Source: Verrucomicrobiota bacterium (GTDB lineage: Bacteria; Verrucomicrobiota; Verrucomicrobiia; Verrucomicrobiales; DEV007). From it: 52,782 nt of DNA. Where the stretch lies: positions 1-52,782 of the forward strand of contig JAJRVS010000214.1 in assembly GCA_024277195.1 (NCBI GenBank), read 5' to 3'. Within the stretch, counting starts at the first letter, position 1; each line of letters begins with the position of its first letter. The position numbers and the translations under genes are program-made. The notes below the pieces were generated by a model that worked only from the letters and a program-made list of their open reading frames with translations, was not told the origin of the DNA and did no database searches. Positions 1 through 52,782 of the stretch are shown piece by piece.

Positions 1-88
1 AGCCCAGTGCGAAGCACTGGGTAAAAAACCCAATTTTCCCAGCCCTGCAAAGGGCGAAATGCATAGCGAGGTCAGCAACTTAACCATT
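1..88. repeat. Dispersed intergenic repeat, family A, copy 1
   Basis: This stretch is nearly the same as 44206-44290: both run from AGCCC(A/G)GTGCGAAGC through CCAGCCCTGC to GTCAGCA(A/G)CTTAACCATT. The first 21 bases contain a hairpin with arms CCCAGTGC and GCACTGGG around a GAA loop (3-21). It lies downstream of the minus-strand gene ending at 237. The function is unknown, and no coding frame is convincing. Confidence 0.75.
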
Positions 89-192
89 TTGTCTTACACC
101 CGCTCCACAGGAGGTCGGGTTTTCCTACCCGACGCGCTTAAGGGGAAATGCCGGACAAAAATGTCCACCCTCCTTTATGAAACCCTTCCTCC

Positions 193-225
193 CATCCGCG
201 TTTATCCGCGAAATCCGCGGTAAAA
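193..225. repeat. ATCCG-type intergenic repeat, copy 1
   Basis: The core GCGAAATCCGCGG within an ATCCGCG/TATCCGCG tract matches 14213-14246, where the same phrase reads GTGAAATCCGTGG. It sits immediately downstream of the stop codon of the gene at 237-3599. Both copies lie beside the 3' end of a minus-strand gene. It is probably a dispersed intergenic element; no function can be assigned. Confidence 0.6.
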
Positions 226-236
226 CCTCCTATTCC

Positions 237-3200
237 CTACCCTTTCGGCTGCACCGCATTACCTGCCCCTTTCTCCAATTTACCTGGATTCGCAGGATCC
301 GGCTTTTTGCCCAATCTGAAATACCCGGCAGAAGATTTTCCGGAAGCCAATTCTCGGGCATTGATCTTCCACACCCCTTCAACATCATTGGGCGCAAAAT
401 CGAGCACCACCGTGCTTTTGCCATGTTCCGTCGACCAATAACCACTACCCTCGGCCACCCTGCCCTCGGGATCCTCAATCCGAATCTCCAGTGGAATGGC
501 CGCATCCACAGCTTTGCCATCACGATCCAAAACCGAAATCACCACGTTTTTCCGCTCTCCCCTCAGCGCAGTTTTTGGACTAAGGACGCTCAAGGAATCA
601 ATTTCAGCATCAGTCACCATCAGCATTTTTCCCTCGCCAGGCCCCAGGGTCACGTCCAAAACCAACGCATCTTTTTCCTGGCGAAAACGCACCGGTCGAT
701 GTTTCACCAAATCGTAGCCAAAACCTGATTCCCGCTGCAAGCTAACCCGGGCATCCGAAGGCAAACCATTCTCCATCACCCGTCCATGATGCCCCACATA
801 ACGTCCGGCTTCCCTATGATCATTGACCAGAAAAACATAGTCCGTATTTTCATAACGTCGACGATAAGGCACCACTTCAGGATTCGAAGTCACTAAGTAA
901 GCTTGGTAGGTGGCCTGCTGCAAAGCTTTGCGCAGGACTTCAGCGCGTTTCATCAACTCCGCCTTATCCTTGAACGCCACTCCTGTGCGTTTATAACTTT
1001 CTATCAAAATATCAGCTTTTAAAGCCGGGCTCAAATTGACATCCGCGATCACAATTCCACCTTTCTTTTGAAACGCTTGGATTTTTTCAAAAACCGATTG
1101 TGTGATCACATCACAATCAGGCATCACCAAAATTTTATAACCCTGCAAGCCCTCCTCCAAAATGGTTTCATCATAAAAAACATCCGCCTGCAAACCCGCC
1201 CACTGCATCACTTCATAAGCATCACCTATCCAGCCCCCATTCCAACCGTAAGTGCCACGTCCGGCATACATCTGAGCCGCAAAACTTTCATAAAAAGCAA
1301 TATCGCTTTTGACCCCTGGTATGGTTTTTAAAGTCGGCCCCAAAGGTTGGGCGACCTCCTTGATCAAACGAGCCAACTCATGTTGAGTCTCCGCATGAGT
1401 GTAACGGTAACCTCCATCAGAATCCGTCGGCACCAGCGATGCCCAGCCATGATACATGATGCCTTTGATCGGACGTGCGATCTTAGTCCAGAAAGCCTCT
1501 CGCAACTGCATCGGCGGAATAGTAATAAAAGGAGCCTCCGGTTGCTCCCGCTCCCAGGCAGCTTGCCAATCAGGCCCTTTTTTCCCAGCTTTGGTCATCG
1601 GAGCGGTTTGTGATCGATACCAGATAATCTGGGTCATCTTCATCACATCCTGTTGGTGAGCCGCTCCACCTGCCATCGTCAACAATTCGTCTGTCGCCAA
1701 ACCTATGCGGATTGGGTCAGGATAAGAGTAGGTCCACTGCGAAATCACATCCACATCCCCACCGGATCCATAAGTGGTCGCCACCCGAACCGCCGGGTCA
1801 TACCAGGTCCAAAAATCCGAACGTTTGGAAGTTTTTAAACCGCGGTTCAATTCACTGTTCAAGTTGTTCCAACCATCCCCTTTTTTCCAAAACCAGCGAT
1901 AATAAGTGTAGATCGGATCATCATCGGCAATGACCCGGTTTGCAGGAAAGTCCTTCAGTTTGGAATACTTCACTCCCCGTTGAGTGATCACTTCTGCCGG
2001 TATATCAAGCCCACTGGCAGCACGGAAAGCTTCCCTGTCCTGTTTGTGAAAACACGGCCGCGAGTGGCCACGCACTTCCGTATGCAACAAAGCCCCGCCA
2101 TAAGCCGGCAGGTCGCCATAACCATTAGCCATCGATACCCCGACATTATAACAGAACTTCTGAATCTCTGGAAACAGCCCACAAATATCTTCACGTCCGA
2201 CGAAGGGCTTGCCCTCACGATCCACCCGCTGATATTTTTTATCATTACGCAAATAAGTCGCCGGCGCCGACTGCGAAGTGAAAGTCAATCCCTGCGCCAA
2301 TGCCCGGTCAAGTTGTTGACGGGTTTCAGCTAGGCGTTCTTCCGTATTCGGCGCGATCGCTTCTCCCGCCTGCCAGATCGCCCCATAACTCGAGCGTGGC
2401 CCCATCGCGTGGGTGAAACCAATTTCCTTGAGCCGATCCAATTCCTTTAAACCGCTTCCCCACATCAAAATCGGAAACTCCTTGGGTAATTTCCGCGCCA
2501 CGATATTAACTGGAAAAGATTCACTTGCCTCAAAATTATCTTTTTTGGAACTGGAGAATACCGCCGTCACCTGGTAGCTGTCGGGTCGCATGCGGGTATC
2601 CAGCGGAAAAGAAATTTCACGAAACTTACCCGGTTCCAGTTCTGGAATCTCTGCCGACTGCAATTCCTGGGTATCAATAGCGAGCGAAAATTTCGATTTT
2701 TTTAAAGGCTTGCGTTGCAAATTGGTCATTCGAAAACGCAAGCCCACCTCTTTTTCCATTCGTCTAAAAGTCTGGCGATCCGATACTCGCTCGATACGCA
2801 CCGGACGAAACTCCAATACCCCATTCGACAAGCGCACCTGGTCAATGCGACCAGGGAAACCGTGATAATTGCTACCATAACGATCTCCTATCGACAGATC
2901 CTTGTTACCTGCAGCGATGCTGCCCAAGCCTTCCACGCTCTCTCCTCCCTCCAGTTGACCATCGACAAAAAACTGCACCAACCCCGCACCGTCATAAGTA
3001 AAAGCAATGTGATACCATTGATCCGTTTCCATTTTTACCCGCTTAGACTGCCAGGTTACCGATCTGCTACCAAAACCAAGGTCAAGCCGTAAGATCTTCA
3101 TGCTACCCTCTTTGCTACGACCAAAAGAAAGTTTGTAGTCCGTATCCGAAACGTATTTTTTATCCAACAACACCGCACCGGAATAACCCTCCATTTTTTC

Positions 3201-3599
3201 TCCCGGACTGATCCACATTTCCACCGTAAAGGCTCCCTCCGGCGATAAGGATGGATGATTTTTAACCATCACCGCATGGCGTTCATCGATCACCGGCCAG
3301 CCAGCGAAAGATTCCAGACACTTGCCAAATTTGCCCTTGGCATTGATCTTGCCGCCGCTCAATTTACCTAACAACCCTCTACCCGAATCATCCTCAATCA
3401 CCGCCAACTCCTGCGCCGCTTTTCCATCAAAAGACCACAGCGCGATCACATGATCGCCTTTGGCGTCTGGCCCCTTGTAGGCCTGCTGCCACGGTTGCTG
3501 CAAATTGACCTCGACCACCTCCTTTTTGTCAGGAAGTGCCTGTGCCACCAAGGGTAAAAAGCTCAACAATGCGATTAATAATGTCCATCGGTTATTCAT
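237..3599 (-). CDS. Secreted LamG-domain glycoside hydrolase-like protein
   Basis: The 1120-residue product starts with a signal peptide (residues 1-22, hydrophobic LLIALLSFLPLVAQA). A LamG/concanavalin-A-like lectin domain follows at about 50-262 (motifs FTVEMWISP and WYHIAFTYDG). A linker with an Ig-like fold (about 285-365) leads into a large region beginning FPILMWGSG that resembles glycosidase TIM barrels (about 372-750). Residues about 763-860 resemble the trimerisation/GATase-like domain of beta-galactosidases of the GH42 type (YKILVMPDCDVI, GGIVIADV). A C-terminal Ig-like domain ends the protein. I infer an exported carbohydrate-active protein that binds and perhaps cleaves a glycan. 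Catalytic acids could not be assigned with confidence, so the enzymatic role is unproven. It appears monocistronic. Confidence 0.75.
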   Translation of the reverse strand: MNNRWTLLIALLSFLPLVAQALPDKKEVVEVNLQQPWQQAYKGPDAKGDHVIALWSFDGKAAQELAVIEDDSGRGLLGKLSGGKINAKGKFGKCLESFAGWPVIDERHAVMVKNHPSLSPEGAFTVEMWISPGEKMEGYSGAVLLDKKYVSDTDYKLSFGRSKEGSMKILRLDLGFGSRSVTWQSKRVKMETDQWYHIAFTYDGAGLVQFFVDGQLEGGESVEGLGSIAAGNKDLSIGDRYGSNYHGFPGRIDQVRLSNGVLEFRPVRIERVSDRQTFRRMEKEVGLRFRMTNLQRKPLKKSKFSLAIDTQELQSAEIPELEPGKFREISFPLDTRMRPDSYQVTAVFSSSKKDNFEASESFPVNIVARKLPKEFPILMWGSGLKELDRLKEIGFTHAMGPRSSYGAIWQAGEAIAPNTEERLAETRQQLDRALAQGLTFTSQSAPATYLRNDKKYQRVDREGKPFVGREDICGLFPEIQKFCYNVGVSMANGYGDLPAYGGALLHTEVRGHSRPCFHKQDREAFRAASGLDIPAEVITQRGVKYSKLKDFPANRVIADDDPIYTYYRWFWKKGDGWNNLNSELNRGLKTSKRSDFWTWYDPAVRVATTYGSGGDVDVISQWTYSYPDPIRIGLATDELLTMAGGAAHQQDVMKMTQIIWYRSQTAPMTKAGKKGPDWQAAWEREQPEAPFITIPPMQLREAFWTKIARPIKGIMYHGWASLVPTDSDGGYRYTHAETQHELARLIKEVAQPLGPTLKTIPGVKSDIAFYESFAAQMYAGRGTYGWNGGWIGDAYEVMQWAGLQADVFYDETILEEGLQGYKILVMPDCDVITQSVFEKIQAFQKKGGIVIADVNLSPALKADILIESYKRTGVAFKDKAELMKRAEVLRKALQQATYQAYLVTSNPEVVPYRRRYENTDYVFLVNDHREAGRYVGHHGRVMENGLPSDARVSLQRESGFGYDLVKHRPVRFRQEKDALVLDVTLGPGEGKMLMVTDAEIDSLSVLSPKTALRGERKNVVISVLDRDGKAVDAAIPLEIRIEDPEGRVAEGSGYWSTEHGKSTVVLDFAPNDVEGVWKINARELASGKSSAGYFRLGKKPDPANPGKLEKGAGNAVQPKG

Positions 3600-3693
3600 A
3601 CAAAAATAGTCTTACCTGCAATCCCCCTACCCGCAAGCTTCTTGCAAATTTGTTATCAGCGCAGATAGCTACCCCGAACACATAACGGCCATT

Positions 3694-3717
3694 GTAGGGC
3701 GAGCGCTCCGCTTGCCC
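3694..3717. repeat. GC-rich GTAGGGCGAGCGCT repeat, copy 1
   Basis: The tract around GTAGGGCGAGCGCTCCGCTT recurs in the same orientation at 23074-23098, and in reverse complement with changes at 32457-32480. It is short and imperfectly self-complementary, and lies between genes. The 3600-3842 gap otherwise contains only another short repeat (3791-3822). Confidence 0.45.
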
Positions 3718-3790
3718 CGTGTCAAGAACAGCTTAAATCAGACCTTTGGCTGTAGTCCCCCATCCCTATTCGCATTTATTAGCGTGCAAT

Positions 3791-3822
3791 CTTGACCGTC
3801 GAAGCCTCAGCGAAGGAGGTTC
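3791..3822. repeat. CTTGACCG/AAGCCTC/GCGAAGGAGGTT repeat, copy 1
   Basis: This 32-base tract matches 17471-17502 at all but four or so positions. Both copies lie at or just beyond the stop codon of a minus-strand gene, here lipA (3843). It may act in the 3' untranslated region, for example as a processing or termination element, but it has no T-tract. Confidence 0.5.
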
Positions 3823-3842
3823 GCGCTTCCTCCCCGCCAGCT

Positions 3843-4760
3843 TCAAGAAAGTGACGAACTCGGGCTGAAGTCCCCCGCATGATACGAACTTCTCACCAAG
3901 GGCCCCGAGGACACATGAATAAAACCTTTTTCCAAAGCCTGTTCTTTCAACTGGGCAAAAACATCCGGGTGAATGTATTCCACCACCGGCAGATGATTAG
4001 CCGACGGCTGCAAATATTGCCCCAGGGTCAATACCTCGACCCCATGCTCACGCAAATCATCCATCGCTAACAATACTTCATCCACACTCTCCCCCAGTCC
4101 CAACATCATCCCGCTTTTGGTGGTTGTTTTTTGCTCCAATGATTCAGCCATTCTTTTAGCCTGCTGCAGCACTTCCAAAGAACGGTCATATTTCGCCCGC
4201 GAACGAACCAAGGAGGTCAGTCTCTCAACCGTCTCCAAATTGTGGTTAAATACCTCCGGAGCTGCTTCCATCACCGTCAGAATAGCGTTGTTTTTGAGAT
4301 TAAAATCTGGTACCAAAACCTCGATCACCACCTCGGAACCCTTCGCCCTCACCGCTCTTATCGTATCGGCAAAATGTTGTGCCCCACCATCCGCCAGATC
4401 ATCCCGCGCCACCGCGGTGATCACCACATGTTTTAAACCCAGTCGATGGCAAGCTTCAGCAACCCGCTCAGGTTCGTCAATTTCAAGATCAAAAGGTTTG
4501 GCCGTTTTAACAGCACAAAAACCACAAGCCCGAGTGCAGCGGTCACCCGCGATCATGAAAGTCGCCGTACCCTGTTCCCAGCATTCCCAGCGATTGGGGC
4601 ACTGCGCCTCCTCACAAACCGTGACCAGCTTCAAGTCCGATACCATCGCCTTGGTCGACCAGAACGCCGGATTGCTCGGTAAATTAACCCTCAACCACTC
4701 AGGCTTGCGTGCTCTTTTCCTGACGGTTTTCCCGCTGACTTGATCAATCCCATTCTCCAT
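3843..4760 (-). CDS. lipA: Lipoyl synthase
   Basis: LipA is a radical-SAM enzyme that inserts two sulfurs into octanoyl groups on lipoyl domains of 2-oxoacid dehydrogenases and the glycine cleavage system. The 305-residue protein has the family's auxiliary-cluster motif CEEAQCPNRWEC (C49, C54, C60) and the radical-SAM motif CTRACGFC (C75, C79, C82). Near the C-terminus it has the conserved RSSYHAG, which supplies the serine ligand of the auxiliary cluster. Length is normal. The next gene upstream on the same strand is an acyltransferase (start 5600) only 30 bp away, so the two may be cotranscribed. No lipB is present in the window. Confidence 0.96.
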   Translation of the reverse strand: MENGIDQVSGKTVRKRARKPEWLRVNLPSNPAFWSTKAMVSDLKLVTVCEEAQCPNRWECWEQGTATFMIAGDRCTRACGFCAVKTAKPFDLEIDEPERVAEACHRLGLKHVVITAVARDDLADGGAQHFADTIRAVRAKGSEVVIEVLVPDFNLKNNAILTVMEAAPEVFNHNLETVERLTSLVRSRAKYDRSLEVLQQAKRMAESLEQKTTTKSGMMLGLGESVDEVLLAMDDLREHGVEVLTLGQYLQPSANHLPVVEYIHPDVFAQLKEQALEKGFIHVSSGPLVRSSYHAGDFSPSSSLS

Positions 4761-4790
4761 TCTATTTCCTAACTTCTAAGTCCTTAGAAT

Positions 4791-5600
4791 TCACCAATGT
4801 TGGGGAATCGGTGGATCCACCGTCCACTTCCGATAACGTTCACCAATAAACTCTGCCAATTGAGCTTGATTATCGCGTCCATTGCCCTCGATTTCCATCG
4901 GTTCACCAAATTCAAAATGCACCGGACACTCGGGGCGGATTTTACCGAAGTCCCTAACTTTCCAACCGTCGGAGCCCCAGGCATCGGTGCGCAGTGCAAT
5001 CGGCACCACCGGCACCCCTGCCCGTTTGGCGATTTTCACCGCGATCGAATTGAACTTATCTTGAACAAATGCCGTTGTCCTTTTCCCTTGAGGAAATACC
5101 ACCATCGAAACCCCTTTTTCCAAGCGCTCAACACCACCAGTCAGCATTTTTTTCAAATCCTCCCGCGGACTGGAGTAGTTCACCACCACCGGATCACAGG
5201 ACTCCATCACATGTTTGAAAACCGGATATTCTATCAGACTTTGTTTGACCACAAAAGTGACATCCAGATGAGGTTGGATAATAGCCGGCAGCACAAAGGT
5301 CTCCAAAGTGCTCATGTGATTCCCGACAAACACACAAGGCGACTTGATCCGCTTGAGCACATCGGCATTTTTTATCGTCATGCGCACCCCGGCGGACTCC
5401 AATGCCCTGGCAATCCCGCGGCTGCTTTCGGCCCAAGCGGCGCGATCGTAAAGCCCCTTTTCGGCCATTCTTGCGGCTTTGAGCACCACAAAAAACGCTT
5501 TGGGATAATAAACCAAACTGGGAAACAGCTTCGATAACAAGCTCGCTGCTTTGTCCGATGTCTGATAATCGTCTAAAATTTTATCGCTTGCAGGCCACAT
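4791..5600 (-). CDS. PlsC-like lysophospholipid acyltransferase
   Basis: The 269-residue product resembles 1-acyl-sn-glycerol-3-phosphate acyltransferases, which add the second acyl chain during phosphatidic acid synthesis at the inner membrane. The catalytic block is NHMSTLE (H95 to E100), an HX4E form of the usual HX4D. The substrate-binding block is FPQGKRT (169-175) in place of the usual FPEGTRS. A hydrophobic stretch (about 27-42) and the late VPVVPIAL segment fit the family. Both catalytic-site changes are conservative, so activity is plausible, but the acyl acceptor is unknown. It lies 30 bp upstream of lipA. Confidence 0.82.
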   Translation of the reverse strand: MWPASDKILDDYQTSDKAASLLSKLFPSLVYYPKAFFVVLKAARMAEKGLYDRAAWAESSRGIARALESAGVRMTIKNADVLKRIKSPCVFVGNHMSTLETFVLPAIIQPHLDVTFVVKQSLIEYPVFKHVMESCDPVVVNYSSPREDLKKMLTGGVERLEKGVSMVVFPQGKRTTAFVQDKFNSIAVKIAKRAGVPVVPIALRTDAWGSDGWKVRDFGKIRPECPVHFEFGEPMEIEGNGRDNQAQLAEFIGERYRKWTVDPPIPQHW

Positions 5601-5756
5601 GATGATGAGAAATACACTTATCCAATATTGTCATAGGCAACTTTCAAAGCGAAGTCCACAACAGGAATGCGTGAAAAGAACCCACGCTCGGCCTCTTTTC
5701 AAGCCCCAAGTCACGAGAATTGCCTCCGCGCTGCCCGAGCATCCTCTGCCCAGCAC

Positions 5757-6863
5757 TTAAACTGGAACCATTTTGATCGGATACGCTCCCTTCGAGTTCC
5801 ATTGCAGCGCATAAAGCGATCCTTCGTCATCCACGCACACATCATGCACATGTTGAAACCAGTCGCCCACTTGGTACATCGACTGCAATTGATCTTCTTT
5901 GTCATACACCGGCGCGCTGCCCCCGGGATTGGAGATCACTTTGTTATTGTCATCAATGATGGTCACAAATCCAGATGACTTGCTTCGCTTGCCCGTATCC
6001 GGATCCTTCGACCAGCAAACTCCGGCATATCCGTGTCCTTGATGAAAAACACACTGCCCCGCGTAAGCTCCCGCAAGGGAAACTTCGAACAAATATTCCC
6101 CCGCCAGAGTAAACCACTTCAACTTTTGCTCCGAACGAGAACTCACCACCAATTTAGGAGTTTTCGGATCTCTCATATCTATGGAGATACCATGAGAACT
6201 CTTTAATCTCGCTTGAGGGTTTGGATCCAACGCACCCCCAAATCGACGAATGTATTTGCCGTTATGATCGTATTGCAAAACCCAATTAGAGCCATAACCA
6301 TCTGCCACATACACATCTCCCGTTGGTGCCACCGCGATATCGCAGGGCTGAAAAGGCTCCCCAGGTTCATAAGCCCCCACCGTCACCGGATGCCCCAGAG
6401 TAAAAACATGTTTCCCCTCAGTTGTAATTTTAGAAACCCTCCCTTGCTCCCGGCTCGCTTTGCCATCATCCCCACGCACCATCCATCCGCCATCGGCGAT
6501 ATAAAAAAACTCCTCGCCGTTTTCATCAAAAACCTCCAAACCGTGAGCTCCCGGATATTCCGTCCCCCACGAGTGCACCAACTTCCCGCTCTTAGCGTAA
6601 ATCAAAAAGTTGTTCTTCACTCCGTCACACAGTGTGTGCAACAGGCCGTCCTTGGTCTGCACCATTGCGTGGCAATTCACAATCGGGTATTTGCCGGCAT
6701 CCAGCTTGCCCCATTGTGGCAAAACCTTGAATCGACGTGAGCCGTGTCCGATCACAACATCCTCTGCCGCGTTCACTTGGAGCGGTCCGGCGATCCCCGC
6801 TGCAGCAGCGCCGCTGAGGGTGGATAAAAAACGCCGTCGACTGGGGTGGGGTGAAGCCTTCAT
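5757..6863 (-). CDS. Tat-exported NHL-type beta-propeller protein
   Basis: I chose the start at 6863 because the product then begins MKASPHPSRRRFL, a twin-arginine signal followed by an Ala/Gly-rich hydrophobic stretch ending QVNAAE. The open frame continues 79 codons further upstream, but that part overlaps the divergent symporter remnant. The 368-residue protein has repeated propeller blades of NHL type, for example GDVYVADGYGSNWVLQYD and GSLYALQWN near the end. Such proteins are usually periplasmic scaffolds or lyase-like hydrolases. No catalytic residues can be named. It is divergent from the gene at 7030 and appears monocistronic. Confidence 0.75.
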   Translation of the reverse strand: MKASPHPSRRRFLSTLSGAAAAGIAGPLQVNAAEDVVIGHGSRRFKVLPQWGKLDAGKYPIVNCHAMVQTKDGLLHTLCDGVKNNFLIYAKSGKLVHSWGTEYPGAHGLEVFDENGEEFFYIADGGWMVRGDDGKASREQGRVSKITTEGKHVFTLGHPVTVGAYEPGEPFQPCDIAVAPTGDVYVADGYGSNWVLQYDHNGKYIRRFGGALDPNPQARLKSSHGISIDMRDPKTPKLVVSSRSEQKLKWFTLAGEYLFEVSLAGAYAGQCVFHQGHGYAGVCWSKDPDTGKRSKSSGFVTIIDDNNKVISNPGGSAPVYDKEDQLQSMYQVGDWFQHVHDVCVDDEGSLYALQWNSKGAYPIKMVPV

Positions 6864-7029
6864 AACAGAAGATGGCGGCTTTCCACTAAAATTCAATACC
6901 TCTATGCCCGCCCGAGTGTAAGGCATCCCTGGCAAAACCGCGGATGCACTTGTTTGCATCGAATCCTTTGCATTTGCCGCTACCTTCTGATAAGGGTTTT
7001 TTGCTGCTTTAAAAACCATCCCCATCATT

Positions 7030-8241
7030 TTGAATCTATCCACCCCTTCTCCTGATCGCCGCCGCTTACTGGGTCGCCTGTTTTTTGGCATGTTCCCCAA
7101 TGCTGCCGACTTAAACGTCTTTGGTTACTCCATGCCTATTTTCCAAGTGGGCGCCACCACCCTCTCTCTGGTCACCATGTTTTACGTCCTGATCGGCGGC
7201 ATGCGCTCCGTGGCCTGGACCGATGTTTTGCAAGGCGTATTACTTTTGGGAGGCATGATCCTCGCTGCCGTCGCCGCCATCATTTCCATGGGTGGTTTTA
7301 GTGGTTATTTTGCAAAAGTAGCCGAACTGCCCCCCGAAGCCTTGTCTGTCCCCAGCGCAACCGGTGCCTGGCCAGCATGGAAGCTTATGAGCGTGGCGGT
7401 CTTCGCCTCGATCGGATCTCTGGTGCAACCCGGACAATGGATCCGCATGTATGCCGCCAAAAACGACCAGATCCTCAAAAAAAGCGCCCTCATCTTCGCC
7501 GTGGTGCTGCCCTCGTGTTTTTTATTCGGCATCATGCTCGTCGCCCTCGTCGGACGCGCCATCTACCCACCCGAAATGATCGATGGAGAACTGGTCGCGC
7601 ACTCTTTTGTCGGAGAATTCGACCAGATCGTCATCGTCATGATCAAGGAACAACTCCCCGCCATGATGGGCGGAATCGGCTTGATCCTGGTCGCCGTCCT
7701 GCTAGTCGCGGTGCTCGCCGCCTCCATGTCCACCGCTGACAGTAACCTGCATGCGCTGTCCGCCGTTTTCACCCGTGATATCTATGATCGCATGCTGCGC
7801 CCCGGCGCTACCCAAAACGAGCGTGCCTGGATCAGCCGGGCGGTCATCGTTCTTGCCACCCTATTGGCCCTGTGGTTGGTCAACGCTGGTCATGACAACG
7901 AAAAATTTGCGCCTTTGAAAATGATTGCCAGCCTGATGTTTGCCGCGATCGCTTTCTCCTGCCAATTACTGCCCGCCACCGTAGACATGCTCTTCATTCG
8001 CAAAGGCACCCGCGCCGGAGTGCTCGCAGGCATGATCGCGGGAGTGGTCACGGTCTTTCTTTTCACCCCCTTCGCCCCTGCCGCCATCGGAGAAACAGTC
8101 AAACCCTTGACCCGTAATCTCGACCTTGGTCTGATCGGCTTCACGGTGAATGTGATCGTCTTTGTCCTGGTATCAAAACTCACCCCGGCCCTTGATCAAA
8201 AACACGTCGCCGAGATGAGCAAAGACATGGACACCCGCTAG
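7030..8241 (+). pseudogene. Sodium:solute symporter, 5'-truncated and frameshifted
   Basis: The 403-codon frame encodes the C-terminal two thirds of an SSS-family sodium symporter. It has the TM5 block YVLIGGMRSVAWTDVLQ (compare the IGG..AVSWTD.VQ block of PutP), the block ASMSTADSNLHALS, and several further membrane helices. The only in-frame start at the 5' end is TTG (7030); the first ATG is at 7090. TM1-3, roughly 120-130 residues, are absent. The TM4-like peptide PLLLIAAAYWVACF is encoded in another frame (7040-7084) and joins this frame only across a T6 run at 7081-7086. This indicates a 1-base deletion or a sequencing error. Substrate is unknown; the downstream enolase-superfamily gene hints at a sugar acid. 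Confidence 0.72.
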
Positions 8242-8301
8242 ACAAAACTCCCCACGATTAGCACCCTACGCTTAATCAACATCGATTTTCATGTCGTCCA
8301 C

Positions 8302-9738
8302 ATGCGGACGCGTTTTCCGTTTCGTTACGGCATCGCATCAATGTCCGATGTGCCCCACATCTTCCTGCGTGCCGAAGTCGAAATCGATGGCCAGGCCTCC
8401 ATCGGTATCAGCGCCGAAGGCCTGCCACCCAAGTGGTTTACAAAAATTGCCGATGCCACGGCCGAGGACGAGCTGCAAGCTATGCTCGAAAGCATCACCC
8501 GCGCAGCCGATCTGGCCGAAGCGATGGATCAACAAGTGAACTTGTTCGATTTTTGGAAACAGCTTTATCATCAACAAAGCGAATGGGCAAAACAACATCA
8601 AGTGCCGCCTCTGCTCTCTCAGTTTGGGGTCAGCTTGGTCGAACGTGCTCTGATTGACGCCTTCTGCCGAGCCAAAGAAACCCCCTTTGCCCATGCGCTC
8701 GCGCAAAATCTGTTTGGCATCCAACTCGACGAGCTGCACCCAGAACTCGACAGTCGCAGCCCCGCTGACTTTTTGCCAGCTCCCGGCAAGCAGACGGCCA
8801 CCCTCATTGCCCGTCACACCATTGGCCTGACCGACGCTCTTACTGACATCGAAATCAGTGACGACGAACGTGTCAATGACGGTTTGCCCCAGGCTCTCGT
8901 GGATTGCATTGAGGCCTACTGGGTCAACTGGTTCAAAATCAAACTGTGCGGTGACCTGCAAACCGATCTTAATCGCATGGCCGCCCTGGCCGATCTTTTT
9001 GCCCGTCATGTGCCCGCTTACCACTTCACCCTCGACGGCAACGAACAATTCACCACGATTGAATCCTTCCGCGAGTATTGGCAGCAATGCCTCGCCGATC
9101 CACGGCTGAAAGAGTTCCTCTCGCCGTCACACCTGCTGTTCATCGAACAGGCTCTGCATCGGGATGAAGCCCTGGCCCCGCATGTGGCTGACGGTCTCGC
9201 AGCCTGGCCGGATGCGCCACCGCTCATCATTGACGAATCCGATGCCAGCTTGCAGTCCTGCGCCCGCGCGCTGGAACTCGGTTACGCCGGAACCAGTCAC
9301 AAAAGCTGCAAAGGTGTGTTCAAAAGCATCGCCAACGCCTGTTTGTTAAAACACCGGGCGCAACACGCCCCTGACGGCCCACTGCCCATTCTCAGCGGTG
9401 AAGATCTGGTCAACGTAGGGCCGGTTGCCCTGTTGCAGGATCTCACCGTCATGCACGCACTGGGAATCAAACACGTGGAACGCAACGGCCACCACTACAT
9501 GCGCGGACTCAGCGCCTTCCCTTCAACCTTACAGGATCAGATCCTGATCGACCACGCCGACCTCTATCACTCGGGGCCGGAGCAGATCCCCACTCTCGAC
9601 ATCCAGCAAGGCAAAATCAAAGTGCAAAGCCTGCTCGACGCCCCCTTCGGCACCAAGTTCCGCATCGATCAAGTCATGCCCGACTGGCAATGGCTGTCCT
9701 CGGACGAAATCAAGCTATCCCATTTGATTGCTCCCTAG
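8302..9738 (+). CDS. Enolase-superfamily (mandelate racemase-like) enzyme
   Basis: Enolase-superfamily enzymes abstract a proton alpha to a carboxylate, often on sugar acids. The 478-residue product shows the barrel motifs in order: FKIKL (the KxK position), LDGNEQF (first metal Asp), LLFIEQAL (Glu), LIIDESDAS (third metal-ligand Asp) and SHKSCKGVFKS (the second general base Lys). The frame is open back to the symporter stop at 8239-8241, in the same frame. The peptide encoded at 8257-8301 (ISTLRLINIDFHVVH) looks like a natural N-terminal strand preceding RFPFRYGIAS, yet has no ATG, GTG or TTG. The start may be a rare codon such as ATT (8257). Dehydratase versus epimerase activity cannot be told from sequence. 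Confidence 0.8.
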   Translation: MRTRFPFRYGIASMSDVPHIFLRAEVEIDGQASIGISAEGLPPKWFTKIADATAEDELQAMLESITRAADLAEAMDQQVNLFDFWKQLYHQQSEWAKQHQVPPLLSQFGVSLVERALIDAFCRAKETPFAHALAQNLFGIQLDELHPELDSRSPADFLPAPGKQTATLIARHTIGLTDALTDIEISDDERVNDGLPQALVDCIEAYWVNWFKIKLCGDLQTDLNRMAALADLFARHVPAYHFTLDGNEQFTTIESFREYWQQCLADPRLKEFLSPSHLLFIEQALHRDEALAPHVADGLAAWPDAPPLIIDESDASLQSCARALELGYAGTSHKSCKGVFKSIANACLLKHRAQHAPDGPLPILSGEDLVNVGPVALLQDLTVMHALGIKHVERNGHHYMRGLSAFPSTLQDQILIDHADLYHSGPEQIPTLDIQQGKIKVQSLLDAPFGTKFRIDQVMPDWQWLSSDEIKLSHLIAP

Positions 9739-9914
9739 AGCTTCAGCGGGCATCAAAAGATCTTCTTCCGCTAGCAAAAATTCCGGTTTACAAATCCATA
9801 AAACCGTTTAAATTCGGCGCTCCAAGAGCACTATCAATCGCCGTAGGTCCCTGGGTTCTGGTCAAAAACCAGTAACAACTGCTCTCCAGGGGAAACCCGG
9901 CAACCAAAAAAAAT

Positions 9915-10994
9915 ATGTCAGACACCGTTAAATTAGCTCGTTTCGAGATCCCAAACCGTCTTGTTAAAGACGAAGATACCGCCACCGATACCTTCGCCAA
10001 GTTCACCGCAGAACCTTTCGAAGCCGGATACGGCCACACCATCGGCAACTCACTTCGCCGGGTTTTGCTTTCCTCACTAGAGGGAGCCGCCATCACTTCC
10101 GTGCGCATCACCGGTGCCCAGCACGAATTCACCTCGATTCCCGGCGTGAAAGAAGATGTGACTGAGATCATTCTCAACTTGAAGCAAATCCGCTTCAAAC
10201 ATTTCGAAAACAAAGAGCCTGCGACTCTTTCCATCAATGTCACCAAAGACGGCAAAGTGACTGCGGGTGACATCGAAGCGATTTCCCAATACGAAATCGT
10301 CAACAAAAAGCAGCTTATCTGCACCCTCGACCGCAAAACCAAATTTCAAATGGAAATGGAAGTTCGTGTCGGTCGTGGTTTTAACACCGGTGAAGACAAC
10401 AAACACCCGGAAATGCCAATCGGCGTGATCGCCATTGATTCGATTTTCTCACCCGTTCGCCGGGTCAAATACGCAGTGGTAAACACTCGTGTGGGTCAGC
10501 GCACCGACTACGACAAGGTCATCCTCGAAGTCACCACCGACGGCCGCATGGATCCGCCGGATGCCCTGCTTCAGGCTTCTGCTATTCTGCGTCGTCACTT
10601 GGACGTGTTTGTCGACTACGACGACGATCTGGTGGAATTCGAGGAAGCACCGGAATCACAGAGCGAAGAAAACGCCGAGTTGAAGAAACTGCTCAATATG
10701 AGCGTCAACGAAATCGAGCTTTCGGTTCGTGCCGCTAATTGCCTGAACAACGCCAACATCACATCGGTTGGACAACTGGCAATGAAAAGCGAAGCAGAAA
10801 TGCTCAAATACCGTAACTTCGGTAAAAAATCGCTTAACGAAATCAAAGACAAACTGGCTGAGCTGGGACTGTCTCTGGGAATGGCTTTCGATCCAGTTCT
10901 GCTGGAAACTCCTTTTGGAGCTCCTCTGCTGGCCACCGAAGCGAAACCTGACGAAGGTCCGGGCCTCGCATCGCTTATCAATCAAAACATTTAA
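9915..10994 (+). CDS. rpoA: RNA polymerase alpha subunit
   Basis: The 359-residue protein has the N-terminal dimerisation domain with FEAGYGHTIGNSLRRVLLSS and IPGVKEDV. The C-terminal domain follows at about 255-325 (LSVRAANCLNNANITSVGQL, LNEIKDKLAELGL) and contacts UP elements and activators. It directs assembly of core polymerase. rplQ follows 19 bp downstream, the usual order. The upstream neighbour is an enolase-superfamily gene rather than rpsD, rpsK or rpsM. The 176-bp leader (9739-9914) holds a small hairpin (CTGGT/ACCAG, 9858-9872) but no evident Shine-Dalgarno sequence. Confidence 0.98.
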   Translation: MSDTVKLARFEIPNRLVKDEDTATDTFAKFTAEPFEAGYGHTIGNSLRRVLLSSLEGAAITSVRITGAQHEFTSIPGVKEDVTEIILNLKQIRFKHFENKEPATLSINVTKDGKVTAGDIEAISQYEIVNKKQLICTLDRKTKFQMEMEVRVGRGFNTGEDNKHPEMPIGVIAIDSIFSPVRRVKYAVVNTRVGQRTDYDKVILEVTTDGRMDPPDALLQASAILRRHLDVFVDYDDDLVEFEEAPESQSEENAELKKLLNMSVNEIELSVRAANCLNNANITSVGQLAMKSEAEMLKYRNFGKKSLNEIKDKLAELGLSLGMAFDPVLLETPFGAPLLATEAKPDEGPGLASLINQNI

Positions 10995-11013
10995 TCTTTA
11001 GTAAAACAGACTC

Positions 11014-11427
11014 ATGAGACATAGACGCAAAACCGTCAAACTGCAGCGATCTACCGCACACCGGAAGTCCCTGCTTGCCAACCTGACCTGTAGCCTGATC
11101 GAGCACGGACGCATCAAAACGACTTTGGCCAAAGCCAAAGCCCTGCGCCCGGTCGTCGAACGCATGGTGACACTGGGTAAAACCAATACCTTGCACACTC
11201 GCCGCCGGTCGATCTCCCTGCTTGGCAGCAACCAACTGGCACAGCGCTCCACCAAAACCTTGTTCGAAAAAATCGCCCCGGCATCAGCAGATCGCCAGGG
11301 AGGTTACACCCGAATCACCAAACTCGGTCAACGTCAGAGTGACTCCGCTCCGATGGCTTTCATCGAGTGGGTCGACGTGCCACACGCAGGCGCCGAAGAC
11401 GAAAATGATCTCAGCGAAGACAGCTAG
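11014..11427 (+). CDS. rplQ: 50S ribosomal protein L17
   Basis: L17 is a large-subunit protein near the peptide exit tunnel. The 137-residue product begins MRHRRKTVKLQRSTAHRKSL and has the family phrases IKTTLAKAKALRP and GYTRITKLGQRQSD. The C-terminal extension after MAFIEWVD is acidic and slightly longer than in short L17 proteins. It is cotranscribed with rpoA and followed by a strong intrinsic terminator at 11453-11486. Confidence 0.97.
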   Translation: MRHRRKTVKLQRSTAHRKSLLANLTCSLIEHGRIKTTLAKAKALRPVVERMVTLGKTNTLHTRRRSISLLGSNQLAQRSTKTLFEKIAPASADRQGGYTRITKLGQRQSDSAPMAFIEWVDVPHAGAEDENDLSEDS

Positions 11428-11452
11428 AACTACTTCGTTTCAACGATCAAAC

Positions 11453-11486
11453 AAAAACGCTCTCTGGAAACAGAGAGCGTTTTTTT
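11453..11486. terminator. Bidirectional intrinsic terminator after rplQ
   Basis: A perfect 10-bp stem (ACGCTCTCTG, loop GAAA, CAGAGAGCGT; 11457-11480) is followed by six T on the plus strand and preceded by an A-run that gives a T-tract on the minus strand. It lies between the convergent ends of rplQ and the heme-binding protein gene (stop at 11500), so it probably serves both. Confidence 0.93.
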
Positions 11487-11499
11487 GTGCCCATCTCAT

Positions 11500-13986
11500 T
11501 CATTTAAACATCGGGTCATCCGGGTTCCCCTGTGACAACAAATACGCCAACAAATCCAACACATCATCCTTGCTCAAGCTATAAGTCAAACCCGGCGGCA
11601 TCATCGACACTTCCGATTCCTTCTGCCCCTGTAAATCCTTGCGATCGATGCTCACCGTATCACTGGGGTCAATCATATTCACATTCACCTGGATCTTATC
11701 CCCATTCAGATTCATGATCCGCCCGACAATCGAAGATCCATCCTTTTTAGTAAAAACCGTCGCCCCGTATTGGTCACTGATGACCTTACTCGGCTCAATA
11801 ATCGACTCCAATAAATCACGCGGGCTGAACTTGCCTCCCGCACTGGTCAAATCCGGCCCGATCGCCCCGCCCTCCTGTTTGAATCGATGACAAGCAAAAC
11901 AAGTGCCTGCACCGAACATCTGACGACCGTTACTGAAACTGCGCCCACTCTCCAAACCCACATTGATCACATCATCAAAATCGGACACCTTCCACGCTTT
12001 GACAAAACTGCGTGCTTCAAAGGTGAATTGTGGTGTTTTGCTGTCTGGTTTGGCCGCGATCAGCGCCTTTAAAGCCACTTTCTCTTCCTCCGGCAAGTTA
12101 GCCAGGGCGTCCTTCTTCATATTCGCCACAAATAGACCAAAACTCGCCCCGCCTTTATAACCTGCCGCCAAGGTGAACCATTTGAAGAAATCCTCCCGCA
12201 GCGGCCTTACCCAACCTGTTTTCAAATGACGCAGAGACTTGGCATAAGCCATTTGCTCTTCCTGCGAAGGAGCAGCTTTTAACAACGCAATGCCTTTCGC
12301 TGCCGCGTTCGGAGCTTGCAAATAAACCAGCAACTGCAACAACTCGGAATTCAGTTCCGGTGAGTTCGCTGGCAAAAAAGCATCCAGGCGGGCAGTGGTT
12401 CCCTGCCGGATTTTATCATCCGGCGCGCCCATCCGGATAAAAACCAAACTGTAGGCCCGGACCAAATCCACCCGTCGTTTTTCGCTCAAAGCTTTCCAAT
12501 CGATCTGGTGCAATCGCGCCAACAACTTAACTTGCAAGGACGGATCCCCGTGCCGTGCCAATGCAATCGCTCCGTTGATCGCCGCCGCTGGATCTTTCTC
12601 CGTCAATACCCGTTTCTGCCATGTCACCACCGGCTGACTCTCCACTGCAATTCGCGCAGCAAAACGCAGAAAACGATCAGGATCCCCCAAAAACGGCCAG
12701 GCTCTTGCCAGAGCCTGGGGCTCTTTTTTGCCATGAAAAGCTTCCAGACTTTTTCTCACATCAGCAAGTTTGCTCGCAGGCAATCCAAGATTCTCTCCCT
12801 GCTTTTCATCGCCCACATAAGTCACTCGATACAACCCCGATTGCACCCGACGCCCTCCCACAGTGAAATACATCGCCCCATCGTTCGGGTGAATCAAAAT
12901 ATCGGTCAGAGGCAGTGGTCGGCCAGTGATGAACTCTTCAAACTCTGCCGTATAACTTGCCCCCCTGGGTTTCAAATGCACCGCATACAGCTTGCCGTAA
13001 CTCCAGTCACAGGCATAAAAAGCATCTTGATATTTCTTTGGGAATTTAGCTCCAAAGCCAAAACCCACTCCGGTCGGGGATCCCGGGCCAATATCCAATA
13101 CTGCCGGCAAACTGTCGGGATAATATGCAGGCCATTTGCCACCACCATTACGCCAGCCAAATTCCGCCCCACTGGTCACATGATTGATCCTCGTCGGCCG
13201 GTACCAAGGGGTGTTCATGTCCCACTCCATGTCGGCGTCATAAGTGAACAGTTCCCCATTACGGTCAAAAGCCGCGTCATATTGATTGCGAAAACCAGTG
13301 GCGATCAATTCCCAATTTTCACCATCGGGGTCGGTCTTGGCGATCCAGCCACCTGGAGCCTTGGTATTTTTCATGAATCCCTTACCATAAGGACGCGGCA
13401 GCAACTGGTCTTCGTCCCACACCTGCGGCACCCGCGAGGCATTGAGATCGGTCACCGGCGTCTGGTCACCAATCACCACGTAGAGCGATGCGCCATCCGG
13501 TCCGAGCAAAACCGCATGCGGCCCATGCTCCCCCCCCGCATCGGCAAATTTGCGCAGCAACTTCACTTGGTCGAATTGATCATCGCCATTGGTATCTTTT
13601 AGCCGATACAAACCACGTCCCTGGTTGACCTTGCCATTCACCACCACATAAAGGCTATCAAAAGCAAACAGCAGCCCCTGCGCTTCGCCAATATCGAGAT
13701 CGATTTTTTCGATATCCCCCTGAGACAAAGTCTCGCCCGGCTTGGGCGGATTCATTCGATAGAGAGTGCCATACTGGTCAGAAGTAATCAACCTGCCGCG
13801 GTTGTCATAACACATGCTCACCCACGATCCCTGCTCCTCCTTCGGCACCGAATACAACAGCTCCACCTTGAAACCTTCTTTCACCTTCAACTCCGCCACC
13901 GGCGTCGCCTCCTGGCCTTGGACAACTCCTATCAAGGAAACAATAACGAACGAAGCAAGGGCTGATTTTAAAAACGAACGGGGCAT
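11500..13986 (-). CDS. PVC-type membrane-bound dehydrogenase with C-terminal heme domain
   Basis: I chose the start at 13986 because the product then begins with a signal peptide (MPRSFLKSALASFVIVSLIGVVQGQ); an upstream in-frame ATG at 14079 gives an unlikely leader. The 828-residue protein has an N-terminal propeller of the glucose/sorbosone-dehydrogenase-like type (SMCYDNRGRLITSDQYGTLY, GFRNQYDAAFD). A helical HEAT-like middle follows, and then a cytochrome c domain with CFACH (696-700) and candidate axial Met in SMMPPG (about 795). This architecture is typical of Planctomycetota and Verrucomicrobiota. It probably oxidises a sugar or alcohol in the periplasm and passes electrons to the heme; the substrate is unknown. 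Confidence 0.88.
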   Translation of the reverse strand: MPRSFLKSALASFVIVSLIGVVQGQEATPVAELKVKEGFKVELLYSVPKEEQGSWVSMCYDNRGRLITSDQYGTLYRMNPPKPGETLSQGDIEKIDLDIGEAQGLLFAFDSLYVVVNGKVNQGRGLYRLKDTNGDDQFDQVKLLRKFADAGGEHGPHAVLLGPDGASLYVVIGDQTPVTDLNASRVPQVWDEDQLLPRPYGKGFMKNTKAPGGWIAKTDPDGENWELIATGFRNQYDAAFDRNGELFTYDADMEWDMNTPWYRPTRINHVTSGAEFGWRNGGGKWPAYYPDSLPAVLDIGPGSPTGVGFGFGAKFPKKYQDAFYACDWSYGKLYAVHLKPRGASYTAEFEEFITGRPLPLTDILIHPNDGAMYFTVGGRRVQSGLYRVTYVGDEKQGENLGLPASKLADVRKSLEAFHGKKEPQALARAWPFLGDPDRFLRFAARIAVESQPVVTWQKRVLTEKDPAAAINGAIALARHGDPSLQVKLLARLHQIDWKALSEKRRVDLVRAYSLVFIRMGAPDDKIRQGTTARLDAFLPANSPELNSELLQLLVYLQAPNAAAKGIALLKAAPSQEEQMAYAKSLRHLKTGWVRPLREDFFKWFTLAAGYKGGASFGLFVANMKKDALANLPEEEKVALKALIAAKPDSKTPQFTFEARSFVKAWKVSDFDDVINVGLESGRSFSNGRQMFGAGTCFACHRFKQEGGAIGPDLTSAGGKFSPRDLLESIIEPSKVISDQYGATVFTKKDGSSIVGRIMNLNGDKIQVNVNMIDPSDTVSIDRKDLQGQKESEVSMMPPGLTYSLSKDDVLDLLAYLLSQGNPDDPMFK

Positions 13987-14212
13987 AATAATGAACTGAA
14001 TAAAACAAAAAAGCACCAAACCAGCCAAAGACAAGCGCGGTGTGCAAGCTAATGCCTCCAGGCCCTCTCCTGAAGACAAAAAACCAACAAAGCAGACCGC
14101 TGATCACCGGGATAGGTGCGAATAAAATAGGTTCTTCATCCTCTATTGTTAAATCACAAGAGTGCAAACGACGGCAAAAAACCATCTATTCTTCACAAAA
14201 CAGACATCCATC

Positions 14213-14246
14213 TTATCCGTATTCATCCGTGAAATCCGTGGTTAAA
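14213..14246. repeat. ATCCG-type intergenic repeat, copy 2
   Basis: ATCCGTATTCATCCGTGAAATCCGTGGTTAAAA-like tract; it corresponds to 193-225 with G/A and C/T substitutions in each ATCCG unit. It lies just beyond the stop of the MocA oxidoreductase at 14268. The rest of the 13987-14267 gap shows nothing recognisable. Confidence 0.6.
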
Positions 14247-14267
14247 ATTCTTATAGAATTCTTCCCC

Positions 14268-15632
14268 CTATCCCAACACCCATCCCTTACGATACTCCCT
14301 ACCCAGATACTTCTCCGCATCCGGTGCATTCGGAAACTTCATATTTTTCGCATCCCATTCGAGTTTTTTACCCGCCCGGAATGCCACATTGCCAAGATGG
14401 TTAGCCTCAGTCAAGGGGCCGGCATAAGAAAAAGGTGAGCCCGTTGGTGAGCAGGTCTTACAAGCCAGTATCCACTCTTCATGATGACCCGGCGATTTGG
14501 CAATCGTTTGGGGAGGATACTGGAAATCTTTAAAGTCCGCCTCCGGCAATAAAAGGTGTTTGCTATAATCAGCCAGAAGCATTCCTTTATCGCCAATAAA
14601 CAGAGTCCCGTTGGCCCATTGGGGAATTCCCTTTTCATGCCAGATTTTAGGTTTCTCAGAACCCTGATGCCAAGTCAATGAAACCGGCGACATGTTGCCC
14701 CGGGCTCCATATTCATATTTGGCCCACATCGATGCTGGCGCGATTTCCGCATGAGCGGGTGGCCCTCCTGCTTCGATCGATAGTGGCGCGTCCAGGTTCA
14801 AAGCCCAGAATGGCAGGTCGTTACGGTGACTACCCAAATCCGACATCGTGCCGTTGCCAAAATCCCACCACCGATACCACTTGGGTCCAGGGAAATACAC
14901 ATCGTTATAAGGGCGGAACGGAGCTGGCCCCACCCACAGATCCCAATCCAAAGTATCCGGTGGAGTCATCGCCTCCTTAGGTCGTTCCTGGGTCGAAACG
15001 ATGTCCTTGTTTTTCTTCGCATCCTCCGGCGACTGCCAACCCCAGGCCCGTGACACCCAAACGTGCGCCTCCGTCACCTTGCCAATCGCTCCCGACTGAA
15101 CCAGCTCAACCACCCTACGGTAGTTCTCCCCTGCGTGAATCTGGGTTCCCATCTGCGTGGCCACGCCCGCATCGGCTGCCGCTTGAGTGATGATCCGAGC
15201 TTCGTGAACATCACGGGTGATCGGTTTTTCACAATAAACATGTTTTTTCTGCTGCAAGGCCGGCAGTGTAGCAAAAGCATGGGTGTGCTCGGTGGTGCTC
15301 ACCACCACCGCATCAAACTCCCCTTCCTTGAGATTGTCATAAAGAGAACGGAAATCCTTAAAAGTCTTAGCTTTAGAATGTTGCTGTTTGGCTTTACCAA
15401 GATTCACCGCGTTGACATCACAAAGAGCAACAATGTTCTCCTCGCTGACTTTTTTGAGGTTGCTGCCACCCCGGCCTCCGACCCCAATAACCGCTACGTT
15501 CATTTTGGAGGCTGGCGACTGACAGGAAACAATGGCAGGAAAACCCAAGGACGCCGCTCCGACGGAAACACCTGCTTGAAGAAACCGCCTGCGTGAGGCG
15601 CCTGATAGAGAGGGGGATTTTTCTGATTTCAT
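14268..15632 (-). CDS. Tat-exported Gfo/Idh/MocA-family oxidoreductase
   Basis: The 454-residue protein starts with a twin-arginine signal (SRRRFLQAG, residues 13-21, followed by a hydrophobic stretch to FPAIVSC). A Rossmann fold follows with [11 protein letters not shown] (47-56) and the family motif [12 protein letters not shown] (134-145), whose Lys is normally catalytic. Such enzymes oxidise or epimerise sugars with a tightly bound NAD(P). Export of this family by Tat with cofactor bound is common in Verrucomicrobiota and Planctomycetota. It stands alone, 184 bp from the divergent aldolase at 15817. The substrate is unknown. Confidence 0.88.
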
Positions 15633-15816
15633 AAGGTGGATAATCTAAAGACCATTGCCCCTTCAGGTCAAGCCTTCCCTTTATTTTCAGGAGAAAAGCA
15701 AAAAAAGCAAAGCGCTTGCTCTGGTTCCATAAAGATACCAGCAAGCAAAACTTGCTTGTTGGCTCTCGAAGAATCAATTTACCCACGAAAACCAAACCCT
15801 TCTGCCCCACCCTCTT

Positions 15817-16608
15817 ATGAAAGCTGCCCGTATCCTGCGTGAAAAAATCGCCAATCAAGACCATATCACCACCGGCGCCCTCTGCACCTTTCACTTCTGG
15901 CCCGGCCTGGTGGAAATAGCGATGAAAGCCGGACTCGACTACCTGATCATCGACCTCGAGCATCTCACCTTTGACGCCACCATGGTCGCCGAAGCCTGCG
16001 CCATCGGTCGGCGACAGGACTTTCCCATCCTCATCCGGCCTCCCGCCGCAGAATTCACCCCCGTCCGGCTAGCCTTGGATCTCGGCCCTTGCGGTTTATT
16101 GATCCCCTACGTCGAATCCCTCGATACCATGGCAACCGTGCAAGACGCGGTATACATGCCCCCCCGTGGACGCCGCCGCCCGGGCGGGCAAGGCAATCTC
16201 TGGGTTTCGGATGTGAACTACGAAACCTGGAAAAACGAAGTTGAGGATCAACTCATCATCCTGCCACAAATCGAAAGTCGCAGTGGTCTCGAAAATGTCA
16301 CTGCTATTGCTGCGCACCCATTGACCACCTCCATCGCTGTCGGCCCCTACGATCTGTCCGCCAATCTAGGGGTATGCTGGAAACCAGAATCCGACGAATT
16401 GCAAAACGCCCTGAAAAAAATCCGTAACGCCGGACAAGCTGCAGGAAAAAACATGTGGATGATCGGCGACGGCTCCGAACTCGTCGCCCAAGGTTACAAC
16501 TTTCTCTGCATCGGCGAGCCCACCATGTTTCTGCAAAGTAAACTGGGTGAACTGAATAACTCCTGCAAAGGTTCTCACGATAGGCGCCCAGGTTCGTTAC
16601 AGTGTTGA
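15817..16608 (+). CDS. HpcH/HpaI-family class II aldolase, chimeric C-terminus
   Basis: These metal-dependent aldolases cleave 2-keto-3-deoxy acids to pyruvate and an aldehyde. The 263-residue protein shows IIDLEHL (H49), IRPP (R74), PQIES (E153, metal ligand) and GPYDLSANLG (D179, metal ligand), so the active site is complete. Good similarity ends near LGELNNS (about residue 250). The last residues, CKGSHDRRPGSLQC, are encoded by DNA that reads as the sialidase-like remnant in another frame. The original stop therefore seems lost or shifted. The enzyme may still be functional because the tail is peripheral. A Tat-exported MocA gene lies divergently upstream. Confidence 0.82.
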   Translation: MKAARILREKIANQDHITTGALCTFHFWPGLVEIAMKAGLDYLIIDLEHLTFDATMVAEACAIGRRQDFPILIRPPAAEFTPVRLALDLGPCGLLIPYVESLDTMATVQDAVYMPPRGRRRPGGQGNLWVSDVNYETWKNEVEDQLIILPQIESRSGLENVTAIAAHPLTTSIAVGPYDLSANLGVCWKPESDELQNALKKIRNAGQAAGKNMWMIGDGSELVAQGYNFLCIGEPTMFLQSKLGELNNSCKGSHDRRPGSLQC

Positions 16609-17417
16609 TGGGCACCAGCTCGAAGATATCAAGCGAGCCCATCAAACCGCCTACGCCGTACTTGATCCCAAGTCCGAAAAGTAGACAAAATGGCAACAGA
16701 TCAAAATGCCTGACGACGAACAGTTCAACTTCGCCCGCAGTGCCTGTGGCCAGTTCCTGGTTGAGCCAGACGGCAGTTTATTGTTGCCCTTCTACGTCGG
16801 TAAAGATGCTAAAACGCCCTGGTCCATCACGGTCGCCCGTTTTTCATTCGATGGCACACAGCTCAAGTATATCGAACACGGCAATGTCATGCCTTTGAAA
16901 ACAGGTCGGGGTTTTGGCGAACCTTCCCTGATCAAATTTCAAGGACGCTACCTTATAACCATCCGCAGCAACACCCGGGCCTACGTGACATCCGGCAGTG
17001 ACGGCTTGAACTATGAAACCCCCAAAGCCTGGACCTTTGATGACGGCAAAGAACTCGGCTCTTACTTACAATACCCAGCAACACTGGATGGCACACAGCG
17101 ACGGCTTGTTCCTACTCTACACCCGCCGTAGAGCCAACAACGATCACATCAACCGCCATCGTGCCCCTCTCTTCATCGCCCAGGTCGATCCTGCGAAACT
17201 CCAGGTGGTGCGTGAAAGCGAACAAGTCCTCGTACCCGAACGTGGAGCCATGATGGGTAATTTTGGAGCCACCAACGTCACGGCAGCCGAATCCTGGGCC
17301 GTCGTTTGTGAACACTTCCGCAAAGACGAAGCCCGCCAGCGCGGAGCAAAAGGGGCCCTATTTGTGTCCAGAGTGATCTGGTCAAAACCCAATCTATTGG
17401 TCAAAACAAGTAGGTGA
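16571..17417 (+). pseudogene. Sialidase/BNR-repeat-like protein, degraded
   Basis: Conceptual translation across two frames gives one continuous sialidase-like sequence. It starts at QVRYSVDG (16589) and is interrupted by TAG at 16682-16684, in the context EK*TKWQQIKMPD where Trp (TGG) would fit. It continues through FARSACGQFLVEPDGSLLLPFY and GFGEPSLIKFQGRYLITIRSN, then shifts frame at a tandem TTAC duplication (17062-17069). After that point SYNTQQHWMAHSDGLFLLYTRR and RHRAPLFIAQVDP read in the next frame to the TGA at 17415-17417. The N-terminal part and any signal peptide are missing. I infer a dead exo-glycosidase gene whose 5' end fused to the aldolase. Confidence 0.8.
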
Positions 17418-17470
17418 CTCGCCTCTTCTTTCCTACAGCCTAAACCCCTACAGCCTACCTACCTTCCCCC

Positions 17471-17502
17471 CTTGACCGCCAAAGCCTCGGCGAAGGAGGT
17501 TC
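17471..17502. repeat. CTTGACCG/AAGCCTC/GCGAAGGAGGTT repeat, copy 2
   Basis: This matches 3791-3822 and overlaps by two bases the stop codon of the GntR-type regulator (17501-17503). Its position at the 3' end of a minus-strand gene is the same as for copy 1. Confidence 0.5.
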
Positions 17503-18571
17503 ACACCGTCTCACCCGGCAAAAACTCCGGCATCAGGCGAATCGCATGAGCAGGCAAAATCCCCGTCTCCGCCAGTTGCCGCGCGGCGGCGGAAACGCGT
17601 TTGGCGTAACGCTCAGGATCATTGGAATAACGCGTGATCGCCGGTCGCAGGGCTTCCAGGAAAATGTCGTCATCACGGGATATGACCGCCACATCCTGTG
17701 GAATACGTTTACCCTTATTCAAGAGATGAAAAACAAGCGTCAAGGTATGCAAAGCACGCGCCACCACAAATGCGGTGGGTGCATTCTTCTGCTTCAGGGC
17801 AGCATCAACCAGTTTGCACAAATGCTCAGCACTGCCATCATGCCGCAGCACCTGCATGCTGGCATTTTTTGAACTTGCTACTAGTTCCTTTAAACCCATC
17901 TCGCTATCCGCGTCTCCACCAAAAACATCCTTGGGCAAGACCAGCGCGATCCGGCTATGCCCCTTGCGTAACAGCACCCCGCCCGCATGGTGACACACCG
18001 CCCGGTGATCAGCATCTATGGAAGGCAGCATGATGTTCGGCCTGGAGGATCCCATCACCAGACAAGGTATTTTTTTGCGCACAAACCAACGTTCGGTGGT
18101 TTCCTTGGAATAAAGTAACATCCACACATTGCTGGCATTGCGGCTCACCAGTTTCTCCAGGGCGCGTGAAGGTTTTGCCGAATAACAGGCTTTGTCATGA
18201 TGGATACGCATGGAAAATCCCGCTCGCGCCAAGGTCCTCCTCAGCACATCCAATAACAGCAAGATCGATGGGTTCAAGCCAGTTAGAGGTGCCGAAGAAA
18301 TAACTCCGACCACCCTTTTTTTATCATCATCGTTCAAACCAGACTTTTTCTTTTTGATCCATCTATTCTTGCCCTGGGTGACTTCCAGCAAACCTTCCCG
18401 CTGCAATTCCTTAAGCGCCGTGCGCAGCGTCGTGCGCCCGACTTGCAATTGCTCGCTCAAAACTCTCTCTCCAGGTAGAATCTCCCCCCATTGTCCCGCT
18501 TCAATTCCACTGCGCAAACTTTCCACCGTCCCGGCAATGAGCGAGCAACGTTGAGGCAATGCCCTATCCAT
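17501..18571 (-). CDS. GntR-type regulator with LacI-like ligand-binding domain
   Basis: An N-terminal winged helix (SLIAGTVESLRSGIEAGQW, then LPGERVLSEQLQVGRTTLRTAL and LQREGLLEV) is joined to a LacI/periplasmic-binding-like domain. That domain starts KRVVGVISSAP and contains IPCLVMGSSRP, GHSRIALVLP and DVAVISRDDD. Starting at 18571 gives 356 residues and leaves the palindrome at 18588-18610 in the 5' leader; the longer frame (to 18625) would run through the palindrome and adds an unconvincing leader. It is divergent from the nine-gene operon at 18658, so it probably represses or activates that operon and itself in response to a sugar-like ligand. Confidence 0.85.
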   Translation of the reverse strand: MDRALPQRCSLIAGTVESLRSGIEAGQWGEILPGERVLSEQLQVGRTTLRTALKELQREGLLEVTQGKNRWIKKKKSGLNDDDKKRVVGVISSAPLTGLNPSILLLLDVLRRTLARAGFSMRIHHDKACYSAKPSRALEKLVSRNASNVWMLLYSKETTERWFVRKKIPCLVMGSSRPNIMLPSIDADHRAVCHHAGGVLLRKGHSRIALVLPKDVFGGDADSEMGLKELVASSKNASMQVLRHDGSAEHLCKLVDAALKQKNAPTAFVVARALHTLTLVFHLLNKGKRIPQDVAVISRDDDIFLEALRPAITRYSNDPERYAKRVSAAARQLAETGILPAHAIRLMPEFLPGETV

Positions 18572-18587
18572 TGAATTTTTCCCCTTC

Positions 18588-18610
18588 ACTGGTTTTATTA
18601 TAAAACCAGT
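18588..18610. promoter_or_regulatory. 23-bp palindrome, probable operator for the GntR/LacI-type regulator
   Basis: Arms ACTGGTTTTAT and ATAAAACCAGT pair perfectly around one central base. The site lies 17 bp upstream of the regulator start (18571) and 48 bp upstream of the divergent PhyH gene. This is the expected place for an operator controlling both directions. A possible plus-strand promoter (TTGCAA at 18620, GATTAT at 18643, 17-bp spacing) lies just downstream and is tentative. Confidence 0.75.
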
Positions 18611-18657
18611 ATAGCCCGCTTGCAAAGCACTAATGCAAAAAGGATTATATTAACCCT

Positions 18658-19413
18658 ATGGCCCCCTACTCCGCAGAAAAACAAGCTTACCACAAACATG
18701 GTTTCACCATTGTGCGTGGATTCCTCAATGATTCAGAATTAAACGAACTGCAGGAAAACCTGAATCGTTACATCCGTGAAGTCGTTCCGACTTTGCCGGA
18801 CTCAGATGCTTTTTACGAAAGTCGTGACCAACCCGAGACGCTGAAACAATTGCAGCACATGGGTGCCGATCCGTATTTTCTGCTCTACGGTCAGCACCCC
18901 AAATGGAAAGCCCTGGCAGAGACTCTGGTCGGCGAACCGATCAGCGACTCACAACCGGAATGGTTCAACAAACCGCCCGGCACGCGTCACGTCACTCCGC
19001 CGCACCAGGACAACTATTATTTCTGTCTCAAACCATCCAATGTGGTCACCATCTGGTTGGCACTGGACGAAGTGGATGCAGAAAACGGTTGCCTGCGTTA
19101 TCTGGCAGGTTCACACCAACAGGGCTTCCGTCCTCATTCCAAGTCTAATATTCTGGGATTCTCACAAGGTATTACCAGCTATTCTGCCGATGATTTCAGT
19201 AGCGAAGTCGCCGCCCCTCTCCACCCCGGTGACGCCGTCGCGCATCATGGAATGACGGTTCACCGCGCGGATGCCAACATGTCGTCAACCCGTCACCGCC
19301 GAGCTCTCGCCATGGTCTGCAAAGGCGTTTCCTGTGAGCGCGACGAAGAAGCTTTTGCTCGTTATCAATCGATGGCGCAAAAACAGCATCAGGCAGCAGG
19401 ATTGACCGTTTAA
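18658..19413 (+). CDS. Phytanoyl-CoA dioxygenase (PhyH) family protein
   Basis: PhyH proteins are Fe(II)/2-oxoglutarate-dependent oxygenases. The 251-residue protein has the HxD metal motif HQD (H116, D118) and the distal histidine in GMTVHRADANMS (H202). The 2-oxoglutarate-binding arginine lies in the RHRRA block (about 212-215), and the core phrase GCLRYLAGSH is present. No signal peptide is seen, so it is cytoplasmic. It is the first gene of the operon, separated by 33 bp from the RraA-type gene. Substrate is unknown; the context suggests hydroxylation or oxidative removal of a group from a sugar or acid. Confidence 0.9.
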   Translation: MAPYSAEKQAYHKHGFTIVRGFLNDSELNELQENLNRYIREVVPTLPDSDAFYESRDQPETLKQLQHMGADPYFLLYGQHPKWKALAETLVGEPISDSQPEWFNKPPGTRHVTPPHQDNYYFCLKPSNVVTIWLALDEVDAENGCLRYLAGSHQQGFRPHSKSNILGFSQGITSYSADDFSSEVAAPLHPGDAVAHHGMTVHRADANMSSTRHRRALAMVCKGVSCERDEEAFARYQSMAQKQHQAAGLTV

Positions 19414-19446
19414 AAAATGACCACACAATAGAAAAAAATCATTACC

Positions 19447-20217
19447 ATGAACCCATCCTCTAAAAATCCACCCACCCTACCCCTCAGCGAGCTCTACCAA
19501 CTCAAACGCTGGAACACTCCCACCATTTACAACGGCTGGGAACAAATAACGAAACAAAATCCCGCTGCAGATTCGTTTAACATAGAAGAAAGCCACGACT
19601 TCATGCCGCAGATGGGCCCGATGGTCGGATACGCTGTCACCCTGGTGATCGAACCCAGCAATGAGGAGCACCGCCAAAGCAACCCAAATGCGGGCGCCGA
19701 GTATCGTGAATACATCGCCAGCATTCCCGGACCCAAAATCGTCGTCGTGCAGGATCTCGACAAACCCCGGGTATTGGGATCCCATTGGGGAGAGGTCAAC
19801 GCCAATCTGCATCGCGCGCTGGGATGCGTCGGAACCATCACCGACGGCGCGATCCGCGATGTGGATGAAATGTGCAACGCAGGTTTTAAAGCCATCGCCA
19901 AGCGTCTCTGTGTCGGACACGCGTTTGTTCATCCGGTGCGCTGGGGCTGTGAAGTAGAAGTCTTCGGCCGCACAGTGAACCCCGGCGACCTGATCCACGC
20001 GGATCAACATGGTTTCATGAGCATCGCCCCCGAAGATCAAGCAGGCTTGCTCGATGCCTCACGCTTCATGGATGAAAATGAATGCAAAACCGTGATTCCA
20101 GCGATTCGGGCATCAGCGGATAAAAATGCCGCAGATTTGTTAAACCATGTCGAACAGTCCATCATCCAGTTCCGAAACAATCTGAAAGACAAATTCAACA
20201 ACTCCGGCGAATGGTGA
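19447..20217 (+). CDS. RraA-family (4-hydroxy-4-methyl-2-oxoglutarate aldolase-like) protein
   Basis: The 256-residue protein has the RraA fold signature HWGEVNANLHRALGCVGTI, then DGAIRDVDEM with R137 and D138. These residues bind pyruvate and metal in HMG/CHA aldolases of this family. The late phrase PGDLIHADQHGFMSI is also typical. The N-terminal extension (about 1-50) is longer than in RraA proper. I infer a metal-dependent aldolase or decarboxylase acting on a 2-oxo acid. Operon neighbours on both sides are within 35 bp. It is not expected to act as the RNase E regulator, because the aldolase-type residues are present. Confidence 0.87.
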   Translation: MNPSSKNPPTLPLSELYQLKRWNTPTIYNGWEQITKQNPAADSFNIEESHDFMPQMGPMVGYAVTLVIEPSNEEHRQSNPNAGAEYREYIASIPGPKIVVVQDLDKPRVLGSHWGEVNANLHRALGCVGTITDGAIRDVDEMCNAGFKAIAKRLCVGHAFVHPVRWGCEVEVFGRTVNPGDLIHADQHGFMSIAPEDQAGLLDASRFMDENECKTVIPAIRASADKNAADLLNHVEQSIIQFRNNLKDKFNNSGEW

Positions 20218-20251
20218 AAACATTTCTATCCTAGTTACCTTCTCCATTTTA

Positions 20252-21499
20252 GTGAAACACCTCATCATCATTCCTTTGATCACTTTATCCTGCTTCGGCT
20301 TAGCTGCAGCACGCGATCTACACGTTGATCCAGCTCAAGGCAATGATACTAACGATGGTTCCTCGCAACCTCTGAAAACCATCAAGCGCGCTATCCGGAT
20401 TGCGCAGCCCGGTGATACCATCCACCTCAAACCTGTTATCTATTACGAATACGCGGGATTCCACAACAAACGAGGTGAAGCGGGAAAACCTATCACCCTC
20501 GACGGTCATGGAGCCACGCTCGAAGGCTCTGATGCGATTGATCCTTCCACCTGGCAAGAAGTGAGCCCGGGGCTCTTCAAAAACGACCACCTCACGCCTA
20601 CACTCAATCGCGCCATTTTGTGGCGCTGGTTTTTCCTCTTCGATGGCAAAATCAATCGCATGGGTCGAGTCATGAAAGGCAAAAGCGGTGACTTTAAAAA
20701 ACCCGAGGATTTACAGATCGGTGAATGGACTTTTGTAGCAGCAGGCGAACCCAGTTCCGCAAGCGGCGATTCGCAAAAAGCCCCTGGCACTTTTTATCTC
20801 AAAATCAAATCGGGCCAAAGCTTGGCGGAAGCTAGCATCAGATACCCAGTGAGACCCGCGGGCGTTATTTTTAGCGGAGACAATGCCCACCTCGTCATTC
20901 GCAATCTCACCGCAAGCCATCCCTACAACGACGGCTTTAATATCCACGGAGACTGTCGCGATGTGCTCTTTGAGAACATCCGCGCCTTCGAATGCGGCGA
21001 TGACGGCATCAGTGCCCATGAAAGTGCGCAATACAGCGTCGATGGATTCGCCTCGATCGGCAACGGCACGGGCATCTGTGACACCGGCAGCAGTCAAACC
21101 TCTTACAACCATCTTTTCATCGCTGACTGCGTTGGCGTTGATCTCTACTTCCTCGATACCGGACGTTACTCCATCAGCAATGCCGTCGTGCTTTCATCCG
21201 CGCAAAAGCCCTTGATCGTAACTGGAACAGCCAAGGGTTCTTGTGAATTAAAAATCGACAACCTGTTCATCAAGCGATTAGCAAAACCACAAGCCGCCTT
21301 GATCGCCAGCAACTGCAGTCTATATGCCAATAAACTCACCCTCGATGGTCTAGATATCAAAGTCACCGGCAAAGCAGAGTTCAAAAATTGCCTGATCAAT
21401 GGTCACCCTAATCCGAAAGACGCAAAAAAACCTGGCGCTGATCTCAAACAACTCCTCAAAACTGTCGTTCCCGAAACCTACCTACCCCTACTCGATTAA
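20252..21499 (+). CDS. Secreted right-handed beta-helix protein
   Basis: The start is GTG at 20252, giving a signal peptide (MKHLIIIPLITLSCFGLAAA). The 415-residue protein begins with the DUF1565-like phrase DLHVDPAQGNDTNDGSSQPLKTI followed by AIRIAQPGDTIHLKP. Parallel beta-helix coils follow, for example HLVIRNLTASHPYNDGF and VLFENIRAFECGDDGI. Such proteins are often polysaccharide lyases or carbohydrate-binding helices. No lyase catalytic residues could be assigned. The next gene begins 5 bp downstream, so they are translated from the same mRNA. Confidence 0.8.
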   Translation: MKHLIIIPLITLSCFGLAAARDLHVDPAQGNDTNDGSSQPLKTIKRAIRIAQPGDTIHLKPVIYYEYAGFHNKRGEAGKPITLDGHGATLEGSDAIDPSTWQEVSPGLFKNDHLTPTLNRAILWRWFFLFDGKINRMGRVMKGKSGDFKKPEDLQIGEWTFVAAGEPSSASGDSQKAPGTFYLKIKSGQSLAEASIRYPVRPAGVIFSGDNAHLVIRNLTASHPYNDGFNIHGDCRDVLFENIRAFECGDDGISAHESAQYSVDGFASIGNGTGICDTGSSQTSYNHLFIADCVGVDLYFLDTGRYSISNAVVLSSAQKPLIVTGTAKGSCELKIDNLFIKRLAKPQAALIASNCSLYANKLTLDGLDIKVTGKAEFKNCLINGHPNPKDAKKPGADLKQLLKTVVPETYLPLLD

Positions 21500-21504
21500 T
21501 AACA

Positions 21505-23070
21505 ATGAAACTGCAAACCCTTACCTCCATCCTTGCTCTGTCATTCAGCGCGATTATTTCCCAAGCCGAAGAACAGGTTCTCTTCTCCTTCGACGATCAC
21601 AGCATCCCCTGGCAACACAACTTGAAACTCACACTGGTCCAAGCCGACAAACATCCTGACAACCCCGTGTTGCTGCGTGGACCGGAAGGCTCCCCCGATA
21701 ATGCTCATGCCATTCTTTACGGCACAGTCATCAAGGATAAGGACAAGTTTCGCATGTGGTACCTCGGCAGCTTTGATGCAAAACAACTGAAGACCCCAGC
21801 TCCAGAAAACTGGCGTCCCATGTGTTACGCCGAGAGCAAGGACGGCATTCGCTGGAAAAAGCCAAATTTAGGTTTAGTCGAATTCAACGGCAATAAAAAC
21901 AACAACATCTGCCTCATCCAGGGTAATCCGCAATCACTGACGCTCGTCAATGATTTCCTCTCAGTGATGCACGACCCCAGCGATCCCGATCCGGCCAAGC
22001 GTTTCAAAGTCGCCTACATCGCTCATGTGCCCTACGAGGAAATCGCCGGTGGCATGAGCAGCATAGGCAGGAAAGAAAAAAACATCTGCTCCACCATCTG
22101 CGCAACCAGTGCCGATGGACTAACTTGGAAAGTTGTCGGAGATAGCCCCGCAAATGCAAGTGGCGAGCGTTTTGAAGTCAGTGGTCTCTATCGCTTTGGT
22201 GACTTCTATTATTCCACTGGTCAAATCATCGGCCCTTGGTCGTGGCAGACGGACGGATCCTTCCGCAAAGATCCTAACCGCCCTGATCCCGACCGCGTGA
22301 TGCGAGTGTATCGTTCCTCGGATTTCAGCTCGTGGTCACAAGCCACCGCATTAAGCTTTGCCCGTCCCGGACAACTTGCCAGCCCACCCGTTAGAGGTCA
22401 ACAAACCCACATGGGAGCAGGCTTGTGGAATCGCGGCAAGGTCATGCTCGGGCTCTACGGGCAATGGCAGGACACCGCCGAACCGCCTGCCAAAGGCCAT
22501 GGTTTTAACGAAGGGGTTCACATTGACCTTGGACTCATTGTGAGCAATGACGGCATTCATTTCCGCGAACCGGTGGCGAACCACAAAGTCATCGCCGTAG
22601 GCAACAAAGGCGAATGGGATGACGTTGCGTTGCTCCAGGGGCATGCCTTTGTCAATGACGGCGATAAAACGATGATCTGGTATTCCCACTGGGACACCAG
22701 CGGCCAAGGCAAACCTATGGAAATCGGTCTGGCAACTTTGCGCCGGGATGGTTTTGGATATTTATCTGCGCAGGAGGATGACAATGAATCGGAGTTTGCC
22801 ACCGACTTTTTTGAATCGGATAAAAACACAAAGATCCATCTGAACGTGGATGGTCTGACTACCGAATCACCACTCGAAATCGAACTGCTCAACCACCTTG
22901 CCAAACCCCTGCCCGGATTCTCTGGAGCCGATGCGGTCAAGATCACAGACAACGGTACACGCCTGCCAATCACCTGGTCAAAAAAAATACCCAGCGGAAA
23001 ACTTGCTCTTAGAGTAAAATACCCCATCAACAGTAAAGCCAAAGTATATGCAATCTATCTAAATGAGTAA
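21505..23070 (+). CDS. Secreted GH32/GH43-like five-bladed propeller protein
   Basis: A signal peptide (MKLQTLTSILALSFSAIISQA) precedes propeller blades typical of the GH32/GH43 superfamily. Examples are HPDNPVLLRGPEGSPDNAH, FRMWYLGSF, MCYAESKDGIRWKKP and DKTMIWYSHWD. The 521-residue protein ends in a beta-rich domain (about 440-521). Whether it hydrolyses glycosides is open: I cannot name the acid residues, and many Verrucomicrobiota proteins with this fold lack characterised activity. It sits in the middle of the operon between the beta-helix protein and an esterase, 84 bp upstream of the latter; that gap contains a GC-rich repeat. Confidence 0.75.
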   Translation: MKLQTLTSILALSFSAIISQAEEQVLFSFDDHSIPWQHNLKLTLVQADKHPDNPVLLRGPEGSPDNAHAILYGTVIKDKDKFRMWYLGSFDAKQLKTPAPENWRPMCYAESKDGIRWKKPNLGLVEFNGNKNNNICLIQGNPQSLTLVNDFLSVMHDPSDPDPAKRFKVAYIAHVPYEEIAGGMSSIGRKEKNICSTICATSADGLTWKVVGDSPANASGERFEVSGLYRFGDFYYSTGQIIGPWSWQTDGSFRKDPNRPDPDRVMRVYRSSDFSSWSQATALSFARPGQLASPPVRGQQTHMGAGLWNRGKVMLGLYGQWQDTAEPPAKGHGFNEGVHIDLGLIVSNDGIHFREPVANHKVIAVGNKGEWDDVALLQGHAFVNDGDKTMIWYSHWDTSGQGKPMEIGLATLRRDGFGYLSAQEDDNESEFATDFFESDKNTKIHLNVDGLTTESPLEIELLNHLAKPLPGFSGADAVKITDNGTRLPITWSKKIPSGKLALRVKYPINSKAKVYAIYLNE

Positions 23071-23073
23071 TAT

Positions 23074-23098
23074 TTGTGGGCGAGCGCTGCGCTTGCTT
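23074..23098. repeat. GC-rich GTGGGCGAGCGCT repeat, copy 2
   Basis: This matches 3694-3717 and sits inside the operon, in the 84-bp gap before the esterase gene. It could be a processing or attenuation point in the mRNA, but this is speculative. Confidence 0.4.
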
Positions 23099-23154
23099 TC
23101 CCTAGGTCTCGACAAGCAGAACACCTGTTCTACAAACCCCACCACCCTACCCGC

Positions 23155-24021
23155 ATGAAGTCCCTTCTTTTTTTCTTAGCAGCTACAACTGCCCTGATGT
23201 TTTCAGGTATCAACGCAATTCAGGCCGCTGAAGCACCTATCCCATTATGGCCACTTGGCGCACCGGGTGCACTTGGCAATCAGCAAAAGGACATACCAAC
23301 GCTTACACCTTATGTTCCCGACAAACCCAAAGGCGTCGCCATGCTACTGATCCCAGGCGGCAGTTATTCCGGCATTTATGAAGGACAGGCAGAGCCCTTT
23401 GCCCTTTGGCTCAACGAGCAAGGCATCACAGCCTTTATATTACGCTATCGCCTCGGCAGCGCGGGTTATCGTTATCCTAGCCAACTACAAGATGCCGTGA
23501 AAGCGATGCGTTACATCCGCGGCCATTCTGCAAAATGGAAAATCGATGCCAAGCGAATAGCAGTGATGGGATTTTCAGCGGGCGGTCATTTGGTATCGTC
23601 GCTGCTCACCAATCCGCAAGACGGTGATATTGAGTCTACAGATGAGAACAGTCAAATCAGCTCTCGGCCGGATTTAGCAATTCTCTGTTATCCAGTCATC
23701 AGCATGATCACCAAGCCTCATAAAAATTCGCGCAAAAACCTGATCGGCGAATCTCCTAGTGATGAGTTGATCCGCAAAACTTCAAGTGAACTGCAGGTAA
23801 AAACAGGACTGCCACCCTGTTTTGTTTGGCACACCAACGAAGACAAGTTGGTCCCACCCGATCACAGTCTGCTTTTTGCCACTGCTTTACACAAATTTGC
23901 TGTACCATGTGAATTGCATCTCTATCAGCAAGGCGATCACGGCACAGGACTTATTGGCACGGAACACCCTTGGTTCGATGACCTGTTTTTCTGGCTACGT
24001 GCCCAGGAATTTATCGACTAA
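23155..24021 (+). CDS. Secreted alpha/beta hydrolase (acetyl-xylan-esterase-like)
   Basis: The ATG at 23155 gives a signal peptide (MKSLLFFLAATTALMFSG); the frame is open 27 codons further upstream, but that part includes the repeat and has no leader character. The 288-residue protein has the oxyanion-region phrase LLIPGGSYSGIYEG, the nucleophile elbow VMGFSAGGHL, the Asp region WHTNEDKLVP and the His in QQGDHGTGL. A catalytic triad is therefore visible. It probably removes acyl groups from a glycan in the periplasm. It is the first of two alpha/beta hydrolase genes in this operon. Confidence 0.87.
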   Translation: MKSLLFFLAATTALMFSGINAIQAAEAPIPLWPLGAPGALGNQQKDIPTLTPYVPDKPKGVAMLLIPGGSYSGIYEGQAEPFALWLNEQGITAFILRYRLGSAGYRYPSQLQDAVKAMRYIRGHSAKWKIDAKRIAVMGFSAGGHLVSSLLTNPQDGDIESTDENSQISSRPDLAILCYPVISMITKPHKNSRKNLIGESPSDELIRKTSSELQVKTGLPPCFVWHTNEDKLVPPDHSLLFATALHKFAVPCELHLYQQGDHGTGLIGTEHPWFDDLFFWLRAQEFID

Positions 24022-24044
24022 ACCCCTCTCAAACCGATCTTAAC

Positions 24045-26546
24045 ATGAAACTTCTTATCATTTTCAGCACCTTTTTTTGTCTACTTGCCGCAGCAAGCGC
24101 ACAGAAGAAAAGCACTCCCTATTCTCCCCAGCACCGTCTCACCATGGCGGAATACGAAGGCACCCTGCGCTTGTGGAAAAAACAACACCCGCAATGGGTC
24201 ACGGTGGAATCCCGTGGCATCAGCGGGAAAAACATGCCGGTCTATTTACTCAAAATAACCGACAAATCGGTGCCCGATACCGACAAACAAGTCTGCCTGG
24301 TCACTGCTCTGCACAGTGGGCCCGAGCGAACCGGAACCACCGGCGCCCTTGCTTTCGCCGAGTGGATGCTCAGCGATGATGTGCTCGCCGCAGAAACTCG
24401 CCGTCGTCAAATCATCCTGATTATGCCTATCATCAATCCGCAGTCGATGTTTTTCACCGACCGCTTTCGCAATGAACATGGCGTGGATCCTTATGCGGGA
24501 GCCGGCCCCAAAGGCAAAGTCTGGGACATCAAAACACTGACCGTCAAGCAGCCCGAACTGGCACCCGAGTTGATGGCCTTTGTTTCGGTGGTCGATCAAT
24601 ACCAACCCGAAGTCCACGCCGATTTCCATGGTACCGGCCTGCAGGAATACGCTGCCGATCAACTCGGTACCAGGCAAACCTATCACGGCCAGATCATGAC
24701 CGAGGTCACCGGCGGTGCTTATTCCAACTACGCCCTGCGCCCCTGGGACTGGCGCGTGACCGAAGCGATGATCGCATCCGGCAATGCCGCCGGTTTTCCC
24801 TCCGATCGTTTTGAAGCGGATGCACAACGCACTTTCTGGGGCGCTGAGCTGGCTCCCTTGGGACAAAAACTCTGGCATGGTCGACCTCAATTTTATTCCG
24901 CCCACTACGCCTACGCCAAATACCACACCTTGATCATCACCCAGGAAGTGGCTTGGGAACAAAGCGTCATCGAACGCATGAAAGGTCTGCTGCGCATTGG
25001 CAATCAAGTCTGGGGCGATCAACGTCAAGCCAGCTATCCGGTCAACCGAATGAAACACTTTGTCGGTCATTTTGTCACTGCTTATGGCAACAGCGCCAGC
25101 GAGCGCAGAAAGAGCCGCGTTGAACTGTGGTCCAAACAAGGCAAGCTTGCTTTGGGTTTTATGTATCCACAGACCGACGGTCGCGAGAGCCTGGTTTGCG
25201 CGACAACGGCCGCGGCAAAAAAAGCCGTCGCGGTTCATGGTCTTGATGACTTGCACGCCAATCTACGCAAACAATTCCCCACTGATGCTGCGAACATCGA
25301 AAGCTTCATCAAAGCGGGGCCGGAAATCAAACTGGCGATGGGAACACCCAATACCCATTTACTCGCTGCAAAAGAAGTCGATGATCTAAAATTCGAAAAT
25401 GGCGTCAGCTTTCGCCTGCGTCTGCCTTATCAGAAACCAAGCAATTTAAAAGTCCAACTCAATGGCCAGACCTTGAAAACCAGCGCCAACGACGGATACG
25501 AAAGCTGGCTCGCCGACGGGTTCACCCAGATCCAAGTAAACGTGCCTGCCGTCAAATCACAAAAAACCGAGCTTTACTTTATCACCTGTTCTTACACCCC
25601 CGATCAAAAACGCTCCATCGGATGGATGCCTCCTGCAGAAGTGCAAAAACAGAACGCCACCGCCAAAGCGGAAGCCACTCCGGCAACTTTCACCGACCTG
25701 TCCTACGGCAAACATTTTCGCCAAAATCTAGACTTGTGGCTGGCGAAATCCACACAGCCCACCCCACTGGTATTTTACATCCACGGCGGTGGCTGGGCAG
25801 CTCAGGACAAAACAGACATCCACCAACACCTCGATGTGAAAGCCTTGCTCGATGCAGGTATTTCCGTTGCTTCGGTGAACTACCGTCTACTGCAGGACGC
25901 CAATGCGGCAAAGGTCAGTCCTCCACTGCAATGGCCGCTGAATGACAGCAAACGCGCCTTGCAGTTCCTGCGTTCGAAAGCCGGTGAATGGAATATCGAC
26001 AAAAAACGCATCGCCGCCAGTGGAGTCAGTGCCGGAGGCTGTGCTTCTTTATGGCTAGCCCTGCACGATGACATGGCAGAGGCAAAAAATGACGATCCCC
26101 TTGAGCGTGAATCCACCCGACTTTTTGCCGCCGCCGTCCTATCTCCACAAACCTCGCTCGATCCCAAACAGCTGCGTGAATGGATTTCCAACAGCGAGTA
26201 TGGCGGACGGGCTTTTGGTTTCAAAGGCGCCAGCCGCGCTGATTCCTTCATCCCCTTCCTCGCCGCCCGCGATTCTATCATCGCTGACATTCAACGCTAC
26301 TCCCCGATCGAACACGCCAGCAAAGACGATCCCCCGATATTCATGGAATTCCCCCGACAGGATAAAACTCCTGTTGCGGGAGAAAAACAAAGTGATCCCA
26401 CCCACTCGGCCGTGTCCGGTCTGATGCTCGATCAAAAACTGCAATCATTCGGCGTAAAATCCGAGCTGCGTTATCTAAATGATGGCAAAAAGGGAAATGC
26501 CAACATCCAGGAATTCCTACTCCAGATACTAGGCTCGAACAAATAA
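24045..26546 (+). CDS. Fusion of M14-like metallopeptidase and alpha/beta hydrolase
   Basis: The 833-residue secreted protein (signal peptide 1-19) has two enzymatic parts. Residues about 25-330 resemble zinc carboxypeptidases of family M14: H90 and E94 in LHSGPERTG, H191/H195 in EVHADFHGTG, and E301 in ITQEVAWE as a candidate general base. The H90-E94 spacing is HxxxE rather than the usual HxxE. Residues about 330-540 form a beta-rich linker. Residues about 545-833 are an alpha/beta hydrolase with HGGGW (580-584) and GVSAGG (S662). I infer cleavage of an amide and an ester decoration on one substrate. The next gene starts 6 bp downstream. Confidence 0.8.
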   Translation: MKLLIIFSTFFCLLAAASAQKKSTPYSPQHRLTMAEYEGTLRLWKKQHPQWVTVESRGISGKNMPVYLLKITDKSVPDTDKQVCLVTALHSGPERTGTTGALAFAEWMLSDDVLAAETRRRQIILIMPIINPQSMFFTDRFRNEHGVDPYAGAGPKGKVWDIKTLTVKQPELAPELMAFVSVVDQYQPEVHADFHGTGLQEYAADQLGTRQTYHGQIMTEVTGGAYSNYALRPWDWRVTEAMIASGNAAGFPSDRFEADAQRTFWGAELAPLGQKLWHGRPQFYSAHYAYAKYHTLIITQEVAWEQSVIERMKGLLRIGNQVWGDQRQASYPVNRMKHFVGHFVTAYGNSASERRKSRVELWSKQGKLALGFMYPQTDGRESLVCATTAAAKKAVAVHGLDDLHANLRKQFPTDAANIESFIKAGPEIKLAMGTPNTHLLAAKEVDDLKFENGVSFRLRLPYQKPSNLKVQLNGQTLKTSANDGYESWLADGFTQIQVNVPAVKSQKTELYFITCSYTPDQKRSIGWMPPAEVQKQNATAKAEATPATFTDLSYGKHFRQNLDLWLAKSTQPTPLVFYIHGGGWAAQDKTDIHQHLDVKALLDAGISVASVNYRLLQDANAAKVSPPLQWPLNDSKRALQFLRSKAGEWNIDKKRIAASGVSAGGCASLWLALHDDMAEAKNDDPLERESTRLFAAAVLSPQTSLDPKQLREWISNSEYGGRAFGFKGASRADSFIPFLAARDSIIADIQRYSPIEHASKDDPPIFMEFPRQDKTPVAGEKQSDPTHSAVSGLMLDQKLQSFGVKSELRYLNDGKKGNANIQEFLLQILGSNK

Positions 26547-26552
26547 CACATC

Positions 26553-28262
26553 ATGAGATCCTTCTACCTATTTACCGCTGCTCTTTCCCTATCCATCATT
26601 CATGGATACAGCGAACCCACTGCCAAAAATAATCATATCACCGGACTCTGGTTGATGGGACAATCCTTGTGTGAGGGCGCACAATCCTTACCTATCGTCA
26701 CCTCCGCCGATACCGGTCATGGCAACTTCTCTTTCAAACGCGGCGTGCGCACCTGGCGCTATGGCGATCACAACAAGGATCCGCAACAACGCGCCAACGA
26801 GCAATTTGTTTTCACTTCACTCACTGCCCACCTATTTGGTGGCCTGGGAGAAACCATCGCCAACGGCCTGGCGGACCATCTCAGTTTTAGTTTAGCAAAA
26901 TCAAAAAACGCCCCATCCAAGCAGCCTATCCGCGCCCCGTTTTTGGTCTCTTACGCCGGTCAGGGCGGGCGTATGATCGATGAACTTTCCCAAACCGATC
27001 AAAGCAGCGATGCCCGCACACCCAAATCGAGGCAGCACGGTGGAGGCTACTACCGGACCAGTCTCGACGATGCCCGCCGCGCTCGCCAACAAGCTGAAAC
27101 CGTGGGTAAAACTTTCTCCATCGGCGCGCTGGTCTGGATGCAGGGAGAAGCCAATGGCGGACCCACCGGAGGCATCAATCCCAGTCGCTGGGATGAAGAA
27201 TTACCACGCCCGGGAGGACTGCAATGGTACCGTGACCGACTGATTGCTTACCGCCAACAGTGGTCGCACGACCTACAGGCGATCACCGGACAAAGTGGCG
27301 AGCTTCCCCTGTTCACCTACCAGACTCAAGGGGTAGCAGGCGAAGCTCAGCTCATGGCAGCCGATCAGAATCCGCACATCACCATGGTCGGTCCTCACTA
27401 CATGGTGGCGAGCGGTCTCAACAGTCAATACGCAAAACGATACGGGGCTGCCATCCATCTGTCAGCCGACGGCGAACGCTGGTATGGAGAACAAGTTGCC
27501 AAAGTGATGCAGCGCGTTCTCACCGCAGGCGAAAAATGGCAACCACTGCGACCACTCAAAGCAACCATCGCTGACGACCGTAAAAGCGTGTTGATTGACT
27601 TCCACGTTCCCCGCCCGCCATTGGTATTGGATCATGACTTCCTCGCTCGACAACATTATAAAGTCGGCGAGGCTTTTTCATCTCTCAACGGATTGCAAAT
27701 ACGCAACTCGGCAAGGGCGGTTTCATTGATCCGCTCCATCGAAGTGGCCTCCCCTACCGCACTCCGCATTCGTCTGGCCTCCCCCTTAAAAAATGACACT
27801 GACTATCATGTCAGCTATGGACAATCTTATGCCGGTCAATTTGGAGAAATCGCCAGCATCCGTGAAGGGCCGAAGCTTGGTGAACAAAAAACCACGGAGC
27901 TTCTGATCAAAGGTGACCTGAGCCAACAACTGTCGCCCTTGAGCAAGGAAGGTGCCTTCAATGTTTCAAATACGAACACGGCAGGACCATACACCCAGGC
28001 CAGCATCCGTCATCTCTACGTCGAAAACGGCTTCACTGTGCTACGTTTTGAAAACCGCGAACTGCGTAGTCAAGTCAAGTTCAGCTCCGAGCAAATGCTC
28101 ACCGCTCACCGGCCTTTTGCCTACGGCAACCTGCGCGATTCTGATCCTGCACAATCGATTTATCAATTCGCCGACAAGACCTACGGAAATCGCGCCGGAC
28201 AAAACTACCCGCTGTGGAACTGGTGCGTGCTCTTCAAACAATTTCCAATTTCTGACCAATGA
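26553..28262 (+). CDS. Secreted sialate O-acetylesterase-like SGNH hydrolase
   Basis: A signal peptide (MRSFYLFTAALSLSIIHGYS) precedes the SASA/SGNH esterase blocks: LMGQS (S38, nucleophile), LVWMQGEANGG (oxyanion hole) and AIHLSADGERWYGE (catalytic His). The 569-residue length includes a C-terminal beta domain of about 200 residues. Enzymes of this family remove O-acetyl groups from sugars such as sialic acid, xylan or other glycans. Its 3' end overlaps the next start by 4 bp (ATGA), so the two are translationally coupled. Confidence 0.85.
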   Translation: MRSFYLFTAALSLSIIHGYSEPTAKNNHITGLWLMGQSLCEGAQSLPIVTSADTGHGNFSFKRGVRTWRYGDHNKDPQQRANEQFVFTSLTAHLFGGLGETIANGLADHLSFSLAKSKNAPSKQPIRAPFLVSYAGQGGRMIDELSQTDQSSDARTPKSRQHGGGYYRTSLDDARRARQQAETVGKTFSIGALVWMQGEANGGPTGGINPSRWDEELPRPGGLQWYRDRLIAYRQQWSHDLQAITGQSGELPLFTYQTQGVAGEAQLMAADQNPHITMVGPHYMVASGLNSQYAKRYGAAIHLSADGERWYGEQVAKVMQRVLTAGEKWQPLRPLKATIADDRKSVLIDFHVPRPPLVLDHDFLARQHYKVGEAFSSLNGLQIRNSARAVSLIRSIEVASPTALRIRLASPLKNDTDYHVSYGQSYAGQFGEIASIREGPKLGEQKTTELLIKGDLSQQLSPLSKEGAFNVSNTNTAGPYTQASIRHLYVENGFTVLRFENRELRSQVKFSSEQMLTAHRPFAYGNLRDSDPAQSIYQFADKTYGNRAGQNYPLWNWCVLFKQFPISDQ

Positions 28263-29938
28263 ACTCAAAAAAAACCACTACGAAATCAGGTTTATCCCGA
28301 CGCCAATTCATTCGTACCAGCACCCTTGCCGGAGCTGCAACCATGGGATATAGCTCCACAGGATTTGGCCAAAACCTCAATCACCGTGAAGCTCTGTCTA
28401 AGCGCAAAATCCGCGTAGTGGTTCAGCATGATGCCCACGTGGTCATGCAGGATTGCCGCAAACACTTCGGCGCTGATCAAGCATCCTTTGATACTTTTAG
28501 CGAAGCGGTATTCTCTCACATGGATGATCCCCAAAGCCAAATCGACTCGATTTGCTGGGATCTCAATGGAGCCTCACCAGGATCGGTCTACCCCAGTGGG
28601 ATCCTCCCCCCTGTAGATAACCCCTTGTTAAAAGTGTGGTATAAGGTGGACATTGATTGGATCAAGGAACTGTTGAAAGAATCCCGAAAACGAAAACTAG
28701 AAGCTTTCTGGAACTACCGCATCAGTGAAGTGGACGGCTTGGCAGGTGGCGGTTTGGCGAAAGAAAAAATGAGTCCACTGAAAGCCGCTCACCCTGATTG
28801 GCTCGTCCCCGACACCTGGTGGTGGCAAGGCATGTGGAATCTAGCGTCTCCGGGTTTGCGCGAACACAAAATCGAAGTGCTGCGTGAACTGGTCACTCGT
28901 TATGACTTCGATGGTGTTCAGATTGATTTTTCCCGCCACACCCCCTGCCTCCCGATAGGGCAGCAATGGGAAATGCGCGAACACGTCACCGAGTTCATGC
29001 AAATGGTCCGACTGCTGCTTGACGAGTCAGGAAAAAAACGAAAGCACCCTATTTTATTAGCCGCAAAAGTACCACGTAATCTGGAAGGCTGCCGCATCGA
29101 CGGCTTCGATATCAAGGCATGGGCAGATAAGAAACTGGTGGACATACTCACTCTGGGATCACGATCAATCGATGTGGAAGTGGAAGCTTTTCGCAACTTG
29201 GTCGGAGATCAAATCCAATTGCAACCTTGTTTCGATGACCATCACGCCACCGACGGCTACCGCCATCAATCGATTGAGTTTCTGCGTGGCGTATTCGCCA
29301 ATCATTGGCAACGCGGTGCGGACAGCGTGACCACATTCAACTGGTCCACCGGTATTCCTGATGCCGCAAAAAAAGTGGGATCCGAAATTGGTCCACTGTC
29401 GCAACAGGTCGCATACCAGGAAATTGGTGCCCCCGCCTCCATGGTCGGCAAGGACAAAATTTTCGCGATCGAACGCCGCGGGGGTTATCCCTGGTCAGAC
29501 GGATTTTTTAATCACAATCACACTTCGCCTTTGCCGGCAGTTCTTTCGCAAGACAAGGCAGACATCCTTTTACCTTTACACATCAGTGATGCCCCGAAGG
29601 CGACTCAATCAACCCATCCCAAGTTCACCCTTCGTTGCATTTTATTCGGCGCAAAAGCGGACGACTCGTTCGAGTTCCGTATCAACAACACTCCGCTCAC
29701 GACAGGTGTGCGGGACACTGAATGGAAAGATGCCCAGATCTTTTCCCCCAAGCGCCAGCCCACATCCGGTGGCAAAGGGCTTTATAAAATCAATCCCAAA
29801 CAACAACTGCTGCGAATCGATTGCCTCGTGCCCAACAATGCCTGGCAACAAGGCCTCAATCAGATTTCCATCCGTCTGACTTCGATAAATAAAAAGCCAG
29901 TTCAAATCGAAAAATTAGAAGCTCACCTCAAATACTGA
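28259..29938 (+). CDS. Tat-exported glycoside hydrolase-like TIM-barrel protein
   Basis: The 559-residue product has a twin-arginine signal (SRRQFIRTSTLAG, then GFGQ). A TIM barrel follows that resembles uncharacterised glycosidase families (GHL10/DUF187 type): SICWDLNGASPG, LEAFWNYRISE, FDGVQIDFSRH (with an Asp at a catalytic-acid position) and PILLAAKVPR. The C-terminal 150 residues form a beta domain. I do not recognise a named family and the substrate is unknown. It overlaps the previous gene by 4 bp and is followed after 7 bp by the amidohydrolase-aminotransferase fusion. Confidence 0.75.
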   Translation: MNSKKTTTKSGLSRRQFIRTSTLAGAATMGYSSTGFGQNLNHREALSKRKIRVVVQHDAHVVMQDCRKHFGADQASFDTFSEAVFSHMDDPQSQIDSICWDLNGASPGSVYPSGILPPVDNPLLKVWYKVDIDWIKELLKESRKRKLEAFWNYRISEVDGLAGGGLAKEKMSPLKAAHPDWLVPDTWWWQGMWNLASPGLREHKIEVLRELVTRYDFDGVQIDFSRHTPCLPIGQQWEMREHVTEFMQMVRLLLDESGKKRKHPILLAAKVPRNLEGCRIDGFDIKAWADKKLVDILTLGSRSIDVEVEAFRNLVGDQIQLQPCFDDHHATDGYRHQSIEFLRGVFANHWQRGADSVTTFNWSTGIPDAAKKVGSEIGPLSQQVAYQEIGAPASMVGKDKIFAIERRGGYPWSDGFFNHNHTSPLPAVLSQDKADILLPLHISDAPKATQSTHPKFTLRCILFGAKADDSFEFRINNTPLTTGVRDTEWKDAQIFSPKRQPTSGGKGLYKINPKQQLLRIDCLVPNNAWQQGLNQISIRLTSINKKPVQIEKLEAHLKY

Positions 29939-29945
29939 TACCCTC

Positions 29946-32291
29946 ATGTCTATTTCCCTCATCACCCAACTCACTGACGCTGACCATAAAATGATTCGTC
30001 AGGCCTGCGATGATTTTGTGCCTGACAAGATCTTCGATATTCATGCCCATCTATTTCACTCGAAGCATTTCGCCGCAGGGAAACGCCCGGAATTCCTCGC
30101 AGAGGACACTGGTTACGGAATGACAGATTTCCGCGAAGCTCTTGGTCGCTGGTTGCCCAATCGGGAAGTCGAAGGACTTTTCTTTGGCTACCCCTCACCG
30201 GGCAATGACCGGGTAGGTGAAAATCACTGGGTTGCCTCGCAGCTCGAACAATATCCCGAGCAGCGCTTGAGCCGTAAGCTCGCTCTGGTCTCTCCTGAAG
30301 ACGGTGAAGAGGCCACTCGAACACTGATCCAGGAACGTGGATTCAACGGTATCAAACCCTACCGTCTTTACGCGCCGGTGGACGATACCAATCAAGCCCG
30401 TATCGAGGAATTCGCCCCGCGCTGGATGTGGCAGATTTGCCATGATATCAAGGGCGTGATGGTGCTTCACATCATGCGCAGCGAAGGCATCGCCGATCCG
30501 GATAATCTGGAAAGCATCGAACGGCTCTGTAAGGAGTTCCCCGACTGCCGTCTGGTTCTTGCCCATATTGCGCGTTCGTTCAACTACCGCAATGCGCGGA
30601 CAGCTCTGCGAAAAATCGAATCACTCGACAATGTGGTCGTCGACACTTCGGCGGTGACCGAAGTCGAAGCGATGCGGGTCGCCCTCGATTCCCTCGGTCC
30701 GCAACGCGTGCTGTTCGGCAGTGATTACATGGTCAGTGAATTGCGCGGAAAATGTTTCACCATGGGTGACGGATTTTCCTGGATCTATACCGAGAATCTG
30801 CCCTCACCCGCAGTCACAGCTTTTGAAAATTCGGCGCTGGTCGGCGTTGAATCTTTGCTCTGCCTGCGTGAGGCTTTTGACATCGGCGGTTTCAACTCAG
30901 CAGACGCGCAAGACGTCTTCCACGACAATGCTTTGAGACTATTATCGCCCCATCTGGATGACTCCGATGTCCCAAAAAGTCCGAGCGGTCCGGAACTCGC
31001 ATCCACCGCTCAGCAGAGTATTTCCTGCGGCACCGGCCTGCTATCCAAACGTCCGGAAAGCTTTGATCCGGCGACCTGGCCTGCTTATTTTTCTCGCGCG
31101 TCCGGTTCTTATATCTGGGACATGAGCGGACGCAAGTTGATGGATTTCACCGGCGGAGCGGGAGCCATCCTGCTCGGACACAGTGATCCCGACGTCAATG
31201 CCGCAGTGCGTCGCCGACTCAGTCTGGGAACCTATTCCATCCTCGCCTCACCGGATGAAGTGACCCTCGCCGAAACCTTGATCGACCTACACCCCTGGGC
31301 TGACAAAGTGCGTTATGCCCGTGGAGGTGGTGAAGCCCTGAGCATCGCCGCCCGTATTGCCCGCGCCGCCACCGGACGCAGCAAAATTGTGTTCTGTGGA
31401 TACCATGGCTGGAGCGATTGGTATTTGTCCGCCAACCTCTCCGGAACTGAAGCTCTCGAAGGCCACCTCCTACCCGGTCTGGAGCCACATCGTGTGCCTT
31501 CCGAACTCGCCGGAACGGCGATCCCATTTAAATACAACGATTACCAGGCTTTCGAAAAAGCCTTCGCCGCTGCCGATGACCAACCTGCCGCTGTCATCAT
31601 GGAGCCGATGCGCGCTGAATTGCCGCGTGATGGTTTTATGGAAAAAATCGTAGCCCGTTGCCGAGCTGCAGGAACCGCTTTCATCATCGATGAAGTCACC
31701 GCTGGTTGGCGCTTTGGTTTCCCCGGTGGCTGTGCCAAAATAGGCATCGAACCCGACATCGCCGTTTACGCCAAAGCCATGTCCAACGGCATCCCCTGCG
31801 CCGCCATCGTCGGACGTGGCGAAATCATGGATGCCGCCAATGACAGTTTCATTTCCTCAAGCTACTGGACCGACGGCATCGGCCCCGCTGCTGCCCTGGC
31901 CTGCATCAATAAAATGCAGCGTAGGGGAACCCAAAACCATGTCTGGTCATTGGGAGAAAAACTACAGGGAAAATTACGCCAACTCGCCGAGCAACATCCG
32001 GAACTCAAACTCAAAATCGGCAGCCAAGCCTGCGCGCCTTCGCTCGCCTTTCAACTCGGTGAAGACAGCCTCGCCACCAAAACCCTGATGATCCGCGAAA
32101 TGCTCAAACGAGGCTTCCTGTTTTCAAGCCAACTCTACGTTTTGGGCACACACGATGAAAACCAGATCAACAGCATGTTAACCGCCCTCGATGAAAGCCT
32201 TGGCGAATTGGATAAACTGCAAACCGAAGGCAAGCTGCAAAACCAAGTGGGCGACAAAAAAGCCAGCGCCGGTTTTGGCCGATTGGCTTAA
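29946..32291 (+). CDS. Amidohydrolase fused to class III aminotransferase
   Basis: This 781-residue protein without a signal peptide joins two complete-looking enzymes. Residues about 25-335 are an amidohydrolase-2 barrel: H33 and H35 in FDIHAH, K137 in GIKPYR, H175 in VLHIM, H207 in LAHIA and D260 in FGSDY. Residues about 370-755 resemble glutamate-1-semialdehyde aminomutase and other class III PLP enzymes: ARGGGEALSIAARIAR, YHGWSDWY, FIIDEVTAGWR (D582) and YAKAMSNG (K610, PLP Schiff base). The linker (about 337-370) is Ser/Pro-rich. I infer coupled hydrolysis or decarboxylation and transamination of an amino-sugar-derived intermediate. It ends the operon. A read-through of two genes is excluded because there is one uninterrupted frame. 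Confidence 0.88.
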   Translation: MSISLITQLTDADHKMIRQACDDFVPDKIFDIHAHLFHSKHFAAGKRPEFLAEDTGYGMTDFREALGRWLPNREVEGLFFGYPSPGNDRVGENHWVASQLEQYPEQRLSRKLALVSPEDGEEATRTLIQERGFNGIKPYRLYAPVDDTNQARIEEFAPRWMWQICHDIKGVMVLHIMRSEGIADPDNLESIERLCKEFPDCRLVLAHIARSFNYRNARTALRKIESLDNVVVDTSAVTEVEAMRVALDSLGPQRVLFGSDYMVSELRGKCFTMGDGFSWIYTENLPSPAVTAFENSALVGVESLLCLREAFDIGGFNSADAQDVFHDNALRLLSPHLDDSDVPKSPSGPELASTAQQSISCGTGLLSKRPESFDPATWPAYFSRASGSYIWDMSGRKLMDFTGGAGAILLGHSDPDVNAAVRRRLSLGTYSILASPDEVTLAETLIDLHPWADKVRYARGGGEALSIAARIARAATGRSKIVFCGYHGWSDWYLSANLSGTEALEGHLLPGLEPHRVPSELAGTAIPFKYNDYQAFEKAFAAADDQPAAVIMEPMRAELPRDGFMEKIVARCRAAGTAFIIDEVTAGWRFGFPGGCAKIGIEPDIAVYAKAMSNGIPCAAIVGRGEIMDAANDSFISSSYWTDGIGPAAALACINKMQRRGTQNHVWSLGEKLQGKLRQLAEQHPELKLKIGSQACAPSLAFQLGEDSLATKTLMIREMLKRGFLFSSQLYVLGTHDENQINSMLTALDESLGELDKLQTEGKLQNQVGDKKASAGFGRLA

Positions 32292-32328
32292 ACCATTCCT
32301 CCAGATTCCACAACCCGCATCTTTTGAA

Positions 32329-32394
32329 CATCAGTGGCCATCAGAGGTTAACAAATATTTCAACCACTGATGCACACTGAGAAACACTGATTTA
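32329..32394. repeat. AGTG-type imperfect palindromic repeat, copy 1
   Basis: The right part, AACCACTGATGCACACTG then AAACACTGAT, matches 49178-49257. The left part, ATCAGTGGCCATCAGAGGTT, is its approximate reverse complement. It lies in the 32292-32518 gap between the operon end and the convergent DUF1501 gene. Confidence 0.6.
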
Positions 32395-32456
32395 TGGTAA
32401 CAATTCAGGTCGAACCCATCCGATATTCATCTGATTTCTAATTTGTTATCAACCTA

Positions 32457-32480
32457 GGGCAGCCGAAGCGCCCGCCCTAC
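32457..32480. repeat. GC-rich repeat, copy 3 (inverted)
   Basis: The reverse complement reads GTAGGGCGGGCGCTTCGGCT, related to 3694-3717 and 23074-23098. It lies beyond the stop of the DUF1501 gene (32519). Confidence 0.35.
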
Positions 32481-32518
32481 AAAAGATGCCCCAATCATGA
32501 ATAGAGCAAATACAACTA

Positions 32519-34021
32519 TCACGCCATCACGTCCTTGATCACATGGCCATGCACCACGGTCAGGCGGCGTTCGAGTCCATTGTGATAGTAGGTCAGACGT
32601 TCGTGGTCAAAACCCATCAACCGTAAAATCGTTGCGTTAAAATCGTATAAAGTCAGCGGATTCTCAGCCACCTTGAAGCCAAATTCGTCGCTCGCCCCGT
32701 AACTGGTTCCAGCATTAACTCCCGCGCCCATGAACCATGCCGTGAACGCTCCCGGATTATGATCCCTACCGGTTCCATTTTCCTGCAAAAAAGGCATGCG
32801 TCCAAATTCAGTACACCAAACCACCAGAGTATCATCCAGCATGCCTCGCTGTTTCATATCCTGCAGCAGGGCCGCAGTCGGTTGATCCATGATCTCCGCT
32901 TGCATACCATGGGTTTTCTCCAAATCATTATGCGAATCCCAGTTGGTGATTCCGTTGCCACCACTGGCATCCGAACCGTTGAACAACTGCACCACCCTCA
33001 CCCCTTGCTCCAACAACCTCCGTGCCAAAATGCAATTCCTCGCGTATGCCTTTTTGGTATCACTGCCACTGTTGGTGCCATACTGACGATGAATAAAAGC
33101 AGGTTCCTGATCGATGCGGGTGACTTCTGGAATCGACAGTTGCATCTTGCCAGCCAACTCGTAACTCGCGATACGGGCGGCCAAATCAGCATCCCCCGGG
33201 TATTGGTTCAGGTGTTTGTCATTCAAACGTACCAACAAATCCACCGCTCGTTTTTTGCCCGCTGGTGATTGTGATGCACTGCTTTTGAGATTGGCAGGTG
33301 GATTGGTCGCATTAAAATCAGTCCCCTGAAAAGCTGCCGGCAAAAAACCCGATCCCCAGTCATTTTTACCCGAACGCGGTTTCCCGCGTGGGTCTTCAAT
33401 CGCCACAAACGCGGGCAAGGACTCGTTCTCACTGCCAAGCGCATAGGTCATCCAAGATCCCAATGACGGAAAACCCTCAAAAGTGGAGCCCGTATTGATC
33501 AAGTTCTCCGCTTGTGGATGTGCGCTGGTCTGGGTGGTCAGCGAGTGCACAAAACACATGTCGTCCGCCATCTCTGCGAGGTTCGGCAACAGGTCGGAAA
33601 TCATTTTTCCCGACTGACCCCGCGGACGGAATTTCCACGGTGACTGCGCCACGCTACCGGTCGGCCCGGAAAAAGTAACCGCAGGCAAACCTGGTGGTTT
33701 TTTACCATGAAACCGTGCCAGATCCGGTTTGTAATCAAAGGTATCAATGTGACTGACCGCACCCGGACAAGAAATAATCAGTAGCTTTTTTGCCTTTACT
33801 GGAAACATCGGTTTCCGTGCCGCGTAAGGATCACTGGAATTAATTTGAGGGCGAAACGGGCCTTTCGCCTTGGATGAATTTGCTAACAAGGAGTCAGCGC
33901 CGAGCAGTTGTAACAGTGAAAAACCTCCCATCAACCCTGCGGTTTGACCAAGGAAATTGCGCCGGTCAAGCAGGCTTCGCCCCATGGCAGATAAATGTGT
34001 CGCGTCGCGATTGTGATGCAT
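32519..34021 (-). CDS. DUF1501-family Tat-exported protein
   Basis: DUF1501 proteins are sulfatase/phosphatase-fold proteins nearly always encoded next to PSCyt1/DUF1549/DUF1553 cytochromes in Planctomycetota and Verrucomicrobiota. The 500-residue product has a Tat-like signal (LDRRNFLGQTAGLMGGFSLL). It has the family phrases KAKKLLIISCPGAVSHIDTFDYKP, VVQLFNGSDASGGNGITNWDSH, TLVVWCTEFGRMPF and GRDHNPGAFTAWFMGAGV. The upstream partner cytochrome gene ends 20 bp before its start. The biochemical role of this pair is not established. Confidence 0.93.
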   Translation of the reverse strand: MHHNRDATHLSAMGRSLLDRRNFLGQTAGLMGGFSLLQLLGADSLLANSSKAKGPFRPQINSSDPYAARKPMFPVKAKKLLIISCPGAVSHIDTFDYKPDLARFHGKKPPGLPAVTFSGPTGSVAQSPWKFRPRGQSGKMISDLLPNLAEMADDMCFVHSLTTQTSAHPQAENLINTGSTFEGFPSLGSWMTYALGSENESLPAFVAIEDPRGKPRSGKNDWGSGFLPAAFQGTDFNATNPPANLKSSASQSPAGKKRAVDLLVRLNDKHLNQYPGDADLAARIASYELAGKMQLSIPEVTRIDQEPAFIHRQYGTNSGSDTKKAYARNCILARRLLEQGVRVVQLFNGSDASGGNGITNWDSHNDLEKTHGMQAEIMDQPTAALLQDMKQRGMLDDTLVVWCTEFGRMPFLQENGTGRDHNPGAFTAWFMGAGVNAGTSYGASDEFGFKVAENPLTLYDFNATILRLMGFDHERLTYYHNGLERRLTVVHGHVIKDVMA

Positions 34022-34041
34022 AAAATCTTAATGTTTAGAAG

Positions 34042-36927
34042 TTAGTCTAAAAAGGCAAATTCATTGGTATTAAACAAAACCCGGGCAAGCGCAGCCAAAC
34101 CATCCTGCTCCACTACGAGTTGCGACGCAGCTTTTTCATCTGCCTGGGGTTTGCGGCTCAGCACCAGTAAGAACAAACGCTCAACTTGTTTGCCCACGTC
34201 AGCCTTTGCTGCTCCCAATTCCCGCTTAACCCGTTGGGAAATCTCCTCAGCCTGAATCTCCACCAATTTACCATTCATCAGATTTAATGCCTGAATCGGA
34301 GTGGTCGAAACCGGACGTTTTGAACTTAGGGTTTTACAGTCAGGCAAGTCGAATGCCATGAACATCCGATCGTCCACACCTCGCATTCTTTGTTGGTAAA
34401 ACAACCTGCGCCAGGTCTGCGGACTCGAATTGTCCACCACCTTCCATTGCGCATATCGTTTTTTATCAGCATGAATACGATAGCCCTTGCCCCCCACCCG
34501 CTGATCCAGAGTGCCCGCAGCGAGCAAAATCGAATCGCGCAAAACCTCTGCTCCCACACGCCGAGGAGCAAAACGCCACAACAAACGGTTGCCCGCATCC
34601 ACCTTGAGCGCCTCCGCTCGCGGCAAACTCGCCTGCGCAAAGCTCTGCGATAAAAGCAAACGCCGGACCATCGCTTTCATGTCCCATTGACTATCCACAA
34701 ACTGCTTGGCCAAATAATCCAACAGTTCAGGGTGCGAAGGTTTCTCCCCCGCTTGCCCAAAATCATCCAACGTGCTGACGATGCCACTGCCAAACACGTG
34801 ATACCATATACGGTTGACCGCCACCCGCGCAGTGAGTGGATTTTTTCCGTCCACCAACCAATCGGCAAAAGCCAGGCGTCGTTCCGCTCCGGTGCTTTGA
34901 TCCGATAATTTCAGGTCGCTGCGAAAAGCCGAAAGAGCATTGGGAATCACTGCATCCCCTTTATTATTCGGGTCCCCCCGTTGCAGAACCCGGGTGGCGA
35001 CAGGGGGGATAAACTTACCTGCAAAGATGGGTTGCGGTCCCTCGTGATACATTTCCAAGGTCAACTCATTGAGCTTGCTCAGACGTTTGTCACTAGGTTC
35101 CCCCTTTTTACCGCCCACCTTGTTTTTAGCTGACTGAGCCCCGACAGAAAAAACCGTCTTCCAGTTTTCACCATCCAAACTGACCTCCACCTGATAACGC
35201 GAAAACCCCGGCTTGTTATTTTCTTCGAGATAATCCGTATTGGTCAGCGCCGCTCGGTTAGTGCTGAGATCTATCCGGTCGATATTTGCCAATTCAGCCA
35301 ATTCAATCACAAAACCCTGCTCTTTTTTTGCATTGATACGTCCTCCACTCCACCCCCAAAAAGCTTCTCGTTCGCCATCGATCAATTGCTTCGCCCCGTT
35401 ATTAGAGCGGCTGTGTTTGGCATTAAAATCCGTAGCTTGGGAGCCATTAGCGCTCAATGCCAGATTCACCCCGGCGGAATCCGGACCATAAATTTCCACC
35501 TCGTCGACTTTGGCAAATCCGGTGAAAAACTTAACCCGCACAAACTTCGCCTTATTTTCAGGCAAGTGAACCTTACTGTGATCTCCCCAGTCTTCAGACC
35601 AGGCATTTAATCCTGAGGTTTTCAATTGCCCGCGTATCTTTTTCACCTCTGCCAGCAACTGCTGGTATCGTTGCATCCTCGGATGGCCTGGCGCCAACTT
35701 GGGCATGCGATGCCCATACTCGACATCCTGAAACACCGCTACGATCGAATAATAATCTTTCGTGCTGATCGCATCAAATTTGTGATCGTGACAACGCGCA
35801 CAACCAAGCGAAGAGCCTAGTAGCGAAGCCCCCACCGTCTGCATCAACTCATCAAGTCGGTCATAACGTGCTTGCAAAATGGCCGAAGCCTCACGGCCAA
35901 TGGTCGCTGGAGACACATGCGGCCCCGCGACCAGAAAACCCGTGGCTTCATCCACCCCCAATACATCCCCCGCCAATTGCTCCCGCACAAATTGCGCGTA
36001 GGACATATTCTGATTGAACGCCCGCGCCACATAATCACGATACCACCAGGAACGACTACGATACAAGTTATCCTCGGAGCCATTGCTCTCACCAAAACGA
36101 ATCCCATCCAACCAATGCTGCGCCCAGGTTTCTCCAAAACGCGGGGAAGCCAGCAGCCGATCCACATAGGCCGCCACAGCCAGCTCATCAGAACTTTGAT
36201 CTGCAACCAAGCTCTCCACTTCTTCAGGGCTCGGCACCATACCCACCAGGATGATCGACAATCGCCTTGCCAGGTTCCGCCGATCGGCGCGAGCCGAAGG
36301 CGCTAGCTTATTCTTCTCCAAGTCGGAAAAAACAAAACGATCCACCGGTTTTACCGCCCAGCGTTTATTCTTCACCTGGGGAACTTTCACCGACCTCACC
36401 GCCTGCAGGCTCCACCAGCGCAAGCGCTCTTTGGAAACCAACTGCCAAACCAGTTTTTCAGCTTCTTCACTCGACGGCGCATGATCGCGCGGATCCGGCG
36501 CTCCCATCGCCACCCATTTTTCAAAGTCCGCGATCACTTCCTGCGGTAAGGGATCGGAAGGTGGCATCTCAAACTCTCCAAAATGCAGAGCTTCAATCAG
36601 TAGACTTTTTTTCACATCTCCCGGAACCACCGCAAGCCCTGACTTGCCTCCCTTGGCCACATTACCCCTGGAATCCAACCTCAAGCCCCCTTTGGCTTTT
36701 TCACTGATCGCCGAATGGCAATCATAACACTGGGCGATCAATACCGGTTCGATTTTGGTTTTAAAAAAATCAATTCCCTCCGCTTCAGACACCTTGCCAG
36801 ATTGCTCTGCGGCAAAACTCGATACAGCTAAACTCTGTACCAAAAACAACCAGCTCATCCAAGCCGATACCCGATGATGGCTTTCCTCTAATTGTTTGAA
36901 CTTTTGAAAAATAGAATATTGAAACAT
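34042..36927 (-). CDS. PSCyt1/DUF1549/DUF1553 cytochrome c protein
   Basis: The 961-residue protein has a PSCyt1 heme domain with CYDCH (C67, C70, H71) and a distal Met in FEMPPSDPL. DUF1549 follows (KPVDRFVFSDLEKNKLAPS, LGCARCHDHKFDAIS with a second CxxCH), then an inserted galactose-binding-like domain (about 455-600). DUF1553 comes last (FADWLVDGKNPLTARVAVNRIWYHVFG, LRDSILLAAGTLD). The signal peptide MSWLFLVQSLAVSSFAAEQ begins at Met24, so the start at 36858 (938 residues) is a good alternative. It is operonic with the DUF1501 gene. The role is probably periplasmic redox chemistry; the substrate is unknown. Confidence 0.92.
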   Translation of the reverse strand: MFQYSIFQKFKQLEESHHRVSAWMSWLFLVQSLAVSSFAAEQSGKVSEAEGIDFFKTKIEPVLIAQCYDCHSAISEKAKGGLRLDSRGNVAKGGKSGLAVVPGDVKKSLLIEALHFGEFEMPPSDPLPQEVIADFEKWVAMGAPDPRDHAPSSEEAEKLVWQLVSKERLRWWSLQAVRSVKVPQVKNKRWAVKPVDRFVFSDLEKNKLAPSARADRRNLARRLSIILVGMVPSPEEVESLVADQSSDELAVAAYVDRLLASPRFGETWAQHWLDGIRFGESNGSEDNLYRSRSWWYRDYVARAFNQNMSYAQFVREQLAGDVLGVDEATGFLVAGPHVSPATIGREASAILQARYDRLDELMQTVGASLLGSSLGCARCHDHKFDAISTKDYYSIVAVFQDVEYGHRMPKLAPGHPRMQRYQQLLAEVKKIRGQLKTSGLNAWSEDWGDHSKVHLPENKAKFVRVKFFTGFAKVDEVEIYGPDSAGVNLALSANGSQATDFNAKHSRSNNGAKQLIDGEREAFWGWSGGRINAKKEQGFVIELAELANIDRIDLSTNRAALTNTDYLEENNKPGFSRYQVEVSLDGENWKTVFSVGAQSAKNKVGGKKGEPSDKRLSKLNELTLEMYHEGPQPIFAGKFIPPVATRVLQRGDPNNKGDAVIPNALSAFRSDLKLSDQSTGAERRLAFADWLVDGKNPLTARVAVNRIWYHVFGSGIVSTLDDFGQAGEKPSHPELLDYLAKQFVDSQWDMKAMVRRLLLSQSFAQASLPRAEALKVDAGNRLLWRFAPRRVGAEVLRDSILLAAGTLDQRVGGKGYRIHADKKRYAQWKVVDNSSPQTWRRLFYQQRMRGVDDRMFMAFDLPDCKTLSSKRPVSTTPIQALNLMNGKLVEIQAEEISQRVKRELGAAKADVGKQVERLFLLVLSRKPQADEKAASQLVVEQDGLAALARVLFNTNEFAFLD

Positions 36928-37011
36928 AGCAGTCAGACAGAATCTTCTACCAAGTTACTCCCATTACCCAAAAAATTGCCCAAAAAATATTCAAGCCTCC
37001 CGAAGGCTCTC

Positions 37012-39201
37012 TTAAAAGCGAAAAGTCCAGCCGACTTTAGCCACCATTTCACTGGAGAATTGTTGGAAATTTCCATCCTCAACATCAAACCCCTGATTGA
37101 CCACCAGATAAACATCACTGCCGGGTTTGACGATATAACGAATCCGGCTGTTCACCCCCACTTCGTCCGAAACATTGTCATATTGCACCACCGAGTCCCA
37201 GGATATACGAGTATTTGGAGTGACTCGTAAACCCACTGAAGCCACGATGGTTTCAAAATCCCCCTCATCCAGATTGATGTCATTATAACTGCCCCCCACG
37301 TTGAAGCGGAAAAAACGAGAAGCTCTCCACACGGCATCGGCCATGGCGCGGGAACGAGTGCCACTATAAAATTCCCCGATACCAAAGCCCATTTCAAAAC
37401 CAAAAGGTCGAACCGAGCTGGTATCAAAACCAAAATTCAGCCTCTTGGTCAAATAATCTCCAGGGGCAATCGCGATGCCCTCTTGAATCTCAAAATCCTC
37501 AAACAACACCTCCCGCCTGAATTCCGGTGCGATATAGAATTGGTCCCCTCTTAAAGTTTCAAAATCAATCGAAGGCACATCAAATCGCTCCGTTTCAATA
37601 TCGCCGTCAGGCGAAGTGAACACACTGGCCCCGTAACCCACATCCAACTGCTGCATCCAAACCTGTCCCGGAAAAAAACGGTAGCGCATCCGGTTGCTGG
37701 CGACTCCGCCGTCACGTTGCACAAATCCCATCGCAGGTCGAAAAGCCTCGTCAACTTGCTCAAACTCCACCACAAAAGAGAACGGCGTATTGGTGTAATC
37801 AAAACGAACTCCATAAGAATCTCCCCGTTGACCATCACTTTCGCTGCCCATCGCCCAAAGATAAACCTCCAGCGCATTGTCCCCAATCCAGTTTCTATTT
37901 TTATACAAAAAATCAATTCCTCCCAGACTATTACTGCCATTGGTGCGTGGATCTCCATAACTACCAATCAAGCCCACCTGGGATTCTTTCAACACATCGT
38001 AGGTAAAACGACCAATGTAAGCCTGATCCTTATTCAACACCCCGCGACTATCCAAACCTACTCCCAACAAACCAATGCCCACCTTGCCGATACGCCCGGT
38101 CACTTTTCCACCGGCCCGGACATCTACTTTTTTCCCACCCGCCGACAATCCAATCGTGCGCGAATGAAAAGCCAAAGGAGAACGCCTTTGCCCGCCAAAC
38201 TCAAAATACTCCGCACCCTGAAGGAAAAAATCCCGTTGCTCGGGAAAGAACAAAGGAAAGCGTGTGAGATTCACTCGTCGGGCGTCGACCTCCGCTTCAG
38301 CAAAATCAGTATTAAAAGTTAACGTCGCGGTGAGATTGGGAGTGATCTGATAAAAAACATCCCCACCCGGGTCAAAACTGTATCCCTCATTAGCTCCGGC
38401 ACCGCCCTTGCTGTTCCTATAGCGATTGGTAAAATAAGGTTTCACATCAATCCCCAACCCCTTTTTCACTTCCTGCAAACCTACCAACATCCCTGCGTCC
38501 TCCAGTTTAAAAAATCCCCGGTTGCGGCTCGCAGCCGTCCAACGCATCTGTTCCTGACGTCTTGGCATCCAGCGACCAAAGTTAATCCCCCAGTTCATTT
38601 CATTGGGATCAAAAGACAAGCTGCGAAAAGGGATCACCATCTCCGCCGACCAACCATCATCGTCAATCTGACTTGCTCCATCCCACAGCGCATCCCACTC
38701 CATTCTCGGCGCTCCTCGTCGTGGATCAATTTTACCTTCCCCCAAAGCTCCATTGGCGTTGATCCTGAAATAAAACCCTTCTTTCCCCCGTCGAAACGGA
38801 TCCAGCACTACAAAAACATAATCGTCCGCCCCCACCGAGGCATCCCGTTGCATCACCGAATGATTGAGTTTCTCTATCTCGGTATCAGAAGCACGAAATG
38901 CGATATACAGATTTTTCTCATCAAAACAAACCCGCACCACTGTGTTTTGAGTCGCAGGCTCGCCCTCAACCGGATTGCGCTGGATAAAATGGTCTGCCAA
39001 CTGGGCATTCTTCCAACAGTCATCATCCAGTTTGCCGTCAATGACAGGGGCTGTTTTCACCGCTTGAACCTGCAATCGCGGAACCTCCTCTGCCCGACCA
39101 TTTGATCCCGCTGTCAATATCAGCCCACCAAGACAAAGCGACGCTCCAATACGGAAAATCAGCTTAATACAAGCTATCGATGGGGGGATCAAACTGAGCA
39201 C
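37012..39201 (-). CDS. DUF5916-family outer-membrane beta-barrel with CBM9-like domain
   Basis: The 729-residue product has a signal peptide (residues about 14-36). A CBM9-like N-terminal domain follows (PVIDGKLDDDCWKNAQLADHF, EKNLYIAFRASD, DDGWSAEMVIPF), then a long beta-barrel region. That region contains FNTDFAEAEVDARRVNLTRFPLFFPEQRDFF, a DUF5916 hallmark. It ends VGWTFRF, with the terminal Phe expected for outer-membrane barrels. It probably sits in the outer membrane and binds carbohydrate or peptide. It is encoded 84 bp upstream of the PSCyt1 gene on the same strand and may be cotranscribed. The divergent neighbour is glpD, 148 bp away. Confidence 0.87.
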   Translation of the reverse strand: MLSLIPPSIACIKLIFRIGASLCLGGLILTAGSNGRAEEVPRLQVQAVKTAPVIDGKLDDDCWKNAQLADHFIQRNPVEGEPATQNTVVRVCFDEKNLYIAFRASDTEIEKLNHSVMQRDASVGADDYVFVVLDPFRRGKEGFYFRINANGALGEGKIDPRRGAPRMEWDALWDGASQIDDDGWSAEMVIPFRSLSFDPNEMNWGINFGRWMPRRQEQMRWTAASRNRGFFKLEDAGMLVGLQEVKKGLGIDVKPYFTNRYRNSKGGAGANEGYSFDPGGDVFYQITPNLTATLTFNTDFAEAEVDARRVNLTRFPLFFPEQRDFFLQGAEYFEFGGQRRSPLAFHSRTIGLSAGGKKVDVRAGGKVTGRIGKVGIGLLGVGLDSRGVLNKDQAYIGRFTYDVLKESQVGLIGSYGDPRTNGSNSLGGIDFLYKNRNWIGDNALEVYLWAMGSESDGQRGDSYGVRFDYTNTPFSFVVEFEQVDEAFRPAMGFVQRDGGVASNRMRYRFFPGQVWMQQLDVGYGASVFTSPDGDIETERFDVPSIDFETLRGDQFYIAPEFRREVLFEDFEIQEGIAIAPGDYLTKRLNFGFDTSSVRPFGFEMGFGIGEFYSGTRSRAMADAVWRASRFFRFNVGGSYNDINLDEGDFETIVASVGLRVTPNTRISWDSVVQYDNVSDEVGVNSRIRYIVKPGSDVYLVVNQGFDVEDGNFQQFSSEMVAKVGWTFRF

Positions 39202-39349
39202 AACAAAAGCCCTCTACTTCAGCCAAAACAATCGCCCATGCAAGCCGCAAAGCCACCCGGTTTAAAGGAATTGATTCCCCAAATCGGATTTCTGTGAAAC
39301 AGTAGGGCATATCCACAATGGAACTCTTTCAAGACCAGCGAACAAGACT

Positions 39350-40852
39350 ATGAACCGTGAAAAAATGCTTAGCCAAATCGAGGATTCCTCGATCAAATGG
39401 GATATCGTCATCATCGGCGGCGGAGCCACAGGTCTGGGCTGCGCCGTGGATGCCGCCGCCCGGGGACTGCGCACACTTTTACTTGAACAAGGTGATTTTT
39501 CCCAAGGAACTTCTTCGCGCAGCACCAAACTGATCCATGGTGGCGTGCGCTACCTGCAACAGGGCGACATTCCCATGGTGCGGGATTCGCTGCGTGAGCG
39601 AGGTCATTTGTTAAAAAATGCCCCCCACTTGGTCAACCCGCTGCCTTTTGTGATTCCCGCCTATCGCTGGTATGAGCCTTATTATTATACCTTTGGCATG
39701 AAAGCCTACGACATGCTCTCTGGCAAGCTCGGCATCGATCCTTCGCTGTTGCTGTCCAGAGATGACGTTATCGAAAAATTTCCCAACTTGAAAAACGACG
39801 GGCTGACCGGTGGCACCCTGTATTGGGATGCCCAGTTTGATGATGCCCGTATGGTCGTCGCCCTGGCTCGCACCGCGGCCAACGAAAATGCCTGCGTATT
39901 GAACTATCTCAAAGTGGACAGCTTACAAAAAGAGAACGATCAAATCACCGGACTGGTGGCGACCGATCAACTTTCCGGTAGCGAATACACCATCAATGCC
40001 AAAGCGGTGATCAACGCCACCGGCATATTCGCCGATTCCATTCGCCAACTCGATGATGACAAGGCAAGTGAAATCATCGAACCCAGTCAGGGCATCCATA
40101 TTATATTAGATGCATCCTTCCTCTCCACCGACCACGCCATCATGATCCCGAAAACGGATGACGGGCGGGTGCTTTTTGCCATCCCCTGGCACGGACATCT
40201 GATGTTCGGCACCACCGACACCCCCGATGTGCCGATCGAACTGGAACCCAAACCACTTGAAGAAGAAATCGAATACCTGATTGAACACGCTGGTCGTTAC
40301 TTGCAGAAAGCACCGACCCGGGCCGATGTATTGTCGGTATTTGCCGGTATCAGACCGCTGGTGCGTCCCGCCCATACCAAAGGCGGCGCCACTTCCAAAA
40401 TATCACGGGATCATCACATCGATGTGTCCGCTGCAGGTCTGATCACCATCGTTGGCGGCAAATGGACCACCTACCGCCACATGGCCGAAGACACGATTGA
40501 TCAAGCAATCAAATCCGCATCCCTACCAGCCAAAGCCTGCCCCACTCTCGATCTGGAAATCCACCGCAGCGCCGAACGCGAACCGCTCGCTCAAGAGCAC
40601 GCCGAACTGAACGAAGTGCTTCATCCCGAGTTTGAATACAAAAAAGCGGCCATCGTCGCCGCAGCCAGACATGAAATGGCACAGACGCTCGACGATGCGC
40701 TCTCGCGCCGCACCCGCTGCTTGTTGCTCAACAAAAAAGCCACGCTCGAAGCCGCTCCCGAAGCTGCCAGGTTAATGGCCGAAGAACTAGGTAAAGATCA
40801 GGTCTGGATCGACGAGCAAATCACCCTGATTTCCAAATCCTGTAAACCTTAG
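39350..40852 (+). CDS. glpD: FAD-dependent glycerol-3-phosphate dehydrogenase
   Basis: GlpD oxidises sn-glycerol-3-phosphate to dihydroxyacetone phosphate and passes electrons to quinone at the inner membrane. The 500-residue protein has the FAD-binding motif IIGGGATGLG (21-30) and the family phrases SSRSTKLIHGGVRYLQQGD, HLMFGTTDTP, VFAGIRPLVRP and GGKWTTYRHMAED. The C-terminal domain (LSRRTRCLL) is present, so the length is normal. No glpK or glpF is nearby. The two ABC transporter genes follow 30 bp downstream and may be cotranscribed. Confidence 0.95.
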   Translation: MNREKMLSQIEDSSIKWDIVIIGGGATGLGCAVDAAARGLRTLLLEQGDFSQGTSSRSTKLIHGGVRYLQQGDIPMVRDSLRERGHLLKNAPHLVNPLPFVIPAYRWYEPYYYTFGMKAYDMLSGKLGIDPSLLLSRDDVIEKFPNLKNDGLTGGTLYWDAQFDDARMVVALARTAANENACVLNYLKVDSLQKENDQITGLVATDQLSGSEYTINAKAVINATGIFADSIRQLDDDKASEIIEPSQGIHIILDASFLSTDHAIMIPKTDDGRVLFAIPWHGHLMFGTTDTPDVPIELEPKPLEEEIEYLIEHAGRYLQKAPTRADVLSVFAGIRPLVRPAHTKGGATSKISRDHHIDVSAAGLITIVGGKWTTYRHMAEDTIDQAIKSASLPAKACPTLDLEIHRSAEREPLAQEHAELNEVLHPEFEYKKAAIVAAARHEMAQTLDDALSRRTRCLLLNKKATLEAAPEAARLMAEELGKDQVWIDEQITLISKSCKP

Positions 40853-40882
40853 TTTTTTCCTAACCGTATTCCCTCAAGTGTT

Positions 40883-41617
40883 GTGCAAAAAAAAATCAAC
40901 GGTCTGCTGTTCCTGGTTCTAGGCACAGGTTTCTGTTATTTTTTCTACGTGCTGCTCAGTCACGACTACCAGTGGGATAAAATTTACCCCTACCGCTGGA
41001 ATCTGCTGCGTGGTTGGGGCACCACCATCACTATCAGCGCTTTTGCCCTGGTCTTGAGCAGCTTGATTGGCGCCCTGTTAGTCATCGGGCAGCTCGGCAA
41101 AAGCCGTCCCACCCGTATTCTGTCCCAGCTTTATGTAGAACTCATCCGCAGCACCCCGCTGCTGGTTCAGATTCTCATTATTTATTACATGATCGCCCAT
41201 GCCGCCGGTTTGCAAAGTGAATGGCTCGTTGGCGTGCTGGTATTATCCCTGTTTTCAGGAGCCTACCTCAGCGAGATTTTTCGCGGAGGCATCCAATCAA
41301 TTCCCAAATCCCAAATCGAATCTGCTCGCTCAATTGGTCTAACCGGAATCCAGATCTATCGTTTTGTCATTATCCCCCAGGCGATACGCCGCATCCTTCC
41401 GGCAGTGACCGGACAATTCGCCAATCTGATCAAAGACTCATCCCTGTTATATGTCATCGGCCTGCGTGAGTTCATGATGCAGGCCAAAGAAGTCAATGCG
41501 ATGACCTATGCCACCTTCGAGTCCTACATACCGCTGGCCATCGGCTACCTCATCCTAACCCTTCCACTATCACTCTTATCCCGACATTTGGAAAAACGTT
41601 TTCACTATGAACATTGA
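40883..41617 (+). CDS. Polar amino acid ABC transporter permease
   Basis: The GTG start at 40883 is supported by the immediate MQKKINGLLF and membrane helix. The 244-residue protein has about five membrane segments and the HEQRO permease signature ELIRSTPLLVQILIIYY. It also has the cytoplasmic EAA-type loop QIESARSIGLTGIQIYRFVIIPQAIRR. Such permeases import Glu, Gln, His or Arg. The gene overlaps the ATPase gene by 11 bp. A single permease could function as a homodimer; a solute-binding protein is not encoded nearby. Confidence 0.93.
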   Translation: MQKKINGLLFLVLGTGFCYFFYVLLSHDYQWDKIYPYRWNLLRGWGTTITISAFALVLSSLIGALLVIGQLGKSRPTRILSQLYVELIRSTPLLVQILIIYYMIAHAAGLQSEWLVGVLVLSLFSGAYLSEIFRGGIQSIPKSQIESARSIGLTGIQIYRFVIIPQAIRRILPAVTGQFANLIKDSSLLYVIGLREFMMQAKEVNAMTYATFESYIPLAIGYLILTLPLSLLSRHLEKRFHYEH

Positions 41618-42341
41618 ACTACGCCAGATAAACAAACGTTATGGCAACACCCACGCCCTGCGTGAGTTGGATCTATCCATCAGCGACCCAGTCAACGTGC
41701 TGGTTTTGATCGGCCCCTCCGGAGGGGGGAAATCCACTCTGATGCGTCTGTTGGGGGGCTTGGAGTCTCCCGACGGTCGCGAGTTGTTTTTTGATCAAAA
41801 AAAACTAATCCAAAATGAAAGTGCTTTATTAAGCCATCGGCGCCAGAACGGTTATTTGTTCCAGTCCTACAATCTTTTTCCCCACCTGAGCGCGATAGAA
41901 AATGTTGAGCTGCCTCTGGTCCGGGTACACGGAAAAACCCCAAGCGAAGCCCGCAACCTTGCCGAGATCGCCCTAGCCCAATTCCAACTGGAAAAACACG
42001 CCCACAAACACCCGGCGCAACTGTCGGGCGGCCAGCAACAGCGCGTAGCGATCGCCCGGGCTCTCGCTATCAAACCCAAACTGCTGTTGCTCGACGAACC
42101 CACCTCCGCCCTCGACCCGGAGATGACAGCGGAAGTTCTCAGCGTCATCGAGGAGCTCACCCGCAGCGGGCAACAAATCATTCTCTCAACTCACGAAATG
42201 GGCTTCGCCCGTGCCGTGGCGGAGCAAGTTGTATTCCTTTCCGAAGGATCGATTATCGAACAAGGCCCCCCTGCAGCTCTTTTTGACCAGGCGCAAAATG
42301 CCCAAGTGAAAAGCTTCTTCAGCAAAGTGATGCGTTACTGA
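41607..42341 (+). CDS. Polar amino acid ABC transporter ATP-binding protein
   Basis: The 244-residue protein has Walker A GPSGGGKST (36-44), Q-loop Q86, signature LSGGQQQR (139-146), Walker B LLLLDEP (with E164) and H-loop H196. It resembles GlnQ and HisP, which energise uptake of polar amino acids. Its first 11 bp overlap the permease gene. The convergent TPR gene begins after 27 bp, and no clear terminator lies between them. Confidence 0.94.
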   Translation: MNIELRQINKRYGNTHALRELDLSISDPVNVLVLIGPSGGGKSTLMRLLGGLESPDGRELFFDQKKLIQNESALLSHRRQNGYLFQSYNLFPHLSAIENVELPLVRVHGKTPSEARNLAEIALAQFQLEKHAHKHPAQLSGGQQQRVAIARALAIKPKLLLLDEPTSALDPEMTAEVLSVIEELTRSGQQIILSTHEMGFARAVAEQVVFLSEGSIIEQGPPAALFDQAQNAQVKSFFSKVMRY

Positions 42342-42368
42342 AAAGTTCAGCAACAACAAGTGACCCGT

Positions 42369-43277
42369 TCAAACCTTGGGTTTGATTTTGTCTAACAGCC
42401 GTTCGGTCTTGGCCAACAGCTTATTGCTTTTGCCTTCTTGGCCATGCTCCTTGAGAAGTTCCGCGTAGTTCTGAGTCACAATCTCGTAAGTCTCCCAGTT
42501 GTCCTCGATGTTCTTAGAGAGAATACCCAAAGCCCTTTCGTAATTCCTGCTCGCTTTGTCAAAATCACCCAGATCATGATAGACGGTAGCCAGATTGCAA
42601 GCAGACTGACCGATATCAGGGTGATCGTCAGACAGCATTTCCCGACGAATTTTTAAAGCCCGCAAATGCATGTCACGAGCCATCTCCGGATGACGCCATG
42701 CCCAATACAGTCCACCCAGATTATTGCAAACCGTAGCCACGGTCAGATGATCGGGGCCATTCATTTGCTCAAAAGTCTGCAAGGCCACATCGTAACAACG
42801 CTCGGCCAAATCCAGTTTGGTCTGATTACGATAAATCATGCCCAGATTGTTCGCCATATTGGCAATATCCGTCAAAGGGGGGGCCGGAGTCAGTTTGTAG
42901 TGTTCGATCGCCTCGGTGTATAAAGGGATCACTTCTTCTTCCATCCCCCGCTGGTCACATAACGCGCCGTAGGCATGTTTCATTGCCCCCATATCCTCAT
43001 GGGAAATCAAAACTCCCTCTTGCTTGGTGAGTTCAAAAGCTTCGCCGAACAAATTTGAAGCTTCTTCCACATCCCCTCTTTTTTTGCGCAGCGCGGCAAT
43101 ATGACAAAACAATGCAAACAGCTCTGGAGCATGTTCTTTATCACCCTTGCCATTACGCCGTGCAGATTCGAGCGCCGTCTGCGCAATCTTAAAGGCTTCT
43201 TCTATTTTCCCCTCGTCAAACAATGTTTGAACCCGGCCGCGCAATACGCGTATCAACTTAGCTTGTCCCGAAGTCAT
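42369..43277 (-). CDS. Tetratricopeptide repeat protein
   Basis: The 302-residue protein consists almost wholly of TPR helices of the kinesin-light-chain type. Repeats include AMKHAYGALCDQRGMEEEVIPLYTEAIEHY, LGMIYRNQTKLDLAERCYDVAL and ATVYHDLGDFDKASRNYERAL, each about 42 residues long. No signal peptide or catalytic domain is seen. It is probably a protein-interaction scaffold in the cytoplasm. It is downstream of the LysM lipoprotein gene on the same strand, with a hairpin between (43377-43402). Confidence 0.88.
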   Translation of the reverse strand: MTSGQAKLIRVLRGRVQTLFDEGKIEEAFKIAQTALESARRNGKGDKEHAPELFALFCHIAALRKKRGDVEEASNLFGEAFELTKQEGVLISHEDMGAMKHAYGALCDQRGMEEEVIPLYTEAIEHYKLTPAPPLTDIANMANNLGMIYRNQTKLDLAERCYDVALQTFEQMNGPDHLTVATVCNNLGGLYWAWRHPEMARDMHLRALKIRREMLSDDHPDIGQSACNLATVYHDLGDFDKASRNYERALGILSKNIEDNWETYEIVTQNYAELLKEHGQEGKSNKLLAKTERLLDKIKPKV

Positions 43278-43376
43278 ATTTTTCGATTCAAATCGCTTTA
43301 CATTAAAAACAAATTAAACACAAGGTTTTGCCATCCGCAAGATCAGGCAAGTATCTATTTTACATTTAATTGAGGG

Positions 43377-43402
43377 TTCCTGGATCTCATTTAATCCAGG
43401 AA
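43377..43402 (-). terminator. Hairpin after the LysM gene, possible terminator
   Basis: Arms TTCCTGGAT and ATCCAGGAA form a 9-bp stem around an 8-base loop, 18 bp past the LysM stop codon. There is no T-tract on either strand, so it may only stabilise the mRNA end or act with another factor. Confidence 0.4.
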
Positions 43403-43419
43403 TCATTCCAAAAAATCTT

Positions 43420-43962
43420 TTAATCCTGAATCTTCAAAGCGCTGCCACCGGATTTCGGTGCGCTTGAAGCAGGGGGCTTAGCGGCAGCGGAAGGACGCCT
43501 GAAACCACTCGCCGCAGGTGCAGGTGTGGTAGGGGTGGGAGCCGCTTTTGCCGCAGGAACCGCTGCAGGCGGCGCCTTAACAGCAGCGCCCTCTTTTGAT
43601 GGAACTTTCAAGGTCTGTCCGGCGCGAATATTGTCACCGGTAAGTTGATTGATACGTTTGAGACGCCCAATCGAGCTTTGGTGATTTTTAGCAATCAACC
43701 ACAGGCTGTCACCGGTTTTAACTGTGTAATTGATAGTTGGCCCGATTTCTTCAGGAGTCAATGGCGGCAAAGGTTCCGCTGGCACGGTAGGACCCGCAGC
43801 TGTGGCTGCTGCCGCAGGCATCGCATTGCCCCCGTCCGTTGCAGTAGTCCCGCTAGGATAAGCCGTTCCCGAATCATAGTTTTTATCCTTGCTCGAACAC
43901 GCCAAGGTAAGCACCGCCATACCTGTCAGGATAACTCCTCCAAATTTTGTAGATTTCTGCAT
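43420..43962 (-). CDS. LysM-domain lipoprotein
   Basis: A lipoprotein signal ends in the lipobox LTLAC (C22). A low-complexity Ala/Pro/Thr-rich linker follows, then one LysM domain (about 79-121: YTVKTGDSLWLIAKNHQSSIGRLKRIN through LKVPS). An Ala/Pro-rich tail follows. LysM binds peptidoglycan N-acetylglucosamine. The 180-residue protein therefore probably links a membrane to the cell wall. No hydrolase domain is present. The gene stands 363 bp from the next upstream gene. Confidence 0.9.
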   Translation of the reverse strand: MQKSTKFGGVILTGMAVLTLACSSKDKNYDSGTAYPSGTTATDGGNAMPAAAATAAGPTVPAEPLPPLTPEEIGPTINYTVKTGDSLWLIAKNHQSSIGRLKRINQLTGDNIRAGQTLKVPSKEGAAVKAPPAAVPAAKAAPTPTTPAPAASGFRRPSAAAKPPASSAPKSGGSALKIQD

Positions 43963-44325
43963 AATAAGCCAATAGCAGATTTATCCGCAAAGCGGAAGCG
44001 AAATTTTCAGCTTCTATACGAAGAACCAAACAGGTTAGCCATTGACTATTGAAAGCTACCTTATCACATATCAACATCATTCCGCCCTTTTAGGGCTTGG
44101 CAATAAAACCAATTTAACCTCATGACTTGGCACTGGGCTATCTCATTTTGCCCTCACAGGACAGTTTGCTTTCATCTCTTCTGCACCAACGGTGCTCAAT
44201 GATACAGCCCGGTGCGAAGCGCTGGGTGAAAAATCCAATTCTTCCAGCCCTGCTGGGGCGAAACGCATAGTGGTCAGCAGCTTAACCATTCCTAAAAGCT
44301 CTATAACCTACCCCCTGCTGCACGC
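43963..44325. other. Intergenic stretch with no gene
   Basis: This 363-bp stretch between the LysM gene and the 2-hydroxyacid dehydrogenase gene contains repeat family A copy 2 (44206-44290). I see no convincing coding frame, tRNA or terminator. Its LysM-proximal part must hold the LysM promoter, which I cannot place. Confidence 0.6.
44206..44290. repeat. Dispersed intergenic repeat, family A, copy 2
   Basis: This aligns with 1-88 with two short gaps. The hairpin arms here are CCCGGTGC and GCGCTGGG around GAA. Both differences from copy 1 convert Watson-Crick pairs to G-U wobble pairs or equivalent, so the fold is retained. Confidence 0.75.
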
Positions 44326-45312
44326 CTAATTCACTACATTGCGTAAGGACTGCCCCAACAATGCCCGTTTCACTTCCTCTGCTCCTTTACGCCGAAACTC
44401 TTCTTCTCCCTGCTCACAGTAAAAAGCCGCGTGAGGATTGAGGATCAATCGATCATGTGCCGGATGCTGTGGATCGCGCCAGGCTTGAATCAAAGCATCA
44501 TTTTCATCCGGCGGCTCCTGCTCCAACACATCGATACCTGCCCCGGCAAGTTGCCCCGACTGCAAAGCTTCAACCACAGCCTGCGGATCCACCACTCCTC
44601 CTCGTGCGGTATTGACCAAATACGCGCCCTTTTTCATCCGGGCGATTTCTTCAAGTCCGAGCATCATCCAGGTTTCATCTGTCAGCGGACAATGCAAACT
44701 GATCACATGCGCCTGGCTTAATAATTCTTCAAGACGATCGACCCGCCTCAGCCCCAAGGCTTTGTCCTTGCCATCCGCCACGTAAGGATCGTAAAACACC
44801 ACCTCCATGCCGTGGGCCTTGGCCCGCAAAGCCGCAGCCGTCCCGATCCGCCCCAGGCCGATGATCCCGAATACCCGCCCACGCAGCCGTTGCAAGGGCG
44901 TCACCTGCCCCACCGACCATTCCCCCTGCCCACGCCGCAGCCGACTGTTCAAAAAATGCACTCCGCGCATCAAGGACATCGCCATCGCCAGAGCCGAATC
45001 CGCCACCTCCTCCGTTCCGTAGTCCGGTACGTTGCACACCGGAATGCCAGCATCCCGTGCCGCCTGAATATCCACCATGTCATAACCCACCCCCGGCCTC
45101 ACAATCACCTGGCATTTTTTCAAACCTTCAATGGTTTCACGTCCCAAAGTCAAAAAATGATACACCATCAGGGCATCGGCATCCTCGATCTGTCCGCTCA
45201 AATCCTCCTCCCCCTTCGCCTGTAAGGCCACGACCTCGGCCAGGCCCTGCAAAACCTTGCGTTCCGGCTCCAACGCATCTCCAATAAAATCGGTGATATA
45301 AACTTTTTTCAT
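44326..45312 (-). CDS. D-isomer-specific 2-hydroxyacid dehydrogenase (CtBP-like)
   Basis: The 328-residue enzyme reduces 2-oxo acids or oxidises D-2-hydroxy acids with NAD(H). It has the Rossmann motif GIIGLGRIG (149-157), the catalytic Arg in NTARGG (R237), Glu in DVLEQEP (E266) and His in NPHAAFY (H294). Its organisation (YHFLTLGRETIEGLKKCQVIVRPGVGYD) is of the C-terminal-binding-protein type common in bacterial sugar-acid pathways. It is monocistronic and divergent from the first MFS gene. The substrate is not determinable. Confidence 0.92.
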   Translation of the reverse strand: MKKVYITDFIGDALEPERKVLQGLAEVVALQAKGEEDLSGQIEDADALMVYHFLTLGRETIEGLKKCQVIVRPGVGYDMVDIQAARDAGIPVCNVPDYGTEEVADSALAMAMSLMRGVHFLNSRLRRGQGEWSVGQVTPLQRLRGRVFGIIGLGRIGTAAALRAKAHGMEVVFYDPYVADGKDKALGLRRVDRLEELLSQAHVISLHCPLTDETWMMLGLEEIARMKKGAYLVNTARGGVVDPQAVVEALQSGQLAGAGIDVLEQEPPDENDALIQAWRDPQHPAHDRLILNPHAAFYCEQGEEEFRRKGAEEVKRALLGQSLRNVVN

Positions 45313-45427
45313 TTTACGAGTCCCTATCCTTGTCTAACCTACCCTTTTACAAAATACAGCCTCTTTTCCAATAGACGAGGATTTATCAATCAAGCGTTCA
45401 ACCCTACCCGTCACCTCAACTGATATT

Positions 45428-46759
45428 ATGCCTACCCAATCTTCTTCTTCCGCCATGCCCCGGATCAGCGTCATGATGTTCCTTCAGTTTTTTGTCTGGG
45501 GAGCCTGGTTTGCTACTTTGGGAGCGGCGTTGGGATCGAATAATTTGGCCGATTTTATTGGAGGAGCATATGAGACAGCCCCACTTGGCGCGATCTTTGC
45601 CCCACTATTCCTCGGCATCATCGCCGACCGCTTTTTTCCTTCTCAAATTGTGATGGGGATATTGTTCCTGATTGGCGGAGTTTTGATGTATTTTGCCGGC
45701 AACGCCGCCACTGCAGGTAACGGCGACTTAATGGTCAAGCTTTTCCTCGGCCACATGCTGTGTTACATGCCGACACTGGGTCTCGGCAATACCATCGCTT
45801 TTACCCATCTGGATCGCCTCGCTTTTCCCAAGGTTCGTGTCTGGGGCACCATCGGCTGGATTATGGCTGGATTAGTAGTGGGTCTGTTGGGGTGGAGCAC
45901 CAAACTCAACATCTTCAACATGGCGGCAGTCAGTTCAGTCATCCTCGGGGTGTTTTCTTTTTTCCTACCCCATACCCCCGCACCAGCTAAGGGGCAAAAA
46001 GTCGACATCAAAGCTCTGTTGATGGTGGATGCCTGGAAACTGCTCGCCAAACCTGCCTTTTTTGTCTTCATCCTCTGTTCGGGACTGATTTGCATCCCCC
46101 TAGCCTACTACTACGGCCTGATCTCAAACTACCTCACTAACGCCGGATTTGAGCAAGCCGCTTCATCGATGACCATCGGGCAAATGTCCGAGATCTTTTT
46201 CATGTTGTTGATCCCCTTCTTTTTTAGAAAACTCGGGGTCAAATGGATGATCCTCGTCGGCATGCTGGCTTGGGTATTACGGTATCTGTTGTTTGCTTTT
46301 GGCGCACCCGACCAAGTGGCATGGATGATGTTCTTCGGCATCGCGCTGCACGGCATCTGTTACGACTTTTTCTTTGTCACCGGTTTCATGTATGCCGACA
46401 AAGTCGCACCCAAAGCTATTCGCGGACAGGTGCAAAGCCTGCTGGTATTCATCACTCAGGGCGTCGGCATGTTTTTTGGTTATAAAGTGGCTTTTGGGAA
46501 ATTTGGCCAAGTCAGTAACTACGAAACTTTAGACCAAGCCATCAAAGCCAGTCGCAGCGTCGAAGATCTGACATTCTTGCAAAAAATGAGCAAAATGTTT
46601 TCCGTCAACATGCCCGACAGCGTGGATGCCGAGCTCATCTCCAGCACCATGATGCAATGGAAGACTTTCTGGATCTTGCCCGCCATCATGGCTGGGGTGA
46701 TCGCCGTGGTCTTTTTTGTCGCATTCTGGGATAAAACCCAAGTGCACGAAGACGAATAA
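45428..46759 (+). CDS. MFS permease, nucleoside:H+ symporter-like (NupG family)
   Basis: The 443-residue membrane protein starts PRISVMMFLQFFVWGAWFATLG, as in NupG/XapB proton symporters, and shows about 12 hydrophobic helices. An Asn/Thr-rich first half, the loop RVWGTIGWIMAGLVVGL and a cytoplasmic central loop fit the family. In Verrucomicrobiota and Planctomycetota such genes are often next to MocA and TIM-barrel sugar genes, so a sugar or cyclitol may be the substrate rather than a nucleoside. A paralogue follows at 46856. Confidence 0.85.
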   Translation: MPTQSSSSAMPRISVMMFLQFFVWGAWFATLGAALGSNNLADFIGGAYETAPLGAIFAPLFLGIIADRFFPSQIVMGILFLIGGVLMYFAGNAATAGNGDLMVKLFLGHMLCYMPTLGLGNTIAFTHLDRLAFPKVRVWGTIGWIMAGLVVGLLGWSTKLNIFNMAAVSSVILGVFSFFLPHTPAPAKGQKVDIKALLMVDAWKLLAKPAFFVFILCSGLICIPLAYYYGLISNYLTNAGFEQAASSMTIGQMSEIFFMLLIPFFFRKLGVKWMILVGMLAWVLRYLLFAFGAPDQVAWMMFFGIALHGICYDFFFVTGFMYADKVAPKAIRGQVQSLLVFITQGVGMFFGYKVAFGKFGQVSNYETLDQAIKASRSVEDLTFLQKMSKMFSVNMPDSVDAELISSTMMQWKTFWILPAIMAGVIAVVFFVAFWDKTQVHEDE

Positions 46760-46781
46760 ACAGATCTGCCTGCCCCCCAGC

Positions 46782-46827
46782 ACTGCCTGTGCTGCAAAAA
46801 ACGTTCTTGCCTTTTGAGGCGAGAACT
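46782..46827. other. Two adjacent hairpins between the MFS genes
   Basis: CAGCAC/GTGCTG (around TGCCT) is followed by GTTCTTGCC/GGCGAGAAC (around TTTTGA), the latter with one G-T pair. They lie between the stop of the first MFS gene and the ATG of the second. No T-tract follows, so this is not a standard terminator. A role in mRNA stability or attenuation is possible. Confidence 0.4.
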
Positions 46828-46855
46828 GCAAAAACTCTCAACTCATCTACCCCCC

Positions 46856-48124
46856 ATGACTAATCTCCAAAAATCCAGCTCTGGCCTGTTTGCGAACCTC
46901 AGCACCATGATGTTCCTGCTCTTTTTTGTCTGGGGGGCTTGGTTTGCGGGACTGGGACGCTTCATGGGTGAAGCTGGTATGGGTGATGCGATCGGCAACG
47001 CCTACTCTTGCACCCCAATCGCAGCCATCATCACTCCTTTTTTCATTGGTGTTTTTGCTGACCGCTTTTTTAATGCCGAAAAACTCCAAGGTTTACTGCT
47101 TCTGCTCTCCGGAGTTTTTCTAGCGATCGCCCCCAGCTTTGCCAAACCGGAAACCTCATCTATTTTTGTCGGTCTATTATTAGCCCACGCCCTGTGTTTC
47201 ATGCCCACCCTCAGCCTGTCGAATACGATCTGCCTGAAACATCTGGCCAATCCGGAAAAGGAATACCCCAGAGTAAGAATTTTCGCAACCTTGGGATGGA
47301 TCCTAGCTGGTTTGTCGATCAGCTTCATCTTCCACTTCGATACATCGGCTTACCAATGTTATGTCGGAGCCGGAGCTGCCGTAGTGGTTGGCATCTATTC
47401 TTTTTTCTTGCCCAGCACTCCGCCTCCTGGCAAGGGCGAAAAAGTCAACCTTGGCGAATTGGTTGGTACCGGCACCCTGCCTTATTTCAAGAAGTTCTCC
47501 TTCACGATATTCATGTTTGCCTCCTTACTGGTTTGCATCGCATTCATGCCCTATTGGGCAAACCTTTCCGGCTACCTGGGAGCAGCCAAAATGGAAAAGA
47601 CCACCGCCTTCCTGACCTGGGGACAAATAGCCGAACTGCCGGTATTGTTTTTCGCCTTACCTTTTTTCCTCAAAAAAGTGGGCATCAAATGGACCATCGT
47701 TATCGGCATCGTTTGTTGGATTTGCCGCTACTTATTTTTTGCGACCTCTGCCGGACAACTTGCTGGCGGCTCAGACCTCGACGGCGTATTTCCACTCTTA
47801 CTCGCAGGTGTGCTGCTACACGGATTCTCCTACGACTTCGTTTTTGTCTCAGGCTACCTCTACGTAGACAAACATGTGGATGAAAAAATCCGTGCCCAGG
47901 CGCAAGGCCTGCTCACCGTTTTTACCCAAGGCATCGCCTTCCTCATCAGCTCCAAACTGCTGTCGGGATACTACTACAACAAAATCGTCGGAGCCGAAGG
48001 CGGTTTTGCCGAATGGAAACAATTCTGGATGTTACCCGTCGGTTACCTGGTGGTGATCCTGATCCTTTTTATCGTGCTTTTCCGTGACAAAAAAACGGAC
48101 GAAATCCCGCATGAAGCTCAATAA
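46856..48124 (+). CDS. MFS permease, nucleoside:H+ symporter-like, paralogue 2
   Basis: I chose the ATG at 46856 because MTNLQKSSSGLFANLSTMMFLLFFVWGAWF aligns with the first paralogue's N-terminus. An earlier TTG (46814) lies inside a hairpin. The 422-residue protein has about 12 helices, and the phrases FVWGAWFAGLG, RVRIFATLGWILAGL and DFVFVSGYLYVDK match the first MFS. The two differ enough to suggest distinct substrates. A MocA dehydrogenase gene follows 39 bp downstream and is probably cotranscribed. Confidence 0.85.
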   Translation: MTNLQKSSSGLFANLSTMMFLLFFVWGAWFAGLGRFMGEAGMGDAIGNAYSCTPIAAIITPFFIGVFADRFFNAEKLQGLLLLLSGVFLAIAPSFAKPETSSIFVGLLLAHALCFMPTLSLSNTICLKHLANPEKEYPRVRIFATLGWILAGLSISFIFHFDTSAYQCYVGAGAAVVVGIYSFFLPSTPPPGKGEKVNLGELVGTGTLPYFKKFSFTIFMFASLLVCIAFMPYWANLSGYLGAAKMEKTTAFLTWGQIAELPVLFFALPFFLKKVGIKWTIVIGIVCWICRYLFFATSAGQLAGGSDLDGVFPLLLAGVLLHGFSYDFVFVSGYLYVDKHVDEKIRAQAQGLLTVFTQGIAFLISSKLLSGYYYNKIVGAEGGFAEWKQFWMLPVGYLVVILILFIVLFRDKKTDEIPHEAQ

Positions 48125-48163
48125 TCTTTCACAGCAACGCAGCTAAAACATTCCTCTTAAAAA

Positions 48164-49162
48164 ATGAAAACGATCAAACACGGCATCATCGGTCTCGGTT
48201 GGTTTGGCGAAATGCACGCCAAAGCCCTTTCAGCCGTTCCTAACGTAGAACTCCACTCGGTCTGCACCCGAACCGAGTCCAAGCTAAAAGAAATGGCCGG
48301 ACAATTTAATGTCCCCAATACCTACACCGATTACCATGAAATGCTCGCCGATCCCGAACTGGATTCGGTCAGCATCACCACCATGTGGGATCAGCACAAA
48401 GACCCCTCCCTTGCCGCACTCGCTGCCGGCAAACATGTCTTTCTCGAAAAGCCAATGGCCTCTACCGTCGAAGACTGCGATGCCATCGTCGCTGCCGCCA
48501 AAGCTTCCGATGCGATGTTCATGGTAGGTCACATTTGCCGTTTTAATCCACGTTACGCCGCCGCCAAAGCGGAGATCGCCGCAGGCAAAATCGGCAAAAT
48601 CATTTCCATGTATGCCCGCCGCAACTTACCCGCATGGGTAGGCGCCTCGGTGCTCGACAAAATCGGACCGATCATCGGCGACGGCGTACACGACACCGAC
48701 CTCATGTTGTGGTTCAGCGAGTCCAAAGTGGTCAGCACTTATGCCCAGACCGTGCAAGTCCGCAACCACGCCAACCCCGATCTGGGACAAGTCATGTACC
48801 GCCTCGAAAACGGCGCGTCCTGCATTTTGGAATCCGTCTGGTGCCTGCCCGATACCACCCCATTCCAAATCGACGAACGACTGGAAGTCATTGGTACCGA
48901 AGGATCTATCTCCATCCACGACACCCACCCGAATTTCATGATCGTGGATAAAGACGGCTCACGCTGTCCCGATACCACTTACTGGCCGGAAATCCACGGC
49001 CAAGCCAGCGGAGCGCTGCGCGAAGAACTCGCCTACTTCGCCAACTGCGTGATCAAGGGAGAAACGCCCAGCGTGATCACCCCCGAAGAATCCCGCGCCG
49101 CGGTGCAAGCCTGCCTGGCAGCTGAAGAATCAGCAAGAACCGGCCAAGTCATCCGCCTGTAA
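48164..49162 (+). CDS. Gfo/Idh/MocA-family dehydrogenase (inositol dehydrogenase-like)
   Basis: The 332-residue cytoplasmic protein starts KHGIIGLGWFGEMHAKAL, an N-terminal NAD(P)-binding motif. It has LEKPMA (94-99) with the catalytic-motif Lys, GHICRFNPRYA and GVHDTDLMLWF. These resemble myo-inositol 2-dehydrogenase and sugar dehydrogenases. It follows the second MFS permease by 39 bp. I infer uptake and oxidation of one sugar or cyclitol. The exact substrate is not determinable. Confidence 0.9.
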   Translation: MKTIKHGIIGLGWFGEMHAKALSAVPNVELHSVCTRTESKLKEMAGQFNVPNTYTDYHEMLADPELDSVSITTMWDQHKDPSLAALAAGKHVFLEKPMASTVEDCDAIVAAAKASDAMFMVGHICRFNPRYAAAKAEIAAGKIGKIISMYARRNLPAWVGASVLDKIGPIIGDGVHDTDLMLWFSESKVVSTYAQTVQVRNHANPDLGQVMYRLENGASCILESVWCLPDTTPFQIDERLEVIGTEGSISIHDTHPNFMIVDKDGSRCPDTTYWPEIHGQASGALREELAYFANCVIKGETPSVITPEESRAAVQACLAAEESARTGQVIRL

Positions 49163-49177
49163 AACAACCAACTCCTT

Positions 49178-49257
49178 TATCAGTGCTCATCAGTGAAACT
49201 CAGTGGTTGAAATATTCGTTAACCACTGATTCACACTGATAAACACTGATTTTTTTT
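49178..49257. repeat. AGTG-type imperfect palindromic repeat, copy 2
   Basis: Left arm ATCAGTGCTCATCAGTGAA then CTCAGTGGTT; right arm AACCACTGATTCACACTG then ATAAACACTGAT. The arms are near reverse complements separated by GAAATATTCG or similar. It matches 32329-32394. It lies downstream of the MocA gene (stop 49162) and upstream of the small protein's stop (49331). Confidence 0.65.
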
Positions 49258-49330
49258 GATAGGACGCGCCCCCATTGTAGCATTCTGCGCTTAAGCGCCG
49301 CGGCAATTAATAGGGTTAAGACCGCTTCAT

Positions 49331-49552
49331 TCAAACCGGTTGCCCCTCTTTACCCTCGTTATCCGTGGTTGCGGACACCTCTTGCGCCCCTTTGATCAAA
49401 CGACAGAATTCTTTTTTGGTTACCACATGATGAGTGCCGCCTTCGACATGGCTTTCATCGACTTTTTTATAGCCGACGGACAAACGTTCCAGATTAACGA
49501 TGCGATACAAAGCGTCCCCCTGACGCCACAACTGGTTCTGATTAAGTTTCAT
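49331..49552 (-). CDS. Small protein of unknown function
   Basis: The 73-residue frame begins MKLNQNQLWRQGDALYRIV and continues VNLERLSVGYKKVDESHVEGG and HHVVTKKEFCRLIKGA, a mixed beta-alpha composition with a short acidic tail. An AAGG purine motif lies 6 bp before the ATG, one of the clearer ribosome binding sites here. It lies 68 bp downstream of the AraC-type gene on the same strand and may be its operon partner. I do not recognise the family. No membrane segment or signal peptide is seen. Confidence 0.7.
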   Translation of the reverse strand: MKLNQNQLWRQGDALYRIVNLERLSVGYKKVDESHVEGGTHHVVTKKEFCRLIKGAQEVSATTDNEGKEGQPV

Positions 49553-49620
49553 ATAGCCTTAGCTCCCTTTTTTCTTATCCCTATAGTTCAACCAGTGCCT
49601 TTCGCAAGCAAGGAAGCTCG

Positions 49621-50439
49621 TCAATGGTGAAGCTTGCGCCACTGACCTGGCGATTGCCCCGTCTGCTTGCGAAACCAGCGGGCAAAATAATTACCATCGA
49701 TGAAACCTATTAAAGCCCCCACCTGTTGCACTTGGCGTTCTTGATCAGATAAAAAAATCTTCGCTTTTTCCAGCCTATATTCATCCAACATCTGATTCAA
49801 AGTCAAACCACTCTCTTCTTTCAACACCCTATTCAAATGATCCTTCTGCAAACCGCTTTGTCCGATCAAATCCGCCAAACGCAAACATGACAAGTCCCTC
49901 TTACGAATAATACTCTGGATTTTTTCACTCACCGGTATTGCCGTTTTGTTTCCGACGGTGCCTAAAGCATGCCCCAACAAAATACCAGTCACATCAAGTA
50001 AGGTGGCCGCCTCCCTCGCTTGAAGCGCCACATCATGATTACGATCATTTTTCAACATCAACCAGGACAAACGCTGACGAATCAAGGTCACATCCTGTCC
50101 GTGCAATCGAGTTGAAACGTGCGGCACTTGCTGAGTTTTTGCCAACAAACGAAAATCGACCACCAGGCACAAGGGGTCCCGCTCGCTTCTCTTTTCAAAG
50201 GCATGGGACGTGCCCGCTGTCACCGTTATCAAAGAACCTGCACTCACCGAATGATTCGTGCCCTCCACCTGTTGCACTCCGTGACCAGAAAGATAAAACA
50301 AACACTGCGAAAAATCATGGCGATGCGTTCTCACCCACTCCGCTTCTGGCAAATGCTGGTTCACGCACAAGCGCAGCACCTCTAGTCCAGCGGACTCAAC
50401 CTGCAGATCTTCAAGTAATAATGGGCGGAAGTTTTTCAT
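49621..50439 (-). CDS. AraC-family transcriptional regulator
   Basis: The 272-residue protein has an N-terminal cupin-like sensor (HDFSQCLFYLSGHGVQQVEG, GSLITVTAGTSHAFEK). The C-terminal pair of helix-turn-helices is at about 175-272 (LADLIGQSGLQKDHLNRVLKE, VGALIGFIDGNYFARWFRKQTGQSPGQWRK). The second motif is the AraC signature. It is divergent from the TIM-barrel/MocA pair, with a 9-bp inverted repeat between them (50446-50476). It probably controls that pair and itself in response to a sugar-like ligand. Confidence 0.93.
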   Translation of the reverse strand: MKNFRPLLLEDLQVESAGLEVLRLCVNQHLPEAEWVRTHRHDFSQCLFYLSGHGVQQVEGTNHSVSAGSLITVTAGTSHAFEKRSERDPLCLVVDFRLLAKTQQVPHVSTRLHGQDVTLIRQRLSWLMLKNDRNHDVALQAREAATLLDVTGILLGHALGTVGNKTAIPVSEKIQSIIRKRDLSCLRLADLIGQSGLQKDHLNRVLKEESGLTLNQMLDEYRLEKAKIFLSDQERQVQQVGALIGFIDGNYFARWFRKQTGQSPGQWRKLHH

Positions 50440-50445
50440 TCTTTA

Positions 50446-50476
50446 TAGCACAAATAATAATGTCGTTTTTGTGCTA
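50446..50476. promoter_or_regulatory. Inverted repeat, possible AraC-type operator
   Basis: Arms TAGCACAAA (50446-50454) and TTTGTGCTA (50468-50476) are separated by 13 bp. The site lies 6 bp upstream of the AraC start codon and 69 bp upstream of the divergent TIM-barrel gene. This placement fits an operator shared by both. Confidence 0.6.
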
Positions 50477-50545
50477 CTTTGCAAGTTCTTGTTCTATCGC
50501 CCAATCATTCCCTGCTTTATTATAGATCCACCAACCAAACAAAAT

Positions 50546-51379
50546 ATGCCCGATTCCCCTCCATCAGATTTATCCCGCCTCTGCGTCCATACGGTCACCA
50601 CCAAAAAATGGAGCATCGAAGAGGCGATGGATAAATACGCCGCCGCCGGCATCGCTGGTATCACCGTCTGGCGCGACGCACTGGATCAGCGCAATATTTC
50701 CATCATCGGTGAACAACTCCGATCGCGTAATATTAAAATCGTATCACTCTGCCGGGGCGGTTTTTTTCCTGCGGATTCCGACTCCGCCTTACAAGCTGCC
50801 ATCGATGACAATCGCCGAGCCATCGAAGAAGCCGCCGAGCTAGGCGCCCCCTCCGTTGTGCTCGTCTGCGGTGCGCTGCCCGGGCAAAGCCTCGAACGCT
50901 CGCGCCAACAAATCATCGCCGGCATCAGCGCGGTTTTACCCGATGCCGAAGCCGCCGGCATTCAACTCTCGATCGAACCCCTGCATCCGATGTATGCCGA
51001 TGACCGTTCCGCGATCAATACCGTCAGCCAGGCCAACGCCGTCTGTGATCAAATAGACCACCCTCTGCTGGGCATCGCCGTCGATGTTTACCATCTCTGG
51101 TGGGACGAACAACTCGAAGCACAAATTAGAATCGCCGCTCAAAAAAAGCGCCTCTTCGCATTTCACATCTGCGACTGGATGACCCCCACCACCGACCTGC
51201 TCAATGACCGTGGCCTGATGGGCGAAGGCTGTATCCCCATTCGTCAGATCCGATCCTGGATGGAGGAAAACCACTTCACCGGCTTCAACGAAGTAGAAAT
51301 CTTCTCCAATCGCTGGTGGCAAGCCGATCCCGACGACTACCTCCAACAAATCAAATCCGCCTACCTCAAACACAGCTAA
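50546..51379 (+). CDS. Sugar phosphate isomerase/epimerase-type TIM-barrel protein
   Basis: I chose ATG 50546 over the upstream start at 50471 because the product then begins MPDSPPSDLSRLCVHTVTTKKWS, entering the barrel directly; the upstream stretch crosses the inverted repeat. The 277-residue AP-endonuclease-2-like barrel has GITVWRD, LCRGGFF, LSIEPLHPMYADD (metal Glu), AVDVYHLWWD (metal His/Asp), FHICDW and FNEVEIFSN (metal Glu). Such enzymes isomerise or epimerise sugars and inosose. The partner MocA gene follows 39 bp downstream. Confidence 0.9.
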   Translation: MPDSPPSDLSRLCVHTVTTKKWSIEEAMDKYAAAGIAGITVWRDALDQRNISIIGEQLRSRNIKIVSLCRGGFFPADSDSALQAAIDDNRRAIEEAAELGAPSVVLVCGALPGQSLERSRQQIIAGISAVLPDAEAAGIQLSIEPLHPMYADDRSAINTVSQANAVCDQIDHPLLGIAVDVYHLWWDEQLEAQIRIAAQKKRLFAFHICDWMTPTTDLLNDRGLMGEGCIPIRQIRSWMEENHFTGFNEVEIFSNRWWQADPDDYLQQIKSAYLKHS

Positions 51380-51418
51380 AAAAATCTACCTTCTAACTCC
51401 TACCTCCTAATTACAAAT

Positions 51419-52570
51419 ATGAAAACACACCACATCGGCATCATCCTCAACGGCGTCACCGGACGCATGGGAACCAATCAGCACCTAGTGCGCTCCATCC
51501 TCGCTATTCGCGATCAGGGCGGTATCAAAATATCGGATGACGAGGTGATCCTGGTCGATCCTATTCTAACCGGACGCAATGAAAATAAACTCAAAAAGCT
51601 CGCCCAAAAACATCAAGTCGAACGCTGGAGCACAGACCTCGATACCGCTCTGGCAGATGATCACAACCAGATCTTCTTTGATGCCTCGACCACTCTGCTG
51701 CGTCCCGCATTCATCGAAAAAGCCGTCGCTGCCGGCAAAGCAATCTACTGCGAAAAGCCCACTGCCACCCGCCTCGACGAAGCCATCCGCCTAGGCCAAC
51801 TTTGCCGCGATGCCGGAGTGAAAAACGGCGCTGTGCAAGACAAACTCTGGCTGCCCGGTTTGCGCAAACTTCAAATGCTGATTCAACAAGGATTTTTTGG
51901 TGACATCCTCTCAGTGCGCGGCGAATTCGGTTATTGGGTTTTCACCGGTGATCACGATGACCAAGCCCCGCAACGCCCCTCGTGGAACTACCGCGAAGAG
52001 GACGGCGGAGGCATCATCATCGACATGCTCTGTCACTGGCGTTACGTGGTCGACAATATTTTTGGCAATATCAAATCCGTCAGTTGTCTCGGCGCTACCC
52101 ACATCCCCGAGCGCCATGACGAGTCCGGAAAAAAATATACCGCCACCGCTGATGATTCCTGTTATGCCACCTTCGAATTAGAAAACGGCATCATCGCTCA
52201 ATTCAACAGTTCCTGGGATGTGCGGGTGCGTCGCGATGACCTCTTCACCATGCAGGTAGATGGCACCCTGGGCTCAGCCGTCGTCGGGTTGAGGGATTGC
52301 AAAATCCAAACCCTCGGTAGCACTCCCAAACCCACGTGGAACCCCGACATTGAGCAAGCGATCGACTTCTACGAAGGCTGGCAGGAAGTGCCCGACGCCA
52401 CCCACTACGACAATGCCTTCAAAATCCAATGGGAACTTTTCCTGCGCCACGTCGTGCTCGACGAGCCCTTCCGCTGGGATTTGATGGAAGCTGCCAAAGG
52501 CGTGCAACTCGCCGAAGCCGGCCTGCAGTCCTGGAAAGAACGCCGCTGGGTCGACCTGGAGACCCTGTAA
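51419..52570 (+). CDS. Gfo/Idh/MocA-family dehydrogenase
   Basis: The 383-residue protein has an N-terminal dinucleotide motif IGIILNGVTGRMGTN (longer than usual, DapB-like spacing), CEKPTATRLDEA (111-122) with the family Lys, GAVQDKLWLPGLRKL and GGGIIIDMLCHWRYV with the catalytic-type His. No signal peptide is present. The substrate is unknown. Together with the TIM-barrel gene 39 bp upstream it probably forms a sugar oxidation and isomerisation module under the AraC regulator. Confidence 0.9.
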   Translation: MKTHHIGIILNGVTGRMGTNQHLVRSILAIRDQGGIKISDDEVILVDPILTGRNENKLKKLAQKHQVERWSTDLDTALADDHNQIFFDASTTLLRPAFIEKAVAAGKAIYCEKPTATRLDEAIRLGQLCRDAGVKNGAVQDKLWLPGLRKLQMLIQQGFFGDILSVRGEFGYWVFTGDHDDQAPQRPSWNYREEDGGGIIIDMLCHWRYVVDNIFGNIKSVSCLGATHIPERHDESGKKYTATADDSCYATFELENGIIAQFNSSWDVRVRRDDLFTMQVDGTLGSAVVGLRDCKIQTLGSTPKPTWNPDIEQAIDFYEGWQEVPDATHYDNAFKIQWELFLRHVVLDEPFRWDLMEAAKGVQLAEAGLQSWKERRWVDLETL

Positions 52571-52647
52571 AATACGAATTGTTAATTATCAGTTCCAATG
52601 ATTACTGATACCATTTGAACAGTTAGATTGTCGGAATGCCAGAGAGA

Positions 52648-52724
52648 TTTGCCGTCAAATCAAGGCGTCGCGACGGAGTGTAGCGGGCTACACGACTGAG
52701 CGAGAACGCTGATTTGACGGCAAA
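52648..52724. repeat. Nested inverted repeat element
   Basis: Outer arms TTTGCCGTCAAATCA (52648-52662) and TGATTTGACGGCAAA (52710-52724) are perfect. Inside is a second hairpin, GTGTAGC/GCTACAC (52678-52693). The element lies beyond the MocA gene, which ends at 52570. It may be a palindromic dispersed repeat or a long transcription-end hairpin. Bases 52725-52782 show no gene. Confidence 0.7.
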
Positions 52725-52782
52725 GATCCCGGTTTCTACCAGTTGGCGCGGAGCGCGTCTTTCAAAAGCCTATAGACATCCA

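Follow-up and report, generated by a model that had tools for sequence, protein, structure and literature searches.

A conserved amidohydrolase-2/class-III aminotransferase fusion in Verrucomicrobiota and related bacteria, with a possible role in amino-sugar catabolism

The window is the whole 52,782-nucleotide stretch of contig JAJRVS010000214.1 from a Verrucomicrobiota bacterium. It contains a run of nine plus-strand genes, separated by gaps of -4 to 34 bases, that follows a divergent regulator composed of a GntR helix-turn-helix and a LacI-type sensor (17501-18625, minus strand; Pfam GntR and Peripla_BP_3). The first gene encodes a PhyH-family oxygenase (18658-19413; Pfam 5.6e-35) and the second an RraA-like protein that is a possible pyruvate aldolase (19447-20217; Pfam 1.4e-19). 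Next come a secreted right-handed beta-helix/DUF1565-like protein, which has a weak Pfam match and recurs near related loci as cluster 11 (20252-21499), and a secreted protein of the unnamed family c1, which distantly resembles five-bladed-propeller glycosidases and phosphorylases (21505-23070). The c1 family, of about 510 residues, has 46 members in 28 loci, has no Pfam match, and finds its best profile match in 7fip (E 1e-6). The fifth and sixth genes encode an alpha/beta hydrolase related by family matches to BD-FAE and acetyl esterases (23074-24021) and an unusual two-domain protein of 833 residues with a Peptidase_M14-like region (residues 41-132) and a BD-FAE esterase domain (residues 562-774) assigned by Pfam (24045-26546); this protein recurs near related loci as cluster 13 (8 loci). 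The seventh is a cluster-8 secreted protein without a Pfam match that resembles sialate O-acetylesterases by eye (26553-28262), and the eighth is a Tat-signal protein with a weak match to the glycoside-hydrolase-like GHL10 family (28259-29938). These last two are secreted proteins of about 560 residues each and probably represent new carbohydrate-active families.

The ninth and last gene of the run encodes a fusion of an amidohydrolase-2 barrel and a class-III aminotransferase (29946-32291, plus strand). Just upstream of the run lie a Gfo/Idh/MocA dehydrogenase (14268-15632, minus strand; Pfam) and an HpcH/HpaI-type 2-keto-3-deoxy acid aldolase (15817-16608, plus strand; Pfam 9.3e-26), which matches YfaU/GarL and other aldolases in the PDB. 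Convergent with the operon is a putative DUF1501-like and PSD-type cytochrome pair (32519-36927, minus strand), of a kind typical of Planctomycetota and Verrucomicrobiota and probably unrelated.

The fusion frame runs from ATG to stop over 781 codons with no internal stop, and the genome record of the same contig shows the same single frame. Its N-terminal Amidohydro_2 domain (PF04909) spans residues 31-333 (30036-30944) and scores 76.5 bits (E 4e-21) against a Pfam cut-off of 26.4 bits. A linker of residues 334-345 (30945-30980) is placed by the predicted model and by the spacing in relatives, in which the interval corresponding to A329-L365 varies from 28 to 63 residues. The C-terminal domain, residues 346-781 (30981-32288), is a fold-type-I PLP-dependent aminotransferase according to Pfam and fold comparison; Aminotran_3 (PF00202) matches residues 380-686 at 146 bits (E 1.7e-42; cut-off 30.5). 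The barrel carries the ligand pattern H33-x-H35, H175, H207, and D260 in addition to K137, R210, D233, and E302. All of these residues, together with the PLP lysine K610 and D582, are invariant in an alignment of 69 full-length fusions. In a 47-row alignment that includes split genes, the barrel residues are again invariant except H33, which is conserved in at least 90% of rows. A preliminary description based on the nucleotide sequence had proposed a single-frame fusion with intact metal ligands and an intact D582/K610 pair, and each of these points was borne out.

Structure prediction, which the same description had recommended, yields two confidently folded domains. The full-chain AlphaFold (AF2) model has a pLDDT of 88.4 and a pTM of 0.84, and the amidohydrolase domain modelled alone reaches 94.6 and 0.93. 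The aminotransferase domain contains an LLSKR motif (residues 365-369; 31038-31052) that is common to nonulosonate-cluster aminotransferases and a GYHGWSDWY motif (residues 485-493; 31398-31424) that starts a highly conserved stretch of low pLDDT. Residues 491-512 form the sole long low-confidence stretch in the model yet rank with the best-conserved regions of the fusion, which suggests that they are probably a mobile active-site loop. By eye, no signal peptide is seen on the fusion, unlike its neighbouring proteins.

Relatives of the fusion were collected by scanning 84,980 species genomes, from which the best 80 of 198 candidate loci were taken as a lower bound. Nearly all of these 80 are full-length fusions, at 85 to 36% identity, from Verrucomicrobiota, Planctomycetota, and Lentisphaerota metagenome-assembled genomes and isolates; one locus from Lentisphaerae (L114) is a split form. 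Cultured isolates with the fusion include Arenibacter latericius DSM 15913, A. catalasegens, and Brevifollis gellanilyticus. A set of 388 genomes from the same phylum as the window includes about ten that encode the fusion and many more that encode the aminotransferase alone. An assembly error behind the linker, with only separate proteins in relatives, had been named as one circumstance that would undo the fusion. Adjacent separate genes do occur in three loci, alongside about 80 true fusions; since the full-length protein recurs in independent assemblies (at 85, 74, and 66% identity) and in cultured isolates, a chimera or frameshift artefact is ruled out and its probability is negligible.

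The aminotransferase half had been described as glutamate-1-semialdehyde aminomutase (GSAM)-like. The fold comparison agrees with this description, and the family label does not stand. HemL shares the fold and PLP site, and structures of the GSAM/ForI group align with the domain at Z 37-39. The fusion nevertheless scores below the curated cut-offs of TIGR00713 (183.9 versus 527.3), PRK00062 (188.9 versus 398), and PRK06209 (203.1 versus 486) and lacks GSAM sequence motifs, so a GSAM or haem function is rejected. A separate GSAM-like enzyme is encoded in the window's genome (L002/L148). The closest solved structures and sequence matches are the aminopentol transaminase FumI (6hbv; Z 41.4, rmsd 2.6 over 399 residues) and the C-6' aminotransferases GenB3 and GenB4 (7lm0 and 7lld; E about 1e-39). 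These are single-domain enzymes with other substrates and only about 25% identity to the fusion.

Much closer, at 40-48% identity, are single-domain class-III aminotransferases in the window's phylum, most of which belong to nonulosonate (pseudaminic or legionaminic acid) biosynthesis clusters. Loci of the eight nearest non-fused aminotransferases contain SpsF (7/8), NeuB, DegT, and AKR (5/8 each), and PseG (2/8). Biosynthetic, split, and fused aminotransferases share the motifs LLSKR, GYHGWxDWY, and FISSxYWT, all of which are absent from the GSAM-type enzyme of the window's genome; LLSKR and GYHGWxDWY are also present in the Pseudosulfitobacter and Halorussus aminotransferases. Sequence comparison thus places the fused domain in the same subfamily as the aminotransferases of nonulosonic-acid clusters. 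In a tree, this subfamily groups apart from other class-III enzymes, with poor support for the deep branching that separates biosynthetic from fused members. Because the active-site motifs are near-identical, fused and biosynthetic enzymes may act on similar substrates.

The biosynthetic relatives differ from the fusion in their partners and setting, being stand-alone or fused to SpsF in biosynthesis loci where the fusion has an amidohydrolase instead. In locus L118, the gene order is DegT, AKR, SpsF::aminotransferase as one chain, PseG, and NeuB (by Pfam, with PseG identified by sequence). The annotated order on Pseudosulfitobacter plasmid pSMR1-1 is pseB-pseC-AKR-GNAT-SpsF::AT-pseG-pseI. The SpsF/PseF CMP-nonulosonate synthetase::aminotransferase single chains (L118:6677-8704; L152:11275-13308 on pSMR1-1) represent a second fusion partner for the subfamily, inside complete pseudaminic-acid clusters. 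In Halorussus, the aminotransferase accompanies NeuB, DegT, SDRs, Gfo/Idh, and an annotated glycosyltransferase in the SpsF position. A table of Legionella Sg6 O-antigen genes lists a "glutamate-1-semialdehyde aminomutase" beside PseG, a cytidylyltransferase, an AKR-like oxidoreductase, and DegT (PMC3694923). The likeness of this Legionella member (Lp6_764) to the fusion aminotransferase is drawn from this annotated context only.

The two domains also occur as adjoining separate genes, with the amidohydrolase first in L119 and L129 and the reverse order in L124. Either half can stand alone, as in L126 (aminotransferase without a nearby amidohydrolase) and L133 (amidohydrolase without the aminotransferase). 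Phylogenies of the halves, which are "quick" trees with long branches for several rows, disagree. In the aminotransferase tree, planctomycete groups A and B cluster with an SH-aLRT of 85 (not starred), and the AU test rejects a clade of A plus the split forms (p-AU 2e-55). In the amidohydrolase tree, a long branch with full support unites group A and the split forms, and AU tests reject both A and B as one clade (p-AU 6e-11) and all fusions as one clade (p 2e-4). A single ancestral fusion with vertical inheritance is rejected by the amidohydrolase AU tests and by the conflict with the aminotransferase tree. Because the two trees conflict so strongly, the sequences indicate either two or more separate origins of the fusion or a lineage that swapped its amidohydrolase half for another subtype. 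Repeated joining is stronger evidence of coupling than a fusion alone, and functional coupling of the two activities is well supported by the adjacent split genes and by two or more events of fusion or domain swapping. Substrate channelling between the halves, as suggested in the preliminary description, would be a further step and is at most a possibility, since the split forms operate with no covalent link.

Gene neighbourhoods were compared between 70 fusion loci over 9 kb and 40 stretches of 20 kb drawn at random from five genomes within the window's phylum (the random windows); p-values from this comparison are rough, as the fusion loci are phylogenetically redundant and the control is small and without Planctomycetota. 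SDRs are found in 32 of the 70 loci versus 4 of the 40 windows. Several families were found in none of the random windows: SSF symporters (29/70), secreted family c1 (25/70), HpaI aldolases (22/70), a second, separate Amidohydro_2 protein (17/70), PhyH and NanM-type kelch proteins (15/70 each), and Gfo/Idh enzymes (14/70). Neither AKR nor sulfatase genes were significantly enriched in this sample. Two loci stand out as especially coherent: L136 (fusion, Gfo, SDR, SDR, HpaI, Gfo) and L119 (c1, Gfo, amidohydrolase, aminotransferase, Gfo, SDR, HpaI, SDR, AKR). In 14 loci other than the window, a c1 member directly precedes the fusion, and the second Amidohydro_2 (cluster 10; e.g., L063:12277-13263) lies downstream of it in about ten Prosthecobacter-type loci.

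Markers of known nonulosonate pathways are scarce near the fusion. SpsF, NeuB, and PseG occur in 0 of 70 loci over 9 kb, and SpsF and NeuB in 0 of 89 near fusions. Sialidase-like BNR proteins (4/70 versus 0/40) and the DapA-family lyase of the Nan pathway of sialic acid catabolism (2/70 versus 1/40) are not significantly enriched. A sialidase was rejected as a consistent neighbour: BNR proteins are rare here, and the one examined matches solved sialidases only partially. NanM was likewise rejected as strong evidence, kelch proteins being common across the phylum and absent from the window's genome.

The best reading is that the fusion is a cytoplasmic bifunctional catabolic enzyme, most likely for a nonulosonic acid of the pseudaminic or legionaminic type or for its 2,4-diamino-hexose fragment, with a probability of roughly 0.42. 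The nonulosonate-type substrate is proposed only because of the aminotransferase kinship; the earlier guess of an amino-sugar-derived substrate agrees with what the neighbourhoods suggest. Secreted enzymes would free an acidic amino sugar and strip its acetyl groups; the sugar would be imported, as by the SSF symporter of many relatives, and oxidised by SDR, Gfo, or AKR dehydrogenases. The amidohydrolase half would then open the resulting lactone, as COG3618 sugar lactonases do, or decarboxylate an intermediate. Next, the aminotransferase half would take the amino group off a carbonyl-forming carbon, running backwards the reaction that its biosynthetic cousin uses to add this group. In the last step, an HpaI/RraA/DapA-type aldolase would split a 2-keto-3-deoxy acid into pyruvate and an aldehyde. 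A broader proposal is that Verrucomicrobiota, Planctomycetota, and some Bacteroidota have a dedicated catabolic pathway for nonulosonic acids of the pseudaminic or legionaminic type, with the fusion of an amidohydrolase-2 enzyme to a reversed biosynthetic aminotransferase as a central bifunctional step that evolved more than once; this is more speculative and on balance doubtful.

The chemistry of the amidohydrolase half is judged by analogy to be either a hydrolytic (lactonase-like) or a decarboxylating step. COG3618 lactonases and ACMSD-type decarboxylases share its Amidohydro_2 fold and HxH-H-H-D ligand pattern at 12-19% identity. The best match by VIA fold comparison is 4dlf (Z 21.6), presumably an L-fucono-1,5-lactonase, which also has a weak sequence match (E 0.17). 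A lactonase is tentatively favoured because of this match and the company of sugar dehydrogenases. A non-oxidative decarboxylase of the ACMSD or resorcylate type, compatible with either substrate hypothesis, is the less likely choice: dihydroxybenzoate decarboxylases rank first in Foldseek, and their VIA scores (Z 20.7-20.9) lie less than 1 below 4dlf, effectively a tie, but no aromatic-degradation genes are seen around the fusion, and sugar dehydrogenases and an aldolase fit a lactone step. Given this tie, the deacylation or decarboxylation step that the preliminary description assigned to this half is only a candidate.

The same catabolic logic could serve another substrate, namely an amino-uronic acid or a different amino-deoxy sugar whose source is an acetylated pectin-like or bacterial exopolysaccharide. 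The aminotransferase would then have come from nonulosonate clusters and altered its specificity. The polysaccharide-lyase-like beta-helix protein, the BD-FAE/PaeX-like pectin-type esterases, and the M14-esterase protein of the window operon would also fit an amino-uronate polymer. HpaI aldolases and KduD-like SDRs suit uronate-type 2-keto-3-deoxy acids, and the lack of BNR and DapA enrichment is in keeping with such a substrate. The active-site motifs, however, are nearly unchanged from those of the biosynthetic enzymes, and AKR and SDR relatives are found in both contexts, making this alternative somewhat unlikely. A role in biosynthesis or remodelling of a modified surface amino sugar is improbable: the closest aminotransferases are biosynthetic and the fusion loci share AKR and SDR relatives with their clusters, but the fusion loci carry a symporter, aldolase, regulator, and secreted hydrolases in place of SpsF, NeuB, and PseG. 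That one half is catalytically dead or merely structural is more improbable still; each half can occur alone, but the catalytic residues of both are invariant in the 69 fusions.

Each half of the protein is of a known kind, and class-III aminotransferases are known in other fusions. PigE and SpsF::AT resemble the fusion in using such an enzyme as a module of a longer chain, but their partner domains differ and are not amidohydrolases. No description of an amidohydrolase-2/aminotransferase fusion as a conserved enzyme, assembled more than once and set in loci for glycan use, was found in the open-access literature searched. On class-III aminotransferases in nonulosonate loci, or nonulosonate catabolism with an aminotransferase, the only item found in the same literature was the Legionella table (PMC3694923). 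In agreement with the suggestion that the architecture lies outside common families, the fusion, which is found in three phyla as well as in Bacteroidota and is conserved across them, falls into no curated named family; its aminotransferase half does not attain the cut-off of any NCBIfam model among the matches listed. Relatives of the fusion would probably be misannotated as glutamate-1-semialdehyde aminomutase. The fusion ties a poorly understood nonulosonate-cluster aminotransferase to a likely breakdown pathway. If this is true, it would provide a genetic handle on environmental bacteria that recycle the surface sugars of other bacteria, as well as a handle on the role of the aminotransferase in biosynthesis.

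The Arenibacter (Bacteroidota) fusions in L076 and L080 nest inside a verrucomicrobial group in both domain trees, which suggests that this locus was acquired by horizontal transfer. In L080, transposase-like genes follow the fusion locus.
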